This document shows, one piece after another, positions 1-37,897 of a DNA stretch of 37,897 nucleotides. This DNA comes from a virus. The DNA is taken from the IMG/VR virus record IMGVR_UViG_3300043427_001251, positions 1 to 37,897 of that record; one strand, 5' to 3'. Each line of letters opens with the position of its first letter. The stretch's first letter is position 1. Position numbers and translations under genes: made by a program. The notes under the pieces are model-generated. The model ran no database searches. It saw only the letters and a list, made by a program, of their open reading frames with translations, and was not told where the DNA came from.

Positions 1-3000
1 TTAAGAAATATCGTGAATTGTTAGTGTTTCTACCTTCACCAAATACAAAACCCCATCGGTCCGTACCATTTACAGCTACATCGGTTGTAAAATAGTATAC
101 TCCAGACCCAATTGTTCCTGGTATAGCAGCATCTTTTCCATAAACATAATACTCACCATTTGTCGGCGTTCCATCTGGCGGAACTCCATCATACATAGTT
201 GTGGGTTTATCTGCTAATAATGATGATGATGGGAAAATTACCAATAAAGCACCACCACCACTAACACCAGAAGTATTTACATAAGAACCGCTTATAGCCC
301 TTAACGAATCCATACTTTGACTTGTAACCAATGTTAAAACTCTACTACCAAGTCCAGCTGGAGTTGTGTATGAAGAAACACCTATGGTTCCGGTTACTAA
401 ATATGCTAAAATAGAACCACTTGTTAAAGCAATACCATCTGCGTCAGGATCACCAAGAGCGGAAATCATCTGAGCTTCAGTAGTAATAGATGACCCAGCG
501 GTGTGATGATAAATATAAACAACGGGTGAACCCGCCACGGGTTCTGCAATAATTAATTGTCTATTAAAATTAACTTGGTTATTATAAGCGTCAAATACAC
601 TTGCGGTGTAAGACAAAGTAACACCATCGTTTATGTCTACACTATTTTTTAACAAATATGAAGAACTTGCTGCGTTTTGAGGAACTGCTGACATAGAAAT
701 TGCAGATAGTCCACTTAACGACATTGAAAATGGGGTAGCAACTTCAGGGTCAGTCAAAGTAACTGTTACAAGTGTTGTATTAGTTGTAACGGGCGCAGTT
801 AAATTTGCATTTGCAAAACTTGCGGTTGGGTTTAAGTTATTAGTTACACTAATATTAATATCACCACTACCACTTTGATATATATCATTCCAAAATATTC
901 TAGCTGTAAACGAATTACCTTCGGTTGGTAATGATACTGAACCGCTAAAATTTTGATTTATACTCAATACAGCCGTAGTTGGATGAATTGTAATTACACC
1001 ATACGCATCTGATGCTGAGAAGTTAGTAGCCGTTGGGTTTCCAATCCCAGCTGGATATGATACGCTTGCACTAGCAGCAGAACCACTACCATCTACATCT
1101 CTTGTTATAAAGTTACCACTCACAGCAGATTCTACTACATAGTAAGTGCTTGGATTTAACAAAGAACCACTACTTGCTTGAGAAATAGTAATAGTATTTA
1201 AATATGAACCTGTTCGGATTTGGTGTGTGTCTTTGATACTTGCGGTGTACCCATAGGTCCCTGCCGCTAAATTACTAGCTGCATAGATACCAAATATATT
1301 AGAACCATCATATGAACTTGATAGTGAAGCAGCCCCAGCTCCCGTTAGTGTAAATGTCTGAACACTTAATGCGTCACTTTCAGCGTCTGTCCAAGTTAAT
1401 CTTGTTAGTCGTGTTCCTGTGGTTGCTAAGTTTGTGTTTTGATTGTCCGTATCTGGATTATTCAAACTTACAGTTGGAGCATTGTTAACTGCAATGTTAA
1501 TTGTAATAGAACTACTACCCACATTATTATATTGGTCTCTCCAAGTAACCGTTGGTGTTATAGTTCCTGGAAACGAACCACCGGCAGAACCACTAATACC
1601 TATGCCAGTAACACTTAAATTTCCAACAGCGTTTATGTTAACTCTTGCGTCTGATGATGTGAATGATGCTACCACAGCGGAATTGTATGGCGGTGAATAT
1701 GTCACTCCTAAATCACCTTGAGTACCACTTCTACCATTTGTACTTGTGTAAATCAAATTACCACTCACAGCAGTTTCTATAACATAGAATGTGCCATTTG
1801 TTGTTAAAGTACCAAGAGGTGCTTGAGCAATTACAAACGAGTGTGCTTTAGTTCCGGTAGCAAATCCGTGAACATCCTTGATACTTGCAGTAAAGGAATA
1901 TGTAGCTGCTGTTAAATTAGCACTTGCGGTTATTAAGTAGTTATTACCACTTCTATTTGCAGTTATACTAGCACCATTAGCAACTTGGAAATTAAATGTT
2001 CCGTGGTCTAATGTATCACTTTCTACATCAGTCCAAGTTAGGGTTGATAGGGTATTTCCGGGTCTAGCGCCATTTGTGTTTAAGTTAGCTGAAGTATCGG
2101 AGAAAGAACCCGTTGGTCCTGCGTTGTTAACGATGTATAAAGTATGGTCTCTATATTGTTTTGTTGTTTCAAAATCAGTTTGAGACGCAGTAATTTGAAT
2201 TGCAATTGTGTTACTTCCGGATTTAGCTGAACCGCTGATATTTGAATCAACTTCAAGTGCGAGTGATGTAGAGCCAGTATATATTGTGGTTCCGTTTGTA
2301 AATCTAATAAATCCACTTGGAACTGAATTAACTTCCCACATTTGAGATACGCCAGTTGATGTAAATGTAACATCACTCACGGTTCTACCATTAGAGTTTG
2401 TAGTCAGATTGTTTCCAGCAACAGCAGATTCAGTAACATAATAAGTTGAATTATTACCACCAATAGTAGTAGCACTATGAGCTGAAATTGGAATGTATAC
2501 AAATCCGGAACCAGTAGTAGTTGCAAATGCGTCGGTAACGGTAGCTAAATAAACATAGTTATCAGCTACATCTGAATTTAAGAAAACACTATTTTTACGA
2601 GTAATAAGTCCCGAACTATTTACTTGGAATGGGTTTACAGTAGGGTCGTATAAAGAAGTTCCACCCAATGATGAAGTTAAGTTTACCGATGGATTTGAAC
2701 TTAAATAAACATTAGAAATTGTAAATGCACCAAATGTAATAGTATTACCTTCAGTATCCGTAGCGGTAATCAATCCAACTGAATAACCAGCGGATGAACT
2801 TTCGGGAACTGCTGACATTGTTTGGTCGTTGATGATTGGAGCTGCGTTTGAACCCCCACCACCACCAAAACCACTTGCAGCAGCAGATGCAGATACACCT
2901 TGAATAAAATGTGTAGAACTTGTGTCTAAAGTTATTACATTACTTGAAATTGTAATTCCAAGACCGGCTGTGTAAGTTTCACCACCACCTGTACCAAATC

Positions 3001-3340
3001 CAGCAGCCGCAGCAGATGCAGAGGTTAAGTACCCTAACTCTGAAATTTGAGCAGATGAACTAATAGTTCCCGGAGAAACACTACCGGAAACAAATGCACC
3101 TACACTAACCTCAACGGCTGTAAGTCGTGATGATATTGATGATGAAATTGGTGGAAACGTAGTTTCTCTAAATCTATTATTTGAAATAATAGAATTTGCT
3201 TGGAATGGGGAAATTGTGGTTGGTTTGTTAGTAATAACACTACCATTCCAATCAACAGACAATTGCGCCGATGATGATATTACACCACCAAGAAATGTGC
3301 CTTCAAATGAACCACTAAAAGACCCTGTGTAATCGGCCAT
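1..3340 (-). CDS. Large repeat-built tail fibre/adhesin-like protein (3' end outside window)
   Basis: The frame opens at an ATG (bases 3338-3340) and stays open for 1113 codons to the left edge, so the C-terminus is missing. The N-terminus (MADYTGSFSGSFEG) and following Ser/Ala/Gly-rich stretches with ISSSAQ motifs resemble phage fibre and structural proteins. The body has three repeats of about 215 residues. Each carries a YYVxESAVSGN-type strand (near bases 1120, 1770 and 2430), and two carry LTWTDxESDxL and YTASIKDxH motifs, which looks like cadherin- or Ig-like beta-sandwich repeats. It is probably exposed on the virion and used for adsorption; that role is inferred. It lies downstream of phoH, with its own promoter-like box. 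No chaperone or cleavage domain is visible in the part present. Confidence 0.75.
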   Translation of the reverse strand, partial: MADYTGSFSGSFEGTFLGGVISSSAQLSVDWNGSVITNKPTTISPFQANSIISNNRFRETTFPPISSSISSRLTAVEVSVGAFVSGSVSPGTISSSAQISELGYLTSASAAAAGFGTGGGETYTAGLGITISSNVITLDTSSTHFIQGVSASAAASGFGGGGGSNAAPIINDQTMSAVPESSSAGYSVGLITATDTEGNTITFGAFTISNVYLSSNPSVNLTSSLGGTSLYDPTVNPFQVNSSGLITRKNSVFLNSDVADNYVYLATVTDAFATTTGSGFVYIPISAHSATTIGGNNSTYYVTESAVAGNNLTTNSNGRTVSDVTFTSTGVSQMWEVNSVPSGFIRFTNGTTIYTGSTSLALEVDSNISGSAKSGSNTIAIQITASQTDFETTKQYRDHTLYIVNNAGPTGSFSDTSANLNTNGARPGNTLSTLTWTDVESDTLDHGTFNFQVANGASITANRSGNNYLITASANLTAATYSFTASIKDVHGFATGTKAHSFVIAQAPLGTLTTNGTFYVIETAVSGNLIYTSTNGRSGTQGDLGVTYSPPYNSAVVASFTSSDARVNINAVGNLSVTGIGISGSAGGSFPGTITPTVTWRDQYNNVGSSSITINIAVNNAPTVSLNNPDTDNQNTNLATTGTRLTRLTWTDAESDALSVQTFTLTGAGAASLSSSYDGSNIFGIYAASNLAAGTYGYTASIKDTHQIRTGSYLNTITISQASSGSLLNPSTYYVVESAVSGNFITRDVDGSGSAASASVSYPAGIGNPTATNFSASDAYGVITIHPTTAVLSINQNFSGSVSLPTEGNSFTARIFWNDIYQSGSGDINISVTNNLNPTASFANANLTAPVTTNTTLVTVTLTDPEVATPFSMSLSGLSAISMSAVPQNAASSSYLLKNSVDINDGVTLSYTASVFDAYNNQVNFNRQLIIAEPVAGSPVVYIYHHTAGSSITTEAQMISALGDPDADGIALTSGSILAYLVTGTIGVSSYTTPAGLGSRVLTLVTSQSMDSLRAISGSYVNTSGVSGGGALLVIFPSSSLLADKPTTMYDGVPPDGTPTNGEYYVYGKDAAIPGTIGSGVYYFTTDVAVNGTDRWGFVFGEGRNTNNSRYFL

Positions 3341-3369
3341 ACAAGTTCTCCAACTCTTAATAAAATAGT

Positions 3370-3396
3370 ATCTCTAATCAATAAATAGTTAGAGAT
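3370..3396. promoter_or_regulatory. 8-bp perfect inverted repeat around a promoter-like box
   Basis: ATCTCTAA (3370-3377) and TTAGAGAT (3389-3396) are perfect reverse complements. The 11-base loop holds, on the minus strand, TATTTATT (3380-3387), the box found upstream of many genes here. It lies between the phoH stop and the adhesin start. It could be an operator over a promoter or an RNA hairpin at the end of the phoH transcript. No U-tract follows, so an intrinsic terminator is unlikely. Confidence 0.5.
3380..3387 (-). promoter_or_regulatory. Putative late promoter box TATTTATT for the adhesin gene
   Basis: Minus strand TATTTATT, 39 bases upstream of the ATG at 3340. It matches the TAYTTATW box found before about a dozen genes in this window. 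The role is inferred from repeated position only. Confidence 0.4.
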
Positions 3397-3409
3397 TAAA
3401 CATAACTTA

Positions 3410-4066
3410 TTAGAAAGAATATAATAGTCTTAAAACTTCATCAAGAGCTTCGTGTCGGTGATTATCTTTTAAATTAACCGTGTATACAAATCTTGATTCT
3501 TTTAATTTAGCAACATCGTGTACTGCTGAATCGTTTGAAAACTTTAAATCAATTTGTTGAGCGTCACCTGTAAGAATCATACGAGACCCCTTACCCAATC
3601 TACCCAATACCATTGCTAATTGTGTTTTAGTTAAGTTTTGAAACTCATCTACTATACATACACAATTATCAAAAGTTCTACCACGAAAATGTGTTAAAGA
3701 AACCAATTCAATGTTTTCTTCTTTTTCCATTTTTTCAAGGACAATCCACTTATCGTATACCTTTTTCATATTAGAACGGATTGGTACTAACCAAGGTTCC
3801 ATTTTTTCTTCCAAAGAACCAGGTAAAAATCCATTGTCCTCATTAGATACAGTAGGTCTCGTGATAACAATTTTGTTGATTTCTCTTTTGAAATACAAAT
3901 CCAATGCAATCTGAACTGCGAGTAGGGTTTTACCACTACCAGCTTTTCCTAAAATAAAATTAAATGGATGTTCAAGGATTTGTGATTTTGCGTGTTTTTG
4001 TTCATCGGATAAATTAATTGAAAATTTAATATCACCTTTTGGAACTCGTTTTTCCGTATTCTCCAT
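3410..4066 (-). CDS. phoH: PhoH-like P-loop ATPase
   Basis: A 218-residue PhoH-family ATPase. The Walker A motif GKAGSGKT is at residues 40-47, a Walker B-like IVDEFQNLT starts near residue 138, and the LTGDAQQ sensor motif lies near 165-171. The conserved RPT...GFLPG...EKM stretch of the family is at residues 70-90. PhoH-like genes are common in T4-like and marine phages, but their function in phage is not settled; links to phosphate stress, RNA processing and toxin-type RNase/helicase action have been suggested. The ATG at 4064-4066 follows an AAAGGG leader. A strong terminator separates it from the capsid gene upstream and it has its own promoter-like box, so it appears to be a separate transcription unit. 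Confidence 0.93.
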   Translation of the reverse strand: MENTEKRVPKGDIKFSINLSDEQKHAKSQILEHPFNFILGKAGSGKTLLAVQIALDLYFKREINKIVITRPTVSNEDNGFLPGSLEEKMEPWLVPIRSNMKKVYDKWIVLEKMEKEENIELVSLTHFRGRTFDNCVCIVDEFQNLTKTQLAMVLGRLGKGSRMILTGDAQQIDLKFSNDSAVHDVAKLKESRFVYTVNLKDNHRHEALDEVLRLLYSF

Positions 4067-4105
4067 AAACCCTTTATAGATAAATTATTATTATAAAACC
4101 TTTAG

Positions 4106-4113
4106 TATAAGTA
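4106..4113 (-). promoter_or_regulatory. Putative late promoter box TACTTATA for phoH
   Basis: Minus strand GATACTTATA, 39 bases upstream of the phoH ATG and just downstream of the capsid terminator. It fits the TAYTTATW series. Its place right after a terminator strengthens the promoter reading. Confidence 0.5.
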
Positions 4114-4123
4114 TCTTGGGTAT

Positions 4124-4154
4124 AATAAAAAAAGGGGGTCCGAAGACCCCCTTT
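4124..4154 (-). terminator. Strong intrinsic terminator after the major capsid gene
   Basis: On the minus strand, AAAGGGGGTC (4145-4154) pairs perfectly over 10 bp with GACCCCCTTT (4131-4140). The loop is TTCG closed by a C-G pair, the very stable cUUCGg tetraloop. A run of seven T follows. It lies 25 bases after the capsid stop codon, a textbook rho-independent terminator for abundant capsid mRNA. Confidence 0.95.
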
Positions 4155-4179
4155 AGATTACTCGTTGTTCTAACGATTA

Positions 4180-5829
4180 TTATTGTCCAACAGTCTCAAG
4201 ACCGTGAACGAATACTTTACCGTAGAACTCACCACGAATCATTTCCTTCGCGTAACGAGTCATTACACCCTTACGAGGTTGGAAGTTTTTCGGGTCGTAC
4301 ACAAGAGGAGTCATAATCAATGGGATGTATGGAGCGTAAACAGCACCAGTCTCAAGGAATTGAGCACCTTTGAAGCCCATAAGAATCATATTTGATTGCA
4401 TGTATGGGTTCTTGTAAACAGTGTAGCGGTTAGCGAATGAACCTACTTGAGATACGCCCATTGCGAACTGCATTGCTTCACCTGTACCATTTGCGGTGTA
4501 TCCTGGAATAGACTCAAGGATAGTTGCAACATCAGGAGATACTACCAAGAAGTTTGCTCCACCTCTCATAGTCTTAGCGTGGATTTGGTTAGATACTCTC
4601 TGAAGAACAGTACCTAATGTAGCAAACCAAGTACCTTGGATGTATGCAGTGTAGTTAGCCGCAGATTGAGCGAATGATGAACCATTCCACTCGTAACCAA
4701 CTTTAGCCGACCAGTGACCAGTAGTCAATGCGTTTTGTTGTAACATATCCAAGATTTCAAGGTCAATTTCTTGTGAGATGTACTCTGACAACATTGAGGT
4801 TAATTCAGCTTCAGCGTCAATTGAGTGGTATGCGTTCAAGTCTTGAGCGAATTCTGGAGTCCATTGTGCCTTCAACTTACGAGTCTTAGCAACGATTGGA
4901 ATAGAACGAAGCTCTACGTTCAATTCAGGAATACCTAAATCGGTTTCTGGGTTTGCAGCGAAACCTGAAGTTGATTGTTCAAAGTCACCACGAGTGATAT
5001 CAGTTGGTTGCTTTTGGTACTTGATAACAACAGTGTCACCATTGTCAACATCACCCAATACAACAAACTTGACAACTTCAGTTGTAGAGTTGTAAGTAGT
5101 GAATTGTGGGTAGTAAGCAGTTACAGCATCACCAACTGGTTGGAACGCCTTAACACCATTTGAATCAAATCCGCTGATTGAAGACGCAGATACGCTCAAA
5201 GTGTGGATAGATACACCACCAGAAATACCTGGGTAGTTAACGTAAACTGATGCTGACCACGCGGTGTCAAAGTTGTAGTCTGATTCGCTTAATGAGCTAG
5301 TAGCTACGTTACTAGCACCAAGTGAACCATAACCTAACGCAGCAGATTGAGTTTCATTGATAGTGTAACCGAAACGACCGTCTCCGTAAAGACCACCAGT
5401 AGCATTTGAACCAGTTTCGGTGATACCGAATACTGAATCAGCTTGTGAGTTTTTACCAGAACCAGTAGTGAAACCTGGTTGACCTGTACCATACTTGAAG
5501 TCCAAGTAGAATACAAGACCCGAAGGTAAGTTCATAGGTTGAACCGAAACGAATTCTTTCGCTGCGATTTCAGAGAAGATACGGCGTACCAAAGGTAAAG
5601 CGACACCGCTCCACTCTTCAGAGTTTGCCGATGTACCTGTAGCAGATGCTTCAGATACTAATTGCTTTGCTTGGTTTTCAAGTAGAGTAGCCATTCCTGA
5701 CTTTTCAAAATCTGAAGATAAACCTTCTAAAAGACCAGTTTTAGCCCATTTAGATACGATACCTTTAGTCTCTTCAGACATTCTCTTGTTGAAACCAGCA
5801 GATTCAGCTAAAATGTTATTTACTTTCAT
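4180..5829 (-). CDS. 23: Major capsid protein, T4 gp23-like
   Basis: A 549-residue major head protein of the T4 gp23 (HK97-fold) family; T4 gp23 is 521 residues. VQPMNLPSGLVFYL matches the gp23 stretch VQPMNSPTGQVFAL. The middle QDLNAYHSIDAEAEL segment, the YKNPYM...GFKG segment and the late DPKNFQPRKGVMTRY segment also follow the family. Residues 58-61 read V-S-E/A, close to where T4 gp21 cuts gp23 (after Glu65), so a propeptide of about 60 residues is predicted. Further [L/I]-x-E sites occur earlier (ILAE at 6-9, LLE at 33-35). The ATG follows AAGGA and lies 30 bases after the scaffold stop. It is probably co-transcribed with the scaffold and ends at a strong terminator. Confidence 0.95.
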   Translation of the reverse strand: MKVNNILAESAGFNKRMSEETKGIVSKWAKTGLLEGLSSDFEKSGMATLLENQAKQLVSEASATGTSANSEEWSGVALPLVRRIFSEIAAKEFVSVQPMNLPSGLVFYLDFKYGTGQPGFTTGSGKNSQADSVFGITETGSNATGGLYGDGRFGYTINETQSAALGYGSLGASNVATSSLSESDYNFDTAWSASVYVNYPGISGGVSIHTLSVSASSISGFDSNGVKAFQPVGDAVTAYYPQFTTYNSTTEVVKFVVLGDVDNGDTVVIKYQKQPTDITRGDFEQSTSGFAANPETDLGIPELNVELRSIPIVAKTRKLKAQWTPEFAQDLNAYHSIDAEAELTSMLSEYISQEIDLEILDMLQQNALTTGHWSAKVGYEWNGSSFAQSAANYTAYIQGTWFATLGTVLQRVSNQIHAKTMRGGANFLVVSPDVATILESIPGYTANGTGEAMQFAMGVSQVGSFANRYTVYKNPYMQSNMILMGFKGAQFLETGAVYAPYIPLIMTPLVYDPKNFQPRKGVMTRYAKEMIRGEFYGKVFVHGLETVGQ

Positions 5830-5859
5830 TTTAATCCTTTTTTCTTTTTTGGTTTTTTA

Positions 5860-6867
5860 TTATTTAATCAAACCAGCTAACTTCTTAAATCTTTCAGCTA
5901 CTGCGTCACCTTCAGATAAAATCTTTTTAGGAGCTGCAGTTGACTTCATTGGTTTAGAAGCGAGTGATTCTTTAACAACTGTTTTCTTTTTTCTAGCGAC
6001 ATTTAAGTTTTCACCTAATGTAGCAAATACTAATTTTACTTCTCTCAAGTTTGAAGCTCTATCAAAGTTTTCAATTACTTTAACTTTTTGAGACTCGTTC
6101 AAATCAAAAGTTCTGAACAACTTGTTCGTGTAAAGAAGTTTTGCGTTAAGTAAGTTTACTTCGTTGATGGTTTTTCTCATAGACTGAATAGTCTTATAAG
6201 CTTCTTCCAATTCTTCTTTGTAACCTTCAGTAGCGTCTTCTTCTTCCTCGGTCATCTCTTCTTCGCCATTACCTTCCATTTCTTTCAAGGTACGGATGAT
6301 TTCGTTGATGTCAAGTTCTTCTTCATCTTCTTCAGATGTCATTTCATCTTCCATTTCATCTTCTTCAGATGTCATTTCATCTTCCATTTCATCTTCTTCA
6401 AATGCCATTTCTTCTTCATCGGAAGCCATTGCGTCTTCTAATTCTCTGATTACTGCTTCAAGGTCAAGGTCGTCCTCTTCGGTGTCTTCTTCTTCATCAC
6501 CGGTAAGTTCGTATTCTTCACCTTCTTCATCAGAGTCAGCAGCCATATCCATCTCTTCTTCAGCACCCATTTGGTCTTCTTCAGAATACATTTCATCCTC
6601 TTCTTCAGTCATATCTTCTTCAGCACCCATTTCAGCGTCAGCGGACATTTCATCCTCTTCTTCCATTGCAGGTACTTCAGCAGTCATCTCTTCCTCTTCT
6701 TCAGAAACTTCCTCATCGTCAAGTTCTTCTGCGAGTTTGTGAGACAACATAGACTGAATTCGTGGAGCAAATGCTTCTTCTAAAGCCAACTTAGCGTTAG
6801 CTAAAGCAGTTTCTTTTACGGCTTTTGCGTCAGCGATAGCTTCTTTGAGCAAATCTGATTTTGCCAT
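5860..6867 (-). CDS. Acidic prohead scaffold (core) protein, gp22-like
   Basis: A 335-residue protein directly before the capsid gene, the position of the T4 gene 22 scaffold. Residues about 45-215 are extremely Glu/Asp-rich, with Met-containing acidic repeats such as two copies of an 11-residue EMTSEED-type unit. The C-terminal third is a helical region (INEVNLLNAKLLYTNKLFR) followed by a basic tail ending FKKLAGLIK. The N-terminus MAKSDLLKEA contains an L-x-E/A site like gp21 cleavage sites. Scaffolds of this type fill the prohead, bind capsid subunits through a basic C-terminus and are destroyed by the prohead protease; that behaviour is inferred here. The ATG has an AGGAG ribosome site and a long leader with hairpins and two promoter-like boxes. 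Confidence 0.8.
   Translation of the reverse strand: MAKSDLLKEAIADAKAVKETALANAKLALEEAFAPRIQSMLSHKLAEELDDEEVSEEEEEMTAEVPAMEEEDEMSADAEMGAEEDMTEEEDEMYSEEDQMGAEEEMDMAADSDEEGEEYELTGDEEEDTEEDDLDLEAVIRELEDAMASDEEEMAFEEDEMEDEMTSEEDEMEDEMTSEEDEEELDINEIIRTLKEMEGNGEEEMTEEEEDATEGYKEELEEAYKTIQSMRKTINEVNLLNAKLLYTNKLFRTFDLNESQKVKVIENFDRASNLREVKLVFATLGENLNVARKKKTVVKESLASKPMKSTAAPKKILSEGDAVAERFKKLAGLIK
6325..6400 (-). repeat. 33-bp tandem repeat inside the scaffold gene
   Basis: Two copies of a 33-base unit (6325-6357 and 6358-6390) and a degenerate third start encode the 11-residue acidic unit in frame. Such repeats can expand or shrink and change scaffold length. Confidence 0.8.
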
Positions 6868-6897
6868 TTTAAACTCCTAAATTATTCTTCGGGGTAA

Positions 6898-6918
6898 TAA
6901 GGTTATTCGTGAACCTTA
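6898..6918 (-). promoter_or_regulatory. Leader stem-loop of the scaffold/capsid mRNA
   Basis: TAAGGTT (6898-6904) and AACCTTA (6912-6918) form a perfect 7-bp stem with a 7-base loop. It lies a few bases downstream of where the TATTTATA box at 6929-6936 would start transcription, and upstream of the AGGAG ribosome site. A 5'-terminal hairpin could stabilise this abundant mRNA. Confidence 0.5.
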
Positions 6919-6928
6919 ATAATACAAT

Positions 6929-6936
6929 TATAAATA
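6929..6936 (-). promoter_or_regulatory. Putative late promoter box TATTTATA for scaffold and capsid
   Basis: Minus strand TATTTATA, 61 bases upstream of the scaffold ATG in a 150-base non-coding gap. It is one of two boxes in this gap. Capsid genes need strong late transcription, so a doubled promoter is plausible. Confidence 0.5.
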
Positions 6937-6942
6937 AAGTTA

Positions 6943-6960
6943 TAGTCCATTAGGGGACTA
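6943..6960 (-). other. Small hairpin between the two promoter-like boxes
   Basis: TAGTCC (6943-6948) pairs with GGACTA (6955-6960) over 6 bp with a 6-base loop. It could be a weak terminator for the upstream unit or part of the leader of a transcript started at 6971-6978. No long U-tract follows. Confidence 0.35.
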
Positions 6961-6970
6961 CATTTTTAGT

Positions 6971-6978
6971 AATAAATA
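6971..6978 (-). promoter_or_regulatory. Second putative late promoter box TATTTATT before the scaffold gene
   Basis: Minus strand CATATTTATTAC, shortly after the stop of the bS21-like gene and 103 bases upstream of the scaffold ATG. It belongs to the same TAYTTATW series. Confidence 0.4.
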
Positions 6979-7017
6979 TGGGAACTTTTATTGAAACAAT
7001 AAAGTGTTTACCATTTA

Positions 7018-7269
7018 TTATTCTTGTTGTTGGCGTCGTGTCCACTCTTTACGGAGTGCTTGATTTCGTAGCTCTCTTTTTTCCGTAGTTGGTTTCACAT
7101 ATTCTCTATGTGATTTAATCCATTCAATTTTACCACTTTCTTTCATATTCTTTTTCCAGAATCGTAAAGCGGCTTCAATGTTGTTGTTTACTACCTTCAC
7201 AGCGTTGGGCTTTCCCACAATAACCATTTCGGCTTTTCTAACTTTTTTGAATTTTTTGTTTTCTTCCAT
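7018..7269 (-). CDS. bS21-like ribosomal protein
   Basis: With the ATG at 7267-7269 the product is 83 residues and strongly basic. The central part (VKVVNNNIEAALRFWKKNM) and the YVKPTTEKRE stretch align well with bacterial bS21, including the family's ALRRFKR and KPTTERK motifs. bS21 sits on the small ribosomal subunit next to the 16S rRNA 3' end and affects start-site choice. It is one of the ribosomal proteins known to be carried by phages. An open frame also extends to a TTG at 7299, but that TTG lies at the edge of the promoter-like box, so the ATG is preferred. The gene lies in the late head operon, between a small protein and the scaffold. Confidence 0.8.
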   Translation of the reverse strand: MEENKKFKKVRKAEMVIVGKPNAVKVVNNNIEAALRFWKKNMKESGKIEWIKSHREYVKPTTEKRELRNQALRKEWTRRQQQE

Positions 7270-7288
7270 AACTTGTTTTTTATATTGT

Positions 7289-7296
7289 AATAAATA
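7289..7296 (-). promoter_or_regulatory. Putative late promoter box TATTTATT for the bS21-like gene
   Basis: Minus strand GTATTTATTAC, 19 bases upstream of the ATG at 7269. A transcript from it would begin too late to include the TTG at 7299, which supports the ATG start. Confidence 0.45.
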
Positions 7297-7304
7297 CAAT
7301 TTTT

Positions 7305-7460
7305 TTAACTTAAATCATCAAGTCCATTTTTAAAATCAGAAAAAAGTTTCCCCAACTCTCTTTGAGTAGAAGGGGATAACTTTTTGATTTGTGGTAAGTT
7401 TTTCTTAATCATTTGAGAAAACTCAACTGATAGGTCTTGTAGGATGTTCATTTCGTTCAT
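7305..7460 (-). CDS. Small helical head-module protein, 51 residues
   Basis: An ATG at 7458-7460 opens 51 codons ending in TAA at 7305-7307. The product starts MNEMNILQDLSVEFSQMIKK and ends KNGLDDLS. It begins one base after the stop of the upstream multi-domain gene, the tight spacing typical of this operon, and fills an otherwise empty gap. It is predicted to be mostly helical, with no membrane segment or known motif. The place suggests a minor head or core protein, comparable to the small core proteins of T4 (gp67, gp68), but I do not recognise the family. It is supported by fit and codon phase only. Confidence 0.6.
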   Translation of the reverse strand: MNEMNILQDLSVEFSQMIKKNLPQIKKLSPSTQRELGKLFSDFKNGLDDLS

Positions 7461-7461
7461 C

Positions 7462-9072
7462 TTACATTCCCAATTTTGACTTGATTTTCATAAGTTCGGG
7501 CTTCAAAGTGTTTAAAGCTTCCTTGTCGTATCTTTTCAAATGTGCTTCAACTCCAAATGAAGGACTAAATACCATCTGCCAAACATTAGCAAACGGAGAC
7601 TTCAACATTTGATTACCATATCTTTGACCATAAGTAGAACCGGTAGCCCATCCTGCAATAGCACTTGCTAATTCTTTAGAAACTTTAATACCTTCAACTG
7701 ATGAGGTTGTTCCTTTAATTAAATCTTTTAAACCTCTAGCAAGTGTGATTTCATTTACCGATTCGGTTGATTCACTCAACTTAAAGAAGAAATACTTTCT
7801 CATATACTCTAATGACTTTAAGATATCTTGTAATTCTTTTTTACCTTTTGGTCCAAGTTCTTCATCTCTTAAATATGCATTTAGAACTGCGTATGCGCCA
7901 TTTACAAACTCATATGGAGTTTTAGCTTTTACAGTGTATCCACTCACATAACTAGCTTCATTTACTGATTCTAACTTCAAATTTCTTTGTGCATTAGTCA
8001 AACCACTAATGATAGATTTTAATCCACCTTTAACACCATCGGTATCTTTAGCTTGAACTCTCTTGTCCAAAATTTTGGTGTTCATCTTTAAGAAGTTGAT
8101 GATTGCGTTTTCAACTGCATTCCACTTAATTTCTTCTTCGTTTAATTTGCCTTCCATTATACCTACTGCAATATCACCAACCACAAAATCAGGTTTGGTT
8201 GCATATTTCTTATTTACAATAGCAACTTTGTTATTTGGAGTTGGTTGTATAATATAAATTGGTAATGGTTCGGTAGCGAAAGTATATTTCATACCTAATT
8301 TCTTTAACTCACTACCCACACTCATAAATGAAGATGCTGCTTCTACTGCCCCTTTAATTTTATCCATATCCGCCGGAGATACCGCTTCGTTTACTGATTC
8401 ATCTGCTTTTTTGCCAGCTCTTAAATCAGCCAAGTCATCAGCTTCAATGTCACCATCACTATCAACATCCAATTCTTTTTGACGACCAGTTAACTCTTCG
8501 TTTCTTTTGATTAAAGATGTTAACTTCATAGATTCATTAGCAAACTCTTCTGCGTTCTTCTTGTCTTCAGCGTCTACTCCAGTTACCTTGTATGACTTAC
8601 CATCAACTTCAAATGAATCTTCACCACCAGCAATTGCTTTAGCTCTTTCAGCACCAAACTCATTACCTTCTTTGATTTCGTAGTATTTACCAAGAACCTC
8701 ACCAATTTCATCGTAAGTAGATTCCAATCTTTGTTGAAGAGTAGACACCTCTTTTAAGGTGCTTGAGAATACCTTGAATGATTCGTTCATAGATTTCATA
8801 TGTCTCTGAACAGTTACTCTATCAAACCAATCACCAGTTTCTTTTAACGTAATGTTATTAGCACTTTCTACGATACCTTTGATAGAGTCGTGAATTTCAG
8901 CCAAATTACCTTTGTGTGAAATCATTTCACCTAATTGACGGTAAGCAGCAACAGCTTCAACGAACGCACGCTTTTCTTCTTTGGTCATACCCTGACCTTC
9001 TTCTTCACCAACATTCATTCTGCGGTAATCTAAATCTTGTGATTCTTTAAGAAGTTGTGATAATTTTTTCAT
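7462..9072 (-). CDS. Multi-domain head-core polyprotein with three ESVNE linkers
   Basis: A 536-residue protein in the gp22-like position after the protease. The N-terminus MKKLSQLLKESQD resembles a capsid-targeting peptide with an L-K-E/S cleavage site. ESVNE occurs at residues 225-229, 368-372 and 437-441, splitting the chain into pieces of 229, 143, 69 and 95 residues. The first piece is helical up to about residue 130. It then has a small FEVDGKSYKV beta unit after I-K-E/G (about 133-165), and a calcium-loop-like DVDSDGDIEADD at 202-213. Cleavage by the gp21-like protease into internal-head or core proteins is inferred from resemblance to the capsid V-S-E/A site. No enzyme motif was found. 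The ATG has an AAGGA site and lies 11 bases after the upstream gene. Confidence 0.75.
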   Translation of the reverse strand: MKKLSQLLKESQDLDYRRMNVGEEEGQGMTKEEKRAFVEAVAAYRQLGEMISHKGNLAEIHDSIKGIVESANNITLKETGDWFDRVTVQRHMKSMNESFKVFSSTLKEVSTLQQRLESTYDEIGEVLGKYYEIKEGNEFGAERAKAIAGGEDSFEVDGKSYKVTGVDAEDKKNAEEFANESMKLTSLIKRNEELTGRQKELDVDSDGDIEADDLADLRAGKKADESVNEAVSPADMDKIKGAVEAASSFMSVGSELKKLGMKYTFATEPLPIYIIQPTPNNKVAIVNKKYATKPDFVVGDIAVGIMEGKLNEEEIKWNAVENAIINFLKMNTKILDKRVQAKDTDGVKGGLKSIISGLTNAQRNLKLESVNEASYVSGYTVKAKTPYEFVNGAYAVLNAYLRDEELGPKGKKELQDILKSLEYMRKYFFFKLSESTESVNEITLARGLKDLIKGTTSSVEGIKVSKELASAIAGWATGSTYGQRYGNQMLKSPFANVWQMVFSPSFGVEAHLKRYDKEALNTLKPELMKIKSKLGM

Positions 9073-9677
9073 TTTAGTTGTCCTTATTTTTTACCTTCAA
9101 CAAGTTTTTCAATTTTTTCACCCATTGGTCTACCAACATTCATTGATACATAAAAACCAACTGCGTTTACGATGTCTTTACCATCCCATTTTGCAAGAGC
9201 AGCAATGGTCGGACCTAAATCGTATTCGTACATTTTCTCAAGGTCTTTCTCACCTTGTGGGTCACCTTCGTATTTTGCTTTTGAACCGAAGATAGCAGGA
9301 ACTTTCTTTGCATCTGAATGGAAGTTAGCATCGGTTAATGCACCCATCAAAATGTGCATAATAGCCCATAAGTGATTAGCTCCACCTTTTCTCATATCAC
9401 CAAGTTCGTATGATAACATCTTGTTAACTTTTACATTTAACTGGCGATTCATTTCATTCAATACACCCTCGTTCATACCACTACCATATTCGTGGTAGTT
9501 TGAAGCGGCTTGAGATACATAGTTTTCAGCATTAGTGATGTGGTCTTGAATCCAAGCAGGAACATCCTTTTCCATCTCACCCATTTTTTGCTTCAATTCA
9601 GTAGCGTATTTGATAATAGAGTCCAATGAATTTTGAGCCATTGAAACTTCGTGGTCTTGTGATTCGTTTACCGATTC
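7750..9677 (-). repeat. Dispersed 15-bp ESVNE repeat, copies in two head genes
   Basis: Plus-strand words of the form ttcRtttacYgattc occur at 7750-7764, 7957-7971, 8386-8400 and 9663-9677. On the minus strand each reads GAATCRGTAAAYGAA, in frame, coding for ESVNE. Only third codon positions vary. Further copies lie at 17399-18661. Confidence 0.9.
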
Positions 9678-9914
9678 ACCAAACATCTTAATCATTCTCT
9701 TTTGAACCGGATTTCCAGGAGTTCCAACAACTGCGGTTACAAAATTAAGTCTATCTGTTAACTTTGACTTTTTAACATATTGGTAAACCTTCTCAATATC
9801 CATATTGTGAGTATCAACAAACTTTTGGATTGCGTCTTTGTTTAAACCAGTCAAACCGCCAATTTCCATTGCGGTTCTACTAGCGTTTTCTTTTAGTAAT
9901 GACATCATTTTCAT
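9084..9914 (-). CDS. Head-core polyprotein with one ESVNE linker
   Basis: A 276-residue protein directly after the protease gene (ATGA overlap; GGAG ribosome site). The N-terminus MKMMSLLKEN resembles those of the neighbouring gene and protease product (LLKES, ILKES) and may be a capsid-targeting peptide. ESVNE at residues 80-84 separates an 84-residue helical part from a 192-residue part. The latter begins with a helix-rich segment (SMAQNSLDSIIKYATELKQK) that I recognise as recurrent in core proteins of uncultured T4-like phages, followed by a second, mixed domain. It is probably a prohead core or internal-head protein. The function of the C-terminal domain is unknown. Confidence 0.7.
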   Translation of the reverse strand: MKMMSLLKENASRTAMEIGGLTGLNKDAIQKFVDTHNMDIEKVYQYVKKSKLTDRLNFVTAVVGTPGNPVQKRMIKMFGESVNESQDHEVSMAQNSLDSIIKYATELKQKMGEMEKDVPAWIQDHITNAENYVSQAASNYHEYGSGMNEGVLNEMNRQLNVKVNKMLSYELGDMRKGGANHLWAIMHILMGALTDANFHSDAKKVPAIFGSKAKYEGDPQGEKDLEKMYEYDLGPTIAALAKWDGKDIVNAVGFYVSMNVGRPMGEKIEKLVEGKK

Positions 9915-10552
9915 TTTATATCTCCAAAATCACACTCACAATATCCACCCACTTCGCAGATGATTTCTCTCATAAGTGTATTAACCTTATTATAATTAGT
10001 TTGTTTTCTTTGAACTGACTCTTTGATAACCCCTTCATTTGTAGGTCTCATAAAAGCTCCATGCGTTGATGGGTTAGAAACAAAGTCCCAACAAATCAAC
10101 TCAAAGTCACCTTCAACAGCAACAGTTCCATCTTCTTTAATCTGACTCACGGAACCCATACCTCTTGATGAGATACCAACCGTACATTCTGCTTTGATTA
10201 ACTCTTGTAAGATTTTGCCAGCAGGTGTGTTTAAGATTTCAACAGCACCAACTACATCATCACCATTCCACCACACATCACGAACAACGTGCGATGTGTT
10301 TTTCAATTCAATTACCGATGATTCCGGATGGTCAAGTTCGCCATATGCTCGGTTTTCTTTGATTTCCCTACCCTTGTATTTTTCAACTTCTCTTTCAAGA
10401 ATGTTTCTTGGATATACTCTACCATTTTGGTTTTTAGCGTTTGCTCTCTGCAATACACCTGTAACCAAAAATCTTCCGTGGCGGTCTTGCGACTCCTTCA
10501 AGATTTGAGGTGTAATTTGGAATACAGTAGTATCAACTAATAATTGTTTCAT
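9911..10552 (-). CDS. 21: Prohead core protease, T4 gp21-like
   Basis: A 213-residue serine protease of the T4 gp21 / herpes assemblin-like fold. The likely catalytic His is in GELDHPESS (His75) and the Ser in VGISSRGMGS (Ser128/129); a conserved CWDFVSNPS segment follows at about 154-162. In T4 this enzyme assembles in the prohead, cuts itself, the scaffold, internal proteins and capsid protein after [L/I]-x-E, and is needed for head maturation. Its own chain has such sites near both ends (ILKE/S at 17-21, VIKE/S near 175-179), which fits self-processing. It overlaps its neighbours on both sides (TAATG upstream, ATGA downstream), so it is translated together with the proteins it probably cuts. 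Confidence 0.92.
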   Translation of the reverse strand: MKQLLVDTTVFQITPQILKESQDRHGRFLVTGVLQRANAKNQNGRVYPRNILEREVEKYKGREIKENRAYGELDHPESSVIELKNTSHVVRDVWWNGDDVVGAVEILNTPAGKILQELIKAECTVGISSRGMGSVSQIKEDGTVAVEGDFELICWDFVSNPSTHGAFMRPTNEGVIKESVQRKQTNYNKVNTLMREIICEVGGYCECDFGDIK

Positions 10553-10692
10553 TATTTTTCCCAGATTTGTTTTTTGCGGTAAAGGTCAAGAAATACTTTA
10601 GCTAATTCTTTACGAATCAACAATCTGATTTGAGAGATGTCATCCACCTCTAAAGCTTCATTAACTTGGTTCTTTTCACATCCGCAAGACAT
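10552..10692 (-). CDS. Small Cys-containing head protein, 46 residues
   Basis: An ATG at 10690-10692 opens 46 codons that end in a TAA overlapping the protease ATG (TAATG). The product begins MSCGCEKNQVNEALEV and ends YRKKQIWEK. It has a C-G-C pair and a single V-N-E/A site at residues 10-13, the same core as the ESVNE linkers. The rest is one amphipathic basic helix. The gene starts one base after the upstream stop. By position it matches the small core proteins encoded between gp20 and gp21 in T4 (gp67/gp68), but no sequence relation is claimed. Removal of the Cys-rich dozen residues by the protease is a plausible but untested idea. Confidence 0.7.
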   Translation of the reverse strand: MSCGCEKNQVNEALEVDDISQIRLLIRKELAKVFLDLYRKKQIWEK

Positions 10693-10693
10693 A

Positions 10694-11203
10694 TTACGAC
10701 CCCAGCTCTTTAATCTTACGAGAAATCTTTAACATTCTTTCGGAAATCTTACTAAATCTTACTTTTGTAGATTCCCAATACTGACCTTGACTCAATCCCA
10801 TTTCGGTTTTAAGTTTTGTATTCTGATTTACTAATTGTTCAACCTCATACAACTTACGATTGATTTCTTTGATAGCAAGATTCACTTTTTTCTTTGCAGA
10901 CATTGACTCATCTTTTCTATAAGCACGATAGGTTGCTTCAATCAAACTTTCTAATTTAGAATCTAATTGTGAAAGTGATTCAAAATGTTGATTTGATTTT
11001 TTTGATTTTTTGTATCCTAATACTTCAATGTGGTCATCATCCATATCATCCTCACTTTTAGCAAAAGCATATGGGGTTCTTGGGGGACCAGCACCACCAT
11101 CAAGGTTTGCGGTCACATTTGCTTCATCCAACTCATCTTCTTCTTGTTGAAGTTCAAGTTGATTGAATTTGTCTTCAAGTTCTTTTAGCAAGTATTTACT
11201 CAT
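10694..11203 (-). CDS. Head-module core protein with L-D-E/A site
   Basis: A 169-residue protein. The first 27 residues are acidic and helical and end in L-D-E, followed by ANVTANLDGGAGPPRTPYAF, a stretch I recognise as conserved among head proteins of uncultured T4-like phages. L25-D26-E27/A28 fits a gp21 cleavage site, giving a mature protein starting ANVT. The rest has an acidic linker and a basic helical C-terminal half that may form coiled coil. Its ATGA overlap with the gene upstream and place between portal and protease suggest a core or head-vertex role; the precise role is unknown. Confidence 0.65.
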   Translation of the reverse strand: MSKYLLKELEDKFNQLELQQEEDELDEANVTANLDGGAGPPRTPYAFAKSEDDMDDDHIEVLGYKKSKKSNQHFESLSQLDSKLESLIEATYRAYRKDESMSAKKKVNLAIKEINRKLYEVEQLVNQNTKLKTEMGLSQGQYWESTKVRFSKISERMLKISRKIKELGS

Positions 11204-12039
11204 TTTAGTTTCCTCACTTCTTGAAGCAATTCGTGGTATCTTAATAGAGAAAGAACCTGCGTTTCGCTGATTACCTTTGATGTTGCGATACTTTCCATCA
11301 AATTAACAGTTTCGTTTAACTTAATAGATAGAACCTTATCAGATACTTTTACTTTACCAAATGCGGTCTTTAATTTTTTAACTTCAGATATAACATACTT
11401 TCTTAATTTCTCTGAATTATCAATATTATTGATGTATGTTCTTAATACATTCTTTTGTTCCGAAGTTAAACTTGAATATTTTTCATTGAATGAATCAACC
11501 AAGAATTTGTAAGCCAATAAACGAACCTCTTTTGGTTGTGTTGTGTATTCTTCGTTGGTTTTTTGTTCTACCAATTGTTCTTTTTTGGTGATAATACTTT
11601 CAAAGATAGTATTCTTACAATCAACCCATTCTTTTGGAGAATTTTCTTGCTTATATTCAAATAACTTGTAGGTTGATGCTAATTCTTTGTAATTGTTTAC
11701 ACGATACTTAAAAAAGTCATCAATCTTATAAGATTCTTTGATAGATTTGATAAGATTATATTTTTGTCTACGAAGAATAGATTCGTTTAAACCTTTTCTC
11801 TGCTCTAAAATAATATTAACAAATTCTTGAGCTTTATATTGAGTATCAAATGTTTCTTTTTGAAGCGTCTGATAGAGATTTAACTCTTTGGTTAGTTCAG
11901 TCCCTTTTTTGAAATGGGATTTAATTATTTCAAGCGCCAGTGAGTTTTTGCCACCTAATGTATCAGCAGCAATTTGTCTCACGAGCAACTCAAATAAAAT
12001 ACCCGTATTTTTGAACTTACTGTGTTTTAACTTACCCAT
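11200..12039 (-). CDS. Conserved head-module protein next to portal
   Basis: A 279-residue, Lys-rich, almost entirely helical protein starting MGKLKHSKFKNTGILFELLVRQI. This N-terminal stretch is one I recognise as conserved beside the portal gene in distant T4-like phages, usually without function. No enzyme motif is visible. It sits where T4 encodes small prohead core proteins, so a role in core assembly or portal initiation is a reasonable guess. An AAAGG ribosome site precedes the ATG, and a doubled promoter-like box lies just upstream. It overlaps the following gene by ATGA. Confidence 0.65.
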   Translation of the reverse strand: MGKLKHSKFKNTGILFELLVRQIAADTLGGKNSLALEIIKSHFKKGTELTKELNLYQTLQKETFDTQYKAQEFVNIILEQRKGLNESILRRQKYNLIKSIKESYKIDDFFKYRVNNYKELASTYKLFEYKQENSPKEWVDCKNTIFESIITKKEQLVEQKTNEEYTTQPKEVRLLAYKFLVDSFNEKYSSLTSEQKNVLRTYINNIDNSEKLRKYVISEVKKLKTAFGKVKVSDKVLSIKLNETVNLMESIATSKVISETQVLSLLRYHELLQEVRKLK

Positions 12040-12063
12040 TTCAAACCTTTTATTTGACTTTCT

Positions 12064-12075
12064 AATAAATAAATA
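12064..12075 (-). promoter_or_regulatory. Doubled promoter-like box after portal
   Basis: On the minus strand TATTTATTTATT contains two overlapping TATTTATT words, the nearer ending 24 bases before the ATG at 12039. It matches the TAYTTATW series and lies in the 48-base gap between portal and the next gene. Confidence 0.45.
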
Positions 12076-12087
12076 TCGTATTGTAGG

Positions 12088-13947
12088 TTAAATCGTATCA
12101 TCTAACAATTGTGACTCATCCAACAACCCCAGCTCTTCAGTTTTAGACTCTGGTTTTAAGGATTCCATAATCATAGACTTGGTTTTAACCTTCATTTTTT
12201 TCAGAGAAGATTTTAATGCCGTTTGAGATTCAACCGCCATTGGCCCTTTTCTAAAATTATGATATGTACTGTCTCTACTAATGTCGGTTTGTTTACCAAG
12301 TGGGTCTCTACCCATATTTGCTTGGTCGGTTCCGTATGTTCCACTTTCAGTTGGTCTTCCAGCGCCAGGAAATCCACCTTCAGGAGAACCACCCTCTTCT
12401 TCAGCAGGTTGTTGTGCAATCACAGCAAGGTCGTGAGGTGTTCCAAACGATTCACCCGTTTTAGCTGGGTCGTTACCTTCGGTAGTAATTTGTTCGTGTC
12501 TGAACGATAACTTCAAGTCATCAATTACTTTTTGTTGTTCTTTTTCCCACTCATCATCAGACATATTAAAGATGTTTTTGTAAATCCACTCTTGTGAAAT
12601 CATCTTCAAATCCTTCATATTGCTTACAAGAGTTGTCTTTTCAGAAAGTAAAGCAATTTTCTCTTGTTCGTAAATAATAGATGGGTTTGTAAGCTCTAAC
12701 TCAAAATTAACGAGGTCTTCGTTTTCGTATCCTTGTGAGTAAAGGTGAACAATTGCAATTTTAGTAAGTTCTGATAGAACAATCTTTTGAACTCGTTCCA
12801 CAGTTCTTGCAAATCTGATGTCTTGTTGAGCAAGGGTAGCTTTACCTTCCACACCCTCTTCATATCCAATGAATGCTTTAGGAACTTTTAAAGCAGCCAT
12901 CATTCTATTCTTTAGGTATTCAATATCATCAATACCACCGAATTCCATACCACTCAAAGAATCAATTTCAGTTCCACTTTGACCACCACGAACCGGCAAG
13001 AAATAGTCTTCCAACATATTCATCATATTGAACTTGAGGTTGTAATCACCCGTGTTCTGGTCAATATATGGAACTTTTTTCATTCCATCAATAATGTTTC
13101 TCATATGTTGGTCAACCTCTTGTGGTGGGATATTACCAACATCAATTTTAAAGATTCTCTTTTCAGGCGCCCTCATAATTCTATGAATCATCATTGCGTC
13201 TTCCATAAGAGTTAATTGTTTCCAAGTTTTTCTAGCACCCTCTAACAAAGAACGACCATATGGTAGGAAGTTTGAGTCGGTCATTAATCTAAAGTGTGCA
13301 ATCTGATAAAATGGGAAGTATGTATTTTTATCTTTACCATATGAGAAATTGGTAGAAGAACTCATATTGGATAATTTAAATCTAACCTCATAAGGGTTAT
13401 CAGGATTAAATCCCTCTTCACGTTCAAATTCGTATGCTGAAATTGGTTGGACATTTACAATACCAACTCCCTCTTCAATATCTAAATACAAAAAGTAGTC
13501 ACCATATTTGTTCATACCACGAACCCAAGCCCAAAGGTTGAATTCAATATTTAAGATATCATAAAATAAGTTGTGAAGGATTTTTTTTAGATTCTCATCA
13601 GAAGATTTAATACGAATCACATCACCCATATCGTTCTTTAAGGTACACTCATCGGAGTAGATATCCAAAATAGAAGTAATGATTGAATCTTTGTCCATCG
13701 CCTCATAGTCAGTATACAATTCTAACTTGTTTGAGTGATAATTAAATTGTTGGTTGTAGGTTTCCCAATTCCTACGAGAAGTATGTAAACGACCAAATCT
13801 ATCGTAGTATGATGTTCCACGGATATTACCTTGAGATTGTAGTCTTTGTGAGTCTACGGCTTGTAAACGATTCTTCCCAACTCTTCTTACGATGACTTGG
13901 GTAGCGAATAGTTTTTGTAATCTTCCAAATAATGAATTGTCTGCCAT
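12088..13947 (-). CDS. 20: Portal protein, T4 gp20-like
   Basis: A 619-residue portal vertex protein; T4 gp20 is 524 residues. Recognisable gp20-family parts include the early YTDYEAMDKDSIITSILDIYSDE segment, MIHRIMRAPEKRIFKIDVGNIPP and MNMLEDYFLPVRGG in the middle, and the ALKVPKAFIGYE segment. The portal forms a dodecamer at one vertex, starts head assembly and is the docking site for the terminase and later the neck. The extra length is mostly a C-terminal tail after about residue 500, rich in Gly/Pro/Glu and ending with LLDESQLLDDTI. This tail contains MIME/S and LLDE/S sites that could be trimmed by the prohead protease. The ATG has a weak ribosome site. Confidence 0.93.
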   Translation of the reverse strand: MADNSLFGRLQKLFATQVIVRRVGKNRLQAVDSQRLQSQGNIRGTSYYDRFGRLHTSRRNWETYNQQFNYHSNKLELYTDYEAMDKDSIITSILDIYSDECTLKNDMGDVIRIKSSDENLKKILHNLFYDILNIEFNLWAWVRGMNKYGDYFLYLDIEEGVGIVNVQPISAYEFEREEGFNPDNPYEVRFKLSNMSSSTNFSYGKDKNTYFPFYQIAHFRLMTDSNFLPYGRSLLEGARKTWKQLTLMEDAMMIHRIMRAPEKRIFKIDVGNIPPQEVDQHMRNIIDGMKKVPYIDQNTGDYNLKFNMMNMLEDYFLPVRGGQSGTEIDSLSGMEFGGIDDIEYLKNRMMAALKVPKAFIGYEEGVEGKATLAQQDIRFARTVERVQKIVLSELTKIAIVHLYSQGYENEDLVNFELELTNPSIIYEQEKIALLSEKTTLVSNMKDLKMISQEWIYKNIFNMSDDEWEKEQQKVIDDLKLSFRHEQITTEGNDPAKTGESFGTPHDLAVIAQQPAEEEGGSPEGGFPGAGRPTESGTYGTDQANMGRDPLGKQTDISRDSTYHNFRKGPMAVESQTALKSSLKKMKVKTKSMIMESLKPESKTEELGLLDESQLLDDTI

Positions 13948-13985
13948 AATGTTTTTCTAAACTAAAAGAGTATACTTTTACAATC

Positions 13986-13993
13986 TATAAATA
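13986..13993 (-). promoter_or_regulatory. Putative late promoter box TATTTATA for portal
   Basis: Minus strand GTATATTTATAGA, 38 bases upstream of the portal ATG, in the 72-base gap after the terminase gene. It fits the TAYTTATW series. Confidence 0.5.
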
Positions 13994-14019
13994 TACAAAA
14001 AATAAACTACACTACCAAA

Positions 14020-15594
14020 TTAAAGTATCCAAGTCATATCTACATCATTACCTCTACCATCTTTTAATACCCAAGGATTATGTTGTCCCATTCTGGCGTT
14101 GTAAACACCACCTTGAGTCTTTGAAATGTGAGTTAATGCGGTACGGCTTAAATCTATACCCTGTTGTCTTAATTTTAATGCGGTGTCTCTTACCCAAAGT
14201 CCTGTGGAGAACGACATAACCAAGTCATCGTTATACCCTTGTTGAGCCTCCGCCTTGGAACCATTCCAAATGAATACAAACAGCTCATCAATTAAACGCT
14301 TTGAGTGAACGATTGGTGTTTTTTCTCTCATATAGGTATCAAGTTTAGAAATCACCAAAGGTCTTGTTCGTGAAGACATTGTAAAGCCCGGAACCATATC
14401 TTCTTTTTTCTTTAGGTCCCAACCTTTTCGTAGGTGGACATCATCATCTACATAACCCAACTCACGATATGAGTAATATAAGTTTGTATAGTTTCTATCA
14501 ATAACTTCTTGGATTACAGCCCAACCAATGTTTGCGTTTTCAACCACCAACATAGCATTGTTCCACTCCGCAGCAACCGATGTAAGGAATGCTCCATATT
14601 GTTTGGTTTCAATCTTACCTTTGTATTCAGCAACTTGTTCTACGGTTTCAATATCAATAACGTGAAATGCTGAATAGTCGGATGAATCGCCACGAGCCAC
14701 ATCGGCTACCACTACATAGTCACGAGAATAATTTGGATATTCCCACAACCAATAATTTCCATCAAATCCTCGTTTTTCAATTGGGTCTTTAATATAAGTT
14801 TCAGTATACCAAGTTAGAATTGATGAGTCTACTACCGTGTAACCCGAACTGATAAAGTCACAATCACATTCTTGTGCTGCGCCCTTTTCACCAAGTAATT
14901 TTGTTTGGTCATCTCTCCAACTTTGGTTTCGTTCAGGGTGAACGGTCCAGTGAAGTTTGATTGGATTCCAACTATCACCGGCCTCACCTTTTAACCAAAT
15001 TTTATGAAACCAGTTACCAACACCATTTGGAGTTGATAAGACAATAGCTTTACCACCGGTTGAAAGAGTTGATTGAGCAGAAGTCCAAATATCTTCAATG
15101 TTGGAAATAAACGCAGCCTCATCCATAATTAACATTGAAAGAGCTTCAGAACGACCCGCGTCACCTGCTGCTGATGTTGCTTTAATTTGAGAACCATTTC
15201 TCAATCGTAAAGAAAGTTTATTGTCTTCTTCGGTTTGGCCTCTTAACCAACTTGGTAGGTTTTCGTGCATAAACCTTACTTTAGTCACAAGGTTTTTTGC
15301 TACTTCTTGTTTGGTTGCAATTACCAAAATGTTTTTATCTTCGTGGAATAACATCATCCATAAAGAGTATCCGGCGGATAGAGTAGAAATACCTAACTGA
15401 CGTGATTTGAGGATTACATTAAACCTGTGGTCATCAAACTCCCTCATCAAATCTTCTTGGAAATCATAAAGATTGAAAAGAATTTTACCTCGGTGAGGGT
15501 GTTGGATATAACAATATTTCTTAAAGAAATACACTGGGTCTTTAGCACATTTAATGTACTCTTCCCTAATAAGTTCCTTTAAACTTTTTGCCAT
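14020..15594 (-). CDS. 17: Terminase large subunit, T4 gp17-like
   Basis: A 524-residue packaging motor ATPase-nuclease; T4 gp17 is 610 residues. The Walker A-like SRQLGIST is at residues 64-71, Walker B LIMDEA at 155-160, and the coupling motif VLSTPNG near 186-192. The C-terminal RNaseH-fold nuclease begins around residue 290 with VVVADVARGDSSDYS, followed by VVENANIGWA and a late NDDLVMS, which supply acidic metal ligands. It pumps DNA through the portal and cuts the concatemer. It is immediately followed by portal, whereas T4 has the tail sheath and tube genes in between. No small terminase (gp16) is recognisable upstream. The gene starts 10 bases after the preceding stop. Confidence 0.95.
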   Translation of the reverse strand: MAKSLKELIREEYIKCAKDPVYFFKKYCYIQHPHRGKILFNLYDFQEDLMREFDDHRFNVILKSRQLGISTLSAGYSLWMMLFHEDKNILVIATKQEVAKNLVTKVRFMHENLPSWLRGQTEEDNKLSLRLRNGSQIKATSAAGDAGRSEALSMLIMDEAAFISNIEDIWTSAQSTLSTGGKAIVLSTPNGVGNWFHKIWLKGEAGDSWNPIKLHWTVHPERNQSWRDDQTKLLGEKGAAQECDCDFISSGYTVVDSSILTWYTETYIKDPIEKRGFDGNYWLWEYPNYSRDYVVVADVARGDSSDYSAFHVIDIETVEQVAEYKGKIETKQYGAFLTSVAAEWNNAMLVVENANIGWAVIQEVIDRNYTNLYYSYRELGYVDDDVHLRKGWDLKKKEDMVPGFTMSSRTRPLVISKLDTYMREKTPIVHSKRLIDELFVFIWNGSKAEAQQGYNDDLVMSFSTGLWVRDTALKLRQQGIDLSRTALTHISKTQGGVYNARMGQHNPWVLKDGRGNDVDMTWIL

Positions 15595-15601
15595 ACATTT
15601 T

Positions 15602-15609
15602 TATTTATA
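15602..15609 (-). promoter_or_regulatory. Exact T4 late-box word TATAAATA before terminase
   Basis: Minus strand TATAAATA ends 7 bases before the terminase ATG and overlaps the upstream stop codon. With T4 spacing the transcript would start almost at the ATG, so it may be leaderless or chance. It is the only TATAAATA I noticed in this orientation beside a gene; the other gene-proximal boxes read TAYTTATW. Confidence 0.25.
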
Positions 15610-16012
15610 GAGCGAGCAATAATGTAACCGTAGCAGCTCCACCAGCAAAGCCAACCAAAAGACCTTGCCACATTTTAGAAGATTTTTCTCTTTTTAAAAC
15701 TTTGATTTGGTCTTCTTTTAGAGAAATTATTTTGTTTTTTTCTACAATAACCAAATCTTTTGAAGTAATAACTTTATTTAAGTTTTCAACTTCAACTTTA
15801 TACAAATCAATAGATTTTGAGTATAAAACAACCTTTTCTTGTGTTAATCGTAATTCATTAACACACAAGTCACGTTCTGCTTTTACCTTTAATGCGTTTT
15901 CAAGAGCCGCTCTCGGAACTGCAATTAAGTTAGATTCAGTTGAAAGCGTCTGTGAAAGCATCGGCAATGTCGTTATCAGACATAGCGTCAAGCTTAGCAA
16001 CATCTTTTTCAT
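15605..16012 (-). CDS. Exported coiled-coil protein with C-terminal membrane segment
   Basis: A 135-residue protein. The N-terminus MKKMLLSLTLCLITTLPMLSQ looks like a signal peptide; the Leu-rich core followed by SQ is a style common in Bacteroidota. Residues about 40-112 form a long coiled coil. The C-terminus has a Gly/Ala/Leu-rich membrane-like segment (GLLVGFAGGAATVTLLLAL). Its start lies inside the 3' end of the previous gene in another frame (77-base overlap), as in nested spanin pairs, and the partner also has membrane plus coiled coil. A spanin or envelope role in lysis is possible but unproven. The cysteine in the leader has no clear lipobox. Confidence 0.6.
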   Translation of the reverse strand: MKKMLLSLTLCLITTLPMLSQTLSTESNLIAVPRAALENALKVKAERDLCVNELRLTQEKVVLYSKSIDLYKVEVENLNKVITSKDLVIVEKNKIISLKEDQIKVLKREKSSKMWQGLLVGFAGGAATVTLLLAL

Positions 16013-16280
16013 ATTGTTTCCTTAACTTATTGATTTGAGCATCTTTTTTGCCAATTTGACCATCAATTCTTTTTAATTCTTTTTCAATATCTTTATTGAT
16101 TTTTAAAAGAGAATCTGATTGACTTTCTAACTTTTCAATCTGCGTGTTGTATTCTTGTTCACGCTCTTTCAACATTCTTTCGTAATCTTTTTTGTAACGA
16201 TTACCAGCAAAAAAGAATTGATATGCCAGTAAAGCTAATAAAGCAAGAATTACAAGTTGTTGAGTATTGAATCGTTTCAT
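15936..16280 (-). CDS. Membrane-anchored coiled-coil protein, i-spanin-like
   Basis: A 114-residue protein with a short basic start, a transmembrane helix at about residues 9-25 (LVILALLALLAYQFFFA) and then a charged coiled coil to near residue 98. This N-in membrane anchor with periplasmic coiled coil is the architecture of Rz-type inner-membrane spanins, which fuse the two membranes at lysis. The last quarter overlaps the start of the next gene out of frame, like Rz/Rz1 pairs. No sequence match to a known spanin is claimed; a structural or pore role remains possible. It follows the upstream stop directly (TAAATG). Confidence 0.55.
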   Translation of the reverse strand: MKRFNTQQLVILALLALLAYQFFFAGNRYKKDYERMLKEREQEYNTQIEKLESQSDSLLKINKDIEKELKRIDGQIGKKDAQINKLRKQYEKDVAKLDAMSDNDIADAFTDAFN

Positions 16281-16556
16281 TTATTTTTTGGCAGCCGGCT
16301 TTTTAGCAGTTGGTTCGGTTTTAGCAGCAGCTTTTTTCTTTGGGTAGTATCTTTTCTTTTTAGGAGCAGCTTTTTCTACTACATTAGCTACATCAGATGC
16401 TTCTTTTACTACTTTTTTAGCAGCAACTTTTACTTCTGCAACAGCAACCTTTACTTCGGCTACTTCTTTTTTAACTTCGGCAACGGTTTCTTTGATTTTT
16501 TCATCAATGGTAGTTTTACCAAGTAACCAATTCCAAACTTTCTTTAATGTTTCCAT
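16281..16556 (-). CDS. Small basic histone-H1-like protein
   Basis: A 91-residue protein in three parts. First comes a short amphipathic start (METLKKVWNWLLGKTT). Then a helix of heptad-like VAEVKxx repeats covers about residues 25-48. The tail from about residue 65 is rich in Lys, Ala and Pro (PKKKRYYPKKKAAAK...KKPAAKK). Such tails bind DNA or RNA non-specifically, as in histone H1 and bacterial HU-like tail proteins. It could be a packaged DNA-binding protein or a regulator. It has its own promoter-like box and precedes the membrane-protein pair. Confidence 0.6.
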   Translation of the reverse strand: METLKKVWNWLLGKTTIDEKIKETVAEVKKEVAEVKVAVAEVKVAAKKVVKEASDVANVVEKAAPKKKRYYPKKKAAAKTEPTAKKPAAKK

Positions 16557-16585
16557 AGTTTATTCCAATTTAATTTAAAACTACT

Positions 16586-16593
16586 AATAAGTA
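16586..16593 (-). promoter_or_regulatory. Putative late promoter box TACTTATT
   Basis: Minus strand CATACTTATTAG, 29 bases upstream of the ATG at 16556, in a 56-base gap. It belongs to the TAYTTATW series. Confidence 0.45.
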
Positions 16594-16612
16594 TGTAATT
16601 CAATGTTAATAA

Positions 16613-19156
16613 TTACCATTTACGACAAGACCAATATCTTGCTTTCCATCTTGGACCAGGGTTATCACAATTGTGTCTTGCTCTGAACGATGCTCTTGCT
16701 TTAGGATTGTCTTTACGAATTCTCATAGTTCCACCCTTAGCATCACCACCTTGTCCAAAGTTTACTTTAACAACATTACCTTTGTCGTTCTTAACATATA
16801 CTTTGAATTTCTTAACATCACCTTGCATAATCTTACCAAGTTTTACTTTTCTACCTTGATATTCTGCCTCGTTGATATCACTTTTGTATTCAGCCATAAA
16901 CTGAACAAACTCTTTTAGGTCTTGGTAATTTTCTACATCATACTCATCAACTACCTCTTCCTCTTCTTCTTTTAAAAAAGGTTTAGCTGCAAGATTGGAA
17001 TATACCTTACCTAATTCAGGAGTAAATCCGTATTTTTCTTCCATAAAGGTTTTTACATTATGGTATTCTTCTTTGATAATTTGCTTCAAAGAATCTTTGG
17101 TCAATTTTGATTCAGCAAGAGTTTCTTCTTTTTCTTCTTCAAGTTTGTGAACCGGATATTTTTTTCCGTTGAATTCAAATTCAGTCAAACCTTCTTTACG
17201 AGCTTTGAACAAAGCACCTGTGAAAGCATTACCCTCGTTTACATTATCTTGTGCTAATAACTTAACTTTATCAACCACGGTTTTAACTTTTTTACCATTA
17301 GCCAACTTTAAGGTCACACTTCTACCAAACCTATCAACAACAGTAGCAGCACTATTCGCTGGTGGGAACAATACGATATCACCAATTTCAACCGATGATT
17401 CGTTTACTGATTTTGATTCATACATTTGAAGGGCTTTAATGATGTTTGCCATCTTCATCAAATCCTTTTTGTAAACACCTTTACCAGTCTTTACATTCTT
17501 ACTAATAACACCCAAATGGTGCTGAAGATGTTTCATCATACCATCTACACGAGAATCATTAGGAATGGTAGCAAACTCATTTGGTAATTTTTCATCTAAT
17601 GATTCAACCGATTCGTTTGTGCTTCTATTATCATAAACACCTTTTAACCATTTAATAGTATCTCTATCTTTTGGAAAATCTTTGTATTCGTTGTAGAACT
17701 CTTTCACAAAATCTTTAAAATCTTTTGCTTCTTGTGCGATAATATCAATATTACTCATTGATGATTCGTTTACCGATTCTTTGATACCAGTTTTAGTGAT
17801 ATTAGATATCCAATTGTTTTTAATGAAGTAATCCATTCTCTCTTCAAAAGATGGGTTAGTCTTTTTAGACCACATATTGTATTCAACTTTTTTGTTGAAT
17901 TGTCTTTCATTTCTAACAATTGAGTTGATTATTCTGTTAGCCATAAACTCATTAGATAAGTCCGTCATTGGAAGTTTTTTCCAAGTTTTGTAATCTACAA
18001 GTTGAACAGTATCATCATCATTTTGGTATCCAAAGAAAAGTTTTCCTTTAGCATCAGAGAATATCTTTTTTCCGATTGCCTTAGCTTCGTTTACCGATTC
18101 ACCCATTACAATTTTACCTGTTGCATCCTCTATTCTGATTCTCGTATTAGGAAAATCTTTTAATAATGAAGAGTAGTTTGCAGGGATTGCTTGTGGAGTT
18201 TTAACTTCTACTTGTTTAATTACTTTGTTGTTCTTAATAACAACCAAAGTGAAAGGACCATCACCTTTTTTAACAGCTCTCATAATGTCTTGGAACAAAC
18301 CTTCTTTCAAAGTGTTTTCAGTAAGTCTTAATTCGTTTGGTGAGTATTTCATTACTTCACCATCTTGTCTTTTAACTGTATAATATTCCTCATCATCCGC
18401 ACCGTGTGGTTTATCCATCCCAACAACTTGACCAGTCATACCACTTTTAAGACAAGTGACATTATCACCAACTTGAAAATGAGATTCGTTTACTGATTCA
18501 CCTTCTAAAATTTTTCCATTTATTTTAATAACATAACCTTTAGGGTATTGTTTACCTTTAATAAAACTGTATGTTACTTTTTTACCTGGATTCTCTTTTT
18601 TTAATTTCTTTAGCATCATTTCTAGCTCTTCCATATCTACTTTTTCTTCGTTTACTGATTCTTTTTTTGATAAACGATTCTTTGCAAGAAGTGATATGAA
18701 CTTAATGTCAGCATCAATCAATTGTTGTAATTCCTGTTTTGATAATTTATCCAACATCTGAGCCACTCTAACATACATTGGGTCGGATGGATTGATTTTA
18801 TCAATGTCCTTATAAGCGTATTTTAAAATACCAAGGTGAGTTCTATCAAACTTCTCATCCATTTTTTCTTCTTCCGGACTTTTACCAAAAGTTTTGTGAA
18901 CTAACTTATCAAGTTGAGTATGAAATTCTTTTTCTTGAGAATCAGTAGCTTCGTTTTCACATTTCTTCCAACCACCACCAGCATCACCATATTGTTTTGA
19001 AGCCCACCCATTAGCATATGCTGATGGATATACATCAAACTTTTCTTTTGCTTGTGATTTATAATATGACCACTTTGATGGGTCGGTTGGGCAATTCTTT
19101 TCTTCTAGCTTTTGAACCGCTTCACCTAAACGAATGTAATACTCTTTACTTTTCAT
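16613..19156 (-). CDS. Long ESVNE-linked polyprotein of small domains
   Basis: With the ATG at 19154-19156 (GAGG ribosome site six bases upstream) the product is 847 residues; a GTG at 19168 would add four. ESVNE or close variants end at residues 170, 224, 357, 464, 515 (STNE), 586 (KSVNE) and 641 (DNVNE), and L-A-E/S and I-N-E/A sites follow. The predicted pieces are compact, mostly 50-135 residues. They include an N-terminal domain with YPSAYANGWASKQYG, two SH3/KOW-like beta barrels (near 225-285 and 587-635), helical bundles, a FEFNGKKYPV unit, and a C-terminal basic Cys domain ending in SFRARHNCDNPGP...ARYWSC. I recognise the first and last domains from uncultured phages, without known function. 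Cleavage by the gp21-like protease and packaging are inferred. Confidence 0.75.
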   Translation of the reverse strand: MKSKEYYIRLGEAVQKLEEKNCPTDPSKWSYYKSQAKEKFDVYPSAYANGWASKQYGDAGGGWKKCENEATDSQEKEFHTQLDKLVHKTFGKSPEEEKMDEKFDRTHLGILKYAYKDIDKINPSDPMYVRVAQMLDKLSKQELQQLIDADIKFISLLAKNRLSKKESVNEEKVDMEELEMMLKKLKKENPGKKVTYSFIKGKQYPKGYVIKINGKILEGESVNESHFQVGDNVTCLKSGMTGQVVGMDKPHGADDEEYYTVKRQDGEVMKYSPNELRLTENTLKEGLFQDIMRAVKKGDGPFTLVVIKNNKVIKQVEVKTPQAIPANYSSLLKDFPNTRIRIEDATGKIVMGESVNEAKAIGKKIFSDAKGKLFFGYQNDDDTVQLVDYKTWKKLPMTDLSNEFMANRIINSIVRNERQFNKKVEYNMWSKKTNPSFEERMDYFIKNNWISNITKTGIKESVNESSMSNIDIIAQEAKDFKDFVKEFYNEYKDFPKDRDTIKWLKGVYDNRSTNESVESLDEKLPNEFATIPNDSRVDGMMKHLQHHLGVISKNVKTGKGVYKKDLMKMANIIKALQMYESKSVNESSVEIGDIVLFPPANSAATVVDRFGRSVTLKLANGKKVKTVVDKVKLLAQDNVNEGNAFTGALFKARKEGLTEFEFNGKKYPVHKLEEEKEETLAESKLTKDSLKQIIKEEYHNVKTFMEEKYGFTPELGKVYSNLAAKPFLKEEEEEVVDEYDVENYQDLKEFVQFMAEYKSDINEAEYQGRKVKLGKIMQGDVKKFKVYVKNDKGNVVKVNFGQGGDAKGGTMRIRKDNPKARASFRARHNCDNPGPRWKARYWSCRKW
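17234..18661 (-). repeat. Dispersed 15-bp ESVNE repeat, second cluster
   Basis: In-frame copies of GAATCRGTAAACGAA (minus strand) lie at 17765-17779, 18086-18100, 18485-18499 and 18647-18661. Diverged copies lie at 17234-17248 (DNVNE), 17399-17413 (KSVNE) and 17612-17626 (RSTNE). Spacing is irregular and follows domain length. Confidence 0.9.
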
Positions 19157-19170
19157 ATAATACCTCACAA

Positions 19171-19178
19171 AATAAATA
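19171..19178 (-). promoter_or_regulatory. Putative late promoter box TATTTATT for the long polyprotein
   Basis: Minus strand CCTATTTATTTTG ends 14 bases before the ATG at 19156. A T4-like start point would give a short leader GTGAGGTATTAT, carrying the ribosome site but not using the GTG as start codon. Confidence 0.45.
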
Positions 19179-19185
19179 GGTATGG

Positions 19186-19773
19186 TTAATTGTTTCCGTT
19201 TTCTAACTTGGCAATGAAATCCGTTTTAAATTTTTCAAATTCAGCATCAATTTTAGCCTCAAGTTCTTCAGGTGACATTCCACCCTCCCACTCTTCAACA
19301 CGACCATCTTCAAGGATGTATTGAGCTTTTAATGCTGATTTTAAGATTTCCTTTTCTACTTCGGCTTGTTTTAGCCAAGCTTTTGCATTTTCTAAAACCT
19401 TACTTCTTTCGTATTCTTCAAACTTACCCTCAATTCGTAATTGATGTTCCATATCAACCACACAATCCAAACACATTCCGTGATATGCCATCATCTTTTT
19501 ATCAGCTTGAGATGGTGTAGTGCAAGTACAAACTTCTTTACGACAATTTGAAAATTGTGAAACTTCTTTACGAACCTCTGAAAGTTTACCAAGTTTAACT
19601 TTGTATCCTTTTTTTTGTTCCCATTGATTACCAAACTCATCGGTCCATTGTTCTCCAACTTCCCTTCTTACATAATCTTTAGTTTCAAAGCCAATTGTAG
19701 TTTTTGTTTGAGTTTTGTGTGTTCCGGCGAGCATTTCTTTAATCGCCTTAACATTTTGTAATTTTTTAGACAT
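19186..19773 (-). CDS. Cys-rich, probable zinc-binding protein
   Basis: A 195-residue soluble protein. Five cysteines, C77, C82, C84, C101 and C104, with a nearby His98, form a C-x4-C-x-C...C-x2-C pattern that could bind one zinc ion. The N-terminal third is basic and polar (NVKAIKEMLAGTHKTQTKTTIGF). The C-terminal half is charged and helical, possibly coiled coil. No known domain name is assigned. It lies between the two polyprotein genes and is 12 bases from each neighbour's border, so it belongs to the same operon. A role as DNA-binding regulator or virion protein is a guess. Confidence 0.6.
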   Translation of the reverse strand: MSKKLQNVKAIKEMLAGTHKTQTKTTIGFETKDYVRREVGEQWTDEFGNQWEQKKGYKVKLGKLSEVRKEVSQFSNCRKEVCTCTTPSQADKKMMAYHGMCLDCVVDMEHQLRIEGKFEEYERSKVLENAKAWLKQAEVEKEILKSALKAQYILEDGRVEEWEGGMSPEELEAKIDAEFEKFKTDFIAKLENGNN

Positions 19774-19791
19774 AACTTTTATTTTAATTTA

Positions 19792-22700
19792 TCATTCTCC
19801 GTAGAACAATCCTAAAATTTGATTGAGTGGTGCGAATGTGCCTGTAAGTTTATAAGTATTACCTTTATACACAAATACGATACCCTCATTAGGAACAATT
19901 TTGTCTTTACCACCAATAGCGGCAAGTCGTTCTAATTCTAATTTTAGTTTTGCAATTTTCTTTGGGTCACCTGCTTTTTGAACGTCCTTAACTGTTTGGT
20001 CAAGTCGGTCTTTCATACTTCTAACAGCAGCATCAGGATTTGCAGTTAAAACTGAACTCATAAACGAAAGAACTTCGGCACCAACACCCAAGAAAATATC
20101 TTCAAATGGTCTAATATTATCTTTTTGAATTTTGGCGTGGTCGTTTTTATCTATACCTTGAGCCCAAGTCAACACTTTAGGGTCGGTGATGGTTTTACTG
20201 TCCAAACGGAACCCTTTATCGTAGAACGCCCATCTTTTAACAAGACCCATTTTAGTTTTGTTATCAAGTGTTGATGGTGATTTTGTATCTACAAAATTTT
20301 CCCACCACTTTTGGTGATATTCTGCAACACCATCAGTATCTTTCAAATTAAATTCTTTTTGAAGTTTATTCAACTGACCATCAAATTTTGATTTTAAAGA
20401 TGTAAGTTTTTGCGACTTTGGTAATTGGGTTACCGGCGGTCCTTGGATTGTGTATTTTGATTGAACATCAGCATTAACTTGTTTAATCATCCCAGCAAGA
20501 ACCTTTGCATCACTTTGGTCAGCACCAATAGCTATACCAGCTTCGTTGTATTCAGTCGTATTGTGGAATACCAAAAGGGCTTGACCATAAGGGATTACAT
20601 TGACCGATGTTGGCCAGATTACTTCAAGGTTCATAAACTTTGCACCTTGTTTGAAGATTTTGTCTCGTTGTGCTTTTGATAAACCTTTGATAGCTGATGT
20701 AAGGTCTTTCATTGCAAAGTTGTATGCGTCGGTCAAACCACCTCTACCACCAAACTTTGAAGCAATACCGCTAATGTCCAATGCCTTTTCACCACGATTA
20801 GCAAGGTGTCCTTTGTTTCTTGCTGCAATTAAACCCTTATCATCTCTCCACGAAATAGCAAGGGCTTGACCATCGGTCTTTTCTCTTGCAAGTTCTAATT
20901 CGCCCGTTAGGGCTCCGTTGATGATTTGTTTTAAGTCACCAAAAGTTAAATTCATTTCAGTATCAAATGGGTGAGCCATATGACCATACGCACCACCTTC
21001 AACCAATAAAGATTCTTTTAATACATTTTCGTTTGTATTGATAATATAATCTAATGTAGAGTCCTTACCCTTTAATCCCAACCAATATTTTGATTTTATA
21101 AATTGAGGATACAAACTTTTCATATTTGAAATAGCTTCAACTTCCCAAGGTAATTTGATATACTCCGAAGGACTTGACTTCATTAACTTATTATAGTCTT
21201 TTGCAGTTATGTATTCTTTACCCTTCCAAAGTATTGCGGTATAGTCTTTATTTGGTAATAATTCTTTTCTGGAAACTTGTTTGATATGAGTCAACTCGTG
21301 TATCATTGTTTGAATTATTCTCTGATATGACTGATTGGGATTAAAGTGTAAATAAAATTTATTTCCATCTACTGAATTTGAATTTAAGGATATATCACCT
21401 ATCAATCCAACTTTTTCTTTTTTCTTTACTATAATCTTTGCATTAAAATTATACTTATCCATCATAAATTCAATAACGGATTTAACCATCAAGGTTTCAT
21501 ATGGTTTCATTTTTAACGATGTTCCGAAAAGGTCTTCGTTTAATCCAATTTGTTTTTTATCAAGAAAATTTATAAACTCAACACCAACAGCGGTGGCTGT
21601 TTTTTCAATATCAGATTTCCAATCAGAGTAGTCTTTATTTGCAGGTCTATTACTTTTTGGATAGTAAGAAACTTGTGTTGGTCGGTCTTGAACAAATTGA
21701 GTTTCCAAGTCAGTTCCCAACATCCAATCAACTACTTCAAATCCCAATCGTTTTGCAATTTCGTTATTTGCAGATTGGTATTTTTCTTTACTTGCCCAAG
21801 AAAACGCAGGACCATTATCAACCATATCAAGTGAAATTGGTCCCATAGTAGAACCTTCGGTTTTGAGGTCTTGAACATCAACTTGTTTTCTACCCTGTTT
21901 AGCCGTTGTAAAGTCATCACTTACGGGTGGGATTTCCAAATCGGTATTATTACGGATATTTCGTTTGGATGAATATTGGTAGTAATCAGATGACCCCTTT
22001 GCATCAGGTGAAACAATCACATCAGCTACCGGAAAGTGCATTTGAACATAACCACCATTTACAAACCACACATCATCTTTTTGACCTGGATTTTTCATTC
22101 CAAGTTTGCGAGTTTTTCCTGGCAATACAAACATAGTGTCGGGTTCACCAGCATCTGCCCCATAAAGAGAGCCCTCTAAAAGAGATTCAACATCAAATGA
22201 TTTAAAGAACGATTCCATTACGGATTCAATCTTCATTAACCTTGTTGAAATTAAATTGTAAATCTTTGGGTCAAACTTTGGGTATGCTTTCTTGAATCCA
22301 GCTTTTCTTTGAGAATCATCTGATGCTGATAACCAATTACGAACATCAGTTCCGCTTATTGCGTTTGGTTGTGCCGGGGATACATACACATATCCGTTAT
22401 CAAGATATCCACTTTCGGGCTTACCATCGTATTTCTTAAAGTATTTACCACCCAAACGAGCCTCATCCTTTTCACCAACTACCGTGATAAATGCGGTGGT
22501 TTTAGAATCAAATTTATTTAAAACCTCACTTGGTTGGTATGGGTTTTTTACTTGGACAATTTGTGATGATGGGATGTTAAACATCTTCATCATAATTTCT
22601 CGTTTTTCTTTAAAATTAAATGGATGTCTTGGACCACCTTGTTGATTTGAGGTCCCAACAAAGACATTTTGCTTACCAAACTTTTTTACCAAATGTTCAT

Positions 22701-22815
22701 AGGTAGCGTAGTGTCCTTTGTGAAATGGTTGAAACCTTCCAGCATAAACTACTACTTCTTGTTTTACTTCTTCAACAAGAATTCCCCTAACCCACTCTTT
22801 AATTAAATTTCCCAT
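19792..22815 (-). CDS. Multi-enzyme polyprotein: nucleotidylyltransferase, HExxH protein, KxDG ligase
   Basis: A 1007-residue chain. Residues about 20-195 are a Rossmann-type nucleotidylyltransferase: GRFQPFHKGH at 26-35 and an SGTDVR motif near 154-159, as in NMN adenylyltransferases. Residues about 215-425 are unrecognised. The next part holds the zinc-protease motif HELTH at 506-510 with Glu558/560 downstream. Residues about 607-1007 look like a nucleic-acid ligase: KTDG at 646-649 (adenylated Lys), then EGIVF at 977-981 and YKLTG at 988-992 as motifs IV and V. Each domain border carries an L-x-E site: LLE214/G, LNE427/D, LKE601/S and LVE606/G. This suggests that the prohead protease separates the enzymes, as T4 Alt and internal proteins are processed before injection; that link is inferred. 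Confidence 0.75.
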   Translation of the reverse strand: MGNLIKEWVRGILVEEVKQEVVVYAGRFQPFHKGHYATYEHLVKKFGKQNVFVGTSNQQGGPRHPFNFKEKREIMMKMFNIPSSQIVQVKNPYQPSEVLNKFDSKTTAFITVVGEKDEARLGGKYFKKYDGKPESGYLDNGYVYVSPAQPNAISGTDVRNWLSASDDSQRKAGFKKAYPKFDPKIYNLISTRLMKIESVMESFFKSFDVESLLEGSLYGADAGEPDTMFVLPGKTRKLGMKNPGQKDDVWFVNGGYVQMHFPVADVIVSPDAKGSSDYYQYSSKRNIRNNTDLEIPPVSDDFTTAKQGRKQVDVQDLKTEGSTMGPISLDMVDNGPAFSWASKEKYQSANNEIAKRLGFEVVDWMLGTDLETQFVQDRPTQVSYYPKSNRPANKDYSDWKSDIEKTATAVGVEFINFLDKKQIGLNEDLFGTSLKMKPYETLMVKSVIEFMMDKYNFNAKIIVKKKEKVGLIGDISLNSNSVDGNKFYLHFNPNQSYQRIIQTMIHELTHIKQVSRKELLPNKDYTAILWKGKEYITAKDYNKLMKSSPSEYIKLPWEVEAISNMKSLYPQFIKSKYWLGLKGKDSTLDYIINTNENVLKESLLVEGGAYGHMAHPFDTEMNLTFGDLKQIINGALTGELELAREKTDGQALAISWRDDKGLIAARNKGHLANRGEKALDISGIASKFGGRGGLTDAYNFAMKDLTSAIKGLSKAQRDKIFKQGAKFMNLEVIWPTSVNVIPYGQALLVFHNTTEYNEAGIAIGADQSDAKVLAGMIKQVNADVQSKYTIQGPPVTQLPKSQKLTSLKSKFDGQLNKLQKEFNLKDTDGVAEYHQKWWENFVDTKSPSTLDNKTKMGLVKRWAFYDKGFRLDSKTITDPKVLTWAQGIDKNDHAKIQKDNIRPFEDIFLGVGAEVLSFMSSVLTANPDAAVRSMKDRLDQTVKDVQKAGDPKKIAKLKLELERLAAIGGKDKIVPNEGIVFVYKGNTYKLTGTFAPLNQILGLFYGE

Positions 22816-22818
22816 AAT

Positions 22819-22826
22819 AATAAGTA
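22819..22826 (-). promoter_or_regulatory. Putative promoter box TACTTATT just before the multi-enzyme gene
   Basis: Minus strand GATACTTATT ends only three bases before the ATG at 22815 and no ribosome site is visible. If used with T4-like spacing it would give a leaderless mRNA. Otherwise the gene is read from upstream transcripts. Confidence 0.35.
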
Positions 22827-22833
22827 TCTAATT

Positions 22834-25218
22834 TTATATTCCTAACCCTTCACCCAAATCAGGCAATACTTCCGTAATATCACCAGCTCTCTGACCAAAT
22901 TGTCTCGTGGCAACTAAACTCACACCCTTGACTCTTGAATAAGTTCCGGCCGTTCGTGGGCCAGTGGTTGCAACATTTAAAGTTTTTAAATAAAGATTTG
23001 CACGAATCAAACGACCTTGTAAGTTACTTGGAACAACATAATAAGACCCTTGGTCTCCTGGCTGATTTGTTCTACTTGAATAATAGTCATTGGTTGCAAT
23101 ATTACCTAAAGTTCGTTCAAATACCGTGTATTCTGTTGCGTTTGCAAAACCATCGTAGTAATATGTACCTTGACTTGGAGATGAATACCCATATGGACCA
23201 TTAGTTACAGAGCCCGTATTTGGAATTTGTAGTGTCATTTTGCAAGTTCCTTGAACATATCCAACTGAACCAGTAAAACCAGTCGCTTGCCTATGAGTTA
23301 ACTGACTAAACGCATATAATAGTCTATTTTCACCCGGCATTAACTGAAAGTAATATTCTGCCACTTTTGTTTCAACCGAACCGGTCCACTCATATTCAGT
23401 ATAATCCGAAATAATTTGTCTACCATTATTTCTTGCGTCTATAATACCAACATTCGTATCAAACAAAGTGTAAAAGTCACCATCCAATAGTCGTTGGATA
23501 AGAACGCTTGAACCTGTAATTTGTCCATTTGATTTTAGTGCAAGTTTTGGAACGGATACTGATGCGGATGTATCAAATTGTGATGAACTTATTGCAGTTG
23601 GGGTTACAACAAACCCACCAATCACAGCTTCATTATCTTTTGGATTAAGATGGAAAAATGATGAACTAATTTCTATGTTACCATTTGAACCACTAACAAA
23701 TTGAGTGGCTTCGGTTCCAATAAAGAAATCATCGGTGATTACCTGCAAATTACCACCACCTGCGGTTGTAAAGAAGAAACTTGAACTACCACCCTCCGAC
23801 ACCATTTCCATTCCTACACCAGGGTATTGGTCTACTCCAATTTGTAAATTACCACTACCACTCCAAATAAGAAATCCACCCGGCCCTTTACCAAGTGATG
23901 CTGATGTAAATCCTTGGTATCCAACCGATTTTAGATATCCACTTGATTGGCCGGACATTTCAATGCCAGTTCCAATTGCGTTTCCAATATGGAATGAGCC
24001 GGTGATTAAGGATTGGTCACCTGCAATGTATACGTTACCGCCCGTAAATACAACATCTGATTTAACAAGTTCGGTTTCTGACTTCACACCATCAACATTT
24101 AAAAATTGTAATTTTAAAGTCTTTGGGTCGTTTAGTTGTTCGGTTGGAATTGGAACTTTAAATGATACTGATTCTGTAGCACTAACCAAGTTGTTTGATA
24201 TCAATTGATATTCAGCCGAAGTTAATCCTTGTGATTTTAGTAAGGTGTTAACTGAATGAACCCTACCTACAATAGGGTCAAGGTTAGTTAAAGTTATATT
24301 TGCAACAGCAACTTGATTTTGAGTTTGTGTATCAGATGCGGTTGAGTAATACTCTACATTTACATTTATAGTTCCATCAGAATACTCATATGTGTGAATG
24401 GACCCATTTGTTCTATTATCACTTTGAGTTAGTGGATTTTCTATTCTTAAAATAGAAATGGATGGAACTGAACTAATACTTGCAGTAAATGTAGTTGGTT
24501 GTGATTGACCACCACCCAATCTTGGAAATAAAGTAGTGGACAAATTACCATAAACAATACCACCAACCATTTGACCCTCAAACGCATCACCATTTTCATA
24601 TTCAAGTGATACAGTATTTCCAAATGTAGATTTCTTATAATAAACATCCGAATTGGTGATGGTCTTAACTAATTGATTATTTGATACTACTTTATTAGTG
24701 AATGTATCAACACTTGAAGATAGTGTTAGTCTTGGTAAACTATCTGTCCTAAATACAATCTTACCATTTGATGGTTTGTTTGGTGCAAACGAAACTTTAC
24801 GTCTCCACCTTATATTTGGAACCTTTTTGAAATCAGTAGGAACTTGTTTACCATCCGATGTAGTTGATAAGGTTCCAAGCAAGACTATCTCACCAATACC
24901 CTTACCATTATCGTACTTGTCGTTTCTATCACCATAAACCCAAATAGAAATTAAACGAGAGTCATCTTTTTCTCTATGATTTGGAATCTCCCAATATACC
25001 GGCGTTCCATTTGGGTCTAATACCTCAATAAAGATTTGAGTGTTGGGTTCAAATACATTTGGGTTCGTTTTGATACGAAGTAGGTTCTTACCCTCACCCA
25101 AGTATTCTGGAAACTCTACAATAGAAAAATACTCATCAGATGTTGCTGATGAGTCTTCTACTAAAACTCTATATTTGGATAGATTTTGTTTTGACTTTAT
25201 TTTGAGTTCCAAACCCAT
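22834..25218 (-). CDS. Large tail fibre/baseplate-like structural protein
   Basis: A 794-residue protein, mostly beta in character, rich in Ser, Thr, Gly and Asn. The N-terminal 250 residues appear globular, with IFIEVLDPNGTPVYWEI and IRWRRKVSFAPNKPSNGKIVFR segments. The middle (about 400-560) has short Gly/Ser repeats such as TGSFHIGNAIGTG and SGSGNLQIGVDQYPG, like the shafts of phage fibres. The C-terminal 200 residues form another globular part rich in Tyr. No enzymatic motif is seen. Virion attachment is inferred from composition and from its place between fibre genes and head genes. The ATG has a GGAG site and a promoter-like box. Confidence 0.65.
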   Translation of the reverse strand: MGLELKIKSKQNLSKYRVLVEDSSATSDEYFSIVEFPEYLGEGKNLLRIKTNPNVFEPNTQIFIEVLDPNGTPVYWEIPNHREKDDSRLISIWVYGDRNDKYDNGKGIGEIVLLGTLSTTSDGKQVPTDFKKVPNIRWRRKVSFAPNKPSNGKIVFRTDSLPRLTLSSSVDTFTNKVVSNNQLVKTITNSDVYYKKSTFGNTVSLEYENGDAFEGQMVGGIVYGNLSTTLFPRLGGGQSQPTTFTASISSVPSISILRIENPLTQSDNRTNGSIHTYEYSDGTINVNVEYYSTASDTQTQNQVAVANITLTNLDPIVGRVHSVNTLLKSQGLTSAEYQLISNNLVSATESVSFKVPIPTEQLNDPKTLKLQFLNVDGVKSETELVKSDVVFTGGNVYIAGDQSLITGSFHIGNAIGTGIEMSGQSSGYLKSVGYQGFTSASLGKGPGGFLIWSGSGNLQIGVDQYPGVGMEMVSEGGSSSFFFTTAGGGNLQVITDDFFIGTEATQFVSGSNGNIEISSSFFHLNPKDNEAVIGGFVVTPTAISSSQFDTSASVSVPKLALKSNGQITGSSVLIQRLLDGDFYTLFDTNVGIIDARNNGRQIISDYTEYEWTGSVETKVAEYYFQLMPGENRLLYAFSQLTHRQATGFTGSVGYVQGTCKMTLQIPNTGSVTNGPYGYSSPSQGTYYYDGFANATEYTVFERTLGNIATNDYYSSRTNQPGDQGSYYVVPSNLQGRLIRANLYLKTLNVATTGPRTAGTYSRVKGVSLVATRQFGQRAGDITEVLPDLGEGLGI

Positions 25219-25233
25219 TAACTACTCCATTTC

Positions 25234-28200
25234 TTATAAATATCTTATAGATGAAAACCCTTTGATTTTATTGATGTCAATAATGAAATCTACCATATCC
25301 CTCGTTTTATCAATGTGCGAAATGGTGATTATAAAATCAAACTGCGTCTTTAGATAATCAAATAATAAATAGAGTGAGTTGAAGTTGTCCGTGTCTAATG
25401 ACCCAAATCCCTCATCAATTGCAATAAAGTTTGGTCTTGGTAAATTAGACACATTTATCAAAGCAGTTCGGATTGCGATAGATGAAATGAATTTTTCCAT
25501 ACCACTTGTAAGTTCTAATGGCCAGTATTCAGCATCACCATATGCAATATACGAATTGATGTTTTTACCATCCGTATTCAATAGGATTTGGAAATCTACA
25601 ATAGGTGAAAGGATGTTGTTAATTTCCATTTCTAATTTTGGAAGAACCTCTGAAATAAGATTGTAAGGAATACCATCTCTCTTTACACACTTGAGGTAAT
25701 ATTCATACCCATCGTATTTCATTTCCATACCACGAAGTTTTTCCAAAGACTGATGAACATTCTCAATGGTTTTTTCAGCTACCTTAATTTCTGAATTGAT
25801 ATTCATTAACTCATTGGTAGTTTCTTTGATAGACTCTTCAATTTCAGTTCGTTTACCTTTTAAAGATTGTATCTTTTCCTTTACCAATTTGTTATGCTCT
25901 ACCGCTTGTTGTTGGTTCTTGGCTTTTTGAATATCAATCTCTAAATTTTTAATAGAGGTATCATAGTCCTTAACAAGCGATAAACACGACTCATACGAAC
26001 GACTGACCTTTAACCATTCCTTTTCCAATTTAGAAGAAGTTTCGGAAAGGTCATCCCAAAGCTTTAGCTCTTTGGTCACATCATTTTGATTTCGTAGGGT
26101 CATTACATCCATACGTTTGGTTACCAAGTCAGTATATTCATTACCCAATTTTTTCAACTCATCTTCAAGGGTTTGGGCTTGTTTTGCAAATGGTGTGTTT
26201 TTATTACTTACACAATGGTCACAATTATCATCAAAGGTAAGAGACCCAATACCATCCAAGTGTTTTTTAGCGTGAACCATTTGAGATTCCAACTTATCAA
26301 GTTGAACTCCCATTTCATTAAACTTATTATTGTAAGTTTTGTATTGTTCATTTTTTTCTTTTAAGTCATCAATGTTTAAATTGGACATCTTTGACTCAAC
26401 ATCTTGTTGTTTTGTTTCTATACTTTTAAGCTCCGAAAGATTTACACCACATTCGGTATCTTGTCTTTTTCGTTGCTTGTTAAGTGACTCTAAATGTGTT
26501 TCTAATTGTTCCACATCACCAACATCATCAACGGGCTTTAAACTACCAACTTCAAACTCAATCTTTGTGTTGATTGAATCTCGCTGAGAATCCAATTTAA
26601 GACGCTTATCTTCTAATTCGGTTAAAGAACCTGTAATGGATGTTAAAGTCTCCTCAGCGTCAGCTAATTGGGTCGGTAGGTCTTGATTCTTATAATCCTT
26701 TAGAAGAGCAGATAATTCTTTGATTTCTTCACTTGCAATTTGGTAAAGAGATTCAAATACATCCATATCCAAGAATTGAGCAAGTAGTTCTTTTCTTTCC
26801 TTTTGTGACTTGTCAATAAACCCTGTATTGTTTGATTGAGTGGACATTGCTGTAAGGATGAAGTCATCATATGTTCCCACATACTCACGGATAATAAAGT
26901 TGGTGTCTCTTCGTTGTTCTCCATTAAGAGATTCCATCACACCATTTTCTATTTTGTAAAAGTTTGTATCTACCTTTACAGTCCCCCTCTTTGGAGATTT
27001 CTTTGCACTTCGTTCAATCACATAGTCAACCCCATTCAGGTCAAAAGTAAATTTACAATCAAACGAATTTTTAGAGTAGTTCATCACATCCTCAGCCTTT
27101 GAGGTTCGTGAACACTTATCAAAGATACAAAACGAAAGAGCATCCCAAAGAGTTGACTTACCACTTGCGTTTGGTGCAAAGATTCCATAAGCACCTTTCA
27201 TATTGCTGAAGTCAATAATATTGTTTGCTCCATATGAAAACATATTTGAGAACTCAAATGTTTTTGGAACCCAAGTAGAATTCAGTTTGATAGTGTGACT
27301 ACCCAACTTAGCATTGAGGTCGGTGTTGATTCCCTTTACAACACTCATTTGGTCTTCAGTCAAATGTTCGGTATCGGAAAGGTACTCTTCAATCAATTTA
27401 TTCTGATATGCAACATCACGAACATTTTGAAGAACAATCTTTTCACTTTCGTTAGAATCCTTACGAGTAATAACTTTTTGAACCGTAAGTTCTTGTACTT
27501 GTCTACCCTTCTTTAATTCTGCAATCAGTTTGTTTAGGTCAGCAGCTTTGGTGTTTTTAACACGAATTCTCATTCGTGGTTTTTGTGGAATCGGTGAGTT
27601 AGATACAATCTTACCATTCTCAACATCAACAGTCACATACCCATATGGATTTTTAATCTGAACGAATTCGTTTGTTTTTGTATCAACATCCCATACCAAG
27701 ATTCCGTGTTCTGGAAATACCGATTCGGCGTGATTCTGCATAATCAAAGAGCCAGGATACTTAATCCACTCATTACCTAATACACCATTGTTTGGTTTGT
27801 GAATATCGCCAAGAAGAACAATATCATATCCCTTGAAATTATCTACAAGAACTTTTTTGTTTTCAATTACAAACCCAAACTCGGTAACAATTTTATCAAC
27901 CGCTCCGTGAAATAATGCAATCTTATGGTCACACCCCTCAACATCAACCGGTGTTGGGAACCCCGGTGATTCATCAAATACCGACTGATGATAGAACGAA
28001 CAATTACCAATCTTCCAAACACCCGTATCACGAAGATAGTATAGATTATCAAGTTTCAACGCATTTACAATAGGTTGTAAAGCGTCCATACGAGATGGGT
28101 TGTTTAGATTAGCATCGTGGTTGCCAGGAATTACAATAGTTGGAAGTAGGTCTGATAAACGAGTAAAGAACTCTTGCGTTAAATCTACTACTTCGGGTGA

Positions 28201-28404
28201 CATATCGGTTTTAGCGTGGACAATATCACCAGCAACTACGATGATGTCGTTTTCCGACATTGTGGACAAAATATACCCATAAAGTTGGGAAAACACATCA
28301 CGATACTCGGAGTGTCTTTTTAGGTTTCTAATGTGGACATCTGCGATATGGTAAATCTTACCAATCTTTTCTATACCAATATTAAGAGTTTTAACTTTAC
28401 TCAT
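25234..28404 (-). CDS. Fused gp47-gp46-like (SbcD-SbcC/Mre11-Rad50) recombination nuclease
   Basis: One 1056-residue protein joins two proteins that are separate in T4 and bacteria. Residues 1-340 are a calcineurin-like nuclease of the Mre11/SbcD/gp47 type: ADVHIRN (21-27), AGDIVH (58-63), GNHDAN (94-99), FHGAVD (165-170) and GDIHKPN (199-205). From about 380 follows a Rad50/SbcC/gp46 ATPase: Walker A FAPNASGKST (409-418), a coiled coil with zinc-hook CDHC (728-731), signature LTSGMEKF (965-972) and Walker B FIAIDEG (993-999). The complex resects DNA ends for recombination-dependent replication. All key motifs appear intact, so it is probably functional. It overlaps the primase gene (ATGA). 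Confidence 0.93.
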   Translation of the reverse strand: MSKVKTLNIGIEKIGKIYHIADVHIRNLKRHSEYRDVFSQLYGYILSTMSENDIIVVAGDIVHAKTDMSPEVVDLTQEFFTRLSDLLPTIVIPGNHDANLNNPSRMDALQPIVNALKLDNLYYLRDTGVWKIGNCSFYHQSVFDESPGFPTPVDVEGCDHKIALFHGAVDKIVTEFGFVIENKKVLVDNFKGYDIVLLGDIHKPNNGVLGNEWIKYPGSLIMQNHAESVFPEHGILVWDVDTKTNEFVQIKNPYGYVTVDVENGKIVSNSPIPQKPRMRIRVKNTKAADLNKLIAELKKGRQVQELTVQKVITRKDSNESEKIVLQNVRDVAYQNKLIEEYLSDTEHLTEDQMSVVKGINTDLNAKLGSHTIKLNSTWVPKTFEFSNMFSYGANNIIDFSNMKGAYGIFAPNASGKSTLWDALSFCIFDKCSRTSKAEDVMNYSKNSFDCKFTFDLNGVDYVIERSAKKSPKRGTVKVDTNFYKIENGVMESLNGEQRRDTNFIIREYVGTYDDFILTAMSTQSNNTGFIDKSQKERKELLAQFLDMDVFESLYQIASEEIKELSALLKDYKNQDLPTQLADAEETLTSITGSLTELEDKRLKLDSQRDSINTKIEFEVGSLKPVDDVGDVEQLETHLESLNKQRKRQDTECGVNLSELKSIETKQQDVESKMSNLNIDDLKEKNEQYKTYNNKFNEMGVQLDKLESQMVHAKKHLDGIGSLTFDDNCDHCVSNKNTPFAKQAQTLEDELKKLGNEYTDLVTKRMDVMTLRNQNDVTKELKLWDDLSETSSKLEKEWLKVSRSYESCLSLVKDYDTSIKNLEIDIQKAKNQQQAVEHNKLVKEKIQSLKGKRTEIEESIKETTNELMNINSEIKVAEKTIENVHQSLEKLRGMEMKYDGYEYYLKCVKRDGIPYNLISEVLPKLEMEINNILSPIVDFQILLNTDGKNINSYIAYGDAEYWPLELTSGMEKFISSIAIRTALINVSNLPRPNFIAIDEGFGSLDTDNFNSLYLLFDYLKTQFDFIITISHIDKTRDMVDFIIDINKIKGFSSIRYL
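25235..25242 (-). promoter_or_regulatory. Putative late promoter box TATTTATA for the fibre gene at 25218
   Basis: Minus strand AGATATTTATAAG overlaps the nuclease stop codon and ends 16 bases before the ATG at 25218. A GGAG ribosome site lies between them. A second, weaker copy is inside the nuclease coding region at 25374-25381. Confidence 0.5.
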
Positions 28405-29336
28405 AAGCCGTTCATCTTCAACTCAACCAACCTTCGGAGTGTTAAGGGTGGTGTATTGTAAATAAGTTTATTTATATTTTCATATCCCATTTCAGATGGG
28501 TCTTTATCTTTTAACTCCACTAAATACGTTTCAATTCCATACGATACAAACTTTTCAGCCAATCCTATGGAATTTTTTATAGCATCCGAATCTAAACAAA
28601 TATACAACTTTTTTACCAATTTTCCAAGTATTTTCTTTTCAAGGTTTGGTTGTATTGATTTACCGAAAAGCGGTATAGCATTTCTTCTAATTGAAATAGC
28701 GTCAAACGCACCCTCACATAGGATAATAGGAGTATCCCAATTCACTAACAAATCAAACCCAACTATATCTTTGGAAACCTTTGGATTTTTGTGTTTAAAC
28801 TTTGTATCATAAAATGACCTACCAACAAAGTAGTTTAACTTACCACGCTCATCATAGGATGGGATGATAATTTTATTGTCGTATTCACCACCCTCACAAT
28901 ATCCAATATTGTATTTAACAATATCTTCAGCACGAACCCCACGATTTAACAAGTAATTCATAGCGTGTTTCCATTTGATGGAATCTGACTTTTGGTAAAG
29001 TGGTTTGAATTCTTTTGGGAGTTCTACTTGTTCTACAATTTCAGTAGTTTCATACTCACTTGCATATCGGTTGACCTTGCTGAAGATTGAATTGTATTCA
29101 TCCCAAGTTTGTTTGGATACACGAAGTTTTTTGAAAAGGGATTTAATAGTTCTACCCTTCTCATCAGAAATCCAACAATGCCAAGGATTTTCTCCTTTGG
29201 AATTTAATCGTATATTGATTTCTAATTTTCTCTTGTAGTGGTCTACAAATGGAGAATAGAACGAGTAATTGTCGCCCGAAGTTTTCTTGGACTTACCAAG
29301 AATTGATTCTAAAAGTGATAATAGTCTTTCCTCCAT
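28401..29336 (-). CDS. DNA primase, TOPRIM type (T4 gp61-like)
   Basis: A 311-residue primase-like protein. The TOPRIM domain shows ILCEGAFDA (Glu208) and YICLDSDA (Asp249, Asp251), the metal-binding acids of DnaG-type primases. An IGYCEGGEYDNKIIIP stretch before it matches the RNA-polymerase-like basic region seen in this family. The N-terminal 60 residues replace the usual zinc finger; PWHCWISDEKG keeps one Cys but no full Cys4 or Cys3His set. In T4 gp61 makes RNA primers with helicase gp41, which is not in this window. The gene lies in a recombination and replication cluster with endonuclease I and gp46/47. Confidence 0.85.
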   Translation of the reverse strand: MEERLLSLLESILGKSKKTSGDNYSFYSPFVDHYKRKLEINIRLNSKGENPWHCWISDEKGRTIKSLFKKLRVSKQTWDEYNSIFSKVNRYASEYETTEIVEQVELPKEFKPLYQKSDSIKWKHAMNYLLNRGVRAEDIVKYNIGYCEGGEYDNKIIIPSYDERGKLNYFVGRSFYDTKFKHKNPKVSKDIVGFDLLVNWDTPIILCEGAFDAISIRRNAIPLFGKSIQPNLEKKILGKLVKKLYICLDSDAIKNSIGLAEKFVSYGIETYLVELKDKDPSEMGYENINKLIYNTPPLTLRRLVELKMNGL

Positions 29337-29356
29337 ACCACTAATATACGAAATAT

Positions 29357-29785
29357 TTATGAGAAATCAAAGAAATTTTGTTTTGGATTCTCATCTATCC
29401 ATTCTCGCGGAACTTCTTTCTTTGCCCACTTGAATCCGTGTTTTTCACACCATTGAGCATAAGTAGTTTTTGAACCCTTATAAATTTTACCATTTGGAGA
29501 TTGAAGGATAAATCTCAAATCCATTTCAGGATGTTGTTCTTTTACTAACAAATGTTTTTTTCTATCTTCCGGCAAGAACCACCCCTTTGATTCAATATAA
29601 ATTCCATTTGGTAATTTAAAATCAGGTTTGTAGGTGTGGTGTGATGCTGGGATGGTATATGGGATTTCGTGTTTCTCATACTCACCATCAATTCCTTGAA
29701 TTCGTAACTGCTCGTTTATCCTATCTTCAAGACCTGACTTATGTCCTTTGGTCTTTTGGATATGGCTCCAATTTCCTTTTGCCAT
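29357..29785 (-). CDS. Holliday-junction resolvase, T7 endonuclease I type
   Basis: A 142-residue protein matching T7 gp3 endonuclease I along its length (149 residues in T7). It has SGLEDRINEQL, IPASHHTYKPDF, LPNGIYIESKG, DRKKHLLVKEQHPE and YAQWCEKHG segments. The catalytic residues Glu20, Asp55, Glu65 and Lys67 occur at the same numbers as in T7, and Glu35 is also kept. The enzyme cuts four-way and branched DNA, clearing branches before packaging. T4 uses endonuclease VII (gp49) for this job, so this is a mosaic exchange. It begins a three-gene recombination/replication group with primase and gp47-46. Confidence 0.95.
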   Translation of the reverse strand: MAKGNWSHIQKTKGHKSGLEDRINEQLRIQGIDGEYEKHEIPYTIPASHHTYKPDFKLPNGIYIESKGWFLPEDRKKHLLVKEQHPEMDLRFILQSPNGKIYKGSKTTYAQWCEKHGFKWAKKEVPREWIDENPKQNFFDFS

Positions 29786-29802
29786 AACTTTTTTTATTTT
29801 TA

Positions 29803-30834
29803 TTATGATACTTGAGTTAGCGTTGCTATTACCGATGGTATTGATGGAATATTACCCGAAGGAGCCACATAAGGTATACTTACGTTAATGTCATCGGATT
29901 GCCAGACTATTTCTATATAATCATTAGCATTAAATGTATCTACAAAGTTCCAAGCCGCAACAAATCTACCAGAACCACCCGCGTCTTTTAATATATCAAG
30001 TGAGGTAGCAGAGTCTGGTATGTTAAGTCCGTTTTTCTTAAACCATATATAAACCGTATCTACACCATTATCACTTTTTTCTAATTGAGCGGAAAATTGT
30101 AAGTTATAAACACCGGCACCAGATACTTTCATTCTACTACCACTTACTACACTTACACCATTAGATGTAACTAAAGTTTCCAACATCATAGAACGTGACA
30201 CATTACCTACGGGATTATATTGTGATGCTGTGGAATAAAATGAACCATAGAATCCAAAATTAGTTTTTGTGTATAAAGAAGATGTAGGAATTGTTGTTGT
30301 TCTATTATTAGAATTACCTATCCACATATAACCTGATTGTAAAGAAGCGGTAAATGAACCTGAAAAGTCAACTGAACCTGTTGTTATAGTGTTTCCAATC
30401 CTATTATAACTACCTACTTGAGTTAAACTTCCCGAAATATATTGGAATGACCCCGTTTCAGCGATAAACGAGTTACCGGGTTCAACCAATCTCATACCAC
30501 CAGCGGATACTAAAATATTACCACCTTCATTTGATAGAGATGTGTTTGGGTCTCCCGGCACATCACTTGCAATGTTAATAGAACCAGAAGATACGAATAA
30601 ATCACCAAATGGAAATTCTGCAGTTCCTAAACTTGAACCACTTGGAGTTGATGGAACTATGGGACCCGATATAACAATACCACTTGCAGTAAGTGGAGCA
30701 TTATAATTTCTAATTGGAGTTGCAATATCACCAACGAGTGTTTTTTTAGTTTCACCACCATTTACAATAGGTAGAGCATCAGCAAGAACCGGGTCGGTTA
30801 ATCTTGTTAAATCCGTTATTTTCTTATCAGCCAT
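29803..30834 (-). CDS. Virion fibre-like structural protein
   Basis: A 343-residue protein that starts MADKKITDLTRLTDPVLADALPIVNG, a beginning typical of phage fibre or neck-appendage proteins. Gly/Ser/Thr-rich beta repeats (SGSINIASD, TGSFQYISGS) form a shaft-like middle. The last 130 residues (YNLQFSAQLEKSDNGVDTVYIWFKKNG, WNFVDTFNANDYIEIVW) look like a compact C1q/TNF-like beta-sandwich head. Such heads trimerise and bind receptors in other fibres; this is by resemblance only. The start overlaps the upstream stop (TAATG). A promoter-like box lies inside the preceding gene. Confidence 0.65.
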   Translation of the reverse strand: MADKKITDLTRLTDPVLADALPIVNGGETKKTLVGDIATPIRNYNAPLTASGIVISGPIVPSTPSGSSLGTAEFPFGDLFVSSGSINIASDVPGDPNTSLSNEGGNILVSAGGMRLVEPGNSFIAETGSFQYISGSLTQVGSYNRIGNTITTGSVDFSGSFTASLQSGYMWIGNSNNRTTTIPTSSLYTKTNFGFYGSFYSTASQYNPVGNVSRSMMLETLVTSNGVSVVSGSRMKVSGAGVYNLQFSAQLEKSDNGVDTVYIWFKKNGLNIPDSATSLDILKDAGGSGRFVAAWNFVDTFNANDYIEIVWQSDDINVSIPYVAPSGNIPSIPSVIATLTQVS

Positions 30835-31067
30835 TACAAAAGTATCCTATCGTTGTTTTCTTGTAATAAATAGTCATTATTTTCTTGTAATAAAAACCCG
30901 GAATCTTGAGTGGATGATTCAAACGGACTACCACTTCTTCTATGAGATTGTTGTCTTAATATAAATTCTTGTTGATTTTGCAACAAAACCATATTGTATT
31001 GACGCACCATTTCATTTAAAGACATTTTGTCTTTATTTTCATTATAGTATTGTGTCCAATTTTTCAT
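30834..31067 (-). CDS. Small Gln/Asn-rich protein with LLQENND repeat
   Basis: A 77-residue protein. The first half is helical (MKNWTQYYNENKDKMSLNEM), followed by a Gln/Arg-rich stretch. The C-terminus has two tandem LLQENND units ending in ILL. It lies between a LamG-like protein and a fibre gene, with tight spacing on both sides, so it is probably a small virion or assembly factor such as a fibre chaperone. I do not recognise a characterised family. The start ATG is reached one base after the stop of the preceding gene. Confidence 0.55.
   Translation of the reverse strand: MKNWTQYYNENKDKMSLNEMVRQYNMVLLQNQQEFILRQQSHRRSGSPFESSTQDSGFLLQENNDYLLQENNDRILL
30856..30894 (-). repeat. Direct repeat encoding LLQENND twice
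   Basis: The 15-base word ttttcttgtaataaa occurs at 30856-30870 and 30880-30894, 24 bases apart, in frame (one unit = 8 residues). Confidence 0.85.
30865..30872 (-). promoter_or_regulatory. Promoter-like box TATTTATT inside the small repeat gene
   Basis: Minus strand CTATTTATTACAAG, 30 bases upstream of the ATG at 30834. It matches the TAYTTATW box, but it is part of the coding repeat and may be chance. Confidence 0.3.
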
Positions 31068-31068
31068 T

Positions 31069-31776
31069 TTAAGGAACTAATAGTAATTTAGTATATCCAT
31101 CACCAATAGCTTGTGTGTTAGACCCACCATATGGATTTGCATTTGCCGTTGCTGTTAAAGCTGATGTTGGGACTGTGAAATCTCCAGTATAAACTGCTAA
31201 TCCTTTGACCCAGCGGAAGTTTGTTAAATATCCAATTAAAGCAGCGCCGGTTGATTTTGTGGTTTCATTTCCCACAGTAAGTTCGGTGCTCGTATTGGTT
31301 ATATTATTTGTATCGGTTATTTGACTACCCAATTGGGTTCCATTTTTATAAACTTTTGTAACTCCACTACCTCTTACCACAGCCCAATGTACCCACGAAT
31401 TTAAAATTGTTCCAGCTGAATTTGAATACCTAAATCCTCCGTTTGCCCAGTAGTAAAAAGTACCACCCTCAATACTAACTGCGATGGGAGCGGTTGAGTA
31501 ATTTCCAACTGAAAATGGTCTTGGAAAACTTCCTGTTGATGTCTGATAGCTAAACCATTCTATTGTAAAGTCTGCCGTACCTGGAGCCCAATCACTACTT
31601 GCTACCAAACTAATAAAGCTGTTTACCGATGAACTAAACTGATAGGAATTACCACCGCCGGAAAATGGACTTTGAACTGCTGTTGTTACAGCCGACCCAA
31701 AAGTCAAAGTTGGATTCACAAAAGAACCACCATTGTTTGTTATTGTTGTAAATCCATTTGTAAATGTGATAGCCAT
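31069..31776 (-). CDS. LamG/concanavalin-A-like lectin-fold virion protein
   Basis: A 235-residue protein that is almost one single LamG-like (concanavalin A-like) jelly-roll. Characteristic segments are DFTIEWFSYQ, SWVHWAVVRGSGVTKVYKNGTQLG and ELTVGNETT...GYLTNFRWVKGLAVYTGDF. These domains bind glycans, often with calcium, and occur on phage fibres, where they contact host surface sugars. There is no signal peptide or catalytic motif. The ATG lies two bases after the stop of the preceding LamG-containing gene. It probably contributes to host recognition; that is inferred. Confidence 0.8.
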   Translation of the reverse strand: MAITFTNGFTTITNNGGSFVNPTLTFGSAVTTAVQSPFSGGGNSYQFSSSVNSFISLVASSDWAPGTADFTIEWFSYQTSTGSFPRPFSVGNYSTAPIAVSIEGGTFYYWANGGFRYSNSAGTILNSWVHWAVVRGSGVTKVYKNGTQLGSQITDTNNITNTSTELTVGNETTKSTGAALIGYLTNFRWVKGLAVYTGDFTVPTSALTATANANPYGGSNTQAIGDGYTKLLLVP

Positions 31777-31778
31777 AC

Positions 31779-33251
31779 TTAATCTATATCAAATTTAATT
31801 TGAACTGTTACATCAACATCAGACCTACGCTTTAGAGGAGACCCCAATTTTGCCGTTGCTAATAAATCACCGGCATCATTATACAATCCAATTGTAGTTA
31901 CATATGGATAGAATGAAGATGATGTTGTAAATCCTGCCAGTTGGAATTCATTTTCACTTGGAGCGTATCTTGCGGATGGGTTTGATGTAACAAGAAATTC
32001 TTCTTTACCAATTTCACAAAGAGCAACTACTTCCTCTACGACTTTTGTTGAACGATAATCAACTTGATAGTTTTTATTTGTATAAGAACCATTACCATCA
32101 CCCAAAAGAACATTTTGGTATCGTGGTCTTGGGTCAGTTACCACAATCATACCTTGTTTGTAGAATACATACCCAACATCATTTTTTTGAAGATATGAAC
32201 CACTTACTAAATTATTATCTGCAAGTGAACCAATTTCTGCTGATGTAAGACCTACTCTATGAATTTGAAATTCATCTATTGAACCACTAAATCCAAATTC
32301 ATTACCATATGAATCATTACCAATTAAAATATCTTTTTGGTTATTGATATTAAATGAATATGAAACTGATTGACTTACTACTCTTGCGCCATTCACCCAA
32401 ATTTCATATAAAGACCCCGTTTTATTAAAGGTAAAGTGTCTATATGCGGTGTCGTTATATTGTGCTGATGAAGTTACGCGGTTAGTAGAAGTACCATCAG
32501 ATGTCTCAAAGAATACTTTACCATCATTACCCGCATCGGAATATTTTGTATAAACTCCAATTTTAAATGGGTAAGAACCAACTTCACTATTTTGAGTGGT
32601 GATAGTTCCATCTTCGTTTATGTATCGTTCCGCGATGTGTTTTGATACGATTAACTTTTCGGTAGAAAAATCACCCACAGCGGATTGAGATATTGGTAGA
32701 CTGCCCCAAAATGAAACGGCCCAATCATCATTTTTATTAAAGACATCAAAATTAGAGTTATGTCTTACAAGAATACTTTGAGTTGTTGCTGCAAATGAAT
32801 ATGCATATCCAGTTCCACCCACACCACTTGTAGTTGAAACGCCGGCGTCGCCTCCACCACCTCCACCACCTCCGCCGCCACCGGAACCGGTATCTTCAAC
32901 GGGTGGAGCTTCTACTGTAGAGGTTCCATTTAATACTAAATTGTATGTATTACTTGGATTTTGTTGTGTGGTTTGGATAGTTATATATCCGCTTGGGTTT
33001 AGAGAAGCACCAATTACACCAGACCCAGGTGTATATGGGTTACCATCAAGTACAAATGAAATATTACCAACAGAAGTAAACTCATAACCACTATCGGGAT
33101 GAAGATATGCAACATTAAATAGATAACCTCCTGTTTGAGTTCCATTGACTGTACGAGTTGTAACTATTGATGATAACGGGTCAGCGGAACTACGGAGCGT
33201 AGAGCCAGTTACATTGTTTGTATAGTTGGTTGTAAGTGTATAAGTCGGCAT
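31779..33251 (-). CDS. Structural protein with poly-Gly linker, LamG domain and shared C-terminal domain
   Basis: A 490-residue virion protein. Residues about 1-118 form a beta-rich domain. A run of eleven Gly links it to a LamG-like domain (about 140-335; WAVSFWGSLPI, RHFTFNKTGSLYEIWVNGARV, IDEFQIHRVGL). The C-terminal domain ends YVTTIGLYNDAGDLLATAKL...VTVQIKFDID. This ending is clearly related to the end of the protein encoded at 33844-35043, so both probably dock on the same virion partner. The LamG part may bind glycans. It lies in a run of structural genes separated by very short gaps. Confidence 0.75.
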   Translation of the reverse strand: MPTYTLTTNYTNNVTGSTLRSSADPLSSIVTTRTVNGTQTGGYLFNVAYLHPDSGYEFTSVGNISFVLDGNPYTPGSGVIGASLNPSGYITIQTTQQNPSNTYNLVLNGTSTVEAPPVEDTGSGGGGGGGGGGGDAGVSTTSGVGGTGYAYSFAATTQSILVRHNSNFDVFNKNDDWAVSFWGSLPISQSAVGDFSTEKLIVSKHIAERYINEDGTITTQNSEVGSYPFKIGVYTKYSDAGNDGKVFFETSDGTSTNRVTSSAQYNDTAYRHFTFNKTGSLYEIWVNGARVVSQSVSYSFNINNQKDILIGNDSYGNEFGFSGSIDEFQIHRVGLTSAEIGSLADNNLVSGSYLQKNDVGYVFYKQGMIVVTDPRPRYQNVLLGDGNGSYTNKNYQVDYRSTKVVEEVVALCEIGKEEFLVTSNPSARYAPSENEFQLAGFTTSSSFYPYVTTIGLYNDAGDLLATAKLGSPLKRRSDVDVTVQIKFDID

Positions 33252-33252
33252 A

Positions 33253-33828
33253 TCAACTCACTATAATTTCGTTTTTAAAATTTGAAGAATCAACAACTCG
33301 TGTAGTATTGTCAAATGATAATTTTAATACAACATCAGATTGATTTATTTTTACCGAAGATGTTAATTCACTTGCAATCAATAAACCATATGAGTCATCC
33401 ATTGATTGGTCGTATAATTTTATTGAAGCCGATGGGTAGTGTGAATTATCCGTAATAAAAACTGAACCAGGTTTGATGCCATCACCAAACTTATTTACAG
33501 GTATAGACATCACCGAAGCAGTATCATATAGAGCTTTATCCGACTCTTGGAAAAATACTTGATTAAGAGAACTCCAAAGAACCTCTTGGGACACTTGAGT
33601 CATTGAACCCCAAGCGTTTGTATTAAAGTGAGTATTTGGGTCTACTGCAATACTACCATTAACCGAAGATGAAATTTCTACCTTCGTATCGTTTGGGTTA
33701 ATTGCTCGTAATACTTGTATTCCAAAAGATGATGAGTAATTTAAATTAGTTACTTCATATCTTTTGTGAGCCTTAAAGGGTCTTCTTTGTAGACCCTCTT
33801 GGAATATTTTTTTGAATACAATACTCAT
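33253..33828 (-). CDS. Hypothetical virion structural protein
   Basis: A 191-residue protein, beta-rich and Ser-rich, starting MSIVFKKIFQEGLQRRPFKAHK with a basic N-terminus. Segments such as KYEVTNLNYSSSFGIQVLRAINP-type strands and SVFITDNSHYPSASIKLYDQ give it the look of a baseplate or tail-tip component, but there is no diagnostic motif. Its place between two genes that share a C-terminal domain suggests that it is part of the same fibre or baseplate assembly. It ends one base before the next ATG. Confidence 0.55.
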   Translation of the reverse strand: MSIVFKKIFQEGLQRRPFKAHKRYEVTNLNYSSSFGIQVLRAINPNDTKVEISSSVNGSIAVDPNTHFNTNAWGSMTQVSQEVLWSSLNQVFFQESDKALYDTASVMSIPVNKFGDGIKPGSVFITDNSHYPSASIKLYDQSMDDSYGLLIASELTSSVKINQSDVVLKLSFDNTTRVVDSSNFKNEIIVS

Positions 33829-33843
33829 TTAACACAAACATCT

Positions 33844-35043
33844 TTAGAAATCAAGTTTAACCTTAACAAGGACCTCGTTTGAGAATGACTTTAAGATTGG
33901 TTTAGATAATTTAGCAATTGCTAATAACTCATTATCATTATTGTATAATCCAACCGTTGTAATGTAAGTTTTTGAGTCACCAATAAATGTTTGTTGATTT
34001 AGTTCACCATTTGAACCAGAAACATACGATGGGTTGTTTGAGAAATTATATTCTGCGTTTTTAGCTCTCACAAAGTAGAATGTAGATTTTACCTCTTCTT
34101 CGTTTCTTGCTTGGAAACCATTACTTGAATTTGCAGCAGCAGCACCGCTAATTGCAAGGAATAATTTGTTGTGGTTCTGAGCATCACTAATTGTTCTAAC
34201 AGTTCCTAATGAGGCAGAAGCGTCAAGAGCCGCTGGATTTAGGATGATTACACCTCTATGTGGGTATACAGTACCAAAGATTTGTGTTGCAGAAAATACA
34301 CCATTAGCAAGAGAACCGGATACAACATTGTATGACTCTGCGTCATTTGATGAGTTTTGATTTACATCACCACTATCATCAATTAATCTAACAAACTTTC
34401 CTGTTAAAGAACCCGACAAACACAATTCCCAGTTTCCTCTATCTAACTTATCCTTTAATCTTGCTCTATTGATTGTAATAGCGTAGATATCATCGGAGTT
34501 TGTAGTTCCAAATATAAATTGGGTTTGAGTTGATGGTAAAAGAGCTTGTTGATACTGACCATAAATGGCTTTAGATGGAGCATCATAATCAGGACCTGTA
34601 CTAAATGAACCACTACCTAATCTATGTCCATATGCAATGGAGAATTGTGCTTCTGAAGTAGATGTGGTTGGGTTACCGTTGTAAATCTCGTAGTAGTATG
34701 ATTTTTGAGTAGCAGACTGAAATGAAGATGTCCAGAATGAAGTTAATTCACCAACATTACCACTCCACAATCCACGAGTAATTCTTTGGATTCCACCTTC
34801 AACCACATCATCCGTACTGAATGCGGTGTATACCTTACCATTACCAGCATTATATGCGCCGGCAGGAACGATAGGCGTTCTATTTTCACTAATATCAAAC
34901 GCTAAAAGTTGTTGAGCGGTCAAAGTGCTTGGTGGTGGTGTATTACCTGATGGGGATGGTGTTGAAGTTCCACCGGTGTTTCCACCGATATTTCCCGTAT
35001 TTGAGAATCCGCCGCCTGATGGGTCTATTGGATTTATTGGCAT
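33844..35043 (-). CDS. Virion structural protein with shared C-terminal domain
   Basis: A 399-residue protein. The first 40 residues are a Gly/Pro/Ser/Thr-rich flexible arm (GGGFSNTGNIGGNTGG...). The rest is mixed, with ITINRARLKDKLDRGNWELCLSG-type segments and a short Ala-rich stretch. The last 90 residues, ending YITTVGLYNNDNELLAIAKL...VLVKVKLDF, match the C-terminus of the LamG protein at 31779-33251. It probably forms part of the tail tip or baseplate. The ATG has an AAGGA ribosome site. No enzyme motif was seen. Confidence 0.6.
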   Translation of the reverse strand: MPINPIDPSGGGFSNTGNIGGNTGGTSTPSPSGNTPPPSTLTAQQLLAFDISENRTPIVPAGAYNAGNGKVYTAFSTDDVVEGGIQRITRGLWSGNVGELTSFWTSSFQSATQKSYYYEIYNGNPTTSTSEAQFSIAYGHRLGSGSFSTGPDYDAPSKAIYGQYQQALLPSTQTQFIFGTTNSDDIYAITINRARLKDKLDRGNWELCLSGSLTGKFVRLIDDSGDVNQNSSNDAESYNVVSGSLANGVFSATQIFGTVYPHRGVIILNPAALDASASLGTVRTISDAQNHNKLFLAISGAAAANSSNGFQARNEEEVKSTFYFVRAKNAEYNFSNNPSYVSGSNGELNQQTFIGDSKTYITTVGLYNNDNELLAIAKLSKPILKSFSNEVLVKVKLDF

Positions 35044-35063
35044 TTTAGTGTCCTTTTAGTTTA

Positions 35064-35729
35064 TTATCCTGCAATCGTTCTTGTGTTTAACACTCTACCT
35101 GTGTATGGGTTTACAGTTAAAGTCACTTCGGTTCTACCACCCGTTTCGTTACCAATAAAGATAATGCGAGTTGTAATTGCGGTAGCAGATGGAAGAACTT
35201 TGGTTGTAATTGTAAATGCGTCTTTACCAACCACCGTAACACTCTTATTAGAAATGTATGATGTTGTGTTAACACTTGGAGAAGTTCCACCTGGAACACC
35301 TTGATTACCTACGATAGTAGCAGCGTCTGAATTTAACAACACGGCGGTGTAGCCCAACAAAGTATTTCCACCATTTTTGGTTGTAATGTTGATGGTTGAA
35401 GAGATACCATCTTCTTCTAAAGAAAGTGAAGTCACCGAAGGAGTGATGATTGGAAGTTTTACAGTTGATTTTGGAAGAGTCAACAATTTATACTTCATAG
35501 TGTAGTTCTCATCAGTTAGGGCTTCTAATACGGGCATATTCTCAATGATTGTACCATAGTAGTCTGACCCCAATGAGTGAGCGGGGTTCCAAAGGTTGTA
35601 ATCTACCTCATCATCTGCAAGTGCAAATTGAGTGATTTGAAACTTATCACGACCTTGTGCAAGAAGTTCTCTACCCTTCTTGGTCAAAATCGCATCAACA
35701 GTTACCGATGAATTATCTAAATATCCCAT
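35064..35729 (-). CDS. Conserved virion structural protein of distant T4-like phages
   Basis: A 221-residue protein starting MGYLDNSSVTVDAILTKKGR, followed by ELLAQG and ITQFALADDEVDYNLW. I recognise this N-terminal stretch as common in structural genes of marine and freshwater T4-like phages; its exact place in the virion is not known to me. The second half is a Thr/Val-rich beta domain (TINITTKNGGN, VTLTVNPYTGR) like an Ig-type decoration. The ATG has an AAGGA site and a TATTTATA box 22 bases upstream, so it may open a transcription unit for the structural genes below. Confidence 0.7.
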   Translation of the reverse strand: MGYLDNSSVTVDAILTKKGRELLAQGRDKFQITQFALADDEVDYNLWNPAHSLGSDYYGTIIENMPVLEALTDENYTMKYKLLTLPKSTVKLPIITPSVTSLSLEEDGISSTINITTKNGGNTLLGYTAVLLNSDAATIVGNQGVPGGTSPSVNTTSYISNKSVTVVGKDAFTITTKVLPSATAITTRIIFIGNETGGRTEVTLTVNPYTGRVLNTRTIAG

Positions 35730-35751
35730 AGTGTTTTCCTTATTTTATGTA

Positions 35752-35759
35752 TATAAATA
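35752..35759 (-). promoter_or_regulatory. Putative late promoter box TATTTATA for the structural operon
   Basis: Minus strand GTGATATTTATATAC, in the 52-base gap between two structural genes and 22 bases upstream of the ATG at 35729. It fits the TAYTTATW series. Confidence 0.5.
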
Positions 35760-35781
35760 TCACTTTTTTATGAAATTAAAT

Positions 35782-37897
35782 TCAACCATTTTGTGGTTGT
35801 ATAAAGTTTGTTTGAATTGTCACATTTGAATCTAATTGCTCTTCCGTAGAAACAGCATCTCTATACAAAGGTTTTGATGGAGCAACATAGATTAACGGAC
35901 CATTTAAGACATATTGTTCAGCATCAACATCATTTCGTTTTTGCGTTGATGTTTCGGTTGTTAATGATTCATAATTTTGTAATGATACAAGTTCGGTTGG
36001 AACCATAGTTTGAATTGGTTCAGCAGACCCAATTTGTAAATCACCATCTAATGCCGTTTTAGTTGATAGAACTAATGTATTTGAATCAACCACATTTACT
36101 TCAATTACAGGACCACCATCCGGCGTATCCGCTGAATCCGTGGTCAAAGAGTCTGAAGAAATTCTACATCCGTTAAAGTATAGATTTTCAATTGACAATC
36201 CACGATACTCTTGAATATCCGCTGGCGAAAGTGATGATGAAAACGCTTCATTTCTACTTGCGGAACCAGCCGTTGAAAAGAATCTATTAACGATGAACGC
36301 CTGACTTGTTGTTCTAGCATTTACCGCTTGACTTCCGGTTGGTGAATATTCCCAATACCCATTTGTTCTATTAACATAGGTGGTTATAGAGTCACAAAAT
36401 AAACTTGATGAGTTAAACTGGTCGTAACCTTCGCTACTGATATCGTTTGCTGATGCTAATATGAATACACGGGTCTGACCTGTGTATGCACCGTCAATAG
36501 TATATCCACTTGAAAGTTGAATAGTTCCTTCGCTATCATTTGTAGTTATTAAACTAACACTTGCGCTAATTGAAAAACCACCGCTCACAAATACCTGTTG
36601 TTGATTTTTGTCAATAACCCAAAGAACGCTTGATGTTATATGTGATAATAGAGAAGCGTTTGTAGTAACTGATGTAAAATTAAATTCATTGTTACCACCA
36701 ACCAAACCTTCACTTAAAACACTAGCAGTTACATTTGTTGAAACAATACTACACGAAATACTTGATGATAAAGTTGCAATTTGATACTGATATGTAGATG
36801 GTTCATAATTGTATAAATCAATAGCACCATCATTTACAATACGAGAACCACTACTAAACCCATAATCGTTTCTACTTGCGGTAATGTTTGATTCATTATA
36901 CAATGGAATTGTTCCAATATATTGATGATAGTCTCGTGTAATACCACGATTTCTTTTATATTTGTTTCGTTCAAGGATGTGTGGTTCAATTAAGATACCA
37001 CTCATATAATTTACACGAGCAGGAAGAACTTGTTTGATTTGACTAAAAATAGATGAATCATATCTAGCCAATAAACTTAAAATAAGATTTAATGCGGTCT
37101 TTGTTGTGTATTTAGCAAAATAGTTTTGAGACCTATATCTTAAAAGTGGATACGACTCATTGTATCTTTCATCCGTATCACCAACCCAATCATCAATCTC
37201 AAAATAACCTTCGGAATTATAAATGTCGTAGTTTACAGTATCCGTAGTTGAAAAGTAAACACCAACCAAGTTTGAATCAAGTGGGGCGTAATCATACTGA
37301 CTATTTTCTTGTGATTTATCAGGCGACAATACCCCTGCCAAACTTGATGATTCAATACGAATTTTATTGTTGTTTACATTTAATGCGCCCGCTGATGGAA
37401 TCTTTGAGTAGTATGTATCTAACTCACCTTCAAGGTCAGCAGCTGAAACACTTGGTCCAAATGAACAACTTAAAATTTTACCAGTAGAGGTAGTAGTTAC
37501 TTCTTGGTTAGGGTGTAATGAAGCACTATTCCAATTAGACCCACCATATTTACTATCAAAAAATTGTCGGTAAACTAATGAAACTAATGAACCAGTAGTA
37601 TCAAGGTCAGTTGTGTTATCATCAATAAAGTAAGCATCACGATTTTTTGCGTGGTCTTCAACAATCTCTTGACTGACAATATTATAATAGTATCTTAATT
37701 CTTGTAAATTAAATGATGTGTAATTGTTATCGGTTGGAGAACCAACATTTAAAGAGCCGCTATCTAACCAAATATCTTCAACAGCATTAGGGGTAGCCGC
37801 CGAAGCACTAACACTTGAAAGAATACCACCAAAGTTATCAGGCATAGCGGCTTTTAAAGATGTGTTTGTTGAATCGTTATTTAAAACTATTACAACA
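35782..37897 (-). CDS. Large virion structural protein, probably 5'-truncated by the window edge
   Basis: From the first ATG in view (37843-37845) the product is 687 residues. The frame has no stop for the 52 bases above it (…LNNDSTNTSLKAAMPDNFGG) and there is no ribosome site at that ATG, so the true start is probably beyond the right edge. Composition is Ser/Thr/Asn/Tyr-rich with beta-like segments. A more helical region at about 245-300 (KTALNLILSLLARYDSSIFSQIKQVLPARVNYM) resembles baseplate or neck structural proteins. The C-terminus ends TNVTIQTNFIQPQNG-like. No enzyme motif was found. It heads the structural gene run. Confidence 0.65.
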   Translation of the reverse strand, partial: VVIVLNNDSTNTSLKAAMPDNFGGILSSVSASAATPNAVEDIWLDSGSLNVGSPTDNNYTSFNLQELRYYYNIVSQEIVEDHAKNRDAYFIDDNTTDLDTTGSLVSLVYRQFFDSKYGGSNWNSASLHPNQEVTTTSTGKILSCSFGPSVSAADLEGELDTYYSKIPSAGALNVNNNKIRIESSSLAGVLSPDKSQENSQYDYAPLDSNLVGVYFSTTDTVNYDIYNSEGYFEIDDWVGDTDERYNESYPLLRYRSQNYFAKYTTKTALNLILSLLARYDSSIFSQIKQVLPARVNYMSGILIEPHILERNKYKRNRGITRDYHQYIGTIPLYNESNITASRNDYGFSSGSRIVNDGAIDLYNYEPSTYQYQIATLSSSISCSIVSTNVTASVLSEGLVGGNNEFNFTSVTTNASLLSHITSSVLWVIDKNQQQVFVSGGFSISASVSLITTNDSEGTIQLSSGYTIDGAYTGQTRVFILASANDISSEGYDQFNSSSLFCDSITTYVNRTNGYWEYSPTGSQAVNARTTSQAFIVNRFFSTAGSASRNEAFSSSLSPADIQEYRGLSIENLYFNGCRISSDSLTTDSADTPDGGPVIEVNVVDSNTLVLSTKTALDGDLQIGSAEPIQTMVPTELVSLQNYESLTTETSTQKRNDVDAEQYVLNGPLIYVAPSKPLYRDAVSTEEQLDSNVTIQTNFIQPQNG

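Follow-up and report, generated by a model that had tools for sequence, protein, structure and literature searches.

The whole stretch of DNA analysed here, a window of 37,897 nucleotides from a virus (IMG/VR record IMGVR_UViG_3300043427_001251), encodes three proteins of 847, 536 and 276 residues that are probably head-targeted polyproteins: judged from sequence, they would be strings of swappable internal head proteins cut by the prohead protease gp21. Their best reading is as a previously undescribed variation on T4 internal-protein biology. The strings consist of small, mostly unrelated domains parted by psi-x-E|(A/S/G) sites, with ESVNE the commonest form. We infer linker cutting, packaging in this phage and injection: the polyproteins would enter the prohead core alongside gp22 and gp21, gp21 would cleave every linker during maturation, and the freed pieces would remain with the DNA and be at least partly injected, as T4 internal proteins are. 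Modules would be lost, gained and moved by recombination at a 15-mer linker.

Probable polyprotein genes in the head gene cluster

The initial annotation had proposed ESVNE as cleavage site on the basis of seven ESVNE or variant linkers in the 847-residue protein, three ESVNE in the 536-residue protein, one in the 276-residue protein and a V-N-E/A core in a 46-residue protein. All of these were recovered, the last as Q-V-N-E|A; an eighth linker of the 847-residue protein (SDINE), besides the variants STNE, KSVNE and DNVNE, and GKLNE in the 536-residue protein had been overlooked (Table 1). The claims that gp21 is encoded alongside and that the capsid protein, identified as Gp23, carries V-S-E/A at residues 58-61 were likewise correct.

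Table 1. Positions of head genes, polyproteins and linkers in the window
Feature	Position	Strand	Remarks
gp23 major capsid protein	4180..5829	-	Gp23, Pfam E 5e-77
V-S-E (58-60) before A61 of gp23	5650..5658	-	presumed capsid maturation site; context QLV-S-E|A
536-residue polyprotein	7462..9072	-	five predicted pieces: 1-229, 230-312, 313-372, 373-441, 442-536
ESVNE 437-441	7750..7764	-	pLDDT<50 at 426-449; poor model
ESVNE 368-372	7957..7971	-	pLDDT<50 at 307-387; poor model
GKLNE 308-312	8137..8151	-	pLDDT<50 at 307-387; poor model
ESVNE 225-229	8386..8400	-	pLDDT<50 at 218-229; model poor overall
276-residue protein	9084..9914	-	two predicted pieces: 1-84, 85-276
ESVNE 80-84	9663..9677	-	
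gp21 prohead protease	9911..10552	-	presumed cutter; Peptidase_S77, E 5.6e-31
46-residue protein	10552..10692	-	leader ends Q-V-N-E, then ALEVDD
847-residue polyprotein	16613..19156	-	nine predicted pieces: 1-170, 171-224, 225-357, 358-464, 465-515, 516-586, 587-641, 642-763, 764-847; modules shuffled at linkers in relatives
SDINE 759-763	16868..16882	-	before basic C-terminal module 764-847; outside low-pLDDT stretches
DNVNE 637-641	17234..17248	-	pLDDT<50 at 613-638
KSVNE 582-586	17399..17413	-	pLDDT<50 at 579-608
STNE 512-515	17612..17623	-	pLDDT<50 at 513-533
ESVNE 460-464	17765..17779	-	pLDDT<50 at 448-462
ESVNE 353-357	18086..18100	-	pLDDT<50 at 357-362, reaching last linker residue only
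ESVNE 220-224	18485..18499	-	pLDDT<50 at 219-225
ESVNE 166-170	18647..18661	-	pLDDT<50 at 167-172
1007-residue neighbour	19792..22815	-	also modular; modules joined at psi-x-E boundaries

ESVNE itself was counted in 31 ORFs hand-picked from the ORF list (12,283 aa, all on the minus strand). It occurs eight times, against 0.022 expected from composition: four times in the 847-residue protein, three times in the 536-residue protein, once in the 276-residue protein and not at all in the other 28 ORFs. The three ESVNE-bearing proteins all belong to the head cluster, where their genes lie together with gp21 and gp23. The 187 called ORFs of a 168-kb relative, which shares the 847-residue protein and gp23 of the window at 100% identity, again contain eight ESVNE (0.06 expected), every one of them in these same genes. 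For the 847-residue protein the ATG start was used; an alternative GTG four codons upstream (ORF 16613-19168) gives 851 aa.

The N-termini of the 536- and 276-residue proteins, MKKLSQLLKE|S and MKMMSLLKE|N, resemble short psi-x-E leaders, and that of the 847-residue protein, MKSKEYYIRLGEA, does so less clearly. Among 33 distinct relatives of the 46-residue protein in the fetched loci, most have a leader ending hydrophobic-any-E.

In an AlphaFold2 model of the 847-residue protein (pTM 0.32), stretches with pLDDT<50 overlap seven of the eight linkers (2.7 expected, P 0.003); the expectation of disordered linkers is supported for these seven, with SDINE lying outside such stretches. The model contains confident small domains. 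A Foldseek fold search with it gave no match at E<=0.001; VIA-align aligned residues 223-294 with Tudor/SH3-like chains at Z 7-8, a range counted as common, and from the model this segment appears SH3/Tudor-like only, nothing more specific. The model of the 536-residue protein is weak (mean pLDDT 51.5) except at about residues 140-180 and 230-310.

Pfam and PHROGs searches with the three polyproteins returned almost nothing informative. No Pfam family exceeded its own cut-off, a DUF6493 match in the 276-residue protein (7.4e-4) lying below that of its family, and the unnamed PHROGs 7595 and 27331 were the sole matches past 1e-3 in the 847-residue protein. Modules of relatives gave weak or marginal CarD-like, RNase_J_C-like and Zeta-toxin-like matches, too weak for a functional reading. 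The 1007-residue neighbour comprises an NMNAT/cytidylyltransferase-like domain (Pfam), a YGAD module and two further modules, which we take to be metallopeptidase-like and ligase-like from their motifs HELTH and KTDG; the metallopeptidase matches were below the Pfam cut-off.

Fate of the predicted pieces

Packaging of the polyprotein pieces is indirectly backed by gp160 of the cyanophage S-CREM2, a protein with related modules that is listed in that phage's own virion proteome (PMC10665884 Table 3). Cytidylyltransferases and proteins with related modules have been reported from purified virions of other phages. Such reports speak against the unlikely alternative that the gp21-cut pieces are fillers of the scaffold core that leave the head, like the fragments of T4 gp22, gp67 and gp68. 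The location of the 536- and 276-residue genes between gp21 and a gp22-like gene would suit core fillers, as would the acidic character of several pieces (1-229 of the 536-residue protein has charge -16) and the cutting of T4 core proteins by gp21 into several fragments (PMC9026906). However, the pieces differ widely, some being very basic (764-847 of the 847-residue protein, charge +17), confident small domains are modelled, and the neighbouring string holds enzyme-like modules.

Conserved motif at module boundaries in relatives

In relatives, modules have been inserted, deleted and transferred from one protein to another at the linkers; the homologs of the 536-residue protein in G003 and G005 (819 and 586 aa) differ from each other by entire modules. 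Homology blocks were compared among 93 non-redundant polyproteins from 82 loci, pairs of which are not independent: 32% of 1,246 block starts and 40% of 1,359 block ends fall within 6 aa of a linker, compared with 8% for random positions. Block starts peak at the first linker residue and block ends at its last E or at +1. This comparison bears out the earlier claim that the linkers lie between distinct domains.

Boundaries were then defined with module bodies as queries, leaving the linker out; the upstream sequence was inspected and its contexts clustered. Of 103 context clusters, 85 have [VILM]xE at the exact boundary position (background 2.2-2.6%); the figure is 56 of 62 once loci fetched by the 15-mer linker DNA are excluded, and 32 of 34 for gp21-fetched loci plus named phages. 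The exact motif is missing in 18 of the 103 clusters, and some boundary residues could be part of the module fold. P3 is V (46) more often than L (20) or I (14); V is also P3 of the gp23 site of the window. At the C-terminal module, 20 of 21 context clusters show [VILM]xE|A at the boundary, with zero ESVNE, and the ligase-like module has [VILM]xE upstream in all 22 distinct, unclustered contexts with upstream sequence. Stand-alone forms of modules have short leaders with the same motif (MRLKSLITESKKVNE|SSMSEIDIM; MIKLKDILSE|DLFGTSL).

Linker and capsid site

Of the proposal that ESVNE is the preferred cleavage site of the phage, the part that holds is that the boundaries bear a psi-x-E|small motif of gp21 type, in agreement with T4 gp21 (L/I-x-E) and with V-S-E|A of this gp23; co-variation of linker P3 with capsid-site P3 is not supported, which counts against the reading: ESVNE arrays occur with V-x-E and L-x-E capsids alike. 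In gp21-fetched loci, where the capsid site was readable in 44 of 80 (36 dropped), 37 ESVNE were found in 17 loci with V capsids vs 4 in 27 with I capsids. Loci fetched by the 15-mer yielded a gp23 site in 17 of 116 (9 V and 8 L); four loci of the non-redundant set contain at least two ESVNE, all with LDE|A capsids, V loci scoring 0 where their string had been removed as redundant. There is no strict co-variation, and ESVNE is not tuned to the capsid site. Ancestry alone may account for the paucity of ESVNE in phages with IxE capsids. Among 53 array loci retrieved with the bare 15-mer, 42 also contain a T4-like head gene.

Linker DNA

The nucleotide sequence of the linker is a near-fixed 15-mer, GAATCRGTAAACGAA. 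Among 67 ESVNE contexts, none of them fetched by the 15-mer, V is encoded by GTA in 66 (background 42%), N by AAC in 58 (39%) and S by TCA in 54 (41%), and one relative (L020) has a hybrid linker. Since the linker DNA varies less than its coding role requires and a hybrid linker exists, the linker probably serves as a recombination joint too, a role overlooked in the initial annotation; the codon bias could instead reflect recent spread, not function. We give about even chances to the fuller proposal that the 15-bp linker is both prohead-protease site and recombination joint, by which T4-like phages would acquire, drop and trade small injected effector domains as links of several polyprotein genes.

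The same extreme conservation (GTA in 66 of 67) and the L020 linker would also be expected if the linker were a recombination joint only, i.e. a spreading 15-bp sequence, and the shuffled proteins stayed whole. This is improbable: [VILM]xE is kept where ESVNE is lacking, as at the C-terminal and ligase-like modules, and across G002, G012, G005, G006 and G007 the 15-mer occurs with at most one mismatch at 29 sites, each of them read in frame within a called ORF and 27 of them belonging to these polyproteins.

C-terminal module with and without gp21

The three named records with both gp21 and the C-terminal module (immuto, HTVC008M and C48C1) all have a psi-x-E leader preceding the module. In immuto, a Flavobacterium phage, gp079 carries ESVNE as well as ESLNE. 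Nine records have no detectable gp21 (four initial records and other roseophage hits, near-identical pairs included); some of the control searches gave zero matches anywhere and had no positive control of their own, and the same queries matched four phages elsewhere. The domain begins at or beside Met in seven of the nine: module residue 1 aligns at protein residue 2 in Kolga, Aegir, CRP-901 and CRP-902, and HTVC106P, CRP-738 and CRP-3 leave no space for a leader. CRP-2 has an unrelated extension with no psi-x-E, and CRP-6 an extension with L-E-E about three residues from the boundary. It is very improbable that ESVNE is an uncut repeated docking or packaging motif, e.g. a scaffold-binding peptide, which the enrichment at P5/P4 (E in 44 and S in 40 of the 103 context clusters) would fit, but away from ESVNE lineages conservation at the C-terminal module narrows to P3, P1 and P1', and most phages without gp21 begin the same domain where the cut would fall.

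Comparison with known systems

T4 gp21 cuts at L/I-X-E (PMC9026906). The putative cut pieces resemble the T4 internal proteins IPI, IPII, IPIII and Alt as these are described (PMC3012670, PMC9026906): small, diverse and partly basic head proteins with capsid targeting sequences, in which varied bodies follow a conserved targeting peptide; a leader ending in psi-x-E may be a further likeness. The T4 proteins are described as separate, whereas in the present strings one reading frame holds as many as nine or ten pieces, linkers are repeated, and entire modules are exchanged among genes.

Polyvalent proteins (Iyer et al. 2017, PMC5512222), compared here for the families ART, kinase, MPTase, DdrB-like and others, are likewise multidomain polypeptides encoded near virion genes; they are thought to be packaged, and release of domains by proteolysis has been proposed. 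That proposal invokes embedded metallopeptidases for autoproteolysis, whereas the boundary motif here suits a separate prohead protease, and our linkers differ from what is described there in being short, repeated and exchangeable.

Hypothetical cyanophage proteins of the T4-GC_119 type (S-SM2 SSM2_109, S-BM3), encoded beside gp16/gp17, also string together small modules related to those here, but the two proteins compared carry no ESVNE and have more diverse linkers. The head proteins of phiKZ are cut by a gp21-like protease, after S-x-E. In SPN3US, a gp21-like protease matures packaged ejection proteins after Glu, as predicted here, cutting after A-x-E (PMC10052503). Of 14 mapped sites in SPN3US, 13 trim N-terminal propeptides and one lies at the C-terminus of the protease itself; swappable module strings are not among what that account describes. 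We found no description of the present polyprotein arrangement in open-licence literature, where a text search for ESVNE gave no phage title among the matches listed.

Implications for T4-like phages

The stocking of T4-like heads with host-takeover proteins, and its evolution, is understood for a few coliphage internal proteins. If the polyprotein reading is true, one gene would load several cargo proteins into the head and would be restocked by single-link swaps. Cargo strings would have a readable cut code, so that sequence alone would suffice to list their pieces in aquatic phages with unannotated small proteins, and exact N-termini would be predicted for mass spectrometry. Protein maturation and gene shuffling would be united in one short sequence and, if the cassette system holds, maturation proteolysis would free any accepted link as a packaged protein.

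Domain strings and their linkers

The source of the window is a T4-like phage, represented by a virus record of 37.9 kb with the genes of interest on the minus strand. ESVNE occurs eight times among 12,283 residues (0.022 expected) and is confined to the 847-, 536- and 276-residue proteins. In a 168-kb relative with an 847-residue protein and a gp23 each 100% identical to those of the window, the 187 called ORFs likewise contain eight copies versus 0.06 expected, again confined to these three genes. With variants counted, the 847-residue protein has the seven linkers claimed in the initial annotation, and SDINE is an additional one.

Head genes, domain strings and neighbouring reading frames in the window
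Feature	Position	Strand	Basis or remark
gp23	4180-5829	-	Pfam Gp23
gp22-like acidic protein	5860-6867	-	Gene order versus annotated phages
536-residue protein	7462-9072	-	
276-residue protein	9084-9914	-	
gp21	9911-10552	-	Pfam Peptidase_S77
46-residue protein	10552-10692	-	
169-residue protein	10694-11203	-	Upstream of gp21
gp20	12088-13947	-	Gene order versus annotated phages
gp17	14020-15594	-	Gene order versus annotated phages
ORFs of 135 and 114 residues	15605-16280	-	Different frames, 77-nt overlap
847-residue protein	16613-19156	-	
1007-residue neighbour	19792-22815	-	Also a string

The AlphaFold2 model of the 847-residue protein (42 rows; mean pLDDT 65.8, pTM 0.32) predicts several small domains with confidence but no fixed mutual arrangement. 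Stretches with pLDDT <50 overlap seven of its eight linkers (2.7 expected on random placement, P 0.003), SDINE being the exception. The 536-residue model is confident in some parts only, most of all at residues 230-310, and the linker ahead of this region is of low confidence.

Whole-module differences, cut at linkers, distinguish the complete relatives of the 847-residue protein (622, 774 and 848 residues) as well as those of a more distant group (709, 772 and 825 residues). Homologs of the 536-residue protein in the genomes G003 (819 residues) and G005 (586 residues) have added pieces between linkers. Its module 230-312 has a homolog within the 847-type protein of locus L019, and a relative of module 465-515 of the 847-residue protein stands alone, with the leader MRLKSLITESKKVNE, in genomes G012, G007, G008 and G011. 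Among 93 non-redundant polyproteins, 32% of homology-block starts and 40% of block ends lie within 6 residues of a linker, each versus 8% at random positions, the pairs being non-independent. The proposed role of ESVNE as a divider between distinct domains is supported by this stopping of blocks at linkers well above the random rate. The 1007-residue neighbour contains cytidylyltransferase-like, YGAD, metallopeptidase-like and ligase-like modules with psi-x-E boundaries (hydrophobic residue, any residue, E), and its G012 homolog has one more small module inserted. Locus L175:7154-9388 encodes a string with two linkers and a Zeta-toxin-like module (Pfam E 6.8e-5, barely above the cut-off).

Linker DNA and recombination

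In loci not fetched by the ESVNE-coding 15-mer, exact GAATCAGTAAACGAA was found in 44 of 67 ESVNE contexts, with GTA as V codon in 66 (background 42%), AAC as N codon in 58 (39%) and TCA as S codon in 54 (41%). Sites within one mismatch of the 15-mer in five relatives were all in frame within a called ORF (29/29), 27 of them within these polyproteins. A bare 15-mer scan gave at least 120 stretches; among the matches listed, 53 of 116 new loci (non-redundant set) carry strings with at least two linkers, and in 42 of these 53 a T4-like head gene is also present within the sequence examined.

Loci L019 and L020 align over 2,319 nucleotides with 8 mismatches; a single 159-nt module is the other difference. 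The sole linker of L020, GAATCGATAAACGAG, matches the left linker of L019 (GAATCGATTAACGAA) in its left part and the right one (GAATCCGTAAACGAG) in its right part, the product expected of recombination between linkers. Module differences of this kind appeared in 22 pairwise comparisons, several being one event counted twice.

A protease-type motif at module boundaries

Because circularity was to be avoided, module bodies stopping short of the linker were used as queries and the sequence upstream of their matches was then read. Clustering by positions P12-P6 alone gave 103 context clusters, with E at P1 in 92, V, I, L or M at P3 in 86, both together in 85, N at P2 in 53 and G, A or S at P1' in 88; P12-P6 showed no conservation comparable to P3, P1 and P1' in these clusters. 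[VILM]xE, whose background is 2.2-2.6% per position, was present in 56/62 clusters with loci fetched by the linker 15-mer left out, and in 32/34 with gp21-fetched loci and named phages only. Ahead of the C-terminal module (residues 764-847 of the 847-residue protein) it occurs in 20 of 21 clusters, invariably followed by A and never as ESVNE; the protease-type motif, not the 15-mer, is therefore conserved there. In the exception cluster (L023 and L024) K replaces E (RIVK|A, RLAK|A; the bar marks the presumed cut), and the module lies inside a larger protein, apparently of another phage type. Psi-x-E borders the ligase-like module in 22/22 distinct unclustered contexts having upstream sequence and the YGAD module in 5/6 (one row in each set is without upstream sequence), as well as the metallopeptidase-like module in 5/5 distinct unclustered contexts, one of them a separate gene whose leader, MIKLKDILSE, has ten residues. 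T4 gp21 is described as cleaving after L/I-X-E (PMC9026906).

Nine named records with a relative of the C-terminal module gave no Peptidase_S77 or window-gp21 match, and gp21 is likewise absent from DSL-LC04, which bears another module. In Kolga, Aegir, CRP-901 and CRP-902, domain residue 1 aligns at protein residue 2 (M-AKYQGRTVKL in Kolga, identical here in Aegir, versus E|AEYQGRKVKL in the window). The later domain part alone aligns in HTVC106P, CRP-738 and CRP-3, with an offset too small for a leader. CRP-2 is extended by about 16 residues, with no psi-x-E at the boundary, and the extension of CRP-6 has L-E-E about three residues from the boundary. In gp21-bearing immuto, HTVC008M and C48C1, leaders before this module end in LDE|G, LEE|A and LTE|A, respectively, a comparison uncorrected for shared ancestry.

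Two small proteins near gp21 were also inspected. Leaders of varying length, most of them ending in psi-x-E ahead of a conserved helix, occur in the 33 distinct relatives of the 46-residue protein. In the 169-residue protein, possibly a gp67-like core protein, an acidic leader is followed by the block E|ANVT(G/A)N(L/M)DGGAGP, which about 20 relatives share.

Related modules in virions

Modules of S-CREM2 gp160 recur in S-SM2 SSM2_109, at 72% over 58 residues, and in the L019 string, at 31% over 144 residues (E 9e-9). The tabulated virion proteome of S-CREM2 includes gp160 with 7 unique peptides and gp137 with 4 (PMC10665884 Table 3); gp137 is another protein with S-SM2/S-BM3-type modules. Cytidylyltransferase/NMNAT-like proteins are reported from virions of S-CREM2, S-SCSM1 and S-SZBM1, and the authors of the S-CREM2 study consider incomplete purification possible. 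The 1007-residue neighbour begins with a domain of this broad family; direct comparison of the S-CREM2 cytidylyltransferase with the window's protein gave no match. GFTGAAAPxGPxAGxDPxM, perhaps a shell-binding motif, is common to gp160 (L277:22443-23336) and gp23 of S-CREM2; in gp23 it stands immediately past the presumed cut LTE|A.

Probable processing of the strings

The anticipated co-variation of the linkers with the capsid cleavage site was not observed: the capsid site does not follow the linker, and four loci among the 15-mer matches listed have at least two ESVNE alongside an LDE|A capsid. ESVNE is scarce in phages with IxE capsids. The P3 specificity of gp21 in this clade may extend to V, L and I, in keeping with the mixed P3 at the boundaries; if it does, the capsid P3 is no test.

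Strings of swappable small domains are a real, unusual and widespread arrangement, very probably matured by gp21. The pieces would then occur in fixed ratio and might be injected; some may instead be core fillers. The strings resemble polyvalent proteins, with a protease that would be external. Their mode of working would be like that of T4 internal proteins with capsid targeting sequences, here multiplied within one gene.
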